NCBI RefSeq assembly: GCF_003429665.1
Contig: NZ_QUWK01000002.1
Location: 1 to 64,000, forward strand
DNA: 64,000 nucleotides
Direction of reading: 5' to 3'
Origin: Sphaerochaeta halotolerans
GTDB taxonomy: Bacteria > Spirochaetota > Spirochaetia > Sphaerochaetales > Sphaerochaetaceae
In this document: positions 1 through 64,000 of the stretch, piece by piece
Numbering within the stretch: the first letter of the stretch is position 1
Layout: each line of letters starts with the position of its first letter
Program-made: the position numbers and the translations under genes
Notes under the pieces: generated by a model
Seen by the model: the letters and a program-made list of their open reading frames with translations, nothing else
What the model was told of the DNA's origin: nothing
The model's database searches: none

Positions 1-2
1 AG

Positions 3-233
3 GTTCCCGTTCTCACAAAGGAGAGCCAGTGTCCCCTTCACCGTCCGTACCTGGTAGTGAAGCTTGAGCAGCATGATGCCCAGTATCGGCAGCAGGTCGT
101 AGCCGAGCCTTCCCCTGCGGTGGCTCCTCTGCAACCTGTGCAATTCGTCGCAAGTGAGCAGGGATTGCACCCCTTGGAAGAAGCTGAGGAACTCATTCTC
201 ACGCTCGCTCGGTCTGCGGAAAAGGCAGGGTGA
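3..233 (+). CDS. C-terminal tail of an unidentified protein (5' end outside window)
   Basis: An open frame runs in from the window edge and ends at TGA 231-233, giving 76 residues. The tail is Gln/Val/Pro/Ala-rich and ends in a charged Leu/Glu helix followed by RSAEKAG. I do not recognise the family; the tail of a transposase is possible but nothing visible proves it. It is followed by a long imperfect inverted repeat (301-357), which fits the end of a transcription unit or of a mobile element. Confidence is limited because only the tail is present. Confidence 0.35.
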   Translation, partial: VPVLTKESQCPLHRPYLVVKLEQHDAQYRQQVVAEPSPAVAPLQPVQFVASEQGLHPLEEAEELILTLARSAEKAG

Positions 234-300
234 AAAGTCTTCATGGGAGAAGAGCAGGGATTGAAGAACCAGGGGGGTTGGTGTAGTATGGTGCATAAGA

Positions 301-357
301 AGGACCTCTTTTGTTTGTTTTGTGTAGTAACTAAACAGTAACAGAAAAAGGTCCTTT
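301..357. terminator. Long imperfect stem-loop, probable terminator
   Basis: The left arm AGGACCTCTTTTGTTTGTTT (301-320) is largely the reverse complement of the right arm ending AAAAAGGTCCT (about 336-357), and the right arm runs directly into a T-run. This reads as a rho-independent terminator for the gene ending at 233. The same repeat could instead be one end of an insertion element; no second copy is seen in this window. Confidence 0.45.
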
Positions 358-735
358 TTTCTATATCCATCATGCAATTATCAGTAAAAACAAGACAGAG
401 CTCTGTCAGTCACATGAGCCAGTAGCAGGTATGGGGTATGTGAGTGGTGGTTTTGTATGTTTATGCATTACGAGGTTCTTGAAAACCTATTTTGCAATTG
501 GCTCTTTACATTTCTAAATTCACAGACTTTGGGTAATTCGATTGGAAACCGGCAGGAAGCTTTCAATGCTCTGGAATCCTGGGGGGTGGTGAGCTTTTGG
601 AGCACGGATGTCTGCAAACTCTTTTAGAGACCGTCGGCAAAGATTTTCGAAAAATTCCCGCTGCATCCCTCACCAACCCGACAGCTAACGGTTATCTCAG
701 AGATTGAACAATACAACAAGCAAACCAGAAAGGCC

Positions 736-1176
736 TTGCTGTCCAAGCTCCATTCCATGGAACCGGTGGACTTTGAAGATGTGGTTTCCCGCCTGCTTAC
801 TGCTATGGGCTTTGAGATGGTTGAAGTTACAAGGTATAGCGGAGATGGAGGAATTGATGTTCGGGGTGTCTTGGTGATCGGTGATGTGGTAAGGATGAAG
901 ATGGCTGTCCAGGCAAAGCGTTGGAAGTACCATGTGCAGGCACCTGCTGTACAGCAAATGAGAGGGTCCCTTGGGGCCCATGAACAAGGACTGATTATCA
1001 CCACGAGTGATTTCAGCAAAGGTGCTAAGAATGAGGCCATCCAAACAGACAAGACACCCATTGCACTCATGAATGGGGAACAGTTGGTTACCTTATTGAT
1101 GGAGTATTCAATTGGTGTAAAAAGCACACCACAGGTCTTGTTTGATCTTGAGGACGGTTCATTGTGTTCTCAGTAA
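736..1176 (+). CDS. Mrr-type restriction endonuclease-like protein, N-terminally truncated or interrupted
   Basis: The visible protein has the Mrr catalytic core (PD-(D/E)xK fold): YSGDGGIDVRG carries the metal-binding Asp and VQAKRWK the QxK half, followed by LIITTSDFS and MNGEQLVTLLMEY, which match the order seen in E. coli Mrr. Mrr enzymes cleave modified or foreign DNA. The start given is a TTG and is doubtful: homologous-looking residues (EIEQYNKQTRKALL) continue upstream in the same frame to 628, where a TAG (625-627) closes it. Above that TAG the frame stays open to an ATG at 463. The gene may therefore be a nonsense-mutated Mrr whose N-terminal recognition domain is lost. The family call is good; activity is doubtful. 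Confidence 0.7.
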   Translation: MLSKLHSMEPVDFEDVVSRLLTAMGFEMVEVTRYSGDGGIDVRGVLVIGDVVRMKMAVQAKRWKYHVQAPAVQQMRGSLGAHEQGLIITTSDFSKGAKNEAIQTDKTPIALMNGEQLVTLLMEYSIGVKSTPQVLFDLEDGSLCSQ

Positions 1177-1730
1177 GAATAGATGGATTAGTGTCTAATC
1201 GATGACTCACGTTTGTGAGAGATAATACTCTATGGTTACAGTATCTTCCAAGTGCCAGTAATTGATGCAGTTATATGGATGATAGATCAGCTATGAATTA
1301 TGAGGGTCAATATTTAGGCATTCCAGGAAGGAAGAAATCGTGTAATGGGACCGACGGTTTCTTTCCTTGATCGCAAAAGAGTGGATCAACAAAGAAAACG
1401 CCGATGTAATGCGCATCTCAGTCAGAACGGTCTAGGGGTACGTTTCCCCGGTTTGATGGATGACCGAAGGCTTTGGGAGGATTATTTTTGCTTTCCTTCT
1501 TTTCACTACGATTTGCTGTCTTTGACCGATCAATAGGCCGATATGGAAAAATTCTGGCAATGATATGGGCATCCATTACCTTTTGTTGAACTATTGGATA
1601 ATTCTTTGATATTGTATATTGATTTTCTTGTCTTTTTGGCTCAAATTATTGAATGGGACTGAAATAGAAAATTCTAATTCAAGAAACCATATCTACCCTG
1701 CTATATAGTAGGTCGTACAAGGAGAATGAA
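1177..1730. other. Intergenic region with no convincing gene
   Basis: The 554 bases between the Mrr-like gene and the radical SAM gene are AT-rich toward the 3' end. A short perfect hairpin, GATTAG-TGT-CTAATC, lies about 16 bases after the Mrr stop. A 63-codon open frame at 1345-1536 lacks a ribosome site and recognisable motifs. The 3' part presumably carries the promoter of the radical SAM gene, but I cannot pick a convincing -35/-10 pair. Confidence 0.5.
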
Positions 1731-3176
1731 ATGGCTACCATTAAACATACTGCAGGTCGCATGGCACTTTCGACCGGAATCGATTATGCAATCAAGCGTG
1801 TTCAAAAAGATCCCGTCAATGGACTTCTGGACATGGTGGAGATGATTGAGAAATATATGCCATCTACCAAGCACGATGCAGTGTATACGAAAACAGGGAA
1901 TGCATTCTCTAATTTTCGGCGTTTCGTGGAGGATCCTTCCTCCAAGTGGGTTCGATATGGTACCTCGCTGTTCACGGATATCGATTCGAAGGTCATGAAA
2001 TCCTTGATTTTGAATCTCGGTTATGAGGCAGGATACAGCGGATTGGAAAAGACTAGGACACTCCGGGACAAGTATCAGTCAAATTTCCCGTGGATCATCC
2101 TGTTTGACCCGACCAGCGCCTGCAACATGCACTGCACCGGATGCTGGGCTGCGGAGTATGGTCATACAAAAAGCCTAACCTACCAGCAGATGGATGACAT
2201 TGTGAATCAGGGTAAGGAGCTAGGTACCTATTTTTACATGATGACTGGCGGTGAACCTTTGGTACGTAAAGCTGACATTGTCAGACTTGCCAGAGACCAT
2301 AAGGACTGCACCTTCGGCATTTTTACCAATGGCACATTGGTGGATGAGAAATTTTGCGACGATATGAAGGAAGTGGGGAATATCTTTCTCAATATCAGTC
2401 TCGAAGGATTTTCCGAGGAGAATGACTCAAGGCGAGGCGAAGGCAATTTCGACATGGTTCTGAAGGCAATGGACATGCTGAAAGCCAAAAAGCTACTCTA
2501 TGGTACGTCAATCTGCTATACTAGCAAGAATTATAAGAGTGTTGTTTCTGATGATTTCCTTGATCTCCTAATCGAAAAAGGTTGCAAGTTCTCTTGGTAC
2601 TTCCACTATATGCCTGTTGGCAACAATGCGTCTCCTGACCTGCTCTTGACACCGAATCAACGTGCTTATATGTATAAGAGAATCCGCGAGATACGCGAAA
2701 TGGACAATCCAAAACAAATATTTCCGCTAGATTTCCAAAATGACGGAGAATTTGTCCATGGTTGTATCGCAGGTGGGAAAAACTATTTGCACATCAATGC
2801 GAACGGCGATGTAGAACCATGCGTGTTCATCCATTATTCGACCGCCAATATCAAGGAAGTTTCTCTGCTCGAGTCGTTGCAGCAACCGTTGTTCAAGGCA
2901 TATTATAAAAACCAAGCGTTCAATGAAAATCACCTTCGGCCATGTCCGATGCTTGAGAATCCTGGATTTCTGGCGAAGATGGTCAAGGAATCCGGCGCAA
3001 AATCAACTGATCTCGAATCGCCTGAAGATGTCGACCATCTGTGCGGAAAGTGCACCGAATATGCAAAGGAATGGGCTCCAGTTGCAAATGAACTGTGGAA
3101 CACTTCCCAGAAAGTCAAGGCCGAAAAGCTTGCCGCCCGAGAGGCGGAGGCTAAGAGTTTTGCACAAGATGCATAA
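1731..3176 (+). CDS. Radical SAM protein with SPASM-like C-terminus
   Basis: This 481-residue protein has a classical radical SAM cluster motif, CNMHCTGC (C131, C135, C138), which binds the [4Fe-4S] that cleaves S-adenosylmethionine, followed by MMTGGEPL, the SAM-binding GGE motif. The C-terminal third has further cysteines (HGCIAGG, VEPCVF, RPCPM, CGKC) in the pattern of SPASM/twitch domains that hold auxiliary Fe-S clusters. An N-terminal extension of about 115 residues precedes the barrel. The start is supported by AAGGAG about 6 bases before ATG 1731. The gene stands alone, with no peptide precursor or partner next to it, so the substrate is unknown. The C-terminal Ala/Glu-rich tail is probably helical. 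Confidence 0.85.
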   Translation: MATIKHTAGRMALSTGIDYAIKRVQKDPVNGLLDMVEMIEKYMPSTKHDAVYTKTGNAFSNFRRFVEDPSSKWVRYGTSLFTDIDSKVMKSLILNLGYEAGYSGLEKTRTLRDKYQSNFPWIILFDPTSACNMHCTGCWAAEYGHTKSLTYQQMDDIVNQGKELGTYFYMMTGGEPLVRKADIVRLARDHKDCTFGIFTNGTLVDEKFCDDMKEVGNIFLNISLEGFSEENDSRRGEGNFDMVLKAMDMLKAKKLLYGTSICYTSKNYKSVVSDDFLDLLIEKGCKFSWYFHYMPVGNNASPDLLLTPNQRAYMYKRIREIREMDNPKQIFPLDFQNDGEFVHGCIAGGKNYLHINANGDVEPCVFIHYSTANIKEVSLLESLQQPLFKAYYKNQAFNENHLRPCPMLENPGFLAKMVKESGAKSTDLESPEDVDHLCGKCTEYAKEWAPVANELWNTSQKVKAEKLAAREAEAKSFAQDA

Positions 3177-3232
3177 CTTTCCATACTTGTCTGATAGTCA
3201 TTGTTCGAGACCAGCTCATTCCCCAACGGAGC

Positions 3233-3360
3233 GAGAGGAAAGGAATCAGCATGATGGTTCCTCTCTGGAGCGAGTTCCGGGAAAACAAGGTGAGATACCC
3301 CGTCCCTTGGGGCGGGAAAGGAGGCAACGCCTCCTGAGTCCATGGCTTGCCCTGGGGTAT
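3233..3360. other. Highly structured intergenic element (candidate ncRNA or repeat remnant)
   Basis: Three nested or adjacent perfect stems occur in 130 bases: GAGAGGAA (3233-3240) with TTCCTCTC (3258-3265); ATACCCC (3295-3301) with GGGGTAT (3354-3360); and inside the latter AGGAGGC-AAC-GCCTCCT (3319-3335). The word GGAGCGAG also occurs twice, about 39 bases apart. No long T-run follows, so this is not a simple terminator. It starts about 55 bases after the radical SAM stop codon. It may be a 3'UTR structure, a small RNA or the relic of a repeat. Confidence 0.4.
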
Positions 3361-3863
3361 TGATACCTTTCATTTGAAGATGAAATGACGCTACTAGAGC
3401 TTTCCTATTTCAAAGTCTGGGATAAGGAGTATCTGAGTAGCCGTTATGGTTTTATTCAATAATTGATGATCCATGAACTACATTGAGCACGTTACCTATC
3501 TTGCTCATACTCCGTGTAAGGCGAAAAGAATCTAGGAAAAGACATCTACAGATTTATGGTTGACATGTCTTTTCTGCATGCCCATACTATCGTTGTAGGG
3601 CAGGAGTCCTACTCATTGCTGGCAAGACCAGTAGTGATTGCGATGATGCAGGGATTGGGCCAAGATACAGTGCCTGCTGAGCTGTGAAGGGTTTGTACGT
3701 ACCGCACCTTGGTTGTAGGAAGTGGTGCCGAAAGGTGGTGCTTACCGAAAGAAACGTACTTCTTGTTGAACCTGAAACTTTGTCTTCTGGTTTTTTTGTT
3801 AACCAAAAGAAATCGCTGATTAGCTTAGGCTGGTTCAGCGGCAAAGCAGCCCCTAAGACAACG
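3361..3863. other. Intergenic region without a supported gene
   Basis: About 500 bases lie between the structured element and the tRNA terminator. The only strong feature is a 10-bp inverted repeat, GAAAAGACAT (3536-3545) with ATGTCTTTTC (3565-3574) and a 19-base loop. Short open frames on both strands overlap each other and lack ribosome sites and motifs. A frame at about 3363-3462 ending in SSRYGFIQ looks faintly protein-like but is too short to call. Confidence 0.45.
3536..3574. repeat. 10-bp perfect inverted repeat
   Basis: GAAAAGACAT and ATGTCTTTTC are separated by 19 bases. It may be a weak terminator or a protein-binding site; no gene is attached to it on either side within 300 bases. 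Confidence 0.4.
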
Positions 3864-3890
3864 AAACCTCCCTGCATTGCAAGGAGGTTT
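3864..3890 (-). terminator. Terminator downstream of the tRNA gene
   Basis: AAACCTCC (3864-3871) pairs with GGAGGTTT (3883-3890) across a short loop, just beyond the 3' end of the minus-strand tRNA. T-rich sequence is present on both sides, so it may work in both directions. Confidence 0.6.
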
Positions 3891-3896
3891 TGTCTT

Positions 3897-3970
3897 TGGG
3901 CCCAGTAGGACTTGAACCTACGACCCACGGATTATGAGTCCGATGCTCTAACCAACTGAGCTATAGGCCC
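3897..3970 (-). tRNA. tRNA with CAU anticodon, tRNA-Ile2-like (or elongator Met)
   Basis: Read on the minus strand the sequence folds as a full cloverleaf: acceptor GGGCCTA with TGGGCCC (one T-G pair), D arm GCTC/GAGC, anticodon loop CTCATAA, T arm GTAGG-TTCAAGT-CCTAC and discriminator A. The anticodon is CAU. The CTCATAA loop and G-C-rich acceptor resemble the lysidine-modified tRNA-Ile2 that reads AUA, but elongator tRNA-Met cannot be excluded by eye. It is not an initiator, since the acceptor is fully paired at position 1. CCA is not encoded. A promoter lies directly upstream and a terminator directly downstream, so it is a single-gene unit. Confidence 0.93.
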
Positions 3971-3983
3971 TAAAGCTGTATGT

Positions 3984-4012
3984 AATCTAAAGGATTTTTG
4001 CAAGAATGTAAA
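3984..4012 (-). promoter_or_regulatory. Promoter of the tRNA gene
   Basis: On the minus strand TTTACA (4007-4012) and TAGATT (3984-3989) are 17 bases apart, and the mature tRNA begins 13 bases after the -10 box. Both boxes match the sigma-70 consensus at four or more positions. Confidence 0.55.
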
Positions 4013-4070
4013 GAATCTTTTCGTTGATATCGGTTAGTCTTATTTATTGTGCTGAAAGCCATGCTTTTCC

Positions 4071-4099
4071 TTGGAAATAAATTGTGCCCATGCTACTAT
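4071..4099 (+). promoter_or_regulatory. Promoter of the barrel-like protein gene
   Basis: TTGGAA (4071-4076) and TACTAT (4094-4099) are separated by exactly 17 bases, 25 bases before the chosen start codon at 4124. It is divergent from the tRNA promoter. Confidence 0.5.
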
Positions 4100-4123
4100 T
4101 ACCGTACTTGGGAGAAGGAGACA

Positions 4124-5230
4124 ATGAGTAAGAAGTATAGAGTGGTATTATGCTTGATTATGCTTATACTGTCTTCCCATAGTGCCTTTGCTTCCTGGAG
4201 TTTTACCTATGACAGTTGGGAAGGGCATCCAAGAATAGGCTCTTCCTTAGTCCCAACCGGTATCCGCTCTGGCGTTACCGGAGACTTGGACCCAATCTTC
4301 TCTGGTTGGGAAACAGACCTTGTCCTCTTAGCCAAAGCAGGCTTTCATGAAAGAGTCCTCTGGCAACACCCTGTGAATGGCTCACTTCTCTCTAGTTCCC
4401 CTCTCTTGTTTGACCTCCTCCAATTCGACTGGACCATAGGAGTCAAACAAAGCCTTGGTTCCAAGCAAAACATCTTTTTGGGGTACCGAGGCTCCTATGA
4501 ACAAGCATTGGACTCCATGATAGAAGGCGATGTATTGGACAGCGGAACAGTCCTGGGCATTAACCCTTGGTTCTCCTCCTATGGAGGAAACACCCTCTAT
4601 GGAGCACTCTCAGGAATTGGAACGAGCTTGGTGCTCAACTATTATTACAACCGGCAAGAAGAACTTCTTGATGGCTTGGCCTTTGAAGGTACCCTCTTCT
4701 TAGGACCCAAGCTTCTGAATACCAATGCATCCTATGCTTCTCTCTCTGCCGAAGGAATAGGTTCTCTCCTGTTGTATGAAGAACTCGATGACAAGAAGCA
4801 CAACCTTTATTCCATCATCCTCCGTAACAGTCTCCAGCTTACCTATACATTGGGCAGTCATATTCCCTTTTCTGTTTTAAAGGAGACCTCTCTTGGAAGC
4901 CTTGTCAGAGGATACGGCTATTGCCAGTACCCTTTGGACGGAGCATTGGCAAACCGGCTCTCCCTCTGCTTCAACGGACCAGAACCCTTTACCAAAGGCT
5001 TCTATCCCCGTCTTGTCCTCTTCTTTGATATTGGTTATGGCTTTGGACAGCTGGTAAACACTTCCATCTCTTCCCAGACGTTTCTCTCCAGCGCTGGGGT
5101 ATCTGTTACCTACTCACTCCTTTCCTACATGGACATAGGTTACCAAATGGCATACCTTATAGTAGGGAGCAACCCCATGCAACCAGGGAAGACCATGGTA
5201 GGGGAGTTGATTGCCCATCTCCGTTACTAG
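4124..5230 (+). CDS. Putative exported outer-membrane barrel-like protein
   Basis: A 368-residue protein of unknown family. The N-terminus [18 protein letters not shown] then AFA is a clear signal peptide with a likely AxA cleavage site, and the mature part is rich in aromatic and Gly/Ser/Leu residues in alternating runs, ending in a Tyr (HLRY), as expected for a spirochaetal outer-membrane barrel. The start at 4124 was preferred to an upstream in-frame one because GGAGAAGGAG lies just before it. The gene is followed 11 bases later by a SEC-C protein and probably shares its transcript. The barrel assignment is an inference from composition only. Confidence 0.7.
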
Positions 5231-5241
5231 GTAGGAGCAGT

Positions 5242-6030
5242 ATGGAAATAGTTACACTTACTCTCAATGACAAAGAGTATCAGATAGAAAAGATTGGGAT
5301 ATGTCCTAATCCCGTATGTGACTGTGGCACCATTGAGTTTACGCTCGATGATGCAACTGTAGCCTTGGATGTCACAAGAAAAAGGTTTGTAGATAATCTA
5401 GGAGCGGAGAGAGAAATCTCCCAGAAGGTGGCAGAAACCCTGACCGATGAACAATGGGAGTTCTTGCTTTCTTGGTATCATGAACAGAAGAGTATCATAA
5501 CTGATAACATTGAGGACTATGCTCAACTTTCGTATGACTTCTCACAAATTACCATTGAAGAAGGCAACATCTTTTATGATACAGTCTTTCCCAATGCAGA
5601 TCCCTTTATGTTTGAGCATGAAGGCGCTTTATTCGCTGTAATCGATCAGTACTGCTTGAATCCTGAATGTTCTTGCAAGGAAGTTATTCTATCCTTCTAT
5701 AAAGCAGAGGAAAACATTCAGCAGATGCCACTTATGAATTGCGTATTGGACTATCAGAAAGACCGCTTCCTTCCGCTTGAAGCCGGTGATACCCTTGACC
5801 GGAGGCTTATCGCTTCCTTCATGAAAGCCACACCACACTATGCTCGCATTTATAAAAAACGTCATGCCGGTCTTCGGCTGATGTTCATGAATTATCTACA
5901 AATGATTTTGTCTGAAGAAGAGGTTGAGAAAGATGTTCCTTTTATAGCTCCCCCTCGTGTCGGACGCAATGATCCATGTCCCTGTGGCAGTGGCAAGAAA
6001 TTCAAGAAATGCTGTGGCGCAAACAGGTAA
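5242..6030 (+). CDS. SEC-C zinc-motif protein
   Basis: This 262-residue cytosolic-looking protein ends in [15 protein letters not shown], the SEC-C zinc-binding motif named from the C-terminus of SecA. Two more cysteine groups (NPVCDCG near residue 24 and NPECSC near residue 140) sit in two similar halves (each [17 protein letters not shown] plus a beta-rich stretch), suggesting an internal duplication. SEC-C proteins outside SecA have no settled function and are often linked to ribosome or nucleic-acid binding. GGAG precedes ATG 5242. It follows the barrel-like gene closely, with no obvious functional link. Confidence 0.8.
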
Positions 6031-6232
6031 TCATAGGGCAGGCATAGCAAACTTCCTATCAATCTCACGTAGCCGTAAACCAGGTGGATTATGCACTACA
6101 CTGGGAACTGCCAGGATTGCCATAATCGGGTAGTGGAGAACTCCTGGTTATTGCCACAAATGAGGGGCTGGACATACCGACCGCCTTTGCAAGGTCGCCC
6201 AAAGACAACACACGGCGTCCTGTATGCTTGTG

Positions 6233-6898
6233 TTATCGGTACGGATTGTCCTCACTCTTCTTCAACACATTGCTCTCGGAGAATCCCAATGCTGAGAGTG
6301 CCTGCATTGTCCTTTGCAGCTGATAGGCAGGGATCCACCGGACAGTAAGTCGTACTGCCTTGCTCTCGGGGAGTTGCTCCGCATAAGGCTTCAGCCCTGC
6401 GTTGAGCAGTCTGTCATACTGTGTATAGGCGGTAAGCAGGGAAGAGTAAGCGCCAACCTGGATCTGGTACCACCCGGTATCACCAGCCCGCTTGTATTTT
6501 GACTCTGGAATCTCAGGCTCAAAGATCAGCGTCAGTTCAACATTGGCAACACCTGCTTCGAGCATATCGATCTGTTCTGCGGCTGCTGGGGTCAGGTCGA
6601 TGATCCTTCCATCAACATATGGCCCCCTGTCATTGATCCTGACATCGACACTCCGCCCATTCTTCTTGTTGGTCACCCTGACGATGGTGCCGAACTTCAA
6701 GCTTTTATGGGCGGCCGAAAGGCTGGTAGGGTCGAATGTTTCCCCATTGGCTGTAAGGCTCTCGCTCTTGTCACTGGTGTACCAAGAAGCTATCCCTTTC
6801 TCTATCACCGTTCCTGGTTCAAACTTCGCTTCCTCTTCCGCAAAGAGGAAACTTGAGCAAAGAAGCAGTACCACTAGCAAAGCCATCAATCGTTTCAT
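6233..6898 (-). CDS. rlpA: RlpA-like septal ring protein with SPOR domain
   Basis: About 221 residues. After a signal peptide (MKRLMALLVVLLL, cleaved near FLFA) comes an RlpA double-psi beta-barrel: GIASWYTSDK, a conserved RVTNKKNGRSV and INDRGPYVDGRIIDLT, which contains the Asp of the lytic transglycosylase site. The C-terminal 75 residues (from WYQIQVGAYSS) are a SPOR domain that binds denuded septal peptidoglycan. Together these mark a secreted wall-cleaving protein at division sites. I chose ATG 6896-6898 over the TTG two codons upstream: no ribosome site is seen, and the -10 box ends only 7 bases before this ATG, so the message may be leaderless. Confidence 0.85.
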   Translation of the reverse strand: MKRLMALLVVLLLCSSFLFAEEEAKFEPGTVIEKGIASWYTSDKSESLTANGETFDPTSLSAAHKSLKFGTIVRVTNKKNGRSVDVRINDRGPYVDGRIIDLTPAAAEQIDMLEAGVANVELTLIFEPEIPESKYKRAGDTGWYQIQVGAYSSLLTAYTQYDRLLNAGLKPYAEQLPESKAVRLTVRWIPAYQLQRTMQALSALGFSESNVLKKSEDNPYR

Positions 6899-6905
6899 AC
6901 TCAAG

Positions 6906-6935
6906 AGTATACGCTCTCGCTCTTTGTTTTGGCAA
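6906..6935 (-). promoter_or_regulatory. Promoter of the rlpA-like gene, abutting the start codon
   Basis: On the minus strand TTGCCA (6930-6935) and TATACT (6906-6911) are 18 bases apart. Only 7 bases (CTTGAGT) separate the -10 box from the ATG, which places the expected transcription start at the start codon. Confidence 0.6.
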
Positions 6936-6942
6936 CCAGCAG

Positions 6943-6971
6943 TTGAACTGATGTCAGTGTTTCACTATAAT
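6943..6971 (+). promoter_or_regulatory. Promoter of lysS, abutting the start codon
   Basis: TTGAAC (6943-6948), a 17-base spacer and a perfect TATAAT (6966-6971) lie 8 bases upstream of ATG 6980. The -35 box is only 7 bases from the divergent rlpA -35 box, so the two polymerases would compete or be co-regulated. Confidence 0.75.
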
Positions 6972-6979
6972 CGACGGTT

Positions 6980-8554
6980 ATGAGCGAAAAGAACGTATCT
7001 ACACATTGGGCGGATATATACGCCGACAAGATTATTCGTGAGAAAGGGGAGAAGGAACGCTATACCTGTGCTTCCGGCATTACTCCTTCTGGCACAGTCC
7101 ATATAGGAAACTTCCGGGAGATCATCTCGGTTGAACTGGTGGTGAGAGCTCTTCGTGAGAAAGGGAAAAACGTCCGGTTCATCTACAGCTGGGACGACTA
7201 TGACGTATTCCGGAAAGTTCCCAAGAACATGAGAGATCCAGAGATGCTTGCCACCTACCTCCGAAAGCCCATTACCCTCGTTCCCGATACCCTTGGGCGG
7301 GCTGAGAACTATGCACGTGGCAACGAGCTGGATGTAGAGCGCATTCTTCCCACTGTCGGGGTGGAGCCTGAGTACATCTACCAGGCAGAGCGGTACCGCG
7401 CAGGTGAGTACGCTGAAGGTATGCGTCTCGCCCTGGAGAAACGTGATGAGATTCGCGCCATCCTGAATGAGTTCCGCACTGAACCGTTGGAAAAGAATTG
7501 GTGGCCTATTTCGGTCTTCTCCAACTTCACCGACAAGGATACCACCACCGTACTCGATTGGGACGGAGCGTGGAACATCACCTACCGGGATGATGAAACC
7601 GGTCAGACGGAAACCGTCGACCTCAGAACCACCAGCTGTGCCAAGTTGCCGTGGCGAATTGACTGGCCGATGCGTTGGGCACATGAACAGGTGGACTTTG
7701 AACCTGCAGGGAAGGACCACCACAGTGAAGGCGGTTCCTTCGACACCTCCCGTAAGATGGTCCGGGTATTTGGTGGGGAAGCACCTGTTTCTTTCCAGTA
7801 CGACTTCATCAGCATCAAAGGGCGTGGTGGAAAGATCTCGTCCTCCAGCGGCGAAGTCGTCTCACTTTATGATGTCCTGGAAGTCTATACTCCTGAGGTG
7901 ACACGCTACATGTTCGCCGGAACCCGGCCGAACACAGAGTTTGCCATCTCCTTCGACCTCGATGTCCTGAAGATCTACGAGGACTATGACACCTGTGAAC
8001 GAATCTATTTCGGCCTGCAGGAAGTAAATGAGAAGCGCAAGGCAAAAGAGAAGCGGATCTATGAGCTCAGTCAGGTACATGGCATTCCCTCTGAGCCTAG
8101 CTACCAGATTCCATTCCGCCACCTCTGCAACCTCTTGCAGCTCCATGAAGGGGATATTGAAAGGGCAATTTCAACCTTGGACGAGATGACCGACAGCCAG
8201 AGGGACAGACTCAGAGAGCGCTGCAAGTGTGCCTGGAACTGGATCACCACCTTTGCCCCTGAGGATTTCAAGTATCGCCTGTCCAATGAGAACGACCCTT
8301 TGGTTGAACTCACAGACCAGGAACTGGCTGCTGTACACGCCCTGCGGGAAGTGGTAAAGGTCATGGACCAGATTGAGAACAAAGAGTACACCACTCGCCT
8401 CTATGACTCGGCAAAGGACAACGGTTTGGACACCGGAGCATTTTTCAAGCTTATCTATCGCATTATGATCGGGAAAGACCAGGGACCAAAGCTTGGACCT
8501 TTCCTCCAGACCTGTGGCAAGGAGAAGGTGCTTTCCATCCTGGAACGCTACTAA
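6980..8554 (+). CDS. lysS: Lysyl-tRNA synthetase, class I
   Basis: A 524-residue class I LysRS, which charges tRNA-Lys with lysine. The Rossmann signature HIGN is at residues 41-44 (the HIGH motif) and KISSS at 285-289 (the KMSKS motif). Most bacteria use the unrelated class II LysRS; class I is typical of archaea, spirochaetes and alpha-proteobacteria, so the gene supports the spirochaete assignment. No Shine-Dalgarno precedes ATG 6980, and the perfect TATAAT 8 bases upstream suggests a leaderless message. A rho-independent terminator follows. Confidence 0.96.
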   Translation: MSEKNVSTHWADIYADKIIREKGEKERYTCASGITPSGTVHIGNFREIISVELVVRALREKGKNVRFIYSWDDYDVFRKVPKNMRDPEMLATYLRKPITLVPDTLGRAENYARGNELDVERILPTVGVEPEYIYQAERYRAGEYAEGMRLALEKRDEIRAILNEFRTEPLEKNWWPISVFSNFTDKDTTTVLDWDGAWNITYRDDETGQTETVDLRTTSCAKLPWRIDWPMRWAHEQVDFEPAGKDHHSEGGSFDTSRKMVRVFGGEAPVSFQYDFISIKGRGGKISSSSGEVVSLYDVLEVYTPEVTRYMFAGTRPNTEFAISFDLDVLKIYEDYDTCERIYFGLQEVNEKRKAKEKRIYELSQVHGIPSEPSYQIPFRHLCNLLQLHEGDIERAISTLDEMTDSQRDRLRERCKCAWNWITTFAPEDFKYRLSNENDPLVELTDQELAAVHALREVVKVMDQIENKEYTTRLYDSAKDNGLDTGAFFKLIYRIMIGKDQGPKLGPFLQTCGKEKVLSILERY

Positions 8555-8575
8555 GTTCGTTGGATTTTTGTTGGG

Positions 8576-8598
8576 CAGGGAGCTTTCTGGGCTCCCTG
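8576..8598 (+). terminator. Terminator of lysS
   Basis: CAGGGAGC (8576-8583) pairs with GCTCCCTG (8591-8598) across a 7-base loop, followed by TTTGCC. It lies 22 bases after the lysS stop. Confidence 0.7.
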
Positions 8599-8634
8599 TT
8601 TGCCGTTATGAGACCAGAGACAAAGGAGTTTTAG

Positions 8635-9255
8635 ATGAACGTTTTGATGATTAACACCAGCCCCCATGAGAAAGGTTGTACCAATCGTGCACTACAAGAG
8701 GTGGCATCAGTGTTGCACACGTGGAATATTGACAGTGAGATTCTCTGGATCGGTAAGGGGCCCTTGCATGGATGTGTCGACTGTAAATACTGCTTCAAGC
8801 ATGGCTCATGTGCGTTTACCGATGATTCGGTCAATGAAACTGCAAAGAAGGCTGTTGAAGCAGATGCCTTGGTCCTTGGTTCAGCGGTGCACTATGCCTC
8901 TGCAGCGGGGGCCGGTAGTGCCTTCCTTGATCGATTGTTCCGTGTTGCCTCAAAGCAGATGGCACTCAAGCCAGGAGCAGCGGTGGTCTCCTGTAGACGG
9001 GGTGGAGCAAGTACTACCTTCGATCAATTGAACAAGTACTTCACTATCAGCCAGATGCCGGTGGTCTCTTCCACGTACTGGAACAGCGTACATGGCAATA
9101 CTGTCCAGGAGGTGGAGCAGGACTTGGAAGGATTGCAGGTCATGCGTTATCTGGGGGCGAACCTCGCTTGGTTGCTCTCCTGCATCGATGCAGGAAAGGA
9201 CTCAGTGAAGAAGCCCGTTCCAGAAAAACGCATTGCCACCAACTTCATCCGCTAG
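8635..9255 (+). CDS. Flavodoxin-like NAD(P)H-dependent FMN reductase family protein
   Basis: A 206-residue protein. The N-terminus MNVLMINTSPHEKGCTNRAL is the FMN-phosphate-binding loop of the NADPH-dependent FMN reductase/iron-sulfur flavoprotein family. The cysteine group CVDCKYC followed by C63 resembles iron-sulfur flavoproteins, though the spacing differs from the classical CxxCxxCx(4-7)C form. VLGSAVHYASAAGAGSAFLDR is the conserved GSP(V/I)Y-like flavin region. Probable role: flavin-dependent reduction of quinones or other small electron acceptors. AAGGAG precedes the ATG. The gene converges on era, and the two reading frames share 4 bases. Confidence 0.8.
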   Translation: MNVLMINTSPHEKGCTNRALQEVASVLHTWNIDSEILWIGKGPLHGCVDCKYCFKHGSCAFTDDSVNETAKKAVEADALVLGSAVHYASAAGAGSAFLDRLFRVASKQMALKPGAAVVSCRRGGASTTFDQLNKYFTISQMPVVSSTYWNSVHGNTVQEVEQDLEGLQVMRYLGANLAWLLSCIDAGKDSVKKPVPEKRIATNFIR

Positions 9256-10133
9256 CGGAGGATCCTGTCCAGGATGATGGAGTTGTTTCTCCACTTGTCC
9301 TGGGCTTTGACCCGAAGGTCGAGACGGAGTTTCTTCCCGGGAAAGATCTGGCGGATCTCAGGCTCCGCACCCTTTCGGATTTTCGCGATGCCTGCTCCGC
9401 GCTTACCCACCACAATTCCCTTCTGCGTATCACGTTCCACGACGATGAACGCCCTCACCCAAACTGTGTTGTTTTCTTCGCTGTATTCAATGTCGGCAAT
9501 CTCGACATAGATGGCATGAGGAATCTCCTCAGTCACCAAGTTGATCGCCTTCTCTCGGATGATCTCACTGATGCGGAACTCAAGGTTCTGGTCGGTGTAT
9601 GCGTCAGCAGGGTAGAGCAGTTCTCCTTCCGGTGCATGCTTGAACAGCTCGATGAGGATTTCATCGACCCCTTCATCAAGTTTTGCAGAAGCTCCTAGTA
9701 CCGTCTTCCCAGGTAGCATCTCTTCAAGAAACGCTTGGGCATCGGCTAGCTCCTGTTCCTTGAGAATGTCGGTCTTGTTGATGACGCAGATGACCGGAGT
9801 CTTCAACTTGGCAATATGGGAGGCAAGGGCTTTCTCCTCTTCTCCTGCACTGCGTTTTGCATCCAGGAGGTAGAGAACTGCATCATTCTCTTCAAGGGTC
9901 CTCAAGGCAGTTTCCTGCAGTCGCTTGTTCAACGTTTTTTCACTGAGGTGGAAACCAGGTGTATCAGTGAAGATCAACTGGCCTCGCTCGTCTGTATAGA
10001 TACCCCTGATTGCATTTCTGGTAGTCTGTGGGGTACTGGCGGTAATGGAGACCTTCATCTCACAAATTGTATTGAGCAGGGTGCTCTTTCCAGCTGATGG
10101 TCTGCCGATAATGGCAACCGTAGCACATTTCAT
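9252..10133 (-). CDS. era: GTPase Era
   Basis: At 293 residues this is a standard-length Era, which binds the 3' end of 16S rRNA and assists 30S maturation. Seen in order: G1 GRPSAGKST (10-18), G2 TTRN, G3 DTPGF, G4 NKTD, G5 SAK, then a C-terminal KH domain with GKRGAGIAKI as the GxxG RNA-binding loop. AGGAG precedes the ATG on the minus strand. It faces the flavodoxin-like gene tail to tail and is divergent from clpP. Confidence 0.97.
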   Translation of the reverse strand: MKCATVAIIGRPSAGKSTLLNTICEMKVSITASTPQTTRNAIRGIYTDERGQLIFTDTPGFHLSEKTLNKRLQETALRTLEENDAVLYLLDAKRSAGEEEKALASHIAKLKTPVICVINKTDILKEQELADAQAFLEEMLPGKTVLGASAKLDEGVDEILIELFKHAPEGELLYPADAYTDQNLEFRISEIIREKAINLVTEEIPHAIYVEIADIEYSEENNTVWVRAFIVVERDTQKGIVVGKRGAGIAKIRKGAEPEIRQIFPGKKLRLDLRVKAQDKWRNNSIILDRILR

Positions 10134-10212
10134 ACACTGTTCTCCTAATAGCTTCAGTATACTGATTCACATCCTTTCTGCCTACATCCCCTCTTTCTTG
10201 CCTGCTATGCCT

Positions 10213-10241
10213 TTGCAAGAATGAGAGTATGTGTGTATACT
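10213..10241 (+). promoter_or_regulatory. Promoter of clpP
   Basis: TTGCAA (10213-10218), a 17-base spacer and TATACT (10236-10241). The start codon lies 43 bases downstream of the -10 box, leaving a normal leader. Confidence 0.65.
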
Positions 10242-10284
10242 TGCTTTGATGTTCTGCATCAAAACCAGTTTGAGTGAGGGGCCC

Positions 10285-10860
10285 ATGCCACAAGAAGAAG
10301 AAAAAAAGCCTGCAACGCAGGATCCACAGATACAGGAAAAACTCCTAAAAACCCGTTCCATCATTCTCTCAGGAGAGATTGACAAGGAGAGCGCAGAGTC
10401 GGTTATCAAGCAGATGCTCATTCTTGAAGGTGAGAGCAGTGAACCGATTAAGATTTTCATCAACAGCCCCGGTGGGGATGTCGATGCAGGCTATGCAATC
10501 TTCGATATGGCGCGTTTCATCAATGCCCCCGTCACCATGGTCGGAATGGGTTTGGTGGCAAGTGCTGCTGCCTTGGTCCTTCTGGCTGTTCCCAAAGAAC
10601 AGCGTATTGCACTTCCCAACTCCACCTATCTGATCCACCAACCGATGAGCGGTATGAGAGGAGTTGCAACTGACATTGAAATTCACGCTCTGCATCTGGA
10701 AAAACTGCGAGAGAAACTCGACAAACTTATAGCACAAGAAACAGGCAAGAGCTTGGAGGAAGTGCGTAACGATACCGAACGGGATCATTGGCTTAGTGCA
10801 GATGAAGCACTCAGCTATGGTCTAGTCAGCAGAATTATTACACAACGGAGTGAATTGTAA
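10285..10860 (+). CDS. clpP: ATP-dependent Clp protease proteolytic subunit
   Basis: A 191-residue ClpP. Catalytic residues are all visible: Ser in GLVASAAA, His in YLIHQP and Asp in DTERDHWLSADEA. INSPGGDVDAG is the conserved substrate-cleft strand. ClpP forms the tetradecameric chamber fed by ClpX or ClpA/C. The usual MGQAASMG around the serine is altered to MGLVASAAA, and the N-terminus has an Lys/Glu-rich extension (PQEEEKKPATQD), so this may be one of two ClpP paralogues. Start chosen at ATG 10285 behind GTGAGGGG; in-frame codons further upstream overlap the promoter. The MFS-HEAT gene follows 6 bases later. Confidence 0.92.
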   Translation: MPQEEEKKPATQDPQIQEKLLKTRSIILSGEIDKESAESVIKQMLILEGESSEPIKIFINSPGGDVDAGYAIFDMARFINAPVTMVGMGLVASAAALVLLAVPKEQRIALPNSTYLIHQPMSGMRGVATDIEIHALHLEKLREKLDKLIAQETGKSLEEVRNDTERDHWLSADEALSYGLVSRIITQRSEL

Positions 10861-10866
10861 GTACTC

Positions 10867-13095
10867 ATGCCCAAGACAAGATTCCTCAGTGAAAAGGAAA
10901 AAACACTGGGAAGAAAACACATGTATCGCCAAGAGCTGTATAACGGAATAGCCTACAGCCTCCTCGGCGATACAATTGTGTATTTGCTCGCTATCTATTT
11001 CGGCGCCAGCAACATCGCCTTGGGGTATATCGCTTCTGCAAGCTATATTGCAGGAATTGTGCTACCCTTTGTCCCTCAGATTTTCAAGGGAAGAAACCAG
11101 ATAAAGGTACAGTCCTTAGTCTGGATTCTCCGTGGACTTGTCTCCTTCGGGTATCTTGGACTGTTCTTCCTCAGCGGAGACTGGGCGGTGATTCTCCTGC
11201 TCTCTGTTTACACCCTCTTCAATGTGTTCAGGATGATCGGCATTGCCCTCAATGACTCCACACTTAAGAATATCAGCAGCATTGCCAACCGTGGCAAGGT
11301 CGTTGCAAATGTAAATACAGCCTACCAGAGTTCCTCTCTGGTGGTACGATGTATCTCAGCCTTGGTGCTAAGCATACAGCGTTTCAGTGGATTGGTTGGC
11401 CTGGTGAGCATGCAGATCCTTGGCGTGTTGGTGAACTTCATGGCGAGCTATGAAATGGCACGCATCCCCAGCCGCAGTACTGTTGATTACAAGAAGGGGA
11501 GAGGGGTGTTCGTTCTCCTCAAGGAAGCGATGAAGCAAGCAGCTTTCAGTAGGAGGCTCTACCTGAGATGGCTGTCCACCGCTGTGGCAGTTGTCTTTGC
11601 CCTTACCACTCCATTCCTTCGCGTCGAGCTTGGTCTTTCCAACTCCCTGGTTGTTGTTTACTCGGTAGTTCTGGGACTCTCGGTCATGGCGGCGAGCTTC
11701 GTCAGCAAGCAGTTCTCTGACCGCTTGGGAAGCCGACCTCTGGTGCTTTTCTCCTCAATCTTCTCCCTCTTCTTTTTCATGGCATGGGCTTTGATCACCC
11801 CAGAGGCAAACCCCGTCTGGTTCTTTGTCCTTGGTTTCTTTACCAACTTTTTTATTGCCCTGATCGGTATGCTTGTCTATCGGTTGATCACCCAGGTGAT
11901 GCCTGATGATGAGACGGTTGCATTCAACTCGATGGTCAATTTCTTTGTTGCCATCATAGCTTTCTTTGTTGGCTTGATCAGTGGACTGTTAGGGGATCTG
12001 GGACACATTTCCAGGGACTTGTTCGTGGTCAATGGAATAGCTGCAGGAAATGGATACACCTTGGTGTTTCTCTTTGCCATCGGGCTCACTGCTGTGGAAA
12101 TCCTGGTTGCTTCCCGGCTGCAGGAGTACGGCGCATACAGCTCACAACAGGCAGCACAGGTCATTTTCAGTATGCATGGACTCAGGGCAGTCTCCATGAT
12201 TGAGAAGCTTGAGAGGACCCGTGACCCTGCCAAACGTAAATTCCTGATGCTCTCCCTTGGGGGGAACCTGAATAATCTTGCCACCAGTGAACTTCGTTTG
12301 ATTCTTAGGAGTCCCTTCTCCCCCGATAAACGGGATGCAGTGAGGGCTCTCGGTGACCGACCGAGAAAAGCATTGCTCGATGACCTGATCATGGTTGCAC
12401 AGGATGATGACTCATACGTACAGCTTGATGCCATCGCTTCGCTCGGTGCGTACAGAAAGGAAGAGAAAGCGAAGAATGCTTTGGTCAACTTGATGCTGCA
12501 CGGGAGGTGGTCTTCGGTACGTTCTATGGCCAGCAAATCGCTCGCCCACATAACCGAAGGCACTGAGTATCTTCCCTTGGTCAATGAACTGAGCCATTCA
12601 GCGAAGCATATTGATGAGATTATTGACTATCTCATCGCCAAGCGATTCATGGACAAGGAAGGAACATTCTACCAAGAGTTCTTCATCTCAGTAGAGCAAG
12701 GGCGTAGTGCCACCTTCCGGCAGACCCGCTACGCGGTCATTGCAACATTCCTGAAGTTTGGCTCGCCCCGCCTTTCTCTTCTGTATGAGCAGATGAATCT
12801 GGGCTCTCCCAAGGATTTTCTCTCCCCATTCCTCTCAGAGGCAAGGGATTTGCATCAGATCGACCAAGCCTACAAGACGGTACTTTCCTACTTTGAAAAG
12901 AAGGATTGGGAGTCGCTTAGGTCTTTCTGCATGGATATTCTTGAGAGTAGTGATGTTTCCTTCGACCCCTGTTTTGAGAATCTCAAGCAAGGGTTGCTCA
13001 AAGCGAAGGAGATGGATATCGAGGCTTTTGACGAACAGGATGCAGTGGCCATGCTCTACTTCAGTTATTCTTTAGGGAAGAACGCACAGAACTGA
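10867..13095 (+). CDS. MFS-type membrane protein fused to a cytoplasmic HEAT-like repeat domain
   Basis: A 742-residue fusion. Residues 1 to about 430 have some twelve hydrophobic segments in the arrangement of a major facilitator transporter, with a DRLGSRP-type loop between helices (SKQFSDRLGSRPLVL). From about residue 440 the protein is soluble and made of paired amphipathic helices (LERTRDPAKRKF, LRLILRSPFSPDKRDAVRALGD, DSYVQLDAIASLG, RWSSVRSMASKSLAH) that look like HEAT or PBS-lyase-like repeats. Such repeats usually bind proteins, so the tail may link transport to a cytosolic partner. The substrate is unknown. It follows clpP by 6 bases and may be co-transcribed. Confidence 0.8.
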   Translation: MPKTRFLSEKEKTLGRKHMYRQELYNGIAYSLLGDTIVYLLAIYFGASNIALGYIASASYIAGIVLPFVPQIFKGRNQIKVQSLVWILRGLVSFGYLGLFFLSGDWAVILLLSVYTLFNVFRMIGIALNDSTLKNISSIANRGKVVANVNTAYQSSSLVVRCISALVLSIQRFSGLVGLVSMQILGVLVNFMASYEMARIPSRSTVDYKKGRGVFVLLKEAMKQAAFSRRLYLRWLSTAVAVVFALTTPFLRVELGLSNSLVVVYSVVLGLSVMAASFVSKQFSDRLGSRPLVLFSSIFSLFFFMAWALITPEANPVWFFVLGFFTNFFIALIGMLVYRLITQVMPDDETVAFNSMVNFFVAIIAFFVGLISGLLGDLGHISRDLFVVNGIAAGNGYTLVFLFAIGLTAVEILVASRLQEYGAYSSQQAAQVIFSMHGLRAVSMIEKLERTRDPAKRKFLMLSLGGNLNNLATSELRLILRSPFSPDKRDAVRALGDRPRKALLDDLIMVAQDDDSYVQLDAIASLGAYRKEEKAKNALVNLMLHGRWSSVRSMASKSLAHITEGTEYLPLVNELSHSAKHIDEIIDYLIAKRFMDKEGTFYQEFFISVEQGRSATFRQTRYAVIATFLKFGSPRLSLLYEQMNLGSPKDFLSPFLSEARDLHQIDQAYKTVLSYFEKKDWESLRSFCMDILESSDVSFDPCFENLKQGLLKAKEMDIEAFDEQDAVAMLYFSYSLGKNAQN

Positions 13096-13127
13096 AGCAA
13101 TGGTGAAACATTGCGCACTTATAGGGC

Positions 13128-14138
13128 ATGATAGTCTTATTGCTCAGTATTTTTATCCTCTTGTTCTCTGGTTGTGATGCAACCATCTCCCCTGACGAAA
13201 AGACGTTTGCTGTGCTCTCATACAACGTACAAAATCTCTTTGACGCAACACTCGAAGGCTCTGAATACGAGGAGTACCAAGACCCCGATAGCTGGGATGA
13301 AGGCTCCTATCGCCTTCGACTCAAGACACTCTCAAACGTCCTCCTGGACCCTTCTCTTGCGTTACCGGACATTATTGTGCTGCAAGAAGTAGAAGGTTCT
13401 CCTGTTGTGCATGATCTTTTGTCCTACCATCTCTCCCGGAGGGGATACCGATGGTATGCCGTCAGCAAAGGAGAGGAGAGTCCCATCGCCGTGGCCATAA
13501 TCAGTAGACATCCTGTCTCCAATGCTGTTGTACATGCTGCCCCTGGGTGTCGGCCGTTCCTGGAAGCGACCGTCGAAACCAGCAGGGGAGATGTGGTGGT
13601 TTTTGCTCTGCATGCAAAGAGCAGAATTGGAGGGGATGAGGAGACCGAAGCAAGACGGATTGCGCTTTCTGGGGCTCTCACCCAGGCGGCAAAGAATCAT
13701 GAAGGAACGCTGACCCTGCTCTGTGGAGACTTCAATGAGAATCCTGATGCTGTATGGGGCTCTGAGGGAAGGCAGACCGCCTTGGTGGATATTTCCCACC
13801 CTGAGAGCAGTCAATTCATACAGAGCGGCTCCCTTGCAGTTACCGGTGATCAGGAAAAGGTTGGACCGTCCCGTTGGTATACGCCCTATTTGGATGCACA
13901 GTACGAGTTTCTCTCTCCTTCCGGCAGTTGCTGTTGGACAGGGCAGTGGCTTCGCTATGACCTGATACTCTCCAATGGCTATCTCTTTGATGGATTGGGT
14001 TGGGAGTATGATGCATTCTCCATCTGTGCACTTCCATCCCTACTGAATAGTGATGGGACTCCAAATGCATGGGACTTGGGGATAAAAAATGGGGTCAGCG
14101 ACCACCTTCCAGTATTGCTGACCCTCACTCGGCGTTAG
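13128..14138 (+). CDS. Endonuclease/exonuclease/phosphatase family lipoprotein
   Basis: A 336-residue protein with a hydrophobic N-terminus ending in FSGC, a lipobox, so it is probably anchored in a membrane facing the periplasm or surface. The mature part is an EEP-fold metal-dependent hydrolase: LSYNVQNLFD (Asn of the first strand), IIVLQEVEG (metal-binding Glu), FALHAKSR (His), LLCGDFNENPD (Asp and Asn), YDLILSNG, and the final GVSDHLPVLLTL with the catalytic Asp-His. Substrates of this fold range from DNA to phosphoinositides, so the target is not predictable. No clear Shine-Dalgarno is present. It converges on rex with 5 bases between the stops. Confidence 0.85.
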   Translation: MIVLLLSIFILLFSGCDATISPDEKTFAVLSYNVQNLFDATLEGSEYEEYQDPDSWDEGSYRLRLKTLSNVLLDPSLALPDIIVLQEVEGSPVVHDLLSYHLSRRGYRWYAVSKGEESPIAVAIISRHPVSNAVVHAAPGCRPFLEATVETSRGDVVVFALHAKSRIGGDEETEARRIALSGALTQAAKNHEGTLTLLCGDFNENPDAVWGSEGRQTALVDISHPESSQFIQSGSLAVTGDQEKVGPSRWYTPYLDAQYEFLSPSGSCCWTGQWLRYDLILSNGYLFDGLGWEYDAFSICALPSLLNSDGTPNAWDLGIKNGVSDHLPVLLTLTRR

Positions 14139-14143
14139 AAGCC

Positions 14144-14779
14144 TCAACTATTTTTGGGGAACTTCAATTCGTAGAAAATCTGTTCCAGCTCCAGGGCAAT
14201 GTTGATGTTGTGGACCACTGGAGCACGTCCATCTTCCTGCTTCTGGGACTTGAGGGTGATGGGGCTGAAGTTGAGGATTCCCATGACGCCTGCTGCGAGC
14301 AGACGCTCATAGCTGTCCTGTGCAGCCTGCTCAGGTACCGTGATGATACCTGCGGTTACCTCGAGAGCCTCAACAACCTCATCGATCCTACTGATGGGGT
14401 AGACGGGGACTGGGTGAGACGCATCGCTGTAGACCAATGGATCGCTGTCAAAGCCTGCCACTATCCTGATGCCATCGGGTTCAAACCCATTGTAGTGCAT
14501 CAGGGCTTTCCCGATTCTTCCACATCCAACGATGATGCAGTTCTGGCTGTCCCCTTTTCCAAGAATCTCTCCAAGCCCTTTGAGCAGATCATGGATTTCA
14601 TACCCACCGCGTTTTTGGCCATGAATGCCCAACTGGGAAAAGTCTTTGCGTACAATGGCGGCTGAAACGCCTGCTGCATCGGCAAGGTTGTGGGCAAACA
14701 CTTTCTCAAGTCCGATGGTCTTGAGACGATTAAGGGAGCGATAGTATCTTGTGATCCGTACCAGCTGGTCATTGTTCAT
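14144..14779 (-). CDS. rex: Redox-sensing transcriptional repressor Rex
   Basis: A 211-residue Rex. The N-terminal winged helix (RITRYYRSLNRL, then SAAIVRKDFSQLG, the recognition helix) is followed by an NAD(H)-binding Rossmann fold with VGCGRIGKAL. Rex leaves DNA when the NADH/NAD ratio rises, releasing fermentation and hydrogenase genes. Here it is divergent from the hydrogenase operon, which consumes NADH, so the circuit is self-consistent. AGGAG precedes the ATG. Its own -10 box overlaps a palindrome, suggesting autoregulation. Confidence 0.95.
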   Translation of the reverse strand: MNNDQLVRITRYYRSLNRLKTIGLEKVFAHNLADAAGVSAAIVRKDFSQLGIHGQKRGGYEIHDLLKGLGEILGKGDSQNCIIVGCGRIGKALMHYNGFEPDGIRIVAGFDSDPLVYSDASHPVPVYPISRIDEVVEALEVTAGIITVPEQAAQDSYERLLAAGVMGILNFSPITLKSQKQEDGRAPVVHNINIALELEQIFYELKFPKNS

Positions 14780-14797
14780 GGTAAAATCTCCTATTTA

Positions 14798-14816
14798 TGT
14801 GAAATAATGTACATTA
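14798..14816. promoter_or_regulatory. Candidate Rex operator
   Basis: The segment holds TGTGAAATAATGTACA (14798-14813), which has the TGTGAA half-site known from Rex boxes, and the overlapping perfect palindrome TAATGTACATTA (14805-14816). The latter covers the -10 box of rex. Binding by Rex is inferred, not shown. Confidence 0.5.
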
Positions 14817-14834
14817 ACTCGATAAAATGGTCAA
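14806..14834 (-). promoter_or_regulatory. Promoter of rex
   Basis: On the minus strand TTGACC (14829-14834) and TACATT (14806-14811) are 17 bases apart. The -10 box is embedded in the candidate Rex operator. Confidence 0.6.
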
Positions 14835-14956
14835 TATACTTAAATTAAAATCCTTTAACACCTTGAAAAAAAGAATTTACAAGGAAATAGATATGTACAA
14901 AATCTCCAGAAAAGTGTTAGGATACCACAAAACGTAAATTGGGTACTGGAGGTTAC

Positions 14957-15430
14957 ATGTCGGACATTAACAAAGTCACGTTCTCACCCGAATTGGTAGC
15001 ATTCATCAAAGAATGGAAAACCAAACAGGGTAATCTCATTATGGTGCTCCACAAGGTACAGCAAGAACAAGGCTACATCTCCCGCGAAGCGGCAGATACA
15101 GTAGCTGAATTGCTTGATGTGCCTTTGGCAACCATCTGGGGTGTCATAACATTCTACCACTTCTTCAAGCTGACCAAGCCTGGCAAACACAATATTCAAG
15201 TGTGCATGGGAACGGCCTGCTATCTCAAGGGTGGTCAGGCGATCATTGACGAGTTGGATAAGCAACTGCATTTACCGGTAGGAGCAGTAACAGAAGATGG
15301 GAACTTCTCCTTGGAGGCAGTACGTTGTGTCGGTTGCTGCGGGCTTGCCCCGGTCATGACCGTTGGTGGAGAGGTTTTCGGTAAGGTCACCAAGGACCAA
15401 GTTGCCGGAATCATCGCGAAGTTCAGATAA
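14957..15430 (+). CDS. hydC: NuoE-like [2Fe-2S] subunit of NAD-coupled [FeFe]-hydrogenase
   Basis: A 157-residue thioredoxin-fold subunit related to NuoE and HndA/HydC. The four cluster ligands are C in CMGTACYLKGG (two) and CVGCCGLAP (two), with GVITFYHFF the conserved helix. It passes electrons between the NuoF-like flavin subunit and HydA in electron-bifurcating hydrogenases. Start chosen at ATG 14957 because GGAGG lies 7 bases before it; an earlier TTG is in frame but lacks this. First gene of a five-gene operon divergent from rex. A -35/-10 pair for this operon is not clear; TTGAAA 14863 with TAGATA 14888 has a poor 19-base spacing. Confidence 0.92.
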   Translation: MSDINKVTFSPELVAFIKEWKTKQGNLIMVLHKVQQEQGYISREAADTVAELLDVPLATIWGVITFYHFFKLTKPGKHNIQVCMGTACYLKGGQAIIDELDKQLHLPVGAVTEDGNFSLEAVRCVGCCGLAPVMTVGGEVFGKVTKDQVAGIIAKFR

Positions 15431-15449
15431 AGGAGAGAGGTATCTCTCT

Positions 15450-16070
15450 ATGCATATCTGCATCGATGACTATCTGTTGGATATCGTACAGAACTCGTTT
15501 GAGGCAGGCAGTTCCCTTGTGGAACTCACCTTTGCTGAGACGGGAACCAATCTTTTCTGTGAGATACGAGACAACGGAAAGGGAATGAATGCAGAGATCC
15601 AGAGACGTGTGCTGGACCCGTTCTATTCAGATGGGGAGAAGCACAAGAAGCGAAAGGTCGGACTGGGCTTACCGTTTCTATCTCAGGCATGCGATGCCTG
15701 CGATGGGACCTTTGCCCTGCAATCGGAAGAGGGGATTGGAACCACGGTTTCCTTCTCTTTCCGCCTGGACCACATAGATGCCCCTCCTATGGGGAATGTG
15801 GCTTCCACTTTCCTGGCACTACTCAGCCATCCTCTCTGTGAAGAGCTGGTGATTGAGCGGAGTTTGGAAACAGGGAAGGGCGGAGAGGCGTATACGCTTC
15901 GAAAAAGCGAGCTTGAAGCGGTCCTTGGACCATTTGAGACCAGCGGTACATTGGCACTGCTCAGGCAGTACCTTTCCTCTCAGGAGGAAGAGCTGGAACA
16001 GTACCGCGAAGAGAATTTGCTGGATATGCACAGAAGAAATACGTCACCTTCCAGACAACAGGAGATGTGA
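15450..16070 (+). CDS. Histidine-kinase-like ATPase (HATPase_c) in the hydrogenase operon
   Basis: A 206-residue soluble protein with a GHKL ATPase fold: N box IVQNSFEAGS, G1 RDNGKGM, and G2 GLGLPFL. It lacks a dimerisation/phospho-acceptor helix, a receiver or a membrane segment, so it is not a normal sensor kinase. The C-terminal helix (SSQEEELEQYREENLLDMHR) is charged. Genes of this kind recur between the hydrogenase subunits of fermentative anaerobes, where their job is not settled; regulation or assembly are possibilities. It starts 20 bases after the NuoE-like gene (ATG 15450, behind AGGAGAGAGG) and its stop precedes the ferredoxin ATG by 2 bases. Confidence 0.82.
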   Translation: MHICIDDYLLDIVQNSFEAGSSLVELTFAETGTNLFCEIRDNGKGMNAEIQRRVLDPFYSDGEKHKKRKVGLGLPFLSQACDACDGTFALQSEEGIGTTVSFSFRLDHIDAPPMGNVASTFLALLSHPLCEELVIERSLETGKGGEAYTLRKSELEAVLGPFETSGTLALLRQYLSSQEEELEQYREENLLDMHRRNTSPSRQQEM

Positions 16071-16072
16071 AC

Positions 16073-16477
16073 ATGGCTAAAATGACACTTGAAGAGCTGA
16101 GAAAGCTCCGTGAAAAGAAGCAGAATGAAATCCAGAAGCGCGATATCGAGGGCAAGGATGCCCGTATTATCGTTGGCATGGGGACCTGTGGTATTGCAGC
16201 CGGTGCAAAGCCGGTACTTGATACCTTTTTAGAAGTCCTCGACGAGAAGAAAATAGACAATGTCTCGGTCACCCAGACCGGATGCATGGGACTGTGCTAT
16301 GTGGAGCCGACCATCGAGGTTATCGTTCCCGGTATGCCCGATGTCATCTATGGGAAGGTGGATGTAGAGACGGCACGCAAGATAGTTGAGCAGCATATTA
16401 TCGGGAAGCAGCTGGTAACCGACCATATGTTCGATCGTCCTGCAGCTGACATCATCAAGAAGGATGGGGGTAAATAA
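16073..16477 (+). CDS. Thioredoxin-like [2Fe-2S] ferredoxin (HndB-type subunit)
   Basis: A 134-residue protein. The N-terminal charged helix (EELRKLREKKQNEIQKRD) is followed by a thioredoxin-like ferredoxin: GMGTCGIAAGA and QTGCMGLCYVEP supply the [2Fe-2S] cysteines. This matches HndB of Desulfovibrio NADP-reducing hydrogenase and the extra small subunit of several Hyd complexes. Start at ATG 16073 behind GGAG; a GTG two codons earlier is possible. Its stop overlaps the next ATG by one base. Confidence 0.88.
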   Translation: MAKMTLEELRKLREKKQNEIQKRDIEGKDARIIVGMGTCGIAAGAKPVLDTFLEVLDEKKIDNVSVTQTGCMGLCYVEPTIEVIVPGMPDVIYGKVDVETARKIVEQHIIGKQLVTDHMFDRPAADIIKKDGGK

Positions 16478-18264
16478 TGGCGTTCAGAAACTACATTTTG
16501 GTCTGTGGAGGAACAGCGTGTGAATCGAGCCGCGCGGACCAGATTTACCAGAACCTCTTAGAAGAGTGCAAGGCTCAGGGAGTTGCGGACGAGGTACAGA
16601 TTGTAAAGACCGGATGTTTCGGTTTTTGTGAGCAGGGACCGATTGTAAAGATCTTGCCAGAAGACTCCTTCTACGTGAAAGTTAAACCCGAAGATGCAAA
16701 AGAGCTTATCAGTGAGCACATCATCAAGGGCCGTGAAGTCACCCGACTGTTGTATGACAAAGAAGCAAGCAGAAAGAATGCAAAGGTAGAGGATATCAAA
16801 TTCTACCAGAAGCAGTTCAGGATTGTGCTTCGCAACTGTGGATTCATTGATCCAGAAAATATTGACGAATATATTGCCCGTGAAGGGTATCAGGGCTTGG
16901 AGAAGGCTCTCTTCGAGATGACAAGCGAGGATATCATCGAAGAATTGAAAACAGCAGGGCTCCGCGGTCGTGGAGGGGCTGGTTTCCCCACTTGGATGAA
17001 GTGGAACTTCTCCCGCCAGGCAGAAGATGACGTCAAGTACGTTGTCTGTAATGCGGACGAAGGTGATCCAGGTGCCTACATGGATCGCTCAACGCTCGAA
17101 GGTGACCCGCACAGCGTGCTTGAAGCAATGACCATCTGCGGGAAGGCGATTGGAGCAACGAGAGGTTTCATCTACATTCGCGCAGAGTATCCCTTGGCAA
17201 TCCATCGTCTGGAGATTGCCATGCAGCAAGCTCGTGAATACGGTCTTCTTGGAGATAATATTTTGGGCAGTGGTTTTGATTTTGATATTGAGATCCGCCT
17301 TGGAGCCGGTGCATTTGTTTGTGGTGAAGAGACTGCACTCTTGCAGTCCATCGAAGGCAAGCGTGGTATGCCGCAACCCCGTCCTCCTTTCCCTGCTGTA
17401 AAGGGACTCTGGGGCAAGCCGACTGTCATCAACAACGTTGAGACATGGGCGAATATCCCTGTCATCCTTACCAAGGGGGGCAACTGGTTCAGCAAGATTG
17501 GAACTCCAGACAGCAGGGGAACCAAGGTCTTTGCCCTCACCGGCAAGATTCGCAACTCCGGTCTTGTGGAAGTCCCGATGGGCACCACCCTTCGTGAGAT
17601 TGTCTACGACATCGGCGGTGGAATAGCCAACGACAAGAAGTTCAAGGCAGTACAGACAGGTGGTCCTTCCGGCGGTGTCATTACCGATGCTGATCTGGAT
17701 ACCCCGATTGATTTCGGTTCCTTGGTAAGGATTGGTTCCATGATGGGAAGCGGTGGTATGATCGTCATGGATGAGGATGACTGTATTGTAGACGTTGCAA
17801 AGTTCTATTTGAACTTCACTGTTGATGAATCCTGTGGAAAATGCGCACCGTGTAGAATCGGTGGCCGGTCCTTGACCAACATCCTGGAGAAGATTACCTC
17901 CGGAAATGGCACGTTGCAGGACTTGGATACACTGGAGACCATCGGCGAAGCAATGAGGAAGGGTTCCTTGTGTGCTTTGGGGCAGACTGCTCCCAATCCG
18001 GTCCTATCAACGGTCAAGCATTTCAAGGATGAGTACATAGCCCACATTGTGGACAAGAACTGTCCCAGTGGTACCTGCAAGAAGTTGGTCAGGTACTCGA
18101 TCAATCCCGAGAAATGTAACGGTTGTACGGCTTGTGCACGAAAGTGTCCTGTCGCAGCAATCTCTGGCGGAAAAAAACAAGTTCACATCATTGACCAGTC
18201 CATCTGCAGCAAGTGTGGTGTATGTATGGAGACTTGTAAGTTTGGCGCCGTTGAAATCCACTAG
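16477..18264 (+). CDS. hydB: NuoF-like flavin/NADH subunit of bifurcating hydrogenase
   Basis: A 595-residue HydB/HndC. In order: an N-terminal thioredoxin-like [2Fe-2S] domain (C10, C15, C47, C51); the NADH/FMN core with GLRGRGGAGFP (161-171) and CNADEGDPGA (191-200); ESCGKCAPCR (451-460) with C499 for the [4Fe-4S]; and at the C-terminus two [4Fe-4S] ferredoxin motifs (C547/550/553/557 and C577/580/583/587). This is where NADH is oxidised and where bifurcation is thought to be seated. It lies 21 bases before hydA. Confidence 0.95.
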   Translation: MAFRNYILVCGGTACESSRADQIYQNLLEECKAQGVADEVQIVKTGCFGFCEQGPIVKILPEDSFYVKVKPEDAKELISEHIIKGREVTRLLYDKEASRKNAKVEDIKFYQKQFRIVLRNCGFIDPENIDEYIAREGYQGLEKALFEMTSEDIIEELKTAGLRGRGGAGFPTWMKWNFSRQAEDDVKYVVCNADEGDPGAYMDRSTLEGDPHSVLEAMTICGKAIGATRGFIYIRAEYPLAIHRLEIAMQQAREYGLLGDNILGSGFDFDIEIRLGAGAFVCGEETALLQSIEGKRGMPQPRPPFPAVKGLWGKPTVINNVETWANIPVILTKGGNWFSKIGTPDSRGTKVFALTGKIRNSGLVEVPMGTTLREIVYDIGGGIANDKKFKAVQTGGPSGGVITDADLDTPIDFGSLVRIGSMMGSGGMIVMDEDDCIVDVAKFYLNFTVDESCGKCAPCRIGGRSLTNILEKITSGNGTLQDLDTLETIGEAMRKGSLCALGQTAPNPVLSTVKHFKDEYIAHIVDKNCPSGTCKKLVRYSINPEKCNGCTACARKCPVAAISGGKKQVHIIDQSICSKCGVCMETCKFGAVEIH

Positions 18265-18285
18265 GATCAGGTTAGGAGGAATCAA

Positions 18286-20034
18286 TTGAGTATCGTACAT
18301 GTAAAGATAAATGGCATTCCCGTAGAGGTTGAAGCGGGGACAACTATATTGCTTGCAGCCCGGAAGGCTGGGGTAACCATCCCAACCCTCTGCTACCATG
18401 ATGACCTCAAGCCGTTTGGCTCATGTGGTCTGTGTATCGTAAAACAGGAGGGTAATGCCAAAATCCTTAGGGCTTGTGCTACCCCTGCTGCCGAGCATAT
18501 GAGCATCATTACCCATGACCCGGAGTTGTACCAGGTACGTAAGACCATCTTGGAAATGATCTTGAGTACCCATCCGTCCAGCTGTCTTACCTGTATCCGT
18601 AATGGAGAGTGCGAACTGCAGACATTGGCTGCAGAGTTCGGGATTCGTGAGCAACCCTTTGATGTCCGTTTGAGCGATAGGCCTAAGGACACATCCTCTG
18701 CCTCCATCGTCCTTGATCCAGAGAAGTGCATCAAGTGTGGACGCTGTGTCCAGGTTTGTCAGGATCTGCAGGGTGTCTTCGCCCTTGAGTTCATTGGGCG
18801 TGGAGATGGAACTTGCATGGCTCCTGCTGCAATGTTGCAACTTGAGGATAGTCCCTGTGTTCGCTGTGGTCAGTGTGCTGCGCACTGCCCTGTTGGAGCC
18901 ATTTATGAGAAGGATGAGGTTGCTGCCTTCCAGGAAGCAGTTGCTGATCCCGAAAAGCAGGTGGTTGTCCAGATTGCTCCCTCAATCCGAGTAGGGCTTT
19001 CTGAGTCCTTCGGCCTTCCTGCTGGAACCGTCACGACTGGCAAGATTTATGCTGCGCTTCGCAGACTTGGCGTTGATGCAGTGCATGACACCAACTTTGG
19101 CGCTGACCTTACCATCATGGAAGAGGGAAGCGAACTGGTGCACCGCTTGACCAAGGGAGGAGCACTTCCCCAGTTCACCTCTTGCTGTCCGGCTTGGGTT
19201 GACTACGTTGAGAAATACTATCCGGATCTCTTGGACATGGTTTCCAGTGCGAAGAGCCCGATGCAGATGGTGGGAGCTGTAGAGAAGACCTATACTGCCG
19301 AGAAGCAGAATATGGATCCAGCGAAGATGTATACCGTTGCAATCATGCCCTGTACTGCGAAGAAGTATGAGGCATACCGAGACGAGAGTATGCGCTCAAG
19401 CGGGTATCAGGATGTGGATCTTGTCCTTACCACCCGTGAGTTTGCCCGCTTGATCAAGGCAACCGGCATTGATTTTCTCCATCTTGAAGAAGAGGCGGCT
19501 GATAATCCGGTTGGTGAATACTCTGGTGCGGGTACCATCTTTGGTGCCACCGGTGGCGTCATGGAAGCTGCGGTTCGTACCGCTTACCATGTTGTTACCG
19601 GAAAAGAGCTGGAGAATGTTGAAATTGAATCAGTACGTGGTCTTGATGAGATCAAGAAGGGCACGGTTGACTTCGATGGAACGCCGGTTCGTGTAGCCGT
19701 AGTACATGGGCTTTCCCATGTGGCAGAAGTACTGGATGAGGTAAGGGCTGCCCGTGCAGAGGGCAAGCAGGCGCCGTATGAATTCATCGAGGTTATGGCT
19801 TGCCGAGGTGGTTGTATTGCCGGAGGTGGACAGCCTTACGGAGCCACCGACGTCCTACGTACAAAGCGTGCTGCCGGTCTCTACTCCGATGACAAGCAGA
19901 GCAAGGTCAGATGTTCACACCAGAACGAATCGATCAAGCAACTGTACGAGGAGTTCCTGGACAAGCCGCTCAGCAAAAAATCTCATCATCTCTTACATAC
20001 CACCTATCAGGAGATTCCTGTTTACAAGGCCTGA
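18286..20034 (+). CDS. hydA: [FeFe]-hydrogenase catalytic subunit
   Basis: A 582-residue enzyme that reduces protons to H2 with electrons from NADH and ferredoxin. N-terminal [2Fe-2S] (C36, C47, C50, C64), a His-Cys [4Fe-4S] (H96, C100, C103, C109), two [4Fe-4S] motifs (C148-C158, C191-C201), then the H-cluster domain with TSCCPAW (298-304), MPCTAKK (354-360) and MACRGGC (504-510) followed by GGGQP. All four H-cluster cysteines and the proton-transfer cysteine C300 are present. The start is a TTG, supported by AGGAGGA 6 bases upstream. The maturases HydE, HydF and HydG are not in this window. Last gene of the operon; a terminator follows. Confidence 0.97.
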   Translation: MSIVHVKINGIPVEVEAGTTILLAARKAGVTIPTLCYHDDLKPFGSCGLCIVKQEGNAKILRACATPAAEHMSIITHDPELYQVRKTILEMILSTHPSSCLTCIRNGECELQTLAAEFGIREQPFDVRLSDRPKDTSSASIVLDPEKCIKCGRCVQVCQDLQGVFALEFIGRGDGTCMAPAAMLQLEDSPCVRCGQCAAHCPVGAIYEKDEVAAFQEAVADPEKQVVVQIAPSIRVGLSESFGLPAGTVTTGKIYAALRRLGVDAVHDTNFGADLTIMEEGSELVHRLTKGGALPQFTSCCPAWVDYVEKYYPDLLDMVSSAKSPMQMVGAVEKTYTAEKQNMDPAKMYTVAIMPCTAKKYEAYRDESMRSSGYQDVDLVLTTREFARLIKATGIDFLHLEEEAADNPVGEYSGAGTIFGATGGVMEAAVRTAYHVVTGKELENVEIESVRGLDEIKKGTVDFDGTPVRVAVVHGLSHVAEVLDEVRAARAEGKQAPYEFIEVMACRGGCIAGGGQPYGATDVLRTKRAAGLYSDDKQSKVRCSHQNESIKQLYEEFLDKPLSKKSHHLLHTTYQEIPVYKA

Positions 20035-20055
20035 TAGTTGGCCAGTATCCAATTT

Positions 20056-20078
20056 GCCCGGCCCCCGACAGGCCGGGC
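20056..20078 (+). terminator. Terminator of the hydrogenase operon
   Basis: GCCCGGCC (20056-20063) and GGCCGGGC (20071-20078) form a very stable stem with a 7-base loop, followed by ATTTCC. It starts 22 bases after the hydA stop. Confidence 0.75.
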
Positions 20079-20092
20079 ATTTCCACGTAAAA

Positions 20093-20117
20093 GAGACCCG
20101 AACAAATTCCGGGTCTC
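20093..20117 (-). terminator. Terminator of the minus-strand lipoprotein gene
   Basis: GAGACCCG (20093-20100) pairs with CGGGTCTC (20110-20117); on the minus strand the stem is followed by TTTT. It lies 25 bases beyond the stop of the lipoprotein gene at 20142. Confidence 0.75.
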
Positions 20118-20141
20118 GATCTCGTGCGCTCGGTATAGGCG

Positions 20142-22187
20142 TCAAACTTGAGGGATGGCACACAGTACCAGGGAGTCACTCGTGTCTGAGACAATGGCAA
20201 GATGCTCCTCACTGGGTGAGATTGCCATCCTTGCCGGAGCAAAATCCCCAAGGGTACTGTTTCTCAGGAACAGAGGCCTCCCGAAACCATCTAACGAGAA
20301 TGAGATGATGTTCTTGCTGTTTTTTGCAAGCACATAGAGCATGGTATCATTCTGGTTGGTGATCAGTTGCGTGATTCCCTCCATTACCCCGATATCATTC
20401 TGGGAGGAGGTAAATACTTCCTTCTGTGCCCACGTGGTACTCGTATAGGCAAACCTTCCAATGTCGTTATCCGTTGCATAGATGAGTTGATCATCATTGA
20501 TGAATTCCAAGGAAGCGATATTGTTCAGATAGGGTGTATCAACACTCTGAAAGTGCTCATCCTGAGCAAAGAGGGCACCCATGTCATTCTTACGGCACAG
20601 TTTTAGGAATCCAGTAGCCGTATCTGCCAGAGCTGCACTCTGGGCTCCTTCAGAGATAGCCAGGGTGTCAAAGACTGGTGGGTCTGAGAACCACCATATA
20701 TACTCATTGGGATCAGCACTTTCTGCGGTCTGAGCATACAGGTTTGTCTCCACTACATGGGATGCGTCAGGAATCAAGGCGTAGAGTATTCCAGTAGTTG
20801 CATCCTTGCTCAAATGATGCAAGCTTGTAAAGGTCTTGCTTGGACTGCTGTTCGTGTAGTAGGTGTTGTTTCGTTCAAACTGTTTGCTGAGTGTTGCATT
20901 CTTTGAATCATACTGGTAGACGCTGAGGCTTGGTATGCTTGCATCAGCAATGGCAACAAGTTTTGTAAACGGGTCGACATAGATATCGGTCACTTGTACT
21001 GCATTGAAGCCATCAGCAGCGGTATAGGTGTTAACCACTTCCAGGGTGTCTCGGACAATTCTACATATTTGAATGGTCTGGTGTTGATTGCTGGCCAGCA
21101 CCAACTTTCCATCGGGCAGGAACGCAACATGTGCATTCTTTCCGACATACAAGCCACCGGTAGTGTCCTCTACCAATCCGACGATTTTGGGAACTCCTGC
21201 GGTTCCCTCGACGGCTGCTTTGAAAGTGATGCTGGCCGACCCAGTACTAGCCAGAAGTGCTCCTTTTGCAATGACATCCAATCGATGTTGTCCGCTCGCA
21301 GGGGTGAATGAACAGGAGAGGGCATTGCTTACTTCCTCCCCATCAAGGTACCAACTCACCTCCAGGTCTGTTGACTCCCCAGAGGAGAGTGTTGCGGTTG
21401 CGGGTACTTGAGCCTGCATGACTTCACTGACTCCTTGGATGCTGCACTCGACAGGCACTCCCAGGTTATCTACCAAGGTAATGGTTGCTGGGATATCCGC
21501 GTACTTATCCAGCGTCAATGCAACTGTTCCTTCGGTGGTCTTGTTGCCCACAATTCTAATCACCTCCGCACATCCAGCGACTGCTGTCGCCCCGCTGTAC
21601 AGCTTTACCCTCAGCAAATAGGAGCCTGCAGGATAAGAACCGTTGAAAACAACAGAACCGTTTTCCATGTTGTTTGTAGTGGGAGTGAGTGAGATTGTGG
21701 TTCCCTCTGGGTCGGTAAGCCATACCTCCAGGTTGGGGTTGTTTATCTTGCTTGCATCCCACTGGAGATGAATATCCATCATGCCGTTCCCACTGAGCGC
21801 ATCCAGTGTGATCACCGTTTCCAAGGGATCCTTTGTCAGGTTTACCGAAACGGAACCAGTGACTAAATCAACGCCCTGGCTGTTCCGTCCAACAGCTGTA
21901 ATATCCCAGTTGCCGATCAAGAGACCATCCACATCCACAGCACTGGTGTTGGACATGACACTGAAGGTGGTATCCTGGGGTCCTACACCTTCCACTACGT
22001 AACGAGACACTTCCAGGGGAGTGTCGTTTGGCAACAAGGTCTTCTCAGCACCAGACCGTCTCTCCATGCTTACATGCAAGGAGGAGCGGCCTGCGCTCTC
22101 TTCTTTGCATCCCCCAAAGGTAAAACACATGCAGCAACAAAGAAGGGGGATCCAAAGCCAGCGTGAACATTGTGATATTCTGTTCAT
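20142..22187 (-). CDS. Large lipoprotein with Ig-like and beta-propeller-like regions
   Basis: A 681-residue lipoprotein of unrecognised family: the hydrophobic N-terminus ends in FTFGGC, a lipobox. The first half is beta-rich with Ig-like or carbohydrate-binding-like segments (PAGSYLLRVKLYSG, VSWYLDGEEVSNALSC). The second half has repeated short strands (HVAFLPDGKLVLAS, VDPFTKLVAIADAS, MAISPSEEHLAIVS) typical of a propeller. Probably surface-exposed or periplasmic, in binding rather than catalysis. Start at ATG 22187 behind GGAGGC; a GTG four codons upstream overlaps the ribosome site. Its own terminator follows at 20093-20117. Confidence 0.75.
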   Translation of the reverse strand: MNRISQCSRWLWIPLLCCCMCFTFGGCKEESAGRSSLHVSMERRSGAEKTLLPNDTPLEVSRYVVEGVGPQDTTFSVMSNTSAVDVDGLLIGNWDITAVGRNSQGVDLVTGSVSVNLTKDPLETVITLDALSGNGMMDIHLQWDASKINNPNLEVWLTDPEGTTISLTPTTNNMENGSVVFNGSYPAGSYLLRVKLYSGATAVAGCAEVIRIVGNKTTEGTVALTLDKYADIPATITLVDNLGVPVECSIQGVSEVMQAQVPATATLSSGESTDLEVSWYLDGEEVSNALSCSFTPASGQHRLDVIAKGALLASTGSASITFKAAVEGTAGVPKIVGLVEDTTGGLYVGKNAHVAFLPDGKLVLASNQHQTIQICRIVRDTLEVVNTYTAADGFNAVQVTDIYVDPFTKLVAIADASIPSLSVYQYDSKNATLSKQFERNNTYYTNSSPSKTFTSLHHLSKDATTGILYALIPDASHVVETNLYAQTAESADPNEYIWWFSDPPVFDTLAISEGAQSAALADTATGFLKLCRKNDMGALFAQDEHFQSVDTPYLNNIASLEFINDDQLIYATDNDIGRFAYTSTTWAQKEVFTSSQNDIGVMEGITQLITNQNDTMLYVLAKNSKNIISFSLDGFGRPLFLRNSTLGDFAPARMAISPSEEHLAIVSDTSDSLVLCAIPQV

Positions 22188-22271
22188 AGTAGCCTCCACA
22201 AAAGAAGAGGCGGATGGGAAGTCTTTGCTTCATGGCTTTTCTTTTTTTCTTTGAGCAAGTACATTGGGGTC

Positions 22272-22817
22272 ATGCAAGCTCTCATCAAACTCATTCTTTT
22301 GGCATTGACCTTCTTCTTGGTTTTTATCAATCCCTCGTATATCGGGAAGGGGCTCTATTATTCGATGTTTCCCCTCTTGTTTCTATTGGTGTGGCTGTTC
22401 TACAGAATTACCTACTATGTATCTGAAAAAGAAGTTCGTAAGGCTGTAGACGAGCCCTTCCACTACTCACTGTTCTGTGCAATGGTTCCTCCACTAGGGG
22501 AGGGAGATCTGCAGAGAGGTAGATTGATTATTGCCGAGGACGAAATCATTCTCTATCGCAGGGATGGAAGTAAACCGGTGAAAGAAGCATATCGTCTTGC
22601 TATTGCTGATATCGAAGGGTTCTCTATTGGGAAGGTACTTTCTGTACGCAGTGGGGTTACATTCAAGGCGAAGGGTCGGGGCGAAGCCAAGTTTGTGGTC
22701 TCTCGTGCTCATAAAAAGAAGGAGGCCCTTACTGCAGCTCTCGGCTGGAGTCGGCCTCCTGAGGGTGTTGGGGTAGGAGAAGAAGCCAGTCAGGCTCCAT
22801 CCTTCAAAGATCTCTAA
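22272..22817 (+). CDS. Two-helix membrane protein of unknown function
   Basis: A 181-residue protein with two adjacent hydrophobic segments (about residues 4-20 and 30-48) and a soluble C-terminal part of about 130 residues that looks like a PH-like or YcxB-type small beta domain (EDEIILYRRDGSKP, VLSVRSGVTFKAKG). Start uncertain: ATG 22272 was chosen; a TTG at 22251 adds seven residues. It overlaps the stop of the convergent gene at 22814. Confidence 0.6.
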   Translation: MQALIKLILLALTFFLVFINPSYIGKGLYYSMFPLLFLLVWLFYRITYYVSEKEVRKAVDEPFHYSLFCAMVPPLGEGDLQRGRLIIAEDEIILYRRDGSKPVKEAYRLAIADIEGFSIGKVLSVRSGVTFKAKGRGEAKFVVSRAHKKKEALTAALGWSRPPEGVGVGEEASQAPSFKDL

Positions 22818-23857
22818 AAACTAAATCCAAATCCAATGCGCATTGGTTCAAGCTGGGTGGTGAAATCATTTGCAGTGATGTTCCACTGTGCCTGTACCCC
22901 TACCTCGTAGAAGACACGCATCCATTCAGTCAACGCATAGGAGATGCCTCCTTGGATCTTCCCGGTCACGCCAAACTCATTGTTGCCACTGGACGGTATG
23001 ATAACCGTAGGACCAAGTGAGATCGAAAGTGGGAAGGAGAGCGGCTTGTCATTTCGCAAGTTCCACTGCACCTTTCCCAATACGCTTATCTCATGATCAT
23101 CTTCGACTTTCGCATATTCAAGGGTTCCTCCAAACCTGAAGGCTCCTTCCCCATGCTTGAGGAGATCCACCTGGATGTCGAAGCCTTTGTCTCCACCTGG
23201 GTACTGATAGTCAAGGAACGAGACCGAGGAGTTGACTGACCACTGGAAAGCCTCTTGGTCGAAGGATACATTGCTGGAAGCTATTGGTGGGGTACTCGGT
23301 TTGAGCACTACCGTCTGTATTTCTTCTTCAGGCAATGGGATAGTTTCCTGTTCTTCCTTCTTTCTTGGCTCTTCTTCCATATCAAGGACTGGCGTTGTTT
23401 CTTGTACCAAGCCTTCTCCTGCATGATCTGTTTCTGCAACAATTGGAGGTGCGAAAGGAATCTGTACCACAGGGCCCTTCGGCCTTGGGAGTTTGAGGAT
23501 TCCGTTTGTGATCAAGGGGTCTACCGGAAGTGGCATCGGCTTTGTCACCTGTAGCACAGATTGTTGGGCCTCAACCTTCATCACAGGTACACTAGGGACC
23601 TCTTGTACTGGAGGCTCTTCAGAGGATTGTTGCAGAGACTCAGAAGGGATTTCTGCTGTTTGTGGTGGTTCATCTTTCTGTACAGAGGAAACCGGTGGGA
23701 CCTGGATGGACTCACTTTTCTGTGTTTGCTCACTGGTTGTTGTTTGTTCTGTCTCACTTTGTCCAGCCAAAGGCCTGAATTCAACGTACCAGTAGGTACC
23801 TGCAGCCACAGATAGGACAGCAATGACAATCAATACTACAGACCAAATCTTGTTCAC
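22814..23857 (-). CDS. Membrane-anchored protein with proline-rich linker and barrel-like C-terminus
   Basis: A 347-residue protein. An N-terminal membrane helix (KIWSVVLIVIAVLSVAAGTY) is followed by about 170 residues rich in Pro, Glu, Gln, Ser and Val without structure, then about 140 residues of alternating aromatic/polar strands (SVSFLDYQYPGG, RFGGTLEYAKVED, RVFYEVGVQAQW, MRIGFGFSF) ending in Phe, as in outer-membrane barrels. A linker that spans the periplasm between an inner-membrane anchor and an outer-membrane-like end is an inference. Start is GTG 23857 behind AAGGAG; an upstream ATG is possible but unsupported. Confidence 0.65.
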   Translation of the reverse strand: MNKIWSVVLIVIAVLSVAAGTYWYVEFRPLAGQSETEQTTTSEQTQKSESIQVPPVSSVQKDEPPQTAEIPSESLQQSSEEPPVQEVPSVPVMKVEAQQSVLQVTKPMPLPVDPLITNGILKLPRPKGPVVQIPFAPPIVAETDHAGEGLVQETTPVLDMEEEPRKKEEQETIPLPEEEIQTVVLKPSTPPIASSNVSFDQEAFQWSVNSSVSFLDYQYPGGDKGFDIQVDLLKHGEGAFRFGGTLEYAKVEDDHEISVLGKVQWNLRNDKPLSFPLSISLGPTVIIPSSGNNEFGVTGKIQGGISYALTEWMRVFYEVGVQAQWNITANDFTTQLEPMRIGFGFSF

Positions 23858-24052
23858 AACAGACTCCTTATCAGTAACTATAACAATAAAGGTCATAGTT
23901 TGTGTACAAGTTTACCATGACTTACGCCCATTAATGAGAAGAATTCCTGTTTTTCTCATGAAGAGATATGAATCCCACACGCCTTTGGTACCCAATCTGG
24001 TGAATATCCCATCCTTTCTCTCCGTGATAGCTTCAGCATACGGAGGAATTTC

Positions 24053-24625
24053 GTGCGTACCTTGATGATTCTCATTCCCGTCCTCATCATTTGCGGCCCC
24101 ATCTTCGGAGCAGGACATAGCTTGTTCTGCGCTGTGGATAGCACACTTATTGATGCGCTGTGGGAGGAGACAGTGCTCGCTCGTGTGGAGGTAGGACTTT
24201 CCCTCGATGAGCAGTTTGCCCTTCGTCTCCCGATCAGCCTTGCTGCTGAGCGTGAGATAGGAGGTCCGAGATTGTTGGAAAGTGGACTTTTCCTGGATTA
24301 TTATCCTTTGGACTGTGGGCTGCATCTCACTGTTTCCCTGATTCAGGTTGGGTTTCTTTTCAATGACTGGTATGACGATAAGGAGGACCCTCTCACGTTT
24401 CTCAATGAAATGGCTTTCGGCTGGACCATCACTCCCTACAAGGGATTGCGTGTTGAACCGAGAGTAATCCTGCGTGACCCCAATGGTGTGTTCAGTTCTG
24501 CATACAACACGCTTTCGCTGCGCTTTTCCCGCTTTCCCATGATTCGGTTCTCATTACTTGTGGGGTGGACATTTCCCCTGAGGAAAACGGACCAGACAGA
24601 TATCCAAGAGGAGGAAGGAACATGA
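24053..24625 (+). CDS. Small exported barrel-like protein
   Basis: A 190-residue protein with a signal peptide (MRTLMILIPVLIICG then FGAGHS). The mature part alternates hydrophobic and polar residues with many aromatics (LFLDYYPLDCGLHL, RVEPRVILRDPNG, RFSLLVGWTFPLR), fitting a small outer-membrane barrel. Start is GTG 24053, supported by CGGAGG 6 bases upstream. It overlaps the next gene by four bases (ATGA), so the two are surely co-transcribed. Confidence 0.65.
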   Translation: MRTLMILIPVLIICGPIFGAGHSLFCAVDSTLIDALWEETVLARVEVGLSLDEQFALRLPISLAAEREIGGPRLLESGLFLDYYPLDCGLHLTVSLIQVGFLFNDWYDDKEDPLTFLNEMAFGWTITPYKGLRVEPRVILRDPNGVFSSAYNTLSLRFSRFPMIRFSLLVGWTFPLRKTDQTDIQEEEGT

Positions 24626-25473
24626 TACAAAAACGCATTGGTACCCAGGTTCTGGTATTGTTGCTCATTGTACAACTTTCTGGTTGTTCGATGGGCTTGC
24701 AATCAATCGAGAAGCAAAAGGTTTCAGATGATCAGCTCTTGCCAGCTGTCTCTGAGATGATCGAGCAACAGAAGGATGTTGTATGGCCGTATCTGGAAGA
24801 GGAGGTAAGTCGTGCATTGGGAACGAGCCAGCCTTCTGGAAAGCAGATTGTCAGTAACACCCTCTCTGAAAACCAGGGAAGGGAATATCTGGAGTTCTGT
24901 TATGCAGTAGGTGACCCACAGGGTGAGGAGGACGTTGAGACGGTGGTCTCCTTCGCACACACCCTCCTCAGTGAAGAGGAGCAGATTGAACTAGACCAAC
25001 AGCTGAACCAAAGGAGGAGTTTGCTTCAGGCAAAGGGGGAGTCGCTTGCCCGTGGTTTGGCTCCCAGTCAACGTGCTGCTTTCTGGAAGGATATGCAGAA
25101 GCTGGTGACCAGGACACTGGTACTCTTTACCGCCGGGGTGGTCTATGCCTGCATCCCAAACACCGTCTTCTGGGGAAAGATTTCAGCAGCAACTGCCATC
25201 GCAATTGCAAGCGGAGTGGTCGCCACCACGGTCATGTCCATCTGGAGATACTATCAATTTGGAGGTACTCCCGATGAAGCCTTCGGTGATTGGTTGAAGA
25301 CGGTGACCACTGAGCCGGAACTCTCCAGTGCCATGACTGCCAGTGTCATCTCGGTGGGGAAGACCCTCAAGCGAGGACCTGTGGTCACGGGAATCATCAT
25401 CTGTGTGTTTGCACTCTACAATGTGGTTGATATGGTCAAGCCGATGTTGAAGAGCTATGACTTCACTATCTAA
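24622..25473 (+). CDS. Lipoprotein of unknown function
   Basis: A 283-residue protein; VLLLIVQLSGC is a clear lipobox. The mature domain is mostly helical, with two hydrophobic helices near residues 170-205 (LFTAGVVYACIP, IAIASGVVATTV) and another near 255-270, unusual for a lipoprotein and suggestive of membrane insertion as well as lipid anchoring. No family recognised. Overlaps the upstream barrel-like gene by ATGA, behind GAGGAAGGA. Confidence 0.6.
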   Translation: MIQKRIGTQVLVLLLIVQLSGCSMGLQSIEKQKVSDDQLLPAVSEMIEQQKDVVWPYLEEEVSRALGTSQPSGKQIVSNTLSENQGREYLEFCYAVGDPQGEEDVETVVSFAHTLLSEEEQIELDQQLNQRRSLLQAKGESLARGLAPSQRAAFWKDMQKLVTRTLVLFTAGVVYACIPNTVFWGKISAATAIAIASGVVATTVMSIWRYYQFGGTPDEAFGDWLKTVTTEPELSSAMTASVISVGKTLKRGPVVTGIIICVFALYNVVDMVKPMLKSYDFTI

Positions 25474-25551
25474 ATAGCGTGGATTTGGTTGCCTGCAAGA
25501 CCACTTTGTGAAATACTGGGCATTGGAATACTCAAATAAGAGGAGAGGCCA

Positions 25552-26796
25552 ATGCCCAATACATTTGCAAATACTATCCTGACACGGTTTCTGCGCTATG
25601 CAGTCATAGATACCATGAGTGATGACAAGAAAGTAGGGGAGAAACACCCCTCCACCGATGGCCAATGGGATCTTCTCAGGTTGCTGGAACAAGAATTACG
25701 GGAGCTGGGGATCACAGACATCCAGGTTGATGAGCATGGGGTGGTCATCGGTAGAATCCCTTCCAACATTGACCATGCTGTCCCCACCGTGGCCTTCATG
25801 GCCCATGTAGATACTGCAGATGATGTTCCTGGCAATGGGGTAAAACCCAGGGTCATTGAAGCCTATGATGGAAAAGACATCCCGCTCAATGAAGAGTACA
25901 CCCTCAAGGTTGAGGATAATCCAGAGTTGTTGCGTTACAAGGGAGAGACAATCGTTGTTACCGATGGAACTACGCTCCTAGGCAGTGACGACAAGGCTGG
26001 TGTGGCTGAAATCATGAGTGCCACAGCGTATTTACTCACTCATCCTGAACTCAAGCATGGAGTGGTGGAGTGTATCTTCACCAGCGATGAGGAGACCGGT
26101 GCGGGGATGGATACCTTTCCATATGAGAAGATCAGCTGTGACTACTGCTATACCATCGATGGGGGAAGGCGTTTTGAGATTGAAAGCGAATGCTTCAATG
26201 CTGCAACCCTTCACGTTCACTTCAGTGGAGTGAGTTACCACTTTGGTGCTGCCCGTGGTCGGCTTGTCAATGCACTGACCATGGCCGCCTTCTTCGTCAA
26301 TGCCCTGCCTCAAGCTGAAAGTCCGGAGGCCACTGATGAACGGTATGGATATTATTGTGCACAGAGCATGAGCGGAACGAACACCGAGGTTGACCTGACC
26401 CTATACCTCAGGGATTTTGATCTGGAGATTCTCGATAGAAGAATTGAGGCGATCAAGCAGTTGGCAGCAGCTACAGAGGCGCTGTATCCAAAGGGAACCG
26501 TTTCTGTTGATGCTAAACACATCTACTACAATATGGCCTTGGTTGCAAAGAACAAACCCTTTGCCATGGAGAATCTCCTGAAAGCTGGTGATGAGCTGGG
26601 ATTCAAGCTTGAGCAAACCTTGATCAGGGGAGGAACCGATGGGGCTCGCATGGCCAATGAAAGGAATATTCCCTGCCCGAACATCTTTACCGGTGGGCAT
26701 AATCTTCACTCCCAGTTTGAGTGGGCTGCCTTGCCTGCAATGGAGGATGCAACTCGCTTGATCCTCAAGATCATCGAAGTTGGAGCCGCTACATGA
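25552..26796 (+). CDS. pepT: Peptidase T (tripeptide aminopeptidase)
   Basis: A 414-residue M20 metallopeptidase that removes the N-terminal residue of tripeptides in the cytosol. Zinc site residues visible: AHVDTAD (H85 with D87), GSDDKAG (bridging Asp near 146), TSDEETG (catalytic Glu with neighbouring ligand), TIDGG, and the C-terminal GGTDGARM and GGHNLHSQFEW. Length fits PepT. AGGAGAGG precedes ATG 25552. Its stop overlaps the next ATG (ATGA), so the envelope genes behind it are in the same operon. Confidence 0.95.
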   Translation: MPNTFANTILTRFLRYAVIDTMSDDKKVGEKHPSTDGQWDLLRLLEQELRELGITDIQVDEHGVVIGRIPSNIDHAVPTVAFMAHVDTADDVPGNGVKPRVIEAYDGKDIPLNEEYTLKVEDNPELLRYKGETIVVTDGTTLLGSDDKAGVAEIMSATAYLLTHPELKHGVVECIFTSDEETGAGMDTFPYEKISCDYCYTIDGGRRFEIESECFNAATLHVHFSGVSYHFGAARGRLVNALTMAAFFVNALPQAESPEATDERYGYYCAQSMSGTNTEVDLTLYLRDFDLEILDRRIEAIKQLAAATEALYPKGTVSVDAKHIYYNMALVAKNKPFAMENLLKAGDELGFKLEQTLIRGGTDGARMANERNIPCPNIFTGGHNLHSQFEWAALPAMEDATRLILKIIEVGAAT

Positions 26797-27764
26797 GGCT
26801 GGTACTCTCCCTGTTGGTCTTTGCCTTTGCCATGCTTCCGCTCTCCTCTGCGCAACTTGCATTTACGCATGATGCAGATGTGCCCCAGGAGGTGGTAGAA
26901 GGAGTACAGCGTGCACTAGAGGATGCTCTGGTGGAGCGATTGCCTGAAGAAGGCGTGCTGAGCGCTGTACTGGAAGGCGGAGGACAGGGGGAGTTCTCCC
27001 TTGTACTTTCCTATGGAGAGAGGCAACTTACCTATACCCTCCTTGGAGAGGCAAAGGAGTATGAAAAACGCCTTGCTACTGCGCTCAATTATGATGGTCT
27101 TTCCCTGTTTGATACCTTGCCCTCGCTCAGTCTGACCTCCTTTTCTGGTCGTGAATTTGGGGCCAAGGTTGACGAACACTCCTACAAAGAAGGTGATCGA
27201 TTCACCGTTTTGGATGCAAAAGGAAGAGCCCAGGGAGTAGTGGTGGTGACCCGCGTTGCTGAAGAGGAGGGGGTGTTGTTGCTCTCCCAGCTTTCGGGAA
27301 AACCGCTCTTCTTGGGTATGGAGCTCAAGGAGCAGGGAAACAAGAGTGTGGCACTCTCTTTTTCTCTCAACAAGAATCTTGCTTCTGCTGTTGATCTTAT
27401 GCTTACCTGGCCGCTTGCCATGCATCCTTTTTCTGCTCAATTTGGCCTTGGGGCAACTTTGACGAGCCGCATCCATGGCAGTATAGGGCTCTCGGCGAAG
27501 CTCCCACTCAGTCAATTCTCTTCCGCTCAGAATGCTCTGGTAAGAAATCTTTCACTTGATGCTACAGCCTTGTTTTCAGCAGGCTACGATACATCATTGC
27601 AGGATAGTTTTTATCAAGCTTCCGGTGAAGTCGGCGTTGCATGTGCCCTCTCCAACTGGACACTCTCCCTAGCGCTTGGAAATCGCGTTGCTGCAAGTGA
27701 AGCCCTGCTTCTTGAACAAGGGCTTTTCCTCAAGCTCACAACAGCGTACACTTATACACTATGA
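26793..27764 (+). CDS. Exported protein of unknown family, next to LPP20-like lipoprotein
   Basis: A 323-residue protein. Signal peptide MRLVLSLLVFAFAML with cleavage near SSAQ. The first half has small alpha/beta segments (DVPQEVVEGVQRALEDAL) and a SH3-like or FlgT-C-like stretch (YKEGDRFTVLDAKG, VVVTRVAEEEGVLLLS). The second half is beta-rich (ALSFSLNKNLASAVDLMLTW, LKLTTAYTYTL) and ends in an aromatic-hydrophobic pattern. Start at ATG 26793 inside the pepT stop; it overlaps the next gene by ATGA. Confidence 0.65.
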   Translation: MRLVLSLLVFAFAMLPLSSAQLAFTHDADVPQEVVEGVQRALEDALVERLPEEGVLSAVLEGGGQGEFSLVLSYGERQLTYTLLGEAKEYEKRLATALNYDGLSLFDTLPSLSLTSFSGREFGAKVDEHSYKEGDRFTVLDAKGRAQGVVVVTRVAEEEGVLLLSQLSGKPLFLGMELKEQGNKSVALSFSLNKNLASAVDLMLTWPLAMHPFSAQFGLGATLTSRIHGSIGLSAKLPLSQFSSAQNALVRNLSLDATALFSAGYDTSLQDSFYQASGEVGVACALSNWTLSLALGNRVAASEALLLEQGLFLKLTTAYTYTL

Positions 27765-29158
27765 AACGACCATTCCTTGGAGTATGTCTTGTGCTCCTAT
27801 TGAGTTTGATGCTTATCTCCTGTTCCTCACTTTCCCCATTGGTACGAGCACAGCTAGAGGGGCTTCCTTCCTGGGCATACTCACCCCAACAACGGAGTGG
27901 GGAAGTTGCTTTTGTAGGCAAGGGAACCGCCCCAGTCAGCTATAATGCACGATTGTTGGCGTATGAGGATATCTTGGACCAGATTTCAGCATATGTAGGT
28001 GAAGATGTCTATGATATGTACTATCGAGAACTCACCACAACAAATGCCATTGCAGATTTCAATCTGACCATTGCAAGTGAATATACCGTCAGCGAAGGAA
28101 GGACTGGTTTCGATGTCTATCTGCTTGCTCGCATGGATGAAGCATTGCTCAGTGGGAAACGCACCAGTGTCTACAATCAGATGATAGAACGGGAAAGGAC
28201 CATTGAAGCAATGTTGAATACAGCTGGCCAAGCCTATCGTTCCAATGATGATACTGGCGCTATCAAACAGTATCTGGAAGCTGCCATGCTGTCAGCAGAA
28301 GGCCCTGTCAGTGAGAGGAAATATGAGACTGAAACACTCTTGGATAAAGCCATATCCTTTATTGAAGCTCTTCGGTTCAGTCTCCGTAACCCAGTGAGCA
28401 CAGAAGCGAAGGTAACTGTGTACCTACGGAGAAAGAGCCGGTTGCTCTCCCCAAAGGTGCTCAACGCTCCCATCAATGCGACATTCCAAGCAAGGAACAG
28501 CATCTCTGAGACGTATACCGATTTCCTGCAGTTCAATACTGCCAGCGATGGGTATTTCTTATTCGTCCCTTATAACCAAGGTTTGATAAAGGATGGTCAG
28601 ATCATATTTTCACTGGATCTCTCATCGACCATCGCAAAACTTGAGAAGACGCTTTCTCAAGAGCAGGTTGAAAGAGTCCAGGAAGCAGTCTCACAGGTCT
28701 CCATAACCTTTCCCTATACCCTCACTGCTTCACTATCCGGCAAAAGCATACTGTGTGAAATCCAGGAGTTCTCTCTCGAGGGATCTCTTATCAGCGGGGA
28801 TCAGGCACTGAAAGTGTTCAACCAGGAACTTGCGCTTGATGATATCCTGGTGCAAGAGATCAATCTCAAACCAACCGATACAGAAGATCAGCTCTCCCAG
28901 TTGAAGGGAGAGGCTGACCTCGCCTTTCTTGGAAGTGTCGGGGTGGCAAGCCAGCAACAGGTCAGAGACCATTGGGTGGTGGTAGCTAGTGGAAATGTCG
29001 GCCTCTATGATCTGAATAGCGGAGCCTTGCTCTTTGACACACTCTCCTTGGAGGCAGTTGGTTCAGGACAAACCCGTGAGCAGGCACAGCGTGTTGCCTT
29101 TTCCCGTTTTGGTTCCATTGCTGCATATCTCCAGAGTGCTTGGCTGTTCAAACGCTAA
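27761..29158 (+). CDS. LPP20-family-like lipoprotein
   Basis: A 465-residue lipoprotein: SLMLISC is the lipobox. Residues about 35-140 (GLPSWAYSP, VGKGTAPVSYNARLLAYEDI, FDVYLLARMDEALL) match the LPP20 type of domain found in spirochaetal and Helicobacter lipoproteins. A helical segment with a possible TPR unit (AMLNTAGQAYRSNDDTGAIK) and beta-rich C-terminal domains follow. Probably part of an envelope complex with the preceding gene, with which it overlaps by four bases. It converges on the GDPD gene, sharing 11 bases. Confidence 0.75.
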   Translation: MKRPFLGVCLVLLLSLMLISCSSLSPLVRAQLEGLPSWAYSPQQRSGEVAFVGKGTAPVSYNARLLAYEDILDQISAYVGEDVYDMYYRELTTTNAIADFNLTIASEYTVSEGRTGFDVYLLARMDEALLSGKRTSVYNQMIERERTIEAMLNTAGQAYRSNDDTGAIKQYLEAAMLSAEGPVSERKYETETLLDKAISFIEALRFSLRNPVSTEAKVTVYLRRKSRLLSPKVLNAPINATFQARNSISETYTDFLQFNTASDGYFLFVPYNQGLIKDGQIIFSLDLSSTIAKLEKTLSQEQVERVQEAVSQVSITFPYTLTASLSGKSILCEIQEFSLEGSLISGDQALKVFNQELALDDILVQEINLKPTDTEDQLSQLKGEADLAFLGSVGVASQQQVRDHWVVVASGNVGLYDLNSGALLFDTLSLEAVGSGQTREQAQRVAFSRFGSIAAYLQSAWLFKR

Positions 29159-29867
29159 ACAAGTCCTGTAGTGCTTTTGGGTTGTTACTGATGATTCCCA
29201 TCACCCCCTGTGCGAGGAGCGATGCGGCATCTCCTCTCTCATCGACGGTCCAAGCGCACAGCTGGTAACCGAAGGATTGAGCCTCCTTAATCCGATTCTT
29301 GGATGGCTTCAAATAGGAAGGGCGGGTGAGATATTTTCCAAAACCATGGCGAAGTATTCTCGGTACCCCAGGATTATCACCATAGATCAAGGCAGTCGGG
29401 ATGGACCCTTTGCTCTTGCGTTTGAATCTGAGCAAACTGATTGGGTTGAATGAGCTTGCAAAGCAACGGGACTCCATGCCAGATTGATAGATTTTCTCCA
29501 GCAGTAGTTGCTCCAGTCCCAAGTCCTTCGCTCCAGGAGCCTTGATCTCAATATCATAGTAAAGAGCCTTGCCTCCCAAGGCAAAAACATCGGCAAGCAA
29601 GGGAATATGCTCTCCCCCTCCGATGTCGATCTTCTTGAGTTCTTGATAAGAGAGTTCAGCTACCTTGCCTGGGTGGCCTGCCACACGCATTAGATCATAG
29701 TCGTGGATTACAACCAATTCACCACTTCTGCAACGTTGTACATCCAGTTCTATCCCATCAATGTGATGCTCCAGGCAGTCAGCAAAGCTGGGAAGTGTAT
29801 TTTCTGGGTGGTCAGCTGATGAGCCTTTGTGTCCGAACAGCAGAGGTTTGCTGAATACACGATTCAT
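29148..29867 (-). CDS. Glycerophosphodiester phosphodiesterase
   Basis: A 239-residue GDPD-fold enzyme, cleaving glycerophosphodiesters to glycerol 3-phosphate and an alcohol. Key residues: GHKGSSADHPENTLPSF (catalytic His 13), GIELDVQ (metal-binding Glu/Asp), VVIHDYDL (second His), and IEIKA. There is no signal peptide, so it is cytosolic. Glycerol 3-phosphate released here could join the product of GlpK in the same window. It overlaps the upstream nfo by ATGA. Confidence 0.9.
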   Translation of the reverse strand: MNRVFSKPLLFGHKGSSADHPENTLPSFADCLEHHIDGIELDVQRCRSGELVVIHDYDLMRVAGHPGKVAELSYQELKKIDIGGGEHIPLLADVFALGGKALYYDIEIKAPGAKDLGLEQLLLEKIYQSGMESRCFASSFNPISLLRFKRKSKGSIPTALIYGDNPGVPRILRHGFGKYLTRPSYLKPSKNRIKEAQSFGYQLCAWTVDERGDAASLLAQGVMGIISNNPKALQDLFSV

Positions 29868-30709
29868 CGCCTGCCTCCGAATCTGAGATGGGCAACCTCA
29901 TCCTTCCAGAGCGTATCATCCACCGTTTCAAGAATCAGAGGCATGTTCTCAAATCGTGCGTCACATGCAATGTACTCGAAGGTGGCCCATCCAATACTTC
30001 CCATGCCCAGGCTTGCATGTCGGTCAAGATGACTGCCCGCATTACTTTTTGCGTCATTGAGGTGCATCCCCTTGAGATGGGAGAGGCCAAGGAGGGTGTC
30101 GAATTGTTCTATGGCTGTATTGAACTCCTCGGGGCTGCTCATGGAGTATCCTGCAGCATGAGCATGACAGGTATCGATACAAAAACCGATGCGTTCTCTC
30201 TGCGTGCACTGCTCGAAGAGATATGCAAGTTCCTCAAAGGAAGAACCCAGGTTTGTGCCCTGTCCTGCTGTGTTCTCAATGACTGCAACCACATGATCTG
30301 TTTCACTGAGGGCAATGTCGAGGCTCTGGGCAACCAGAGAGAGGCTCTCCTTGGGATCGATGAGTCCCAAATGGGAGCCTGGATGGAAGTTGAGCAGGCT
30401 CAAGCCCAATTGATCGACCCGTCGCAGTTCATCGATGAAGGCTTCCAAGCTCTTCTTTCTCTTTTCAGGGTCTGGATTACCTAGGTTAATAAGATAGCTA
30501 TCGTGTACCAGCACCTGTTGTGCTGTGAAACCCTTCTCCACCATCGTGGACTTGAACAGTGTTATAGCTTCCTTGTCCAAGTCCTTGGATTTCCATTGCC
30601 GTTGGTTCTTGGTGAACATCCCGAATGCATTGGCTCCCAAATTGGCTGCCTGTATGGCTGCGTTGTGTACTCCTCCGGCAATACTGGTATGTGGTCCTAT
30701 GGTATGCAT
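29864..30709 (-). CDS. nfo: Endonuclease IV (AP endonuclease)
   Basis: A 281-residue AP endonuclease IV that nicks DNA 5' to abasic sites. The N-terminus MHTIGPHTSIAGG matches the family start; zinc ligands are visible in NFHPGSHLG, VIENTAGQGTNLG, CIDTCHAHAAGY, HLNDAKS, DRHASLG and LETV. The start is set by homology at ATG 30709; no Shine-Dalgarno is visible, and an ATG at 30748 in the same frame would add 13 residues. Divergent from the M16 peptidase, and forms an operon with the GDPD gene. Confidence 0.93.
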   Translation of the reverse strand: MHTIGPHTSIAGGVHNAAIQAANLGANAFGMFTKNQRQWKSKDLDKEAITLFKSTMVEKGFTAQQVLVHDSYLINLGNPDPEKRKKSLEAFIDELRRVDQLGLSLLNFHPGSHLGLIDPKESLSLVAQSLDIALSETDHVVAVIENTAGQGTNLGSSFEELAYLFEQCTQRERIGFCIDTCHAHAAGYSMSSPEEFNTAIEQFDTLLGLSHLKGMHLNDAKSNAGSHLDRHASLGMGSIGWATFEYIACDARFENMPLILETVDDTLWKDEVAHLRFGGRR

Positions 30710-30791
30710 AGGAGAACGGTAGAGCTTGAGGCAAGGGTTGTCAATCATGAGAACTCGTGATAGTGTCCACCTTACAAAGGAGCGAAAGAGC

Positions 30792-33743
30792 ATGATACAA
30801 CGGCAATGGGCCTTAGGGGATGAGCTCGCGGGCTTCCAACTGGTGGAAATCACCCAGCTTGATGAGTATAAGGGAACCGGATATTTGTTCCGACATATCG
30901 AGACCAATATGGAGGTCTTTCAGCTCATCAATTCTGATAGAGAACGATTCTTCAGCTATGTCTTTCGGACACTTCCCAATAATGATTGTGGTATTGCACA
31001 TATCCTGGAACACAGTGTACTGGCAGGTAGCCAACGCTATCCTGTGAGGGATCCCTTCATGACCCTGCTCAAGGGAAGTACCAATACCTTCATGAATGCA
31101 ATGACATATCCGGATAAAACCCTCTATCCCGGTGCGAGTCCCTTACAGAAGGATTTTGAGAATCTTTTCCATGTATATACAGATGCTGTATTTGCTCCTC
31201 TGCTTCGTGAGGAGACGTTCTGGCAGGAAGGCGTACGCCTGGTTTGCGAAGAGGAGCGTTGCCACTTCGAAGGAGTGGTCTACAATGAGATGCTGGGTGA
31301 TAGTGCTGACCATGATTCAATCGTCGGCAAGGGCAGCATCCGCTCTCTGTTTCCCGACACCCCGTACTCCTTTGAATCGGGTGGCGATCCAGAGCAGATT
31401 GTTCGGTTGGATTACCAACAGTTTCGCTCCTTCTATAGCCAGTTTTACCACCCTTCCAATTGCAAGCTTTTCTTGTATGGGGATCTTGAGGTAGGGGAGT
31501 ATCTCTCATACCTTGATGAGGAATACCTGAAAACACGTGGTTCTCTCAAGGTGAACAGCCTCTGTCCTGTAGCCGAACCATGGAAGAAGGAGAGAAGTGT
31601 CACTCTCACCAGTCCCATGGAAGAAGGGCAGACAAAGGAAAGTGCCTCGGTAGTGCTTTCCTGGGCAACCACTGACGTGAGTGACCCTCTGCAGGTCATC
31701 ACGCTTTCCACCCTTGTTGATCTGCTGCTTGGTAATCAGGCAGCCCCCTTGTACAAAGCATTGCTCGATAGTGGGCTGGGTATCGACATTTCTCCTGAGA
31801 GTGGCATGAGTGCAGATTTCAGGCAGATGCCGTTCCTGGTAGGATTCAAGGGGATCAAACCGGAATTGGCAGAAGATGCAAAAGCATGTATCTTGCAAGC
31901 TTTGGAGACAATCGTCAAAGAGGGATTGGAACCTGAAATGGTTGCCTCTTCCTTGAAACGGATTCGTTTCAAGCAGCTGGAAATACCGGGAGGTGTTCCC
32001 AACGGGCTAAGGGCCTTGAACAGAAGTCTACGTGGGTGGCTCTATGATCTATCCCCTTGTGCAACCATTGAGTCGGGGAAACCTCTCGAAGCTTTGGAGG
32101 ATGCACTCCACAAGGATTCTCGTTACTTTGAGAATTGGATCAAACGCCATCTTCTGGACAATCCGCACCGTTGTTTGGTTACGGTAAAACCAGATGGCGA
32201 ACATCAGAAAAGACAGACAGATGCCATCGCTCGATATGCAACACAGGTCACTGCGTCTCTGGACAAGAAAGGGGTCAAGCTCTTGCAAGACCAGAACCAG
32301 CGTTTCCTTCAGTTTGAAATGGAAGGAGATACTCCTGAGGCATTGGCTACAATCCCACGTCTCCATCTGGAGGACCTTCCCTCTACAATTCGTCCCAATA
32401 CGCACCAAACGATGCAGTGTGCAGGGCAGCCACTCTACATCCGACCACAGTTCTGTAACCAGATTGTATACGCCGATTTCGCGTTCAATGTGGAGGATCT
32501 TAGTGAACGAGAGCTGATCCTGTTGCCTTTGTATACCCGATTGCTCCAGACCACAGGGTTGGGGGACCTTACCTATGCACAGGTGGCGACCAGACTGAAG
32601 CACTTGACCGGTGATTTCAACGTCTATACAGAAATGGGTAGTTCATGCAACGAACGTGATGTTTTGATGCTGATGTGCAGGGTAAAGACGCTCAGAGAGG
32701 ACTTTGAGCCTGCTATGCAGTTCGTCCAGGAACTGCTCACCGGTGCGAATATGGGCGACCTGAAGCAATTGAAGTTGGTATTGAACAACTATAAAACTGA
32801 TTTTGCTGACAGTGTTACCTACAGTGCCCATAGCTTTGCAAGCCTCTGTGCTGCAAGTGTGTTTTCCCCCATCCAGTGGGAAGGGGAGCAACTTTCAGGC
32901 CTACATCAGTGGTTTTTCTTGGAATCGATAGAAGAGAAAGATCTTCCCTCTATTGCCCAGGAACTGGAACAGTTGCAACGAAAGCTTTCCAACCGCAGAA
33001 GATTGCTCCTGCATCTCAGCTGTGATGAAGCGTTGGTTCAAGAGTTTGTTCCAGTGTATGAAGCATTCACGAAGGCATTCAGTGACCAGGGAGTAGTGCA
33101 ACCGGTACCACGCTCATACAAAGAGGTAAGCAAAGGAACCATTCATGAAGTACAACTCTACCGACTTCCTGCAACGGTCAGCTATGCAGCATGGGCCATG
33201 CGAACTGAGAAACGGGGTACTGTGTTGCAGGCCGCCCAGATTCTCCTTGCAAATATCCTGACGGGAAATGATCTTTGGGAAGTCATTAGAGGGCAGGGTG
33301 GTGCCTACGGTGTTGCCGCAAATGCTGATGTCATGGAAGAAATCTGTGTATTTTCTACCTACAGGGACCCCCGCATTGCCGGTACCTATCGCGATTTCAT
33401 CAAGATTCTCAATAAATATGCCCAAATTGATATTGATCCAGGACATATTGAGAATGCCTTGATTGCAACCATTGGGAGTGAACTCAAGCCACTGTCACCC
33501 AGCCAGGATTCCATTCTTGCGTTCAGGCGGTTGTTCTACCATATCAGTGATGAGTTCAGGGCAATGAGACGCCAACATTTGTTGCAGTTGGACAGCAAAC
33601 AACTCAACGAAGGAGCGAAAGCCTTGCTTCGATCTGCAAAGGAAGAAGACTCCTATGTTGTGCTCAGTGGGGCCCAGCTGCTGGAAGCAGAAAAAGAGAA
33701 GCACCCTATCCTCGATCGTCCTTCGATACGTCTTCCGCTCTAG
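30792..33743 (+). CDS. M16C (PreP-like) zinc metallopeptidase
   Basis: A 983-residue inverted zincin. HILEH (H70, E73, H74) is the HxxEH site and NEMLG contains the third ligand, Glu 166. Size, the early position of the zinc motif and the long tail fit the presequence-protease (PreP/Cym1) group, which degrades unstructured peptides inside a closed chamber. The second half (EVIRGQGGAYGV near residue 830) is the substrate-binding R/Y pair of the inactive half. No signal peptide is seen. Start at ATG 30792 behind AAGGAG. The last 38 bases overlap the convergent Fe-S protein gene. Confidence 0.92.
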   Translation: MIQRQWALGDELAGFQLVEITQLDEYKGTGYLFRHIETNMEVFQLINSDRERFFSYVFRTLPNNDCGIAHILEHSVLAGSQRYPVRDPFMTLLKGSTNTFMNAMTYPDKTLYPGASPLQKDFENLFHVYTDAVFAPLLREETFWQEGVRLVCEEERCHFEGVVYNEMLGDSADHDSIVGKGSIRSLFPDTPYSFESGGDPEQIVRLDYQQFRSFYSQFYHPSNCKLFLYGDLEVGEYLSYLDEEYLKTRGSLKVNSLCPVAEPWKKERSVTLTSPMEEGQTKESASVVLSWATTDVSDPLQVITLSTLVDLLLGNQAAPLYKALLDSGLGIDISPESGMSADFRQMPFLVGFKGIKPELAEDAKACILQALETIVKEGLEPEMVASSLKRIRFKQLEIPGGVPNGLRALNRSLRGWLYDLSPCATIESGKPLEALEDALHKDSRYFENWIKRHLLDNPHRCLVTVKPDGEHQKRQTDAIARYATQVTASLDKKGVKLLQDQNQRFLQFEMEGDTPEALATIPRLHLEDLPSTIRPNTHQTMQCAGQPLYIRPQFCNQIVYADFAFNVEDLSERELILLPLYTRLLQTTGLGDLTYAQVATRLKHLTGDFNVYTEMGSSCNERDVLMLMCRVKTLREDFEPAMQFVQELLTGANMGDLKQLKLVLNNYKTDFADSVTYSAHSFASLCAASVFSPIQWEGEQLSGLHQWFFLESIEEKDLPSIAQELEQLQRKLSNRRRLLLHLSCDEALVQEFVPVYEAFTKAFSDQGVVQPVPRSYKEVSKGTIHEVQLYRLPATVSYAAWAMRTEKRGTVLQAAQILLANILTGNDLWEVIRGQGGAYGVAANADVMEEICVFSTYRDPRIAGTYRDFIKILNKYAQIDIDPGHIENALIATIGSELKPLSPSQDSILAFRRLFYHISDEFRAMRRQHLLQLDSKQLNEGAKALLRSAKEEDSYVVLSGAQLLEAEKEKHPILDRPSIRLPL

Positions 33744-35034
33744 CTTTGTCTCCCCAGATTCTGGAAAGTGAGGGAGCGGTCTGTGCGTTTCTCAGTTTGA
33801 GCACCACACACTGTTTGAGGCTTGCTTGGTTACGCGCAATATCCTCTGCAAGACTCTTACAGGTGGGACTTCCGCAAAGTCCGCAGTCGATACCAGGTAG
33901 GACTTTCAAGATATCGGTCACTTTCTGGAGTTTATACAAAGCTCTGGAACGATCTGCATCGAGACCCATCGCCGTTGTTGCTTTAAAAGGAGGCAACATG
34001 GGGTTTTCACGGAAGGCTTCTGCCTGGCTACGGATACGATTGACAAATGGTTCATCAAGCACCTCAGGAAGTTGCTGGGAGTAGTGCTTGAGCCGTTCTG
34101 AGGCAAGGAATCGGTTTCTCACTGTGAGAATTCCTCCCACGCACCCTTCAGCACATGCTTCCAATTCGAGAAATTGCAGATTCGTCTGTTCTTCTTCTTC
34201 GAGAATTTCCAAGAACTCAATGACATTATGCATCTCATCAACTGCAAGGGTACGCCCGTCATGGGAGGGAATCTGGCCTTTCACCAAGCTCCAGAGCAGT
34301 GCCTGCTTGGTGCACATGGCAAAGGTAAAACTGCCTTCCTGGACCTGGTCATGCTTTGCAAGATAGGTGCTTACCAGATTATACGCAGTATCGATATTGA
34401 TGATGCCATCAAATAATCGGTTCTCTTCTGAACCCTCAGTCTTGAATTGGGCAATCTTTGCTGCACACGGGGTGAAATAGAATATTCCTGGGTTTGCTGA
34501 TAGTTCAGCAAGTTCGCTTCTTGCAAAGATGGCAGCTACTTGGGCGGGGGGACGCAGCCTGCTCAGGTTGTCTACCAAGAGGGGGAAACGAATCTGGGTC
34601 AAGCGTTGCACAGCAGGGCAGAAGTTGCTTATCAAAGGCAATTCAGGTGTTCCTTCCTCTGCCTCAAGGACGTCCAGGATATCTACACCGGTCTCAGCAA
34701 GGTAGATATGGGTAAATCCGATTGCGTACAACGCCCCTAACACTTCGCCAAACGTGATAGTGTCAGGGAATTGGGCTAAGAATACGGCAGGGATGATGGC
34801 AACACGGACCAGGTAGTCCTCCAATTGGTCGAAGGGGTCCTGTTCTACCTTGATGGCGTCATTGGGACAGACTGCCATGCATTGGCCACAGTCAATACAG
34901 AGTTCCCCGCTGATCTCCGCTTTCCCGTGGTGGATGCGAATAGCCTGGGTTGGACACCGCTTCATGCAATGGGTACATCCCTTGCAGGAGGAGGTGATGA
35001 CCCTGATAGCGTGATGAAATATCTGGTCACTCAT
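33706..35034 (-). CDS. Hydrogenase-like Fe-S protein with H-cluster-type domain
   Basis: A 442-residue protein in four parts: two [4Fe-4S] ferredoxin motifs (C17/20/23/27 and C46/49/52/56); a [FeFe]-hydrogenase-like domain where NFCPAV, TPCAAK and ACAEGCVGG hold cysteines at the positions of all four H-cluster ligands (C139, C190, C294, C298); and a C-terminal [4Fe-4S] domain (CGLCGSPTC, C384/387/392/409). The proton-relay cysteine next to the first ligand (C300 in the HydA of this window) is Phe 138 and GGGQP is absent, so efficient H2 turnover is unlikely. A redox or H2 sensor is the more likely role. Last gene of a three-gene operon, overlapping the ATPase gene by ATGA. Confidence 0.85.
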   Translation of the reverse strand: MSDQIFHHAIRVITSSCKGCTHCMKRCPTQAIRIHHGKAEISGELCIDCGQCMAVCPNDAIKVEQDPFDQLEDYLVRVAIIPAVFLAQFPDTITFGEVLGALYAIGFTHIYLAETGVDILDVLEAEEGTPELPLISNFCPAVQRLTQIRFPLLVDNLSRLRPPAQVAAIFARSELAELSANPGIFYFTPCAAKIAQFKTEGSEENRLFDGIINIDTAYNLVSTYLAKHDQVQEGSFTFAMCTKQALLWSLVKGQIPSHDGRTLAVDEMHNVIEFLEILEEEEQTNLQFLELEACAEGCVGGILTVRNRFLASERLKHYSQQLPEVLDEPFVNRIRSQAEAFRENPMLPPFKATTAMGLDADRSRALYKLQKVTDILKVLPGIDCGLCGSPTCKSLAEDIARNQASLKQCVVLKLRNAQTAPSLSRIWGDKARAEDVSKDDRG

Positions 35035-35453
35035 GACTCCTCCTTCAGGTCGAACCCCATGGTTATATGGGTATGCCCTCCTGCTTGGGTCTTGATTGAG
35101 AGCCGGTCACAGCTCTTCTTGATGTTCGGCAGTCCCATACCAGCTCCATACCCTAGCTCCAAGATCTCTTCGGTGGCCGTAGACCACCCTTCCTTCATAG
35201 CAAGGTCAAGATTAGGGATACCTGGACCGGTATCGATGACTTCTACCGTAATGGTGTTTTCACTCAGCTCACAGACAATCTTGCCCCCATAGGAGTGGGC
35301 AATGACGTTGACCTCGGCTTCGAAGACGGCAACGGTAATTCGTTTGATTACCTTCGGGGGGAGATTCAACTGTTTAAGCAACCGCTTGAAGTTACTTGAG
35401 GCAACTCCGGCTACTGAGAAATCTTGGGCTGGTACGGTATACTCTTGATGCAT
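35031..35453 (-). CDS. Anti-sigma-factor-like ATPase (RsbW/SpoIIAB type)
   Basis: A 140-residue GHKL ATPase: AVFEAEVNVIAHSYGG (N box), VIDTGPGIPN (G1) and GYGAGMGLPNIK (G2). It resembles serine kinase/anti-sigma regulators such as RsbW. No sigma factor or anti-anti-sigma gene is adjacent, so its partner is probably one of the two operon neighbours. It begins one base after the DRTGG gene stop and overlaps the Fe-S gene by four bases, so the three proteins are made together. Confidence 0.85.
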   Translation of the reverse strand: MHQEYTVPAQDFSVAGVASSNFKRLLKQLNLPPKVIKRITVAVFEAEVNVIAHSYGGKIVCELSENTITVEVIDTGPGIPNLDLAMKEGWSTATEEILELGYGAGMGLPNIKKSCDRLSIKTQAGGHTHITMGFDLKEES

Positions 35454-35454
35454 C

Positions 35455-35799
35455 TCAATATACCGGTTTCAATCCTTCGTTGAAGAGCAGTGCACTGGCT
35501 TTGAACAGAGAGTAGGAAGTGTAAGAGAGGGAAATGTTCAGCTCCTGTGCCATATCGATCATGTTCTGGCTTGGCTTCTTGTTCCTTACCAATAGGATGT
35601 TTTTAATGTCGCTCATCTCTGCTGTCCTGATCGCCTGGTTGTTCGAGAGTCCTGTGATGAGAAGAATGTCGTCCTCAAGAATGGTCAACACATCACTCAT
35701 CAGGTCGCTGGCAAATCCCCGTGTAATCTCATCTTCGAGATGTGACTCTCCACAGATCAAGTGTCCATCTACACATGCAATAATATCTTTAAGCTTCAT
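35455..35799 (-). CDS. DRTGG-domain protein
   Basis: A 114-residue cytosolic protein resembling the DRTGG domain found next to CBS domains and in phosphotransacetylase: MKLKDIIACVDGHLICGE, GFASDLMSDVLTILEDDILLITGLSNNQAIRTAE and a final VRNKKPSQNMIDMAQELN. The domain is thought to bind small molecules or nucleotides. Start set at ATG 35799; no Shine-Dalgarno is visible and a TATACT box ends 7 bases before it. First gene of the operon with the anti-sigma-like ATPase and the H-cluster-like protein. Confidence 0.8.
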   Translation of the reverse strand: MKLKDIIACVDGHLICGESHLEDEITRGFASDLMSDVLTILEDDILLITGLSNNQAIRTAEMSDIKNILLVRNKKPSQNMIDMAQELNISLSYTSYSLFKASALLFNEGLKPVY

Positions 35800-35806
35800 G
35801 AGAATG

Positions 35807-35812
35807 AGTATA
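35807..35812 (-). promoter_or_regulatory. -10 box directly before the DRTGG gene
   Basis: TATACT on the minus strand, 7 bases before ATG 35799, the same arrangement as the rlpA-like gene. The matching -35 region is poor, so an activator or another sigma factor may be needed. Confidence 0.4.
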
Positions 35813-35903
35813 CCATGGACAGTATGTATCACGATAGGGTACATGGGAATTCTTGCTCATAATTCCCTTTGAACACAAATGCATGCAACAAATTCATATC
35901 CAA

Positions 35904-37655
35904 CTAATTCTTACGCAGTAATACCATCACCTGATATGGATCAAGCTGTATATATTCTGATACGGCGTTTGTCCTATTGGTGATCAGATCCATATATTCT
36001 TTTTCTTTTGAGGTTTCATACCAATGAAGTGGGATGCTTTGTGGAACAGCACTGATATTGACTGCAATTAAAATCTCTTCCAAGGGTTTGTTGTTTTCTC
36101 TCTTTTTTCTTGCGGTACGAAGGAATGCAAAACATCCTGGATTGTTTGTATCTATAATTTTTTGGTCGGCAAGTGGAGATAACGCTGCTTCATGTTTCCT
36201 GATTTCCAAGAGTGCAAGCATACTTTTTAAAATGACAGAGCGTCTGCTATGAGGGTCCGAAAGTTCATTTCTCAAAGATTGTATTTCAATTTTTTCACGA
36301 TTAATCTTTCTTGGATTCAACGAGAGCGATGGTGCATCAGTCCAATTCTTTGAGCCAATCAAGCTATGGATATAGATACCTGGAACTCCCTTGAAGAAGA
36401 TCATTATTGCAGAAGCAGCAATGAATCGTTTTATGGCAAGAGACTCAGGTTCATCCTCAATAATGTTTGAGAGGGCAGAAAAGTAGTTGATATTCAGTTC
36501 ATACGGGCTAGTCGAACCATCGTTTTCATTTCTTCTTGAGATGAAACCTCCTTCCTTTTGCGTATGCTGAGCCATCGCCTCAATTTCAGCTTTTGAAAGA
36601 AGATCCTGTACCGGCATCAATCCGATGCCATCATGGGAGGCAAGGAAGTTGAAAAATGTTACTTCGCTTGAAGGGAGCAGAAGTGTTTTCGCCCATGAGG
36701 ATAGAGCAGTAGCATCCTGCGAGAGGAATGTATGGAACACAAGAGGGGGTAGTGAAAAATTATAAACCATTGCGGCTTCATTGTGTCCATTTCCAAAGTA
36801 GGAGATGTTTTCTTTATGGGGTACATTGGTCTCAGTAATCAAAAGACTATCGGGTGAAAGAGAAGAAAGAATCTGCGAAAAAAACTGTATGATTGCATGA
36901 GTCTTCGGATGGTGGATGCACCGTGTACCCAACTCCTTCCAAAGAAAAGCAACGGCATCAAGGCGGACTACCGATGCACCGTGTACCAGGTATATGAGCA
37001 GGATTTCTGTCATCATGAGGAGGACTTTGGGATTGTGATAGTTGACATCTACCTGGTCACTGCTGAATGTGGTCCAAACCAGTTTTTCTCCAATCTTGGT
37101 CAGCAATGGCAACGCACGTGGCCTGAATACAGAACTGATATCCTCCTCGCCCTGCAATTCGATGATGAAGTCTTTATACGGAGCAGTATCCTTCAAGGAT
37201 GCTTGGATCCAAGTATTCTCACGTGAGAGGTGATTTGCCACAAAATCAAACATAAGTTGATAGTCTTTCTGAAGAGCGTGGATATCCTCCCAGCTTCCAA
37301 AGACGGGATCTACTTCGACAGGGTCAATAACGGAAAAACCATCATCTGAACTGGAAGGGTAGAATGGAAGCAGATGTACCGTTGAAATGGTTGAGCCGAT
37401 ATACTCATGCAGAAATGCTCGCAGGAGAGGGAGCGTTGGGCAGTTTGGTTCGGCTACGAGGGAATCTGCATACGTTATAAGAATGGAGGTATGTTGTTCC
37501 AGTGGTATCTCTGGTTTTGGGAGTTTCTGCTGAAGTTCTCCTCGATATTTTTCCAATAATGATATGAATGCATCACGATAGTGTTCTGCTTCCCTCTTTC
37601 CATATATCTCAGTCAAATGGGTGATGACCAAATTCTGCAAATTCATGTTACTCAT
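35904..37655 (-). CDS. GH13_18-type sugar phosphorylase (sucrose/glucosylglycerate phosphorylase-like)
   Basis: A 583-residue alpha-amylase-fold enzyme of the sucrose phosphorylase subfamily. Seen: LLPFYPSSSDDGFSV (active-site loop), MFDFVANHLSRE, VVRLDAVAFLWKELG (nucleophile Asp), LLITETNVPH (acid/base Glu) and LASHDGIG (third carboxylate). Such enzymes split an alpha-glucoside with phosphate to glucose 1-phosphate and an acceptor; members act on sucrose, glucosylglycerate or related compounds, and the acceptor cannot be told by eye. Start at ATG 37655, overlapping the LacI stop by ATGA. Last gene of the sugar operon. Confidence 0.88.
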   Translation of the reverse strand: MSNMNLQNLVITHLTEIYGKREAEHYRDAFISLLEKYRGELQQKLPKPEIPLEQHTSILITYADSLVAEPNCPTLPLLRAFLHEYIGSTISTVHLLPFYPSSSDDGFSVIDPVEVDPVFGSWEDIHALQKDYQLMFDFVANHLSRENTWIQASLKDTAPYKDFIIELQGEEDISSVFRPRALPLLTKIGEKLVWTTFSSDQVDVNYHNPKVLLMMTEILLIYLVHGASVVRLDAVAFLWKELGTRCIHHPKTHAIIQFFSQILSSLSPDSLLITETNVPHKENISYFGNGHNEAAMVYNFSLPPLVFHTFLSQDATALSSWAKTLLLPSSEVTFFNFLASHDGIGLMPVQDLLSKAEIEAMAQHTQKEGGFISRRNENDGSTSPYELNINYFSALSNIIEDEPESLAIKRFIAASAIMIFFKGVPGIYIHSLIGSKNWTDAPSLSLNPRKINREKIEIQSLRNELSDPHSRRSVILKSMLALLEIRKHEAALSPLADQKIIDTNNPGCFAFLRTARKKRENNKPLEEILIAVNISAVPQSIPLHWYETSKEKEYMDLITNRTNAVSEYIQLDPYQVMVLLRKN

Positions 37656-38677
37656 GATGACTCTCTGATAATAAGTGTCGGGCATAGGATAATTTGCATT
37701 TTTTCTATGCCATCAGCTTTTGCCCTATACGTTGGATGCTTCTCCTGTATAGCCTTGATAAGTAGTTTAGTAACCAGGGAACCGATATCTGCGATAGGTT
37801 GCCGGACAGTTGTGAGAGGGGGCCTGTACAGCTCTGCCATGGGTACATCGTCAAATCCGGTAATGGCAAGATCAGTCCCAATGGAAAGACCTCGCTCTTT
37901 TCCTGCATTAATTGCCCCGAATGCAATACTGTCATTGAAGCAAATGATAGCAGTCGGAGGATGAGGAAGATCAAGCAGTTTGTGTGCCTGTACATACCCA
38001 TCTTTCTGGTCAAAACTACCGATGCATACCATCTCATCAGGAAGTGATAACCCGATGAGTTCCATATGTTTCCTTACAGCCCGTAAGCGAACAGCAGAGA
38101 ACATGACCGAAAGAGGCGGTGCAATACAAGCAATCCTTGTATGTCCTTTCCCAGCAAGATGATCTACCACGCAAGCCATTGCGTAATCACTGTCTTCTTC
38201 AACAAACGGAAAGTCTTGTTTGTTTTCAACCATGCCAAAAGAAGCAAAGGGGAAGTCAATGGATGACAGGTAATCAATCCTTTCATCGTGGCATAATGTC
38301 CTGCTTATGACAAATCCATCTACCCTTCGCCCGTCTATCAGTTTCTTGTAGAATGAAAGTTCCTTCTCTCTTTTTGCGTAGGCAACAAGCAAATCTAATC
38401 CCTGCTCTGAGGCTTCTTTACCAATGCCCGCAAGCAATTCACTGAAGAATGGCTCTCCGTAGCCTTTGGCAGAATAGGGAACAACGACGCCGATGGTGTC
38501 AGTTACCTTCTTCTGTAGCCGTTGGGCGATACTGTTGGGTACGTACCCCATTTCGGTTGCAGTATTCCGTACCAAGCGAATAGTTTCAGGACTTACATCA
38601 GAATATCCCGCGAGTGCACGGGATACGGTGGTTATTGATATATGTAAGCGCTCAGCAATATCTTTCAATGTTACCAT
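37652..38677 (-). CDS. LacI-family transcriptional regulator
   Basis: A 341-residue regulator: N-terminal helix-turn-helix and hinge (VTLKDIAERLHISITTVSRAL) followed by a periplasmic-binding-protein-like sugar-sensing domain (PPTAIICFNDSIAFGA, DLAITGFDDVPMAELYRPPL). It most likely binds the two perfect CCAAAACGTTTTGG palindromes before the binding-protein gene and responds to the imported sugar or its product. Start at ATG 38677 behind TTGGAG. It overlaps both neighbours, so it is made from the operon it controls. Confidence 0.92.
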   Translation of the reverse strand: MVTLKDIAERLHISITTVSRALAGYSDVSPETIRLVRNTATEMGYVPNSIAQRLQKKVTDTIGVVVPYSAKGYGEPFFSELLAGIGKEASEQGLDLLVAYAKREKELSFYKKLIDGRRVDGFVISRTLCHDERIDYLSSIDFPFASFGMVENKQDFPFVEEDSDYAMACVVDHLAGKGHTRIACIAPPLSVMFSAVRLRAVRKHMELIGLSLPDEMVCIGSFDQKDGYVQAHKLLDLPHPPTAIICFNDSIAFGAINAGKERGLSIGTDLAITGFDDVPMAELYRPPLTTVRQPIADIGSLVTKLLIKAIQEKHPTYRAKADGIEKMQIILCPTLIIRESS

Positions 38678-40071
38678 AGTGTGTTGCTCCAAGTTGTTAC
38701 ATAGGGTTTAAGAAGCGTACTGAGGGTTTCCAAGGAAAACGATTCCTGACCTATCTTGAAGTTTGATTCTACCATATCCAATCGTGCATGTCTGTCGAAA
38801 AGGACGGTACAGGCAGCAATAGCCGCTTGTTCTATCTGAACGGAAGGAAGCTGAGCAAGCCCTTGGGTATCCCAAGAAAGGCTCTCTCTATCCCCAAGCT
38901 CAATCATTGAGAATCCTGATTTTTTAATGTCGCTATTGTATATTTCATAGGGAAACAAGACTATGGGGAGTTTTGCCACCACTGCTTCCAGCAGCTGATT
39001 ACCCCAGCCTTCCCAATAGGAAGGGTACGTCACCATATCCGCATGCGCATAAGCATCCCACAGACTGTATATTTTGGCTTCTTCCTTTTTTGTACGTGTA
39101 TGTTCGATATGTTCCCCTATCCAAAGCAAATTGACATGTTGGCTACGAGCTCTTTCTTTTAGTTGTGCGAGGTACGCTCCCGCATCATTTTCAATGCTAC
39201 CGGCAAGTACCAGGACAACCTTGCTTGCTTCTGAAAAAATCTTTCCATTATAAAGAGCTTTTCCATTATATGCTTCCAGTTTTTTTGTCAGTATCTGGGC
39301 AAAATCAATAGCAAGCTCAATCCCCTTGCGCTTTACCACTCTGGTAGCTTGCAACAGGAGCACATCATGCTCATTGATACCGAAAGCTTCTCGGAAATCA
39401 CTGTTGTATGTATCTATTTCCCATGGGCCTTTGCTGAAATCAAAGACATTGGGGATGATGTTGGAGTTGATACCTTTGCGTTCTGCAAGAGCCTTTTGGG
39501 CCTTTGAGTTGATGACCACATGTGCATACTGTCCGCCATGGGGAGGAAGGTATTGGTCAGCTATCCGCATAGCAGAGTTACAGGTAAGTCTAATAGGGGT
39601 CACTCGCTCCCAATAGAAGTCATGATGATGAGCAAGCACATGAAGCCTGCGTTCGTGTATGACGTTCTCCAACGCAATGGCGGCTGCTGGGTGCAATCCC
39701 ACTGACCAAATGTTCTCCACAATCAAGACATCCAATGTGACGGAATCAATCCAAGAAAGCAGCTCTTTGGTTAGTGTCAGTACCTCATTTTCCATGGTTT
39801 TTTCATAGGCCGATTCACTGCCGAAATCCTCGAGATTATCGAATGTTCCTCTATTCAATGCACGTGCCTCCTCCCGGAAATAGGAAAGAGAGGGAAGGAC
39901 GGTGCACTGATTATCTTGCATCGGCGGTTGTCCGCAACAGTAATGTACAGTGTGTCCTTCTGAAAGAAACACATCACGCCACTTGTCCATTTCCAGGGAG
40001 ACGCCATCTGTATCACCTGTCTTGAAGTGTATCATTCCAATCGAAAGAGATGCATGCCGATTTTTAATCAT
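38671..40071 (-). CDS. GT4-like glycosyltransferase of the sugar operon
   Basis: A 466-residue GT-B glycosyltransferase of the retaining GT4 type. Seen: GDTDGVSLEMDKW at the N-terminal acceptor domain, NVFDFSKGPW linker, LLLQATRVVKRKGIELAI (donor domain first strand) and PSYWEGWGNQLLEAV, whose Glu-x7-Glu is the donor-binding signature. No membrane segment. Its location inside a catabolic ABC/phosphorylase operon is unusual: it may make a disaccharide whose breakdown the phosphorylase performs. Overlaps the permease stop by ATGA. Confidence 0.85.
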   Translation of the reverse strand: MIKNRHASLSIGMIHFKTGDTDGVSLEMDKWRDVFLSEGHTVHYCCGQPPMQDNQCTVLPSLSYFREEARALNRGTFDNLEDFGSESAYEKTMENEVLTLTKELLSWIDSVTLDVLIVENIWSVGLHPAAAIALENVIHERRLHVLAHHHDFYWERVTPIRLTCNSAMRIADQYLPPHGGQYAHVVINSKAQKALAERKGINSNIIPNVFDFSKGPWEIDTYNSDFREAFGINEHDVLLLQATRVVKRKGIELAIDFAQILTKKLEAYNGKALYNGKIFSEASKVVLVLAGSIENDAGAYLAQLKERARSQHVNLLWIGEHIEHTRTKKEEAKIYSLWDAYAHADMVTYPSYWEGWGNQLLEAVVAKLPIVLFPYEIYNSDIKKSGFSMIELGDRESLSWDTQGLAQLPSVQIEQAAIAACTVLFDRHARLDMVESNFKIGQESFSLETLSTLLKPYVTTWSNTLW

Positions 40072-41030
40072 TCTTTTACACCACCTGCAGCAAGTCCTCC
40101 TGTAAGATTTTTCTGGATGGACATGAATAGAATCATTACCGGGATAGCTGTAAGCATTGATGCAGCCATTATTCTATCCCAAATAGCATTCTTTGATACA
40201 AAGAGGGTTTTTAATCCGATGGGTAGTGTGTAGAGGCCTTTGTAGCTTTTCAGGAAAATTGATGCAAACATATATTCGTTCCAGGCAATCATGAAGCAGT
40301 AGATGAATACAGTAACGATGGCAGAAATGGACAACGGAATTATGATACGTATGATAATACCGAATCTACCGAGGCCTTCAATCATTGCAGCCTCTTCTAT
40401 AGAATAGGGAATGGTTCGGAAATAGTTGCCCAGCATATACAGGGAGACAGGGAGGGTTTGTACCACATAGATAATAATCAAACTTACAACGGTGCCTGCT
40501 GGAGTGTCGAGTAGTCCTGATGCTGCAAATATGCGGTAGAGAGGAATAAGCAAGAGGACTCCCCCAAACATATACACAAACAACACGCCCCGTTGTACAA
40601 CGGACCGTCCTCGGAATACGAGTCGGCTAAACGAGTAGGCTCCCAGTATTGAGAGGCATACGGATATTAATGATGCCAGGAACGCAACCATGAGAGAGTT
40701 GGCAAAATATTTGAGGAAGGGGAAAACGTCCCCTGTGCTTTGATATTTGGAAAGGATTGCCTCTTTTTGCGTTTCAGTGAGGTCCGGTGATTCGCTAAGC
40801 AGTAGCCGAACCGACTCAGGTACATCCTTGAGCGACCCCCCGATGTTCAGCAATTCCTTGTAGGCTTCTAGATTCACCTTGGAAGGGATCCATGAAGGGT
40901 TCCCCCAATCCCAGGAGTATTTCAGCGATAAGGACAGCATCTGAGCGAATGGGAAGAGGCAGAAAAACAGGATTGCCATGATCAAGAGGAAGAACAGTGT
41001 GCTTTTTACAATATTTCGTTTTTTTACCAT
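40068..41030 (-). CDS. ABC sugar transporter permease (MalG-type)
   Basis: A 320-residue inner-membrane permease with six hydrophobic segments. The EAA loop, EEAAMIEGLGRFGIIIRIII then PLS, contacts the ATPase. A large hydrophilic insert after the first helix (about residues 40-105) resembles a MalG-type periplasmic loop. No ATP-binding subunit is in the operon, so a shared MsmK/MalK-type ATPase encoded elsewhere must serve it. Overlaps the other permease gene by seven bases. Confidence 0.93.
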   Translation of the reverse strand: MVKKRNIVKSTLFFLLIMAILFFCLFPFAQMLSLSLKYSWDWGNPSWIPSKVNLEAYKELLNIGGSLKDVPESVRLLLSESPDLTETQKEAILSKYQSTGDVFPFLKYFANSLMVAFLASLISVCLSILGAYSFSRLVFRGRSVVQRGVLFVYMFGGVLLLIPLYRIFAASGLLDTPAGTVVSLIIIYVVQTLPVSLYMLGNYFRTIPYSIEEAAMIEGLGRFGIIIRIIIPLSISAIVTVFIYCFMIAWNEYMFASIFLKSYKGLYTLPIGLKTLFVSKNAIWDRIMAASMLTAIPVMILFMSIQKNLTGGLAAGGVKE

Positions 41031-41926
41031 TTGAGTACCTTCTTGACATAGAAAAGGATAAAGCCGATTAGGATAAAGAATTGCAAAACTGCGAGTGTTG
41101 CTCCTTGTCCAAAGTCCATACTTCCGGTAAATGCCTTGAGATAGGTATATACAGAGAGTACTCTCACATTACTGGACAAGAGATACACCTCATCGAATTT
41201 GTTGAAATTCCAGATTACCCTAAGAAGAATCAGCGCACTTACCACATAATAGATTTCGGGCATGGTTATCGCCTTGAATTGTTGCCAGGAAGAAGCACCA
41301 TCAACATCAGCTGCTTCATAGAGTGTTTTGTCAACTGCTTGCAAGCGAGAAAGAACCATAAGATAGATAAATGGAAAGTTTTTCCATATGCTGAAGACAA
41401 TCGCTGCCCATACTGCGGTATTGGGGTCTCCTACAATATTGACCCTCTCAGCGAAGATGCCTAGTTTTGAGTGAAAGATGTCCATGAATATACCATTTAC
41501 GGGATCAAAAACAAACTGCCAGGCAAATACCACTGATATGACTGGAGCCACATAGGGAAGGAGTACGATGCTACGTACAAGTCCCCGTAGTGGAAATTCT
41601 TTGTTCAAGGCTAATGCCACCACTACTCCCAGTACCGTTGTTCCAAGAGTTGTCAGGACTACATACAATATGGTTGTACCCAGAGCTGTTCTGAATTCTG
41701 GGTCTGCAAGGACTTTTGCGTAATTCCCAAATCCTACAAAAGAACGCTGCCCTGAATAGTCGAAGGTAAACAAGCTGAGAAACATATTGTAGATGATAGG
41801 ATACAGAATGAGGCTAAGGATGATTACTACCGATGGAAGAACTAATAACCATCCCAGGCGTTGTTCTTGTTGTGCTCGGGTTTTTAGGGCCTTCACTTTT
41901 GTAGATGCTCTTGGACTTGTTTGCAT
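41024..41926 (-). CDS. ABC sugar transporter permease (MalF-type)
   Basis: A 300-residue permease with six membrane helices; the EAA loop is LYEAADVDGASSWQQFKAIT then MPEI. It pairs with the following permease to form the import channel for the sugar bound by the protein at 41999-43372. The cytosolic N-terminus is basic (ASTKVKALKTRAQQEQRL). AGAGGT precedes ATG 41926. Confidence 0.93.
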   Translation of the reverse strand: MQTSPRASTKVKALKTRAQQEQRLGWLLVLPSVVIILSLILYPIIYNMFLSLFTFDYSGQRSFVGFGNYAKVLADPEFRTALGTTILYVVLTTLGTTVLGVVVALALNKEFPLRGLVRSIVLLPYVAPVISVVFAWQFVFDPVNGIFMDIFHSKLGIFAERVNIVGDPNTAVWAAIVFSIWKNFPFIYLMVLSRLQAVDKTLYEAADVDGASSWQQFKAITMPEIYYVVSALILLRVIWNFNKFDEVYLLSSNVRVLSVYTYLKAFTGSMDFGQGATLAVLQFFILIGFILFYVKKVLKW

Positions 41927-41935
41927 TGTATACCT

Positions 41936-41949
41936 CTAAAATGTTTTGG
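41936..41949. promoter_or_regulatory. Degenerate third operator-like site
   Basis: CTAAAATGTTTTGG differs from CCAAAACGTTTTGG at two of 14 positions. It sits between the binding-protein stop and the permease start, inside the operon, where a LacI-type protein could act as a roadblock. Confidence 0.35.
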
Positions 41950-41958
41950 GTTTTTCAA

Positions 41959-41987
41959 GAGGGGGGGGTAATCTCCTCCCCCCCCTC
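41959..41987 (-). terminator. G8/C8 hairpin behind the binding-protein gene
   Basis: GAGGGGGGGG (41959-41968) pairs with CCCCCCCCTC (41978-41987) directly after the binding-protein stop. On the minus strand it is not followed by a real T-run (TTGAAAAA), so it is more likely a 3' stabiliser or a leaky terminator that keeps binding protein in excess over permeases, as in other ABC importer operons. Confidence 0.5.
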
Positions 41988-41998
41988 GGATAGGGCCA

Positions 41999-43372
41999 TT
42001 ATTGAAGGACCTTCCTCATTTCCTCTTCAGCCCAATTCATCGCCGAATCGATGGGCATTTTTTCTTGGGTGATTTTGTAAAGCATTTGAGGAATAATCAT
42101 TTTTGCAGTTATCTCACTGGCAGCTTCAATGCGTTTGCCTTCTACGATGCTAAAGGTTTGCACATTTTCCAAACCGTCAATGATATCAGCCATTTTCTGC
42201 GTACCATATCGCTTGAACAATCCTTGAGGATCATTCTGGAAGCGTTCATCGGTTGCAATTCCCTTCAGCATGGGGTTCATACCACCGGGAGCCATATGTA
42301 AGAAAGTAATATAAGCATTCGGAGTATAGAGATAACGAAGGAATTCCTTTGCTGCAGCTGTTTGTTCTGGTGTGCTTTGATTGAATAGCCCAAAGGAAAC
42401 AACGGTGCCATATCCTGCAGGAACCTTCTTTTTTACCATGGAAGCTACTTCTGTCTTATTCACAAGGTCAGGGTCAAAGCTTGATCCTTTCAGTTCGGTG
42501 AAATACTCGCTGGTTAGAGAACCTGCAGCAGCCTCTTGGACAGCTAAGTCGTCCATGATGTAGGTAGAGTAGAAAAACATTGCCATCTTTCCTTGCAGGT
42601 AATAGTCACGAGCACGCCATGTTTGCGGTCCTGGTGGATTATATTTTGCCAACTCTGCATAGAATTCCACTGCTTCACGCATTTCAGGGGAGTTGAAAAT
42701 CAGTTCACCATCAGCGTTGAATAGAGCTGCACCGTTGGACATGGCAATAGGAGTGAAACATTGTTCTGTGTAGGACTCAGGTAGCGTTCCTACCAAGATT
42801 CCATATTGGTTTATCTCGGGTTTGTAGAACCGTTTTGCTGCAACAAGTACATCATCCCATGTTGTTGGTGCCTTTAGTCCTTCTCTCTTGAACCAGTCAC
42901 TGCGATACCAGATACCCTGGATCCAACCATGATAGGGAAGCGCATAGTACTGATTCTTTGCGCTGGTCTCAAGTACTTTTAGAGGACCGCTATAAAAACG
43001 ATCAACGCCAATCTCCTGTATGATTTCAGTTGCACTCGAAATATCTAGCATGTTTTGTGCACCGAACGAGACCGCAGTTTCTGCTGGTCCTTCAAAGAGA
43101 GCAGGAAGCGAGCCTGTTGCTTTTGCAGTCTGTGCTTGCGTTACAAGGTCGTCCTCATTAACAGGAATCAGATTGATGCTGATGTTTGGATTCAAAGCTG
43201 TGAATGTATCAATCAACACTTGAATGGTTGCCATCCGGTCAGACTGTGTCTCGGTAGTCCAAAATTCAATCTCCACAGGTTTTTCTTTCCTGACCTCACT
43301 CTTTGATTGAGCAAACAGTGTCCCTGTGCTCAGGAGGGCCAGAACAAGAAGTATCAAGAATGCTTTTTTCAT
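41999..43372 (-). CDS. ABC sugar transporter substrate-binding protein
   Basis: A 457-residue family 1 solute-binding protein. Signal peptide MKKAFLILLVLALLSTGTLFAQS; the mature protein has VEIEFWTTETQSDR at the N-terminus, GSLPALFEGPA, ALPYHGWIQGIWYRSDWF and TTWDDVLVAAKRF, all typical of maltose/oligosaccharide-binding proteins. There is no lipobox cysteine, so it is either free in the periplasm or held by its uncleaved signal. AAAGGAG precedes ATG 43372. First gene of the operon, downstream of a promoter with two operators. Confidence 0.93.
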   Translation of the reverse strand: MKKAFLILLVLALLSTGTLFAQSKSEVRKEKPVEIEFWTTETQSDRMATIQVLIDTFTALNPNISINLIPVNEDDLVTQAQTAKATGSLPALFEGPAETAVSFGAQNMLDISSATEIIQEIGVDRFYSGPLKVLETSAKNQYYALPYHGWIQGIWYRSDWFKREGLKAPTTWDDVLVAAKRFYKPEINQYGILVGTLPESYTEQCFTPIAMSNGAALFNADGELIFNSPEMREAVEFYAELAKYNPPGPQTWRARDYYLQGKMAMFFYSTYIMDDLAVQEAAAGSLTSEYFTELKGSSFDPDLVNKTEVASMVKKKVPAGYGTVVSFGLFNQSTPEQTAAAKEFLRYLYTPNAYITFLHMAPGGMNPMLKGIATDERFQNDPQGLFKRYGTQKMADIIDGLENVQTFSIVEGKRIEAASEITAKMIIPQMLYKITQEKMPIDSAMNWAEEEMRKVLQ

Positions 43373-43420
43373 ACAAATCTCCTTTATTGTATAGATCCAC
43401 TTACTCCCAAAAATATCAAT

Positions 43421-43434
43421 CCAAAACGTTTTGG
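43421..43434. promoter_or_regulatory. LacI-type operator O1
   Basis: Perfect palindrome CCAAAACGTTTTGG, located just downstream of the predicted transcription start (about 43438) of the sugar operon. Its central CG and AAA/TTT flanks are the LacI/GalR-family pattern. Confidence 0.8.
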
Positions 43435-43444
43435 GTATGGATAT

Positions 43445-43473
43445 ACACTATTCCAAAACGTTTTGGATGTCAA
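43445..43473 (-). promoter_or_regulatory. Promoter of the sugar operon
   Basis: On the minus strand a perfect TTGACA (43468-43473) is followed after 17 bases by TAGTGT (43445-43450). The spacer contains operator O2, so bound regulator would block polymerase. The weak -10 fits a regulated promoter. Confidence 0.65.
43453..43466. promoter_or_regulatory. LacI-type operator O2
   Basis: Second perfect copy of CCAAAACGTTTTGG, lying between the -35 and -10 boxes. Centre-to-centre distance to O1 is 32 bases, about three helical turns, so two regulator dimers would sit on the same face of the DNA. Confidence 0.8.
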
Positions 43474-44334
43474 GAATTTTTTGCAACTAAAAATTTTGGG
43501 GTCTTTTTTAAAGAAGATTGCACGCTTTTTCTTTTTCACGTAATGTACCTCCAGTATCCTAGGAAAGCAAAGCTTATGTCCGAGCTTTGCTTGGGGCGCC
43601 ATCCTTGTGGTCATGCCCTTGAGAATATTGCGGGGAAAGGAGTTGAGCCAATCCTATATGGTGCATACTGTCTGATGATGCCATTGTGGTTTTCCTTTAT
43701 CCCGCGTGCAAAGCTCCTGAACCAATGGCGAAATAGAGCACCGGTTCAAGTTGCCTTGCAAGCATATCGGGCTCCTTCTGTGCTGCATCAAGCCTTTTCC
43801 CTTTGGGTGTTGTACTAAAGTAAAACCAATCTTCCTGAAGGCTTTGGTACTCCTGTCCTGTGGTAATCTTGAAACGGGTCTTGTGTTCTGTAAGGGGAAA
43901 CAAGCAATTCTGGGTTCCATACGACTCTGGGCCTGGTGGAGATACGCTTGCCGCTGTAAGCAGGGTCTTCTCACTGATGCACGTCCAACTGGGTCACCAA
44001 TTCAACCAAGACACAGTCTTACCCCCTGTTTCGGTCTCTTCTCCTCGGCATCATGCTTGTTATATTCCACACGGTGCCCATGTTGTTCTTCAGATGCTCG
44101 ACTTCTTTTATCCGTTGGTCCCTTTGTAATTATGCTGCACCCGAATCCTCTGTTTCCAGGTGAAATGGGTATGCCGTGCTTGGCCCCTATAATGTACTCG
44201 TTACGGTTGCGTTGTAGTAACCCATCGCAGCAGACACCTGTGAGACTTTCTTGTCTCCCTTCATTCTTAACTGACAAACAATGCTTTTAAAAAGCAGGCG
44301 GAACGGCTATACTGCTTTGGTAAGGAGGTGCGGT
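43474..44334. other. Intergenic region without a supported gene
   Basis: About 860 bases between the sugar promoter and glpK. Overlapping open frames exist on both strands but none has a ribosome site with a recognisable protein. On the minus strand, frames at 44002-44277 and 43697-43970 have somewhat protein-like composition (for example QSLQEDWFYFSTTPKGKRL) but are in different frames with stops between them; they could be relics of a decayed gene. A TATACT at 44308-44313 is a possible glpK -10 box without a good -35. Confidence 0.45.
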
Positions 44335-45843
44335 GTGCGTTACATTGGAGCATTGGACCAAGGGACTACGAGTACCCGTTTTATCATTTTTGATCAGAGG
44401 GGAAGCATTGTCTCCTCGTATCAGTTGGAGCATGAACAGAACTTCGTCAAACCCGGTTGGGTAGAGCATGATCCCTGGGAAATCTGGGACAACAGTTGTG
44501 AATGCATCAGCAAGGCGCTCAAAGAGATTAATCTAAAAGGAAGCGATATAGAAGGCATAGGGATCACCAACCAAAGGGAGACAGTCGTTGCATGGAATCC
44601 CAAGACAGGAAAAGTCTGGCACAATGCCATAGTCTGGCAGGACCTCAGAGGATCAGAGCTGATTGATCGCCTCAAGGAGGAGGTCGAAGCGAGCTATCTC
44701 CAGGATCGGAGCGGATTGATCTTCAGTCCCTACTTTGCTGCTTCAAAGATAGCTTGGTTGTTGGAAAACGTTGAAGGGTTGCGTGATGCCGCAGAGAAAG
44801 GGGATGCTGTTTTTGGGACAATGGATACGTGGTTGACCTGGAATCTAACCGGTGGTAAAGCAATTGTGACCGATGTATCGAATGCCAGCCGCTACCTCTT
44901 GATGAATATCGAATCCTGCACATGGGATGACGAACTACTCGAACTGTTCGATATACCCAAGCATGCACTTCCCACTATCGTTCCTTCCAGTGGAATGATC
45001 TATGGTACAACCACTCCCAGTGGACCGCTAAGAGCGGAGGTTCCTGTTTGCGGAATTCTAGGAGACCAGCAGGCTGCCCTCTTTGGGCAGGCGTGTTTCA
45101 CGGAGGGGATGGGAAAAAGCACCTATGGTACCGGTGGCTTTCTGCTGGTGAATACTGGAGAGAAACTGATCAAGAGTACCCATGGACTGCTTACGACGGT
45201 TGCCTATCAAATAGGAGGCCAACGGCCTGTATATGCCCTGGAAGGCTCCATTGCTGTAGCGGGGTCGTTGGTTCAATGGGCTCGCGACAACCTTAAGTTG
45301 GTGAAAAGTCCCCAGGAACTGGACAAGCTGGCCTGCAGTGTGCCAGACTGCGGCGGAGTATACATCGTTCCAGCATTCAGTGGTTTGTTTGCTCCCTACT
45401 GGCGGTCGGATGCCCGTGGCGTTATTGCCGGTTTGACCGGGTACGTCAATAGGGCACATCTGTGCAGGGCTATTCTGGAAGCAACTGCATTCCAGGTCCA
45501 TGATATCTATAAGGCCATGGAAGGGGACAGTCATATTGTGATGCCTAGTTTGAAAGTCGATGGAGGAATGACCAACAGCACACCGCTGATGGAATTCCAG
45601 GCCGATTTGTTGGGTGTCCCTGTTATTAGACCCTTGATTGTGGAGACCACGGCTCTCGGAGCTGCATATGCAGCAGGGTTGTCTGTTGGGGTTTGGAAGG
45701 ATTTTGATGAACTATCTGCATACTGGAAAGAAGGCAAGCGTTGGGAAGCGAACATGAGCGAGGAAGAACGTGAGCAGAAGATTCAATTCTGGAAAAAAGC
45801 GGTGAACCGTACCCTGGATTGGGAGTGCGAGGATAAGGAGTAG
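44335..45843 (+). CDS. glpK: Glycerol kinase
   Basis: A 502-residue FGGY kinase making glycerol 3-phosphate from glycerol and ATP. Seen: GALDQGTTSTRFIIFD (ATP phosphate loop), WVEHDPWEIW, ITNQRETVVAW and WQDLRG (glycerol pocket), FAPYWRSDARG, and the C-terminal KVDGGMTNS. Start is GTG 44335, supported by AAGGAGG 6 bases upstream; an in-frame ATG at 44281 lacks this. cdaA begins 3 bases after its stop, so glycerol phosphorylation is transcriptionally coupled to the c-di-AMP and lipid/acyl-carrier genes behind it. Confidence 0.96.
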   Translation: MRYIGALDQGTTSTRFIIFDQRGSIVSSYQLEHEQNFVKPGWVEHDPWEIWDNSCECISKALKEINLKGSDIEGIGITNQRETVVAWNPKTGKVWHNAIVWQDLRGSELIDRLKEEVEASYLQDRSGLIFSPYFAASKIAWLLENVEGLRDAAEKGDAVFGTMDTWLTWNLTGGKAIVTDVSNASRYLLMNIESCTWDDELLELFDIPKHALPTIVPSSGMIYGTTTPSGPLRAEVPVCGILGDQQAALFGQACFTEGMGKSTYGTGGFLLVNTGEKLIKSTHGLLTTVAYQIGGQRPVYALEGSIAVAGSLVQWARDNLKLVKSPQELDKLACSVPDCGGVYIVPAFSGLFAPYWRSDARGVIAGLTGYVNRAHLCRAILEATAFQVHDIYKAMEGDSHIVMPSLKVDGGMTNSTPLMEFQADLLGVPVIRPLIVETTALGAAYAAGLSVGVWKDFDELSAYWKEGKRWEANMSEEEREQKIQFWKKAVNRTLDWECEDKE

Positions 45844-45846
45844 CAG

Positions 45847-46674
45847 TTGTTGTTGGTTGGCGATGCATTGCAATCCATACTTTCATTGTTCCGTCCTGCG
45901 TTGCAGGTCGGTTTCCTTGCATGGTTGTTCTATCGATTTTATATTACCATAGCCCAGACCAAGGCCCAGCAGTTGGTGAAGGTCTTGGTTGTGATGTTCT
46001 CTTTCTATGCAGTGAGTTATATTCTCAAGTTGGATGTATTGCTCTGGTTCTTCAGCTATATATCCATTCCAGCGACTATTTTTATCTGCATCGTCTACCA
46101 ACCCGAGCTCAGACGTTCTTTCACCCAGCTTTGGAGTGGTCGAAGTCGATTGTTCCGCATAGGAACCCAAACCACCAGCAGTGACCAGATTGACTCAATT
46201 CTCAACGCATGCAATGTGTTGGTGAACAAGCGAAGGGGAGCTTTGGTCGTGTTCCCCCGTCGCTTGGGAATCAAGAACATTATTGACAGTGGGACGAGGC
46301 TGAATGCCGACCTGTCCACCAGTTTGATCCTTACCGTGTTCGACCATGACACCCCGTTGCATGATGGGGCGATGGTTGTACAGGGTGGAAGAATCTTGGC
46401 CGCAGGGTGCTATCTTCCCCTCAGCGAGCAAACTGATATCAAAAAGAGTTTCGGTACGCGTCACCGAGCCGCTCTTGGTCTGGCAGAAGAATCTGATGCG
46501 GTTGTCCTGATAGTCAGTGAGGAGACCGGGGCAATCAGTATGACGTATAATGCCAACCTCTACTATGACCTGGATCCTGGTACGATCAAACGTATGTTGT
46601 TGGCCCTCTTCAGTTATCATGATATAACCCCAGAGGATTTGTTACAGGAGCCTGGTAGCGATGAAGCTGAATAA
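45847..46674 (+). CDS. cdaA: Diadenylate cyclase (c-di-AMP synthase)
   Basis: A 275-residue CdaA/DacA. Three N-terminal membrane helices (about residues 10-80) precede a DisA_N catalytic domain with DTPLHDGAMVV (the DGA motif) and GTRHRAALG (the RHR motif), both needed to fuse two ATP molecules. c-di-AMP controls potassium, turgor and wall homeostasis. Start is TTG 45847 behind AAGGAG; TTG 45850 is equally possible. It overlaps the YbbR gene by 14 bases, matching the widespread cdaA-cdaR pairing. Confidence 0.95.
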   Translation: MLLVGDALQSILSLFRPALQVGFLAWLFYRFYITIAQTKAQQLVKVLVVMFSFYAVSYILKLDVLLWFFSYISIPATIFICIVYQPELRRSFTQLWSGRSRLFRIGTQTTSSDQIDSILNACNVLVNKRRGALVVFPRRLGIKNIIDSGTRLNADLSTSLILTVFDHDTPLHDGAMVVQGGRILAAGCYLPLSEQTDIKKSFGTRHRAALGLAEESDAVVLIVSEETGAISMTYNANLYYDLDPGTIKRMLLALFSYHDITPEDLLQEPGSDEAE

Positions 46675-47065
46675 TTATCTGCAATCGGTGACCTACAACT
46701 GGCCTGCCAAGGTATTGTCCTTGGTGCTTGCTATATTGGTGTATGCCTTCATCCAGTTTTCCACCATGGGGGATAGGGTGGTTTCCATCCCCATAGAGGT
46801 GCACCTACCCACCTCCTTGGAAGCAGAGAGCTTGGTTCCATCCTCAATTGAGGTAAGCATTCAAGGCAATGAGGATATTATCTACCTCATCAATCCCGAA
46901 TCCATCAAAGCCAGTCTGGATTTTTCTTCAGTTGAGAAGGCTGGAATTGCCACAGCACCCGTGGTTCTCAGGTACGAGGAGGACGTTTTTGAGAGTGCAG
47001 GAATTGCTCTGCAGGCAAATCCCCAATATTATCGAATTCTCTTCAAAGAAGGGAGTGCGCGCTGA
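46661..47065 (+). CDS. YbbR-domain protein (CdaR-like regulator of CdaA)
   Basis: A 134-residue protein: a short N-terminal tail, one membrane helix (VLSLVLAILVYAFIQFS) and a single outward-facing YbbR domain (VVSIPIEVHLPTSLE, VEVSIQGNEDIIYLI-like strands). Known CdaR proteins of Firmicutes carry three or four YbbR units, so this is a minimal version. It likely binds and tunes the diadenylate cyclase from the periplasmic side. Overlaps cdaA by 14 bases and acpS by one base. Confidence 0.85.
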   Translation: MKLNNYLQSVTYNWPAKVLSLVLAILVYAFIQFSTMGDRVVSIPIEVHLPTSLEAESLVPSSIEVSIQGNEDIIYLINPESIKASLDFSSVEKAGIATAPVVLRYEEDVFESAGIALQANPQYYRILFKEGSAR

Positions 47066-47442
47066 TGGTCAGTGGTATTGGCGTTGATGTGGTGAATATT
47101 CAACGAATGGAACGTCTCTCAGATCATGTGAAATCCAGGATTTTCCATCCCAGGGAGCTTGATGAGGCGAAGACAATGGCAAAGGAAGTCCAAGCTGAGT
47201 TCCTTGCTGGAAGATTTGCGGCAAAGGAAGCGTTGGGGAAAGCCCTAGGAATCGGCCTCGCCCACCTCTCATTGCAGGATATCTGGGTTGAACGGGCTGC
47301 CTCCGGGAAGCCGGAACTTCACTGTAAAGGAAGAGCCCAGGAATTGGTAGGGAAGAGAACTGCAATGCTCTCCATCAGCCATGACGACCCCGTTGCCATT
47401 GCAATGGTAGTACTTGTAGGAGCTGGTGATGCCACGATCTGA
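47065..47442 (+). CDS. acpS: Holo-[acyl-carrier-protein] synthase
   Basis: A 125-residue AcpS that transfers 4'-phosphopantetheine from CoA to a serine of ACP. GIGVDVVNIQRM holds the Mg-binding Asp, RFAAKEALGKALG the Glu and Lys, and SISHDDPVAIA the conserved C-terminal strand. Standard length. Starts in the YbbR stop (TGATG) and overlaps truA by 14 bases. Confidence 0.95.
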   Translation: MVSGIGVDVVNIQRMERLSDHVKSRIFHPRELDEAKTMAKEVQAEFLAGRFAAKEALGKALGIGLAHLSLQDIWVERAASGKPELHCKGRAQELVGKRTAMLSISHDDPVAIAMVVLVGAGDATI

Positions 47443-48274
47443 TTGGAGACGACCTCCCTTGCAACAGCTCGATCCTTCCATTCGGCGTATTCGCATGACC
47501 GTTTCGTATCATGGAGCCCATTACAGTGGCTGGCAGCGGCAGTACAATGCCCTTACCGTTGTCCAGGTACTGGAAGAGACGGTAAAGGCCATGATTGGGG
47601 AAGAAGTGGAAATTGTGGGAAGTGGAAGAACAGACAGCGGGGTGCATGCCCTTGGGCAAGTCTGTCACATGGATATCCGGAACCAGAAAGTCAAAGCAGA
47701 AAAGTTTGCCCTTGCTTTGAATCGTTTGCTGCCACCAGATATCAGAATATTGGAAAGTAGTGAAACTGGTAACACCTTTCATGCCCGTTATACCGCAATG
47801 GCACGAATGTATCGTTACTACTTCAAAAGGGAACAGGATATGACAGCCTTCGACCAGAGTCTGGTGGCGAAGGTGAAACGATTTCCCGCCCTTGAGTTGC
47901 TCAATGGGTACGCTTCCTGTATTCAGGGAACCCATGACTTCACAACCTTTACCGCCAGCGGCGATGTCTCTTCCAGTAGATGGCGTGATATCTATGAATC
48001 CTACTGGCGGATGGAAACAGACAGGTGGGGTAAGCAGCTGTTGACCTATACCATCTGTGGAAATGCCTTTTTGTACAAGATGGTACGTTCCTTGGTCGGC
48101 TCGATGATGGATTTTGCCGAGATAGGTATGCCGGTGCAGGAATTTTCATCCATCCTTGCCAGTAAGGACCGGCACAAGGTGGGGCGAACCGCACAGGCAT
48201 GTGGGCTGTACCTGTACAAGATCAGCTATGATGAAAACGAGTACGCTTGGTTTGAGGAGAAGCATGATGAGTGA
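47429..48274 (+). CDS. truA: tRNA pseudouridine(38-40) synthase
   Basis: A 281-residue TruA. VSYHGAHYSGWQRQ is the N-terminal motif, GSGRTDSGVHALGQ holds the catalytic Asp, and ARMYRYYF and GNAFLYKMVRSLVGSM are conserved C-terminal motifs. It modifies uridines 38-40 in the anticodon arm of many tRNAs. The N-terminus has an extra 20 basic residues before the usual start. ATG 47429 was chosen behind GGAG; GTG 47426 is next to it. Overlaps both acpS and the glycosylase gene. Confidence 0.95.
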   Translation: MPRSDWRRPPLQQLDPSIRRIRMTVSYHGAHYSGWQRQYNALTVVQVLEETVKAMIGEEVEIVGSGRTDSGVHALGQVCHMDIRNQKVKAEKFALALNRLLPPDIRILESSETGNTFHARYTAMARMYRYYFKREQDMTAFDQSLVAKVKRFPALELLNGYASCIQGTHDFTTFTASGDVSSSRWRDIYESYWRMETDRWGKQLLTYTICGNAFLYKMVRSLVGSMMDFAEIGMPVQEFSSILASKDRHKVGRTAQACGLYLYKISYDENEYAWFEEKHDE

Positions 48275-49016
48275 ACGTGAAGAGAGACGAGAACAGTTGG
48301 CTTCCGCTCTGATGGATTTCCTCGCTCTATGTGACGAAGCTGAAGCGGTAATCACCGGCAAGGATGTAACCTATAGTGAGCATGTGGATTTTTCCTCTGT
48401 GGTTGATACCGTACTTCCGCTTCCTGTTGACAAGGATTCCATACAAGGTACAAATCTCAAACAACTTGAGGCCTTGGTCAGTCGGTGCACCAAGTGCAGA
48501 CTCTCTGAAGGACGTACTCATACTGTCTTCGGGGAGGGTGTGGTACCTGCTCGCCTGATGGTTATCGGAGAAGGCCCGGGTGCTGAGGAAGATGCTTGTG
48601 GCCGCGCCTTTGTAGGGCGGGCCGGGAAGTATCTGGATAGCTGGCTCTCTTCCATCTCCATGGACCGTACCACCAATGTCTACATCGCCAACATAGTCAA
48701 ATGCCGTCCCCCGGAGAATCGCAATCCTCATCCAGATGAAGTACAAGCCTGCATAGGCTATCTCAAGCGCCAGGTCCAGCTTATCAAGCCAGAGATAATC
48801 CTGCTTGCCGGCTCTGTCGCGGCTCGCTCCCTGTTGGATGTTCCAGAAGGAGTGGGCAAATTACGTGGCCGGTTCCATCGCTATGAAGGAATCCCCGTGC
48901 TGGTTACCTATCATCCTGCAGGAGTGTTACGCAATCCTGAGTATCGGAGACCCGTTTGGGAAGACCTCAAGAAAGTGGCAGCATATCTGAATATCCAGCT
49001 TCCCAGGAGGTCGTGA
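48267..49016 (+). CDS. Uracil-DNA glycosylase, family 4-like (Fe-S)
   Basis: A 249-residue enzyme that removes uracil from DNA. The core has CTKCRLSEGRTHTVFGEG (first two Fe-S cysteines), VIGEGPGAEED (catalytic motif 1), AFVGRAGKYLD, NIVKCRPPENRNPHPDE (third cysteine) and TYHPAGVLRNP (motif with His). An N-terminal extension of about 70 acidic residues (MSEREERREQLASALMDFLA) is not part of the fold. Overlaps truA by 8 bases and shares one base with priA. Confidence 0.93.
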   Translation: MSEREERREQLASALMDFLALCDEAEAVITGKDVTYSEHVDFSSVVDTVLPLPVDKDSIQGTNLKQLEALVSRCTKCRLSEGRTHTVFGEGVVPARLMVIGEGPGAEEDACGRAFVGRAGKYLDSWLSSISMDRTTNVYIANIVKCRPPENRNPHPDEVQACIGYLKRQVQLIKPEIILLAGSVAARSLLDVPEGVGKLRGRFHRYEGIPVLVTYHPAGVLRNPEYRRPVWEDLKKVAAYLNIQLPRRS

Positions 49017-50980
49017 TGCCCAAATTTGTTGAGGTGTTGCTTGATCTCCCTATCGACCGGTCTTTCACCTACCAGATTCCCGACGGTATGGAAGAGAAGG
49101 CTCGTATAGGGCACCGGGTCGTCGTCCCGTTTGCACGAAGGGAGATGACCGGCTATGTAGTTGAGACCCTGGATGAGGTGGAAGCAACCTATACGATCAA
49201 GGAAATCAAGCGGGTCATCGATGATACCCCTCTCTACAATACACAAACCATTGCATTAGCCGAGTGGATGAGCCGTTTTTACCTATGCAGCAGGGGAGAA
49301 GCGTTAAGCATGATGATTCCAGGCGGCAGGAGAGACAGCAGTATTCCTGCATTGGAGAGTGAGGAGGATCTTCTCTTTGGGCGGGTTGAGAGACTCAGTG
49401 ATGAACAACAACATGCCATCGATACCATCCTGAAGCGGGAAAAACCGATGTACTACCTCTATGGTATTACCGGGAGTGGAAAGAGTGAGGTATTCCTTCG
49501 TGCCGCTGAAGCAATCATCAGGGAGGGCAAGACGGTCATCTATCTGGTGCCTGAGATTACCCTTACGCACCAGCTGGCACGGCAAGTCACCAACCGTTTT
49601 TCCCAGAGGGTGGCAATCCTGCACTCTGCACTGACACCCAGTCAACGACTCAAGGAGTGGAAGCGTATCATCGCTGGCGAGGTAGACCTTGCCATAGGGG
49701 CACGAAGTGCCGTGTTTGCCCCATTCCCCAATCTTGGTCTGATTATTTTGGACGAAGAACATGAAAACAGCTACAAGAGCGGCAACACTCCACGGTATCA
49801 CGCCCGGCAAGTAGCCCAGAGACGCTGCCAGAGCGAAGGGGCTACCCTTGTCATGGGGAGTGCAACACCTTCGTTGGAAGCTTGGGCATTGATGCAAGAG
49901 AACAAGGAGGTAGGTTCACTCCATTTACGAAACCGGGTCAGTGGCGGTACCATGCCTGTCATTGAAGTGGTGAATCTTTCCTATGAGAAAAATCTGATCA
50001 GCAAGACCTTGCAAGAGAGGATCAAGGAGACACTGAACAAGAAGAAGCAGGCCATCCTGTTCCTGAATAGACGTGGGTTCTCCTATTTCTTCCACTGCAA
50101 TAGTTGCGGATATGAGTTGCGATGTCCTCATTGTGCAGTTGCCCTCACCTATCATAAAGGGACGGAACAGATGGTCTGCCACTACTGTGGGTATCGTACA
50201 AAGCCGATGAGGGTCTGTCCTGAGTGCAATTCCCTCGATGTCAATTACAGTGGATTTGGTACGGAGATGGTGGAGGAAGAAGTTCGTCGTCTTTTCCCCT
50301 CTGCCCGTATTGCACGCTTGGATACTGACAGTGCCAAAAAAAAAGGACAGGTGGGGAAGGTGATCAAGGCATTCAGAGATGGAGAAATTGACATTCTCCT
50401 TGGGACCCAGATGGTGGCAAAAGGGCTCAATTTCCCCCTCGTAGAGTTGGTGGGCATTGTACTTGCTGATAGTGGGTTGAACATACCTGACTTCCGTGCA
50501 CAGGAGAGGACCTTCAGTCTCTTGGTTCAGGTTTCCGGCAGAGCCGGAAGATATAATGATCAAGGACGGGTCATTATCCAGACCTATCACCCGGAGAATC
50601 CTGCAATCCAATATGCACTACGCTCTGATGTCCAGGGGTTTTATTCCCAGGAGCTTGAGATCCGAAAACAAACAGGATTCCCTCCCTATAGTCGCTTGAT
50701 CAACCTGGTGTTTAGAGGCCGTAATCAGCAAAAGGTGGAGCAAGAGGTACAGAAATTTTCCGCCCATATTGAACAGCTCACCGTCAATGGGGGAGCAGAG
50801 GTGTTATGTTCCAGCGAGTGCCCCCTGGAGAAAATAGCTTCTAACTGGCGTTACCACCTATTGGTTTCTGGGGTACAAGCATCCCTTGCCCATCACTTGG
50901 TTGCCAAGGCACTTTCTGATTACACTCCTGCTCGGGGAGTCTATCTGGAGGTAGACCTCGATCCTTTGCAACTCATCTAG
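49016..50980 (+). CDS. priA: Primosomal protein N' (PriA helicase)
   Basis: A 654-residue replication-restart helicase. GITGSGKSEVF is Walker A, DEEHENSYK the DExH box with the aromatic-rich loop, MGSATPSLEAW motif III, LGTQMVAKGLNFP motif V and QVSGRAGRY motif VI. The cysteine cluster (CNSCGYELRCPHC, CHYCGYRTKPMRVCPEC) binds two zincs. N-terminal DNA-binding domain begins VEVLLDLPIDRSFTY. It starts within the glycosylase stop, and ends the glpK-cdaA operon. Confidence 0.96.
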   Translation: MPKFVEVLLDLPIDRSFTYQIPDGMEEKARIGHRVVVPFARREMTGYVVETLDEVEATYTIKEIKRVIDDTPLYNTQTIALAEWMSRFYLCSRGEALSMMIPGGRRDSSIPALESEEDLLFGRVERLSDEQQHAIDTILKREKPMYYLYGITGSGKSEVFLRAAEAIIREGKTVIYLVPEITLTHQLARQVTNRFSQRVAILHSALTPSQRLKEWKRIIAGEVDLAIGARSAVFAPFPNLGLIILDEEHENSYKSGNTPRYHARQVAQRRCQSEGATLVMGSATPSLEAWALMQENKEVGSLHLRNRVSGGTMPVIEVVNLSYEKNLISKTLQERIKETLNKKKQAILFLNRRGFSYFFHCNSCGYELRCPHCAVALTYHKGTEQMVCHYCGYRTKPMRVCPECNSLDVNYSGFGTEMVEEEVRRLFPSARIARLDTDSAKKKGQVGKVIKAFRDGEIDILLGTQMVAKGLNFPLVELVGIVLADSGLNIPDFRAQERTFSLLVQVSGRAGRYNDQGRVIIQTYHPENPAIQYALRSDVQGFYSQELEIRKQTGFPPYSRLINLVFRGRNQQKVEQEVQKFSAHIEQLTVNGGAEVLCSSECPLEKIASNWRYHLLVSGVQASLAHHLVAKALSDYTPARGVYLEVDLDPLQLI

Positions 50981-51048
50981 AGATTTATTCATAGACAGTA
51001 TACAATAACTATTGGAATCTCTTGTCCTCGGACATATTCGTGATAACG

Positions 51049-51077
51049 TTGACCATTGCAAAGGGTGTTGGTATAGT
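51049..51077 (+). promoter_or_regulatory. Promoter of the def-fmt operon, abutting the start codon
   Basis: TTGACC (51049-51054), a 17-base spacer and TATAGT (51072-51077), with ATG 51086 only 8 bases beyond the -10 box. No Shine-Dalgarno is present between them. Confidence 0.75.
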
Positions 51078-51085
51078 TTGATATT

Positions 51086-51592
51086 ATGTTAGATATATAT
51101 ACACTTGGAGAAGAGGTACTACAAGAGAAGTGCCAGAAAGTAACCAAATTTGATAATGCGTTGAAGATTTTGGTGGATGCAATGTTCGAAACAATGGATG
51201 AAGCCGATGGAGTGGGACTTGCAGCTCCCCAGGTTGGGGTGACCCAGCGTCTATTCGTCATTCATATCCGAGGTGGTGAAAAACGTGCCTATATCAACCC
51301 GCAGATTATTGAGACCTCTATTGAGACTTCGACTGACGAAGAAGGTTGTCTTTCCGTCCCCGGAGTCTGGCATGATGTACAGCGTCCTTCCCGGGTGACT
51401 GTACAGGCACAGGATGTGGAAGGGAAGGTATTCCAGGTCAAGGCTGATGGGTTGCTTGCCCGAGCCATCCAACACGAGAATGACCATCTCAACGGGGTCT
51501 TGTTCATCGATCGGCTGAATGATGAGGAACGTGAGAAAATGATACAAGCCTACGAAAAACGAAACAAATCCCAGAGGAGAAAAATGCGGTGA
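51086..51592 (+). CDS. def: Peptide deformylase
   Basis: A 168-residue metalloenzyme that removes the formyl group from nascent proteins. The three signatures are GVGLAAPQVG, EGCLSVPG (metal-binding Cys) and QHENDHLNG (HExxH). Residues QVG and CLS fit the canonical active type. The mRNA is probably leaderless. Its stop overlaps the GTG of fmt by four bases (GTGA), the usual def-fmt pairing. Confidence 0.97.
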   Translation: MLDIYTLGEEVLQEKCQKVTKFDNALKILVDAMFETMDEADGVGLAAPQVGVTQRLFVIHIRGGEKRAYINPQIIETSIETSTDEEGCLSVPGVWHDVQRPSRVTVQAQDVEGKVFQVKADGLLARAIQHENDHLNGVLFIDRLNDEEREKMIQAYEKRNKSQRRKMR

Positions 51593-52533
51593 GGATTCTC
51601 TTTGCCGGTACTGCCGAAATTGCAGTTCCCTCATTACAGGCATTGTCACAGCACTATGAAATCGCTGCAGTACTTACCAGTACCGACAAGCGGGGTGCAA
51701 GAGGCAATGCCCTTGTTTCCCCACCGATAAAGGTAGCAGCCGAGGAATTGGGGCTTCCTGTGTTGCAGTTTGACCATCTTGGGCGTGAGGCACGGGAGAC
51801 CGTCAGCAAGTATACTTGCGACACCCTTGTCTGTTTTGCCTATGGTAGGTTGTTTGGTCCAAAATTCCTCAGCCTTTTTCCATTTGAACAACTGAATATT
51901 CATCCCTCTTTGCTTCCCTTGCTCCGTGGACCAAGTCCCATACAGGGGGCAATACTCTCCCAAGCCAGTGAGAGCGGCATCAGCATCCAGAGGATTGCTT
52001 CAGCGATGGATAGCGGAGACTTGTTGCTTGCCGAGCAATTTCCACTTAATGGTGATGAGACCACGGGGAGTCTCTCGTTGTTTGTAGCAGAGCGAGCTGC
52101 TGACCTTGCTGTGAGGGCACTCAGGAGATTGGAGGATGGTACTGCTGTCTTCTCTCCCCAGAGCGGCGAAGCAACCTACACGAAATTGATAACCCCGGAA
52201 ATGGCCGAGTTGGATTTCTCAAATCCAGCAAAGGCATTGCATGCTCAGATCAGGGCTATGATGCCTTGGCCCAAGGCAAGGACAACCTACCAGGGCCAGA
52301 CGCTCTTGATAACCGGAGTCCATGGTACTCTAGATGAAGCAGGAGAAGATCCCTCCGATGTTCATGTCCCTGTAGGGACCGTGGTGGCCAAGCAGAAGAA
52401 AAAAGGAATTGCCATTACCACTTCTGAAGGATTGCTTTGGGTAACACGTCTGCAACTTGAAAAACGCAAGGAGATGGATTGGCAGTCCTTTCTCAATGGT
52501 AATCAGAATTTCTTAGGATCCAAACTGAGGTGA
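51589..52533 (+). CDS. fmt: Methionyl-tRNA formyltransferase
   Basis: A 314-residue Fmt, which formylates initiator Met-tRNA with 10-formyl-THF. RILFAGTAEIAVPSL starts the fold, LNIHPSLLPLLRGPSPIQGAIL holds the catalytic Asn-His, and AMDSGDLLL supplies the Asp. A C-terminal OB-like domain follows (LHAQIRAMMPWPKA, TVVAKQKKKGIAI). The start codon is GTG 51589, overlapping the def stop. The patatin gene begins 3 bases after its stop. Confidence 0.95.
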   Translation: MRILFAGTAEIAVPSLQALSQHYEIAAVLTSTDKRGARGNALVSPPIKVAAEELGLPVLQFDHLGREARETVSKYTCDTLVCFAYGRLFGPKFLSLFPFEQLNIHPSLLPLLRGPSPIQGAILSQASESGISIQRIASAMDSGDLLLAEQFPLNGDETTGSLSLFVAERAADLAVRALRRLEDGTAVFSPQSGEATYTKLITPEMAELDFSNPAKALHAQIRAMMPWPKARTTYQGQTLLITGVHGTLDEAGEDPSDVHVPVGTVVAKQKKKGIAITTSEGLLWVTRLQLEKRKEMDWQSFLNGNQNFLGSKLR

Positions 52534-52536
52534 ATT

Positions 52537-54753
52537 ATGAAACGTTTTGTGGTGTTGTCACTCCTTGTGCTCTTGGCTCTACCGCTGTCGGCTACCACAG
52601 GGAAGGTTGCCCTTGTCCTCTCGGGTGGAGGAGCCCGAGGCTTGGCCCATATTGCAGTACTTGAAGCCGTAGAAGCACAAGGGATACCCATCGATATGGT
52701 TGTTGGTACCAGTATGGGAGCTTTGGTCGGGGGACTCTACAGTGCAGGATACACACCAATGGAAATCCGTAATCTATTGGAAACGTATGATATGGCTGGC
52801 TTGTTCTCCTCTCCTCCTCTTGAGGAGATTGAGCGGGAGAGTGAAGTATTCTCCTACCAAAACAACCAAGTTTTCTCTTTGGGTTTCGGTGAACAAGGTT
52901 TGGGAAATGCCCCTGCCTTGATTGGAGACCAACGGATCCTGGAGCTTCTCGGCTTTTTGTTTGCAAAATATCCCAATTCCATAGATTTCTCAGAACTTCC
53001 CATCCCGTTCTACTGTGTGTCTGCAAATGCAGTTACAGGAGAGCGTATTGTCCATAGTCAGGGGTCCCTGGTTACCGCAATCCGGAGCAGTATCTCCATC
53101 CCAATCGTGTTTACTCCCTATCCGCAAGGAGATGGCACCCTTGCTGTGGATGGAGGTGTTGTGGACAATCTTCCCATCAATCTTGCCCGCAGCCTTGGTG
53201 CAGAGTACGTCATAGCAAGTGATGTAAATGCCAAGGGAGTACAGGATGTTGGTGACTTGGAGAGCCTCTCTGCAATGGCAATGCAGACAATAGTACTGCT
53301 CACCCAGGAAAAGGCTACTGCCCAGCATCCCTCGGCTGATGTACTGGTGCTGCCTGAGCTGAAAGGTACGTTTACCTTGGATTTCTCAGCACATCAGGAG
53401 ATTATCGAGGCTGGGTGGGATGCCGTGCATGAGCAGGAGGAATCATTCAATGAACTTGTGGATACCCTCTCTTTGGTTCGTCCCCTCACGGTGATGGACG
53501 AAAAACGGGTTGGCCCCTATTCCCTTCTTTCTTCCCCAAAAATTCTACAAATAGAGGTGCGAGACATCTCGTTGAAACCCGGTTCAATCATTCCTGAATC
53601 TTCTCTATTCTCTGATTTCCTTGGTAGGGTACTTGATGCGCAAACTGCAAGGGAGTTAAATCTCAAACTTCGTGAAATCAAGAACGCATATGATCTGACT
53701 ACGCTCAGCTATGAAATGGCAAACGAAGGGAAACTGATCATCTACGCTCGGAGCTTCGGGAGAAGGGATAGAAGCATCAACATGGGGTTTACTGCTGATA
53801 CAGGCTTTTCGACTGCCTTGCCCTCAGGATTTGTCTGGTATCGTGCTGATGCATATCTTGATGCGTCCATTGGTGGATTGGGCAAGAAGCAGGCTTCCAC
53901 GTTCTCCGTTAATGCTACGCTCGGCCAGCGTTCAGGGATGACTCTTGGCTTTTCCTATCCTCTGCTCAGTGGGGGCAAAGGGACTATCGAAGCAGTGGTG
54001 CAAGCCAGCTATGCAACGGGAGCGTTGACACCACTTTCAGCGATAATCAATGTGGGACGAAGTGCTCCTTTGGATCATATGTTTGATGGGGATGCCAGCT
54101 TACGCTTCAAGTTCGGCAAGTACGGAAGAGCTACCCTGCAGGGGAGCTATCTGCTTGTTTCCGTGAATGATACTACCTACTCCAAGCAGTTCTATGCATA
54201 CCCGGTGGGAGAAGGTACTTTTTCCTATGGAAATCTAGAGTCCCGTTTTGCAACTTCGGGGTTTCGTCTCGAAGCATTGGGGCGTCTTGGCTATCAACAA
54301 GGCTTGGTCCACACTCTTCGCTTGGGATGGAAACAATCCTTTGAGCTCTCATACCGCGACAGCATAAGCTATGCAGCCCATCTATCCTTGATGAGGGAAC
54401 CATTTCCTTTCATCAATAGCTACGCAAACCTGGGAGGAATAGATCATATGGTCAGCTATGGACCGCTCTTCCTCCGTCGCGATATCACCTACCTGGGGGT
54501 GGATTGGCAACACCGACTTGCAGAACTGCTTGGGTATCCAACGTTTGGGAAACTCTCATTGCATGGAGCAGTGTATGATACGTATGATCCCTATAGTGGA
54601 TTACCTCCTGTGGATGATGCCTATTTCAGTTCCAGTCTCTGGGATATGGGACTGGCTCTCATGGTTGGTCTCGATACCCCGATAGGGGAAGTGGTTGTAT
54701 CGTTAGGTGCCAGCCTCCAAGGAGAGGTTTCTTTCTCCTTGGGAGTGTATTGA
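52537..54753 (+). CDS. PlpD-like patatin phospholipase autotransporter (type Vd)
   Basis: A 738-residue outer-membrane protein. Signal peptide (MKRFVVLSLLVLLALPLSA); patatin domain with oxyanion motif GGGARG (30-35), nucleophile GTSMG (Ser 59) and DGG (Asp 205); a POTRA-like stretch near residues 330-420 (ILQIEVRDISLKPGS, NAYDLTTLSYEMANEG); and from about 430 an aromatic-alternating Omp85/BamA-like barrel ending in SFSLGVY. This order fits Pseudomonas PlpD, in which the barrel exports the lipase to the surface. Its presence shows an outer membrane with Bam machinery. Same operon as fmt and the radical SAM gene. Confidence 0.9.
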   Translation: MKRFVVLSLLVLLALPLSATTGKVALVLSGGGARGLAHIAVLEAVEAQGIPIDMVVGTSMGALVGGLYSAGYTPMEIRNLLETYDMAGLFSSPPLEEIERESEVFSYQNNQVFSLGFGEQGLGNAPALIGDQRILELLGFLFAKYPNSIDFSELPIPFYCVSANAVTGERIVHSQGSLVTAIRSSISIPIVFTPYPQGDGTLAVDGGVVDNLPINLARSLGAEYVIASDVNAKGVQDVGDLESLSAMAMQTIVLLTQEKATAQHPSADVLVLPELKGTFTLDFSAHQEIIEAGWDAVHEQEESFNELVDTLSLVRPLTVMDEKRVGPYSLLSSPKILQIEVRDISLKPGSIIPESSLFSDFLGRVLDAQTARELNLKLREIKNAYDLTTLSYEMANEGKLIIYARSFGRRDRSINMGFTADTGFSTALPSGFVWYRADAYLDASIGGLGKKQASTFSVNATLGQRSGMTLGFSYPLLSGGKGTIEAVVQASYATGALTPLSAIINVGRSAPLDHMFDGDASLRFKFGKYGRATLQGSYLLVSVNDTTYSKQFYAYPVGEGTFSYGNLESRFATSGFRLEALGRLGYQQGLVHTLRLGWKQSFELSYRDSISYAAHLSLMREPFPFINSYANLGGIDHMVSYGPLFLRRDITYLGVDWQHRLAELLGYPTFGKLSLHGAVYDTYDPYSGLPPVDDAYFSSSLWDMGLALMVGLDTPIGEVVVSLGASLQGEVSFSLGVY

Positions 54754-55706
54754 TGAGTGAGGTCTACAGATCGTATGCCACGTATCTCCATGAGGAGTAT
54801 CAAGGACGATTGTACCGTATTGGGGTGGATGGTCAGTTCTCCTGTCCAAATCGTAACAGTGACGGTAGTGGGGGGTGCGCTTTCTGTGATGGTACCGGCA
54901 CCATTGCGGCGTACCAGAACCCCCAGGACAGGCTTGTTGGAATCTCTCAGGCCAGTATTGAAGAGCGAATCAGTCAGATCAAGATGCAGATAGAGCATGG
55001 GAAACGCTTTTTAAAGCGAAGATACCGAGCCGAACAGTACTCGCTTTATTTCCAGGCTTATACCAATACCTATGATACTTTGGAACATCTTACCATGCTC
55101 TACAACCAAGTTTTGGAGGAAGGTCCCTTTGTCGAGTTGATTGTCTCAACCCGCCCTGACTGCATTACTGATGAGATAATCACCTTGTTGCAGAGCTACC
55201 AGAATAAGGTCAAAAAGGTTTGGGTTGAACTGGGCTTGCAAAGTGGCAATGACGAGACTTTGGCTTTTGTTGGGAGGAACCATGATGTGTCTTCCTATAT
55301 TTCTGCAGCAAATTCGTTACATTTGGCCGATATTGGTGTTTGTACCCATGTGATACTCGGTTTACCCGGAGAAAACCGCAGGGATATTGTCCAAACTGCT
55401 GCCATTGTAAATGTGGTGGGTAGTGAAGCGGTGAAAATCCATAATCTGCATATTTGTCAGAGCACCCGGCTGCAGGATTGGTATGAAATGGGTGAGGTAA
55501 GCACTGCTTCCTTCAGGAGGCATGTTGAGCAGAGCATATGGTTCTTGAGGCATTTGAATCCTTCTATTGTCATAGAGCGCATGGTATGTGAAACTCCCGA
55601 ATATCGACTTGTCGCTCCTCGTGCTTTCCCCGACAAGCATCAATTTCTCCAGCAGTTGAAAAGCACGATGGAAGAGAGAGGCTGGGTACAAGGAGATTTG
55701 GTATGA
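54753..55706 (+). CDS. Radical SAM protein of the YhcC/TIGR01212 type
   Basis: A 317-residue radical SAM protein. CPNRNSDGSGGCAFC is the family's extended cluster motif, and TRPDCI, ELGLQSGND, HVILGLPGE and ICQSTRLQDWY are conserved further on. Homologues are widespread but their reaction is unknown. Start at ATG 54753, sharing one base with the patatin stop (TGATG); it overlaps VanZ by ATGA. Confidence 0.9.
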   Translation: MSEVYRSYATYLHEEYQGRLYRIGVDGQFSCPNRNSDGSGGCAFCDGTGTIAAYQNPQDRLVGISQASIEERISQIKMQIEHGKRFLKRRYRAEQYSLYFQAYTNTYDTLEHLTMLYNQVLEEGPFVELIVSTRPDCITDEIITLLQSYQNKVKKVWVELGLQSGNDETLAFVGRNHDVSSYISAANSLHLADIGVCTHVILGLPGENRRDIVQTAAIVNVVGSEAVKIHNLHICQSTRLQDWYEMGEVSTASFRRHVEQSIWFLRHLNPSIVIERMVCETPEYRLVAPRAFPDKHQFLQQLKSTMEERGWVQGDLV

Positions 55707-56227
55707 GAGAGAGAATTCCCTTACAGATGATTGTTCGAGTGACAGGAATCGTCCTTTCCACAATTGTGGTGGTTTTTATCCTTGTCTTATCCTTTATGCC
55801 AAAGGAATCATACCTTGAAATTTCTTGGATTCCCTTTGCAGATAAGGGAGACCATATGGCAGCTTACGCTGCGCTTGGGTTCTCCTTGTTTTTTGCATTC
55901 CTGCAGATTCCTGGATCGGGGAAGTCCCGTAGGCAGGGAACTGTCCCCCATTCAACACTCCACCTCAGCTCCTGGTCCGGTAGTGCCGTCATCGCCTCCC
56001 TGGTAATTGGTACACTGCTTGGTCTCGTGATTGAGCTGATTCAGCCGATATTTGAGAGAAGCCGGGAATGGCTGGATTTGGCTGCAGATTTCATGGGATT
56101 GGTGGTGGGGCTTGCTATCGCTCTGTTGGTGCTGAAAGCTGTAGGTAGTTACTTTGTCACCAGGCCTTGGCTGTATGACCCTAATTGGGAGGATGAAGTG
56201 AATGAAACTCTCAAAGCGAATCAGTGA
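55703..56227 (+). CDS. VanZ-like membrane protein
   Basis: A 174-residue inner-membrane protein with about four membrane helices. DKGDHMAAYAALGF, ELIQPIFERSREWLDLAADFMGLVVG are the VanZ motifs (Asp-His early, and the Glu-Arg-Asp-Asp helix late). VanZ proteins alter envelope lipids or teicoplanin resistance, but the function of stand-alone members is unclear. The C-terminus overlaps the fumarase alpha gene by 26 bases. Confidence 0.88.
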   Translation: MRERIPLQMIVRVTGIVLSTIVVVFILVLSFMPKESYLEISWIPFADKGDHMAAYAALGFSLFFAFLQIPGSGKSRRQGTVPHSTLHLSSWSGSAVIASLVIGTLLGLVIELIQPIFERSREWLDLAADFMGLVVGLAIALLVLKAVGSYFVTRPWLYDPNWEDEVNETLKANQ

Positions 56228-57068
56228 GGAACTGCAGAAGGCAGTAGTTGAACTTGATGAGGGAGTTCTGGAGAAAATTCGGGAAGCCCATGCAATCGAA
56301 TCAGCGGCAGCTGAGGCCTCACGTGGCAGCCAGGCCAGTCTGGCTGTACTCAACGCTATACTGGACAATCTTGCGCAGGCAAAGGCACAATCACTTCCCA
56401 TGTGCCAGGATACAGGTATGTTCCTGGTTTTTGTGGATGTAGGTAAAGCATGTCCACTCGCTCTTGCTGAAATAGAGACTGAGATTCTTGAGGGGTGTGC
56501 AGATGCTGTCAAGAAAGCCCATTTTCGACGTTCTGTCGTGATTGAGCCTGTATACGAACGGATCAACACACAGGATAATCTCCCTCCAGTAATCTGGTGG
56601 AATCTCGTGGAGGGGAGAGGTTTGACCATACAGATACTACTCAAGGGTTTTGGTAGTGAGAACTGCAGTTCGGTTAGGATGCTCAATCCCACTGGGGGAG
56701 AAGAGGCAATCATCAATGCAGTGGAAGAGATCGTATCCGAATCAGGTGGCAAGCCTTGCCCTCCCATCTTTGTGGGGGTTGGCCTCGGTGGTTCAATGGA
56801 CCGGGCAGCCTACTTGAGCAAACGTGCATTGCTCCGCGATGTTCGGGTTACCCACCCTGAAAAGCGCTATGCCGAATTGGAGGAAAAAATTCTCGCACGC
56901 TTGCAAAGGCTTGGCATTGGCAGCGGAGGACTTGGCGGTATGATTACAGCCCTCCATGTAGCCATCGCCTATGAGAGTACCCATATTGCAGGACTCCCTT
57001 TGGCAGTGTCAATCAACTGCTGGGCCGACCGAAAGGCAACCATTGTCTGGGAGGGTGATGATGCGTGA
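56202..57068 (+). CDS. Class I fumarate hydratase, alpha subunit
   Basis: A 288-residue Fe-S hydratase subunit (TtdA/FumA N-terminal type). PMCQDTGM is the first [4Fe-4S] cysteine region, SSVRMLNP the second and PCPPIFVGVGLGG the third; HVAIAYESTHIAGLPLAVSINCWADR is conserved in the family. It interconverts fumarate and malate with the beta subunit; tartrate or other dicarboxylates are alternatives. Overlaps VanZ by 26 bases and the beta subunit gene by 8. Confidence 0.93.
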   Translation: MKLSKRISEELQKAVVELDEGVLEKIREAHAIESAAAEASRGSQASLAVLNAILDNLAQAKAQSLPMCQDTGMFLVFVDVGKACPLALAEIETEILEGCADAVKKAHFRRSVVIEPVYERINTQDNLPPVIWWNLVEGRGLTIQILLKGFGSENCSSVRMLNPTGGEEAIINAVEEIVSESGGKPCPPIFVGVGLGGSMDRAAYLSKRALLRDVRVTHPEKRYAELEEKILARLQRLGIGSGGLGGMITALHVAIAYESTHIAGLPLAVSINCWADRKATIVWEGDDA

Positions 57069-57585
57069 ATTGGCTTTGCCCATGAGTAAAGAGGATATTG
57101 CGAGCCTGAAGGCATATGACCAAGTCTTTTTGACGGGCCCCCTTTATGTAGGTCGAGACCAGGTCCATAAACGGCTTTTTGACCTTCTGCAGCAGGGAAA
57201 ACCCCTTCCCATCTCCCTGGAAGGTGAGACTATCTATTATATGGGGCCGAGCCCGGCCCCAGAGGGCAAGCTGATTGGTTCTTGTGGTCCCACAACCAGT
57301 GCAAGGATGGATCCCTTCAGCCCTCTGTTGCTTGACCAGGGGCTCAAGGTCATGATCGGTAAGGGACCTCGTTCTGATGAGGTGGCTTTGGCAATCGAAA
57401 GAAACAAAGCAGTGTATTTACAAGCCTTTGGAGGGTGTGGGGCACTCTATGCTTCCACCGTAAGAGCTGTCACAACAGTGGCTTTTTCAGATCTAGGACC
57501 AGAGGCTTTGCTCCGTCTTGAGGTGGAGCGATTCCCGGTAATCGTGGCAATTGATTCACAGTTGGGCAGTGTTTTTACTCGATAG
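57061..57585 (+). CDS. Class I fumarate hydratase, beta subunit
   Basis: A 174-residue subunit (TtdB/FumA C-terminal type). VFLTGPLYVGRDQVHKRL, YMGPSPAPEGKLIGSCGPTTSARMD and MIGKGPRSDEV are the family motifs, and AFGGCGALYAS holds the conserved Gly-Gly-Cys region. Start at ATG 57061 behind GGGAGGG, with ATG 57058 next to it. Last gene of the def operon; no terminator is clear after the stop. Confidence 0.93.
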   Translation: MRELALPMSKEDIASLKAYDQVFLTGPLYVGRDQVHKRLFDLLQQGKPLPISLEGETIYYMGPSPAPEGKLIGSCGPTTSARMDPFSPLLLDQGLKVMIGKGPRSDEVALAIERNKAVYLQAFGGCGALYASTVRAVTTVAFSDLGPEALLRLEVERFPVIVAIDSQLGSVFTR

Positions 57586-57757
57586 GCTACTTTTCAGCAC
57601 TTTTCACTGGACGTTTACAGTCAGCTGGGTTACAGTTTCTTTTATACAGGTCTTTTTCCTTTGTATGTCATAATGGGGTGTATGGCATGTTTCGTATGTA
57701 TTGATGCAAAAATCAATAGTTTGGAGACCTAAAACCGCTGTTACGGAAGGATATGCC

Positions 57758-58561
57758 GTGAAGAATACCTTGTCTGTGCGCCTCGTCCCCTTGTTTATGC
57801 TCTTCTTGATGGTTGGATGTTCGAAAACTCCCGTGGAATCTCCGCAGGCACAAGTGGAGGAGAAACCATCAACAGTTGTTGCTCAACCAGAAACGGTTGT
57901 TGAAGAGACGGATATCATTGGAGATTTGAAGAAGCCATCTAAGCTGGAGGATCGTTTTAGCTATACCTACGGATATCTCCTGTACTCGACGATGGCCCAG
58001 CAGAAAGGATTTAGTGACCTGCAGGCATCCTATTTTGCCAAGGGAATCCTCGACGCTGACAAGGGACAGGGTTTTTATACCCAGGAAGAGATGTCCCAAA
58101 CCCTATATGAGGTGCAAACCAAGCTCCTGCAGATTGCCCAAGAGGAGATGGAAGCTCTTTCTACTGCCAATTTGAAAGTAGCAGAGGATTTCTTGGAAAC
58201 CAACAAGAAGCGGGAGTCCATAAAGACTACCGAATCAGGACTGCAGTATGAAGTGCTTGTTGAAGGCGAGGGAGAACACCCGACAGAGAAGAGCATTGTT
58301 GAAGTCGATTACCAGATCATGTTGCTGAACGGGAAAATAATCGACAGTTCCTACGAACGAAAACAGAGTTCCACCTTCCTTCTGGAGGCCATCATGGTAC
58401 CTGGTTTTATCGAGGGAGTGAAACTCATGCAGGCTGGAGCAAAGTACCGGTTCTGGATACATCCCGACCTTGCCTACGGGAAGGAAGGAACAGAAACTAT
58501 TGAACCAAATACGCTTCTTATCATTGAGGTTGAACTCAAGTCTATCAGAGAGGGCCGGTAA
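57758..58561 (+). CDS. FKBP-type peptidyl-prolyl isomerase lipoprotein
   Basis: A 267-residue Mip/FkpA-like folding helper. Lipobox FLMVGC; then a helical dimerisation domain with DRFSYTYGYLLYSTM and FAKGILDADKG; then an FKBP domain (SGLQYEVLVEGEG, IIDSSYERKQSSTFLLEAIMVPGFIEGVKLMQAGAKYRF in pieces, HPDLAYGKEG, PNTLLIIEVELKSI). It isomerises proline bonds of periplasmic proteins. Start is GTG 57758, behind GGAAGGA and giving a proper lipoprotein signal; an upstream TTG or ATG would add a non-signal stretch. Confidence 0.9.
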   Translation: MKNTLSVRLVPLFMLFLMVGCSKTPVESPQAQVEEKPSTVVAQPETVVEETDIIGDLKKPSKLEDRFSYTYGYLLYSTMAQQKGFSDLQASYFAKGILDADKGQGFYTQEEMSQTLYEVQTKLLQIAQEEMEALSTANLKVAEDFLETNKKRESIKTTESGLQYEVLVEGEGEHPTEKSIVEVDYQIMLLNGKIIDSSYERKQSSTFLLEAIMVPGFIEGVKLMQAGAKYRFWIHPDLAYGKEGTETIEPNTLLIIEVELKSIREGR

Positions 58562-59240
58562 GGAATTCCAACAAAGAAGAGAGACTATTGCGTACATATG
58601 TTGGTTGTATCTTGGGGTCTAGGGGTTTGCCCTCCCTGTTCAACCACAACGTGTCCATACCACTGGCTATACCACCGGCAATATCACTGGAAAGACTGTC
58701 GCCGATCATAAGGGAGCGCTGTTTCTGGTTGCTAAGCCCAGTTACCTCAAACATATGGGTGAAGAATCGAGGATCTGGCTTCTGATACCCCACTTCTTCG
58801 CTGATGAAGATATCATCGAAGTAACGCTCAGTATGTGACACAGCAATCCTGCCTCGCTGTACTTGTGCAATTCCATTGGTAGCAAGAAAGAGTATATATC
58901 CTCGCTCTTTCAATGTCTCGAGGACGGTACTACTTTCATCAAACAGGATACCCTGCTTGGATAGTTGGTGCTGATAGCTCTCGCTTGCCTTTTCGGCGTC
59001 GAGTGAAATTCCAGTTTCCGATGCAAAATCTGCAAATCGTTTCACTTTCAATTCCTCGATGGTGACTTCCCCTTTCTCGAACTGCCTCCATACTGCAGTA
59101 TTGCAGCGTATGTAGCACTGTTCATGCTCACGTTCCAATGGTAGGTCCAAGGATTTTGCCATCTTCCAGAAAGCGTTATGTTCAGCTTGTTCAAAATCGA
59201 AAAGGGTCCCATCTGCGTCGAAGAAAAGATACCGGTACAT
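58545..59240 (-). CDS. YjjG-family HAD phosphatase (pyrimidine nucleotidase-like)
   Basis: A 231-residue HAD hydrolase. FFDADGTLFDFEQAEHNAF holds the nucleophile Asp and helper Asp, LFLATNGIA is motif II, EVGYQKPDPRFF motif III with Lys, and MIGDSLSSDIAGG motif IV. The sequence fits YjjG-type 5'-nucleotidases that clear non-canonical nucleotides. The cap is helical. It converges on the FKBP gene, overlapping by 17 bases. Confidence 0.9.
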   Translation of the reverse strand: MYRYLFFDADGTLFDFEQAEHNAFWKMAKSLDLPLEREHEQCYIRCNTAVWRQFEKGEVTIEELKVKRFADFASETGISLDAEKASESYQHQLSKQGILFDESSTVLETLKERGYILFLATNGIAQVQRGRIAVSHTERYFDDIFISEEVGYQKPDPRFFTHMFEVTGLSNQKQRSLMIGDSLSSDIAGGIASGMDTLWLNREGKPLDPKIQPTYVRNSLSSLLEFLTGPL

Positions 59241-59279
59241 GTGTTGCCATCCTTTACTTAGGGAGTTCTAACCAGTACG

Positions 59280-59311
59280 ATAAAGAAAAACGGTCCAGTT
59301 GTACAGGACCG
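59280..59311 (-). terminator. Hairpin with a minus-strand T-run
   Basis: CGGTCC (59291-59296) pairs with GGACCG (59306-59311); on the minus strand it runs into TTTTTCTTT. It lies upstream of the HAD gene start and would stop minus-strand transcription arriving from beyond the DUF308 gene. On the plus strand it would sit in the leader of the DUF308 gene. Confidence 0.45.
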
Positions 59312-59329
59312 AAAGGCAAGGAGCCAAAT

Positions 59330-59920
59330 ATGCAGGAGACCTTTCTTAAACGTCATCTTATCCTATCCACAGTGCTTGGAGCGTTCTTGATCATTATAGG
59401 GATTTTCTTGATGTTCCAACAGGAATCGTTCGTGAAGATTTTTATTTCCCTTTTGGGAGTGTTCCTTACTGGATCAGGTATTTCCAGCCTGATTCACCTC
59501 AAGGGATTCAACCTCGGCAGTCGTTCTCGTATTGCTACCTTGGTTAAGGCATTCTTGAGTATTGGTATTGGCTTGGTAGCCATCATTGTACCCCTTTCTG
59601 CAGCGACCATCAGCTGGACGGTTCTGCTCTACATTGTAGGGGCTCAGTTCCTGTTCTCAGCCTTGATTTCCTTCATGGACGCTCTGTTGATGCGAAAAGC
59701 CGAACAATCGCTCTCCCCGCTCTATACGGAAGGGGTGTTCTCCCTGGTTATGGCAATTCTCTTGTTTGTGTTTCCCCAACAGATCGGGAGTTTGCTGCTC
59801 AAGCTCTTTGGCTTGCTTTTTATCGTCAGTGGAATCGGTATGATCCTCTGGTCATTGCGTATTCAAAAAATCAACCGGGAATTCAAGGAACAGGTGGTTG
59901 AGGCTGATCCGGAGAACTAA
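59330..59920 (+). CDS. DUF308/HdeD-like membrane protein
   Basis: A 196-residue protein with six membrane helices in two similar halves (ILSTVLGAFLIIIGIFLMF, LLGVFLTGSGISSLI, VKAFLSIGIGLVAIIV; ISWTVLLYIVGAQFLFSALI, FSLVMAILLFVF, LFGLLFIVSGIGMILW), as in HdeD. HdeD of E. coli is an acid-resistance membrane protein; stand-alone relatives are uncharacterised. AAGGAG precedes ATG 59330. Overlaps the convergent lipoprotein gene by 4 bases. Confidence 0.85.
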   Translation: MQETFLKRHLILSTVLGAFLIIIGIFLMFQQESFVKIFISLLGVFLTGSGISSLIHLKGFNLGSRSRIATLVKAFLSIGIGLVAIIVPLSAATISWTVLLYIVGAQFLFSALISFMDALLMRKAEQSLSPLYTEGVFSLVMAILLFVFPQQIGSLLLKLFGLLFIVSGIGMILWSLRIQKINREFKEQVVEADPEN

Positions 59921-61599
59921 GGAATCAAGAAGGTGGCAGAGATTCCATAGCGGGCTATACCTTGTGCATCAGGAAGAGATTCTCCTCCTATGGTCAGCAT
60001 GGAACTCTGCAAGGGAAGGACCTTCCTGCTGTATATGTAATCAATACGTTCTTTCAGATTCTCTGTAAGAAAGGTGTTTCCCGCATCGGTATCTGCTGAG
60101 AAATGGGTAACCCTGTATACATCATAGAAGGATGACTCCTCCAAGAAATTCGACAGTGGCCAGATATAGTCAATCTGTCTGTAGGGCACAGGACTGAATG
60201 TATTCCAATCCTGGTAGGAAGGTTCAAAGAGGCTGGCGCCCATAATGGTGGGCTCAGTGACGGTTCCTTCGCCGAGTATTCCTTTCAAAACCTTTGTTCG
60301 TTCGCTGGTACCCTGCCGCTGTATGGTTTTCCAATCGTTCCCGCTTGTAAACGCGCTGAGGACCTCATATTCGGGAAGATTTGTAATAGAGAGCCTAAGT
60401 GTTTTTGTGTTGCTGAATTGGACACTCGCCCCATGTTTCGTGGTTGAGATGATTGGGAAGGATGTAATGATTGCCCCTCCTTCAACCAGTACGGCATTCC
60501 TTCTCAATTGTCTCACCAAGTCAATGACATTCTGCATATGACCGGTGACCAGGATGACGGGGGATTGGATGTCGCTGATGCTTGTTTTAACCAAACCAGG
60601 CATGGTGGTATCCTTCCAGGGTATATCATCAAGGGGGAGCATCAACACGTTCAGCTGATCCTTCTCAGCTGCCAGTATTGTTGCTTCGTCAGTAGTGTAC
60701 ATTCTGGGTAGTGTCAGCTGTGGGAGTGGGGGAATCTGTTGGTACTCAGCTTCCAATGCGGCAAGGCGCGCCTTCTCAGCTTCTTCCGCTGTTCTCAGTT
60801 CCTCTGCCTTCTCCCGCTGCTTTTCCAGCCGTTCTTCCTCAATGCGTTTTGCTTCCTCGTTACGTTGTTGTTCAAGGCTGAGTCTCTCTTCCAGGGATTG
60901 GGTTTTCTCCTCAAGTTGTGCTGTAAGGATTGCTTTGTCTGTTTGCAGAGATTCAATGGTATCCTGTAGTTCCAGCAACCTCTGTTCTTGTGCTGCCTTC
61001 AGCGATTCAACTTCGGAGGTATGCTTTACCTCTGCCTCATGTATGATGGTTTGGAGTTCTCTGTTTATGATCTGCTGTTCTGAAAGAAGATTCTCAAGTT
61101 CATTAGCCTGGTAGGTGAGCATTTCATAGGCTTGTTCATTTTCAGCGATCTTTTGGTGTAATGCTTCAATTTCAGCTTGCAGTGTAGTAATAGTTGTCTG
61201 CATTTCCCCGGTTTTCTGCATATACTCGAGGCCTTTGCTTTCAACGGAGAGGTTGCGTTCCTCCAGCAATTCCCTCAAGTTCTTAGTGTTGTTCTGCTCA
61301 TCAGTGAGTGCCTTTTGATTCTCTTGTAGATCTTTCTCCAATAATCTTTTTTCTGCTTGGAGCGAGGCAATAACTGCCTGGGCATCTTCATAGCGTTGTT
61401 TTTGTTCTGCCTCTGCTTCTGCTTCCTCTTTCGCTTTTTGTTCAGCTACCAACAAGGAATATTTGGTGACGAGTTCACCCTCACCAATGGGAGTGGGTGT
61501 CTGGATGCTCTCTTTTGCAGAGCGGGCGGTATAGGTCTCACATCCAAAGAGGAGGGTGAGCAGTATCAGGATTGTTGGCAGTGCAATGCGTTTGTTCAT
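59917..61599 (-). CDS. Coiled-coil lipoprotein with EEP-like C-terminal domain
   Basis: A 560-residue lipoprotein: LTLLFGC is the lipobox. Residues about 45-300 are one long coiled coil of Glu, Gln, Lys, Leu and Ala heptads. The last 220 residues resemble an endonuclease/exonuclease/phosphatase fold: VILVTGHMQN, MGASLFEPSYQDW in the place of the GDFN loop, a TFL-then-ERIDYIYSRKVLPLQS strand typical of EEP enzymes, and a final RYGISATFLI where catalytic SDH-x-P is lost. The domain is therefore probably inactive and used for binding. Function unknown. The ATG at 61599 gives a proper lipoprotein signal. Confidence 0.7.
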   Translation of the reverse strand: MNKRIALPTILILLTLLFGCETYTARSAKESIQTPTPIGEGELVTKYSLLVAEQKAKEEAEAEAEQKQRYEDAQAVIASLQAEKRLLEKDLQENQKALTDEQNNTKNLRELLEERNLSVESKGLEYMQKTGEMQTTITTLQAEIEALHQKIAENEQAYEMLTYQANELENLLSEQQIINRELQTIIHEAEVKHTSEVESLKAAQEQRLLELQDTIESLQTDKAILTAQLEEKTQSLEERLSLEQQRNEEAKRIEEERLEKQREKAEELRTAEEAEKARLAALEAEYQQIPPLPQLTLPRMYTTDEATILAAEKDQLNVLMLPLDDIPWKDTTMPGLVKTSISDIQSPVILVTGHMQNVIDLVRQLRRNAVLVEGGAIITSFPIISTTKHGASVQFSNTKTLRLSITNLPEYEVLSAFTSGNDWKTIQRQGTSERTKVLKGILGEGTVTEPTIMGASLFEPSYQDWNTFSPVPYRQIDYIWPLSNFLEESSFYDVYRVTHFSADTDAGNTFLTENLKERIDYIYSRKVLPLQSSMLTIGGESLPDAQGIARYGISATFLIP

Positions 61600-61615
61600 A
61601 GGGGTTTCTGGTTCC

Positions 61616-61897
61616 TTAGAAGTTGAAGAATGCCTCAGCTCTTGCCTTGGCACGTGCTTTTTTCTCTGATTCCTCTTTGGAATCCTCACCGAGCATGAAG
61701 GAGTCGCAAAAATTCGCATGCTCCTTATCCTCTATATATTCCTCGACTCCTTCAAGGCAGTCGTGGTAGATTCCCGGACTGTAGAATCTGCAATTTACAC
61801 AGCTATGCAGACTCTTCGAACAGGTTGGACATACCGTGTGATAGCCAATACTGAGCAATGGGTCGATGGGAGTATGGCAGTGATGACATGCACGCAT
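61616..61897 (-). CDS. Small zinc-ribbon-like protein
   Basis: A 93-residue protein with CHHC, CPTC, CVNC, and further C and H residues (YHDCLEG, ANFCDSF), enough to hold two zincs. The C-terminal tail is an Ala/Lys/Glu helix. No family recognised; it may be a nucleic-acid or protein adaptor. It sits between the HIT and coiled-coil genes, 2 bases after the HIT stop, and is probably co-transcribed with both. Confidence 0.75.
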   Translation of the reverse strand: MRACHHCHTPIDPLLSIGYHTVCPTCSKSLHSCVNCRFYSPGIYHDCLEGVEEYIEDKEHANFCDSFMLGEDSKEESEKKARAKARAEAFFNF

Positions 61898-61899
61898 GG

Positions 61900-62301
61900 T
61901 TAAAACTCCAATTTCTTTCCATAGTCGGCAATCTCGCCATCTGAGTAGGTCTCTTTGACAAGATGGAGGGTCTTCCCATCCCCTTTGTACCTGGGGATGA
62001 TGTGAAGATGCAGGTGTGGTACTTCCTGCCCACTTTCCTTTCCATTGTTGATGATTACGTTGGTGGCATCACAACCAAGTTTTTCCCTGAGTACCTTGTC
62101 AGCTTTTTTCGCAAGAACCATCATATGGCTGAGTACAGCTTCTGGGCAACTTTCGAGGGTAGGGTAGGCTTCTGTGGTGATGATCAACAGGTGTCCTTTG
62201 TTCACCGGATTGATATCTAATATGGAGAAACAAAGCTCGTCCTTGTGTAAAAATATAGAGGGAATCTCCCCTTTCAAAATCTTGGTGAAAATCGTTTCCA
62301 T
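61900..62301 (-). CDS. HIT-family nucleotide-binding hydrolase
   Basis: A 133-residue HIT protein. KILKGEIPS starts the fold and VPHLHLHIIPRY is the HxHxHxx catalytic triad, the middle His being the nucleophile. Family members hydrolyse nucleoside phosphoramidates or dinucleoside polyphosphates. Start at ATG 62301 behind AGGT; a longer form starting 10 codons upstream lacks a ribosome site. First gene of a small minus-strand operon. Confidence 0.92.
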   Translation of the reverse strand: METIFTKILKGEIPSIFLHKDELCFSILDINPVNKGHLLIITTEAYPTLESCPEAVLSHMMVLAKKADKVLREKLGCDATNVIINNGKESGQEVPHLHLHIIPRYKGDGKTLHLVKETYSDGEIADYGKKLEF

Positions 62302-62460
62302 GGCATACCTCAGCGCTATTGTAACACACAAGTGTCGAGTCGGAAAAGGATTGTATTAGGAAAAGGGATTGCACAAAAAACCGAGATATACTATTATCCA
62401 CGAGGTACGTTGGGATAATCATGTCCCTAGAACGTTCGTTCTCTTCCCTTCAGTTGGTAA

Positions 62461-62497
62461 CCTGATGTGTACTAGGGAGTAAGAGTTTTACATCAGG
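62461..62497. promoter_or_regulatory. Inverted repeat in the fusA upstream region
   Basis: CCTGATGT (62461-62468) and ACATCAGG (62490-62497) form an 8-bp stem with a 21-base loop about 65 bases before the fusA start. It could be a leader hairpin, or an operator for the divergent HIT and fusA genes. Confidence 0.35.
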
Positions 62498-62563
62498 GAT
62501 ATTGGAATGCTGCAGGGGAATCTGTGGACTCGTTTTTATTCTATACTATAGAGGTTATAAAGA

Positions 62564-64000
62564 ATGGCTGACTTGCAAAATTTGAGGAATATCGGAATCA
62601 GTGCCCACATTGACTCGGGTAAGACAACACTTTCCGAACGTATCCTCTACTACTGCAATAAGATCCACGAAATACATGAAGTTCGTGGTAAGGATGGCGT
62701 TGGGGCTACCATGGATAGCATGGAACTTGAACGCGAAAGAGGTATTACCATTGCCTCCGCTGCAACAAACGTTACCTGGAAAGGAAATGAAATCAACATT
62801 ATCGACACACCGGGACATGTTGACTTCACCATAGAGGTTGAACGTTCCTTGCGCGTGTTGGACGGTGCTATCTTGGTGCTTTGTTCCGTCGCTGGCGTAC
62901 AGAGCCAGTCCATCACCGTAGACCGGCAGATGAAGCGTTACCACGTTCCCCGTATTGCATTTGTCAACAAGTGTGACCGTACTGGTGCAAATCCGTATCG
63001 CGTCAAGAATCAATTGATTGAAAAGCTTGGTTTGAACGCTGTATTGATGCAGATTCCCATTGGTCTTGAGGATAAGCTTGAGGGTGTTGTTGATTTGGTC
63101 AGCATGAAAGCTCTCTACTTCGATGATGGCCCTAATGGGGATGCCGTTCGCGAGGCTGAGATTCCTTCCCACTTGAAAGAGGAAGCTGATGCTCGCCGTG
63201 AGGAGTTGCTCGATGGTGTTTCTATGTGCTCGGATGAGCTTATGGAAGCAATGCTCGAAGACAATGTAACCGAGGAAATCATCCGCAGTGCAATAAGAAA
63301 GGCTACCATCAATTTGGAGCTCTGCCCGGTATTCATGGGGAGTGCCTACAAGAACAAGGGCATCCAGCCCCTGCTCGATGGTGTGGTGAGCTACCTGCCC
63401 AATCCTACTGATGTCACCAATAAGGCCCTCGACCTTGATAACAATGAGGAAGAGGTAATACTGAAGGCTGATGAAGATCTTCCTCCTGTAGTCCTGGCAT
63501 TCAAGCTTGAGGATGGACAGTATGGTCAGTTGACCTATATCCGTGTCTATCAGGGGAAGGTGAAGAAGGGTGATGAGCTCTACAATACCCGTAGCCGTAA
63601 GAAGTTCCGTGTTGGACGATTGATTCGTATGCATGCAGCTACCATGGAAGATTTGACGGAAGCAGGCTGTGGTGAAATTGCAGCACTCTTCGGTATTGAA
63701 TGTGCCAGTGGTGACACCTTCTGTGATCCAAAGCTGAACTATTCTCTCTCCAGTATGTATGTTCCAAATCCGGTAATCTCCCTGGCAATCAAGCCGGTGG
63801 ACAAGAAGGCTGCGGACAACATGGGCAAGGCACTCAACCGCTTTACCAAGGAGGACCCGACATTCCGCAGTTATGTGGATCCTGAGTCCAACCAGACAAT
63901 CATCCAGGGTATGGGTGAGTTGCACCTTGAGGTCTATGTCGAACGCATGAAGCGTGAGTACAAGGCAGAGGTGGAGATTGGTCAGCCAGAGGTAGCCTAT
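62564..64000 (+). CDS. fusA: Elongation factor G, mitochondrial/spirochaetal type (3' end outside window)
   Basis: 479 codons of EF-G, open to the window edge. G1 AHIDSGKTT (14-22), G2 [11 protein letters not shown]3 DTPGHVDF, G4 NKCD and domain II follow, with domain III beginning near [12 protein letters not shown]. The Ser in AHIDSGKTT, where E. coli-type EF-G has Ala, is the form of mitochondrial EF-G1 and the related spirochaetal/planctomycete spdEFG1. It drives translocation on the ribosome, or recycling if a second EF-G divides the work. Start at ATG 62564 behind GAGGT. Confidence 0.95.

Follow-up and report, generated by a model that had tools for sequence, protein, structure and literature searches.

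A group D-type [FeFe]-hydrogenase homologue in a conserved three-gene operon of Sphaerochaeta: a possible H2/redox sensor

In a Sphaerochaeta genome, a protein that keeps the metal ligands of [FeFe]-hydrogenases and lacks their proton relay (here HydS) is encoded together with a SpoIIAB/RsbW-like ATPase and a small DRTGG-domain protein. This raises the question of whether HydS serves as an enzyme or as a sensor, and what such a module would control. The locus was analyzed within the window, a stretch of 64,000 nucleotides, and compared with related loci.

A compact gene block conserved across phyla

The three genes form a tight minus-strand operon in the order DRTGG, ATPase, HydS (Table 1). 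Their ORF coordinates agree with the 1-base gap and the 4-base overlap described in an earlier note on this DNA, and the end coordinate given there, 35799, coincides with the inner ATG, which is most likely the start of the DRTGG gene because the related proteins begin with MKL. Matches above the Pfam cut-offs were obtained for HydS (Fe_hyd_lg_C, Fer4, and FeS, PF04060), the ATPase (HATPase_c_2 and HATPase_c), and the DRTGG protein (30.4 bits; gathering cut-off 25.2). The block is kept across several bacterial phyla. HydS is immediately preceded by an RsbW-like gene in 71 of the 72 loci counted, the sole exception being a cut contig, and a DRTGG gene is present with HydS in 70 of them, so that the arrangement is not due to chance. 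HydS itself is under purifying selection (dN/dS 0.04–0.09). Scans for sigma-70 promoters and terminators yielded no more candidates than shuffled sequences.

Table 1. Features of the window around the HydS and hydrogenase loci
Feature	Coordinates	Strand	Basis and remarks
rex-like redox repressor	14144..14779	-	sequence reading; divergent from the hydrogenase operon
HndA/HydC-like subunit, bifurcating hydrogenase	14957..15430	+	sequence reading; start uncertain; homologues in other hydrogenase operons
Second GHKL HATPase, within the hydrogenase operon	15450..16070	+	Pfam; homologous to the HATPase following PHP in full operons
HndB-like subunit	16067..16477	+	ORF and operon homologues
HydB-like flavin/NADH subunit	16477..18264	+	ORF and operon homologues
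HydA, catalytic, group A3-type, bona fide hydrogenase	18286..20034	+	motifs TSCCPAW, MPCTAKK, EVMACRGGCIAGGGQP
HydS, group D-type [FeFe]-hydrogenase homologue	33706..35034	-	442 aa; ORF and Pfam
SpoIIAB/RsbW-like GHKL ATPase	35031..35453	-	140 aa; ORF, Pfam, model, Foldseek, SpoIIAB profile match
DRTGG-domain protein	35455..35799	-	reading frame open as far as 35844; comparison favors a start at 35799

The H-cluster site of HydS and its placement in group D

HydS contains ligands for two N-terminal Fer4 clusters (C17/20/23/27 and C46/49/52/56) and a C-terminal Cx2Cx4Cx16C motif (C384-x2-C387-x4-C392-x16-C409). The cysteines reported previously at all four H-cluster ligand positions (C139, C190, C294, and C298) are 100% conserved (122 of 122 relatives), and virtually all of these sequences retain the full set of 16 cluster cysteines. 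The earlier reading of a Phe at the proton-relay cysteine and of a missing GGGQP was likewise correct: F138 occupies the site of C299 in CpI, which is never Cys among the 122 relatives, and GGILT replaces GGGQP. Where group A enzymes carry TSCCPxW, MPCxxK, and ExMACxxGCxxGGGQP, HydS reads ISNFCPAV, TPCAAK, and LELEACAEGCVGGILT. The M353 site is taken by T188 (Thr or Ser in all relatives) and the M497 site by E292, and K193, the counterpart of K358 (a [2Fe] contact), is conserved in 118 of 122. From the proton path of group D, whose residues reportedly show high conservation but do not define the group, E290 and D266 are retained (E289 and D265 in group D). The relay residue E252 is replaced by Q254, a position that is Gln or Val in 22 of the 122 relatives; the proposed relay residues of group A and group D are both lost in the window HydS. 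The modeled structure closely resembles those of CpI and CbA5H (Foldseek E-values of about 1e-15 or lower; VIA Z 34–36, with Z 34 for CpI), the part past about residue 357 being poorly covered in these searches. Sequence and model thus predict an H-cluster-type fold that retains every cluster ligand and lacks a known proton relay, and the previous suggestion that such a protein hardly turns over is plausible.

By its residues and domains, HydS is assigned to group D (M2e), an already known class described in the literature as "putative sensory" [FeFe]-hydrogenases. The C-terminal PAS domain typical of group C was unmatched in Pfam up to E 1. An assignment to group B1, the top NCBIfam name, was rejected because the score of 96 bits falls short of the cut-off (450). 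The characterized member of group D is TamHydS of Thermoanaerobacter mathranii (PMC8163306, PMC10407848, PMC13104023), for which a sensory role has already been proposed (PMC8163306). TamHydS turns over H2 (PMC8163306), with H2 evolution about thousand-fold slower than in group A (PMC11803613); the slow catalysis, an H2-induced structural change, and a HATPase neighbor accompany the sensory proposal (PMC8163306, PMC13104023, PMC11803613). H2 fails to reduce its C-terminal cluster (PMC13104023), a result that counts against a sensor reading.

In a comparison based on published residue numbers, TamHydS and the window HydS share the domain plan, the Cx2Cx4Cx16C C-terminus, the absence of PAS, the loss of C299, Ser/Thr in place of M353, the E289 and D265 relay positions, an adjoining HATPase gene, and a bifurcating group A hydrogenase nearby. 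C379/S384/E392/D393 of TamHydS map to C384/S389/E397/D398, and the cysteine spacing matches residue for residue. In the tree, which carries a long-branch warning for the references, the clade of the window HydS and a group of Clostridia sequences carrying TamHydS-like residues (A/S-or-T/L) are sisters (SH-aLRT 99). In the subclade of the window HydS (FY), the C299 site is occupied by Phe or Tyr and the M497 site by a charged residue, whereas the TamHydS-like sequences have Ala/Ser and Leu/Met, respectively. The two proteins also differ in the relay Glu (E252 in TamHydS, Gln in the window HydS) and in their partners, an AraC-type regulator being reported for TamHydS in contrast to the DRTGG protein and SpoIIAB-like ATPase found here.

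The group C proteins TmHydS, R. albus HydS, and HfsB resemble the window HydS in the sensory proposal, the loss of C299, and the C-terminal [4Fe-4S] motif, but contain a PAS domain. Their class is partnered by histidine kinases, chemotaxis proteins, or PP2C phosphatases (HydDB C1–C3), and deletions of group C HydS/HfsB alter hydrogenase expression or flux (PMC11837493, PMC8924675). A separate PAS-bearing group C HydS paralogue is encoded on contig C2 of the same Sphaerochaeta genome, together with a gene for a SpoIIE-type phosphatase.

The nearby bifurcating hydrogenase and the possible functions of HydS

A stronger clue to the controlled target, missed by the earlier note, is the linkage to a bifurcating hydrogenase operon. 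Operons of electron-bifurcating HydABC (group A3) in Bacteroidales, Clostridia, and others have the trio at their head or within them, the full order being DRTGG-RsbW-HydS-DRTGG2-PHP-HATPase-HndB-HydB-HydA-HndA. In Sphaerochaeta, by contrast, the trio is inverted and 13.7 kb apart from the hydrogenase genes, a synteny also kept in a second Sphaerochaeta genome (G002), and neither DRTGG2 nor PHP was seen alongside the trio. HydB is located on the same strand within 8 kb of the trio in 31 of 46 loci with enough flank; since it is not nearby in the other 15, HydABC is not an obligate neighbor. A search with the rex-like gene of the window recovered homologues beside other hydrogenase loci. The Rex operator consensus had no match by the trio, and its count in the window was as expected by chance.

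Because its proton-handling residues are lost while the metal-binding cysteines are kept, in a conserved block with a kinase-shaped ATPase, HydS is probably an H2/redox sensor. The fuller reading, to which we assign a probability of about 0.5, is that of a non-metabolic sensor steering the ATPase and thereby the Rex/HydABC bifurcating hydrogenase. H2 or the ferredoxin pool would set the state of the H-cluster site and the Fe-S chain, and the change would be passed by direct contact to the co-translated ATPase, probably a protein kinase or an ATP-dependent switch. The output could be control over the synthesis or activity of the nearby hydrogenase, or over redox metabolism. The sensor proposed in the earlier note stands as far as the one-operon module, the H-cluster-type fold (VIA Z 34 to CpI), the lack of a usable group A relay, and the kinase-fold partner are concerned; its sigma-factor target, by RsbW-type partner switching, gains no support (see below). 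Published signalling work on group D tested TamHydS alone. The present comparison points to a SpoIIAB-fold ATPase and a DRTGG protein as defined partners that are near-obligate, and to a second, uncharacterized group D subclade with an altered active-site pocket, so that the signalling question becomes testable with three small soluble proteins.

An unlikely alternative is an H2-independent redox switch, in which the re-used scaffold would hold only the [4Fe-4S] part and report the ferredoxin/NADH state to the ATPase. Unexpectedly, HydF and HydG were both absent from 22 of the 31 near-complete trio genomes checked (completeness 95% or more), several of these being single-contig assemblies. Such relatives may therefore carry no [2Fe] subcluster, and H2 as their signal is doubtful. 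Three separate lineages, namely Sphaerochaeta, Clostridia L138/L139/L142, and L053, have Gln or Val in place of the relay Glu; Sphaerochaeta genomes mostly lack HydEFG, and those of L138, L142, and L053 lack HydF. In L138 and L142, HydB and an RnfC-like gene adjoin and HydA does not, and the charged residue at the M497 site of the FY clade also fits such a switch. As a marker of HydEFG loss, the missing Glu is suggestive only, because many HydF-less genomes keep it and five HydEFG-positive Sphaerochaeta carry Gln. Against the switch, the [2Fe] contact K193 is kept, HydE, HydF, and HydG are all encoded in the genome of the window, and the catalytic HydA is intact in the HydEFG-less trio genomes examined, so that some maturation may exist. 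If confirmed, the persistence of an intact HydA alongside HydS in near-complete genomes devoid of HydEFG would question either their role or HydEFG as the sole maturation route. Slightly less probable still is the specific scenario in which, in Sphaerochaeta and relatives, the switch would drive a SpoIIAB-type kinase acting on the DRTGG protein and persist without HydEFG; it would represent a signalling route without PAS, histidine kinase, or STAS/sigma partners.

It is improbable that the trio instead helps to build HydABC, insert its clusters, or reversibly inactivate it by contact, with no transcriptional signalling. Its position in HydABC operons over several phyla, and the grouping of two GHKL ATPases, PHP, and two DRTGG proteins within a single operon, would suit such an accessory role, but HydB is absent from the surroundings of about a third of the well-flanked loci. 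Heterologous production of many HydABC enzymes has succeeded in the absence of trio genes, and the HydABC structures of T. maritima and A. woodii are not known to contain a trio-type subunit.

Since TamHydS is catalytic, HydS could also be a slow metabolic hydrogenase or ferredoxin oxidoreductase with the ATPase and DRTGG genes as functionally unrelated passengers, as the complete set of cluster ligands would allow. The near-obligate adjacency of RsbW and HydS across phyla, the translational overlap of their genes, and the loss of both known relay residues from the window HydS make this very unlikely.

The ATPase and the DRTGG protein

The earlier description of the ATPase as RsbW-like is confirmed by motifs and model: a GHKL fold with N-box E45-x3-N49, H53, G1 box D74-x-G-x-G, and G2 box G101-x-G-A-G-M-G, of which the N-box Glu/Asn and both glycine boxes are invariant among relatives. 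The best PDB match of the model (pLDDT 91.7) is SpoIIAB (Foldseek TM 0.82, E 2.5e-10), in line with the profile match. It shares fold, N-box ExxxN, and glycine boxes with the SpoIIAB/RsbW anti-sigma kinases. In contrast to them, it is always found beside HydS, reaches only 52 bits against the anti-sigma F equivalog TIGR01925 (cut-off 135), and occurs in a genome (G000) with no match to a STAS domain. Neither a sigma factor nor a STAS gene was seen next to the trio, and in several other trio genomes (e.g., G004, G018, G041, and G044) STAS hits were confined to proteins of about 550–600 aa, with stand-alone antagonists absent. Despite the SpoIIAB fold and motifs, classical partner switching, with a sigma factor bound by the ATPase, released by a STAS antagonist, and gated by HydS, is therefore highly improbable in a genome without a STAS protein, whose only SpoIIE-type phosphatase is encoded at another locus with the PAS-bearing HydS.

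Under the preferred sensor reading, the DRTGG protein might act as adaptor or substrate of the ATPase in place of STAS. Since several loci of the S/A clade (L046–L052) lack it, it is not a universal output. The best structural relative was a CBS-pyrophosphatase at an E-value of only 0.24, and a literature search for DRTGG together with hydrogenase found nothing related. Within the family, S50 and T64 are invariant and T74 is near-invariant (129-aa numbering).

Genomic arrangement of the trio

The three genes of the trio are as tightly packed as the earlier note described, with a 1-base gap followed by a 4-base overlap between the ORFs. The same window contains a bifurcating hydrogenase operon and a rex-like gene, which are absent from that note. 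The HydA of this operon has all catalytic motifs, and its end lies 13.7 kb away from that of HydS. A second Sphaerochaeta genome (G002) shows the same arrangement and spacing. The sugar-transport block upstream of the trio is apparently a local insertion; a divergent glycerol-kinase-like gene occupies this place in the loci L064-L066, L068, L069, and L181 of relatives.

Features identified in the genome of Sphaerochaeta halotolerans (G000); positions refer to the window unless a contig or locus is named
Feature	Position	Strand	Remarks
rex-like gene	14144-14779		Divergent from the hydrogenase operon
Bifurcating hydrogenase operon HndA-HATPase-HndB-HydB-HydA	14957-20034		
HydS, [FeFe]-hydrogenase homologue	33706-35034	minus	442 aa; ORF and Pfam
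GHKL ATPase gene (RsbW-like)	35031-35453	minus	140 aa; ORF and Pfam
DRTGG gene	35455-35799, open to 35844	minus	ORF and Pfam
Sugar ABC transporter, LacI-type regulator, GH13-like genes	35904-43372	minus	Upstream of the trio
HydF, HydE, HydG	G000:C7:15734-19433		One operon (L173)
hfsABCD-like locus	L175 (G000:C2), 5839-10580	minus	L175
Rex-like gene	L175 (G000:C2), 11043-11714		Near L175
Second group A-like HydA	L176 (G000:C43), 6455-8263	minus	602 aa; L176

Among 72 loci counted, the RsbW-like gene lies directly upstream of HydS in 71 and the DRTGG gene upstream in 70. HydB is encoded on the same strand at a distance of at most 8 kb in 31 of the 46 loci having at least 6 kb downstream. The typical order in Bacteroidales, on a single strand, is DRTGG, RsbW-like, HydS, second DRTGG, PHP, second HATPase, HndB, HydB, HydA, and HndA; in Clostridia operons, HndA precedes the second HATPase. 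PHP and the second HATPase are naturally fused into one protein in the locus L133 (10687-11970), which is evidence that the two act together. In two spirochaetes (L046, 7912-8298, and L047, 8077-8466, both minus strand), the gene preceding the RsbW-like gene and HydS encodes a stand-alone response-regulator receiver protein instead of DRTGG, a hint that the module involves phospho-signalling. Two Clostridia loci (L138, 11625-17562; L142, 7247-13186) comprise the HydS trio, PHP, HndA, HATPase, HndB, and HydB, followed by RnfC/D-like genes, and have no HydA; both genomes are without HydF, and in their HydS the relay Glu is replaced by Gln. The Parabacteroides loci L084 and L091 retain the operon head (DRTGG, RsbW-like, HydS, second DRTGG; in L084 also PHP), with no HydABC in the flank and HydF missing from both genomes.

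Conservation and classification of HydS

Searching 149 relatives and scanning the genome collection once yielded 122 different HydS sequences. All of them retain the four H-cluster ligand cysteines, correctly numbered C139, C190, C294, and C298 for the window protein in the earlier note, and essentially all also have the eight cysteines of the N-terminal part and the four of the C-terminal part (one substitution, two shortened sequences). The proposed loss of the proton-relay cysteine and of GGGQP also held: Phe138 occupies the site of C299 (CpI numbering), and GGILT stands in place of the motif. Across the 122 sequences, the C299 site is mostly Phe or Tyr, chiefly Ser or Ala in the remainder, and Cys in none; at the M353 site only Thr or Ser occurs, and K193 (K358 in CpI) is retained in 118. 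The dN/dS of 0.04-0.09 indicates strong purifying selection. The single-chain structure prediction (AlphaFold2, 40 sequences, pLDDT 89) gave a hydrogenase-type fold: the PDB matches listed were all [FeFe]-hydrogenases or hydrogenase-type subunits (Z 34 to CpI, 35.6 to CbA5H), although these hardly probe the C-terminal part past approximately residue 357.

Published descriptions of group D (M2e) list a pair of N-terminal [4Fe-4S] motifs, Cx2Cx4Cx16C at the C-terminus, the absence of PAS, the loss of C299, and the replacement of M353 by Ser/Thr (PMC8163306), and the window HydS has each of these features. The published residues C379, S384, E392, and D393 of TamHydS, the characterised group D protein of Thermoanaerobacter mathranii, map at constant spacing to C384, S389, E397, and D398, and its E289 and D265 correspond to E290 and D266. 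A tree calculated without TamHydS divides HydS in two by the residue at the C299 site. The Ser/Ala group covers Clostridia, Atribacterota, and other spirochaetes, and its members L136 and L143 have Ala, Ser or Thr, and Leu, like TamHydS. The Phe/Tyr clade (71 rows, SH-aLRT 99) includes the window HydS and Bacteroidota, and its M497 site is occupied in most sequences by Arg, Asp, Lys, or Glu. For group D, a glutamate has been proposed as the proton relay (E252 in TamHydS; PMC10407848). The window HydS has Gln254 at this position, and each of the 18 Sphaerochaeta sequences read has Gln there; outside this genus, Gln or Val was found only in L138, L139, L142, and L053. With Phe at the C299 site and Gln254 at the relay Glu, both published proton routes are altered, and turnover may be reduced, as judged from the sequence. 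The module is real, conserved, and of a sensory class already proposed, and the window HydS belongs to a subclade that is uncharacterised and whose pocket is altered. No description of the trio's operon context was found in the literature searched.

Putative signal output

The ATPase model (pLDDT 91.7) matched SpoIIAB best (1til, TM 0.82), followed by RsbW. In the alignment with SpoIIAB, Glu45 and Asn49 of the N-box, His53, Asp74, and the G2 loop all match, and none of them varies among 121 sequences; fold and motifs therefore make an active ATP-binding switch or kinase likely. The earlier note had proposed a sensor controlling a sigma factor or kinase target. A sensor is the best-supported reading of HydS, in view of the cluster-binding scaffold, the lost proton relays, the fixed partner genes, the linkage to the bifurcating hydrogenase, and the selection. 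Classical sigma-factor control is not supported, because no STAS domain was found in the window genome and the ATPase score misses the cut-off of the NCBI anti-sigma F equivalog by a wide margin; the resemblance to SpoIIAB lies in the fold and probably in the chemistry. In several other trio genomes, STAS matches are confined to long proteins (about 550-600 aa); further ones do have stand-alone STAS proteins, some adjoining SpoIIE-type phosphatases far from the trio. The nearest candidate partner of the ATPase would be the DRTGG protein, in which Ser50 and Thr64 are invariant and Thr74 is near-invariant.

In the proposed sensor, the cluster state of HydS would change its contact with the ATPase, which would act upon DRTGG or another target, and the output would be HydABC synthesis or activity. 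In TamHydS, H2 induces a structural change and the C-terminal cluster is not reduced by H2 (PMC13104023); by analogy, the signal probably leaves via the H-domain or the N-terminal clusters and not via the redox state of the C-terminal cluster. That HydS proteins in general regulate hydrogenases is supported by deletion work on PAS-carrying group C relatives (PMC11837493, PMC8924675).

Maturation genes and further hydrogenase loci

Among 31 trio genomes with a completeness of at least 95%, HydF and HydG are both missing in 22, both present in seven, and HydF alone is present in two (HydF-specific domain PF18133, E 0.001, all candidates scored; positive control T. maritima). The 22 include several Sphaerochaeta genomes that consist of a single contig (e.g., G001, G002, G004, G016, and G018). 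Of 32 trio genomes taken from the collection scan (chiefly Bacteroidales, plus a few Clostridia and others), 25 have HydF. Every catalytic motif is present in the HydA sequences read from genomes without HydEFG, and HydS retains its ligands and a low dN/dS. Either a maturation route was missed or these proteins function without the [2Fe] part. In G024, a HydEFG-positive trio genome, the contig with these genes may be a contaminant because its HydEFG piece starts like that of G007. Within Sphaerochaeta, the distribution of HydEFG is patchy: five genomes, the window genome among them, carry the genes. The single-contig genomes among G001, G002, G004, G011, G016, and G018 are negative for HydE, HydF, and HydG and still encode four to five [FeFe]-hydrogenases, including a HydA with all catalytic motifs.

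The second group A-like HydA of the window genome has the motif TSCSPGW, with Ser at the C300 ligand position, and adjoins a HydB-like fusion of 1051 aa; sequences of this kind occur repeatedly in relatives, and the protein is possibly of the glutamate synthase-linked A2 type. The hfsABCD-like locus encodes a PAS-bearing group C HydS (602 aa), a SpoIIE-type phosphatase, and a 490-aa hydrogenase; the organism therefore possesses sensors of group C as well as group D.
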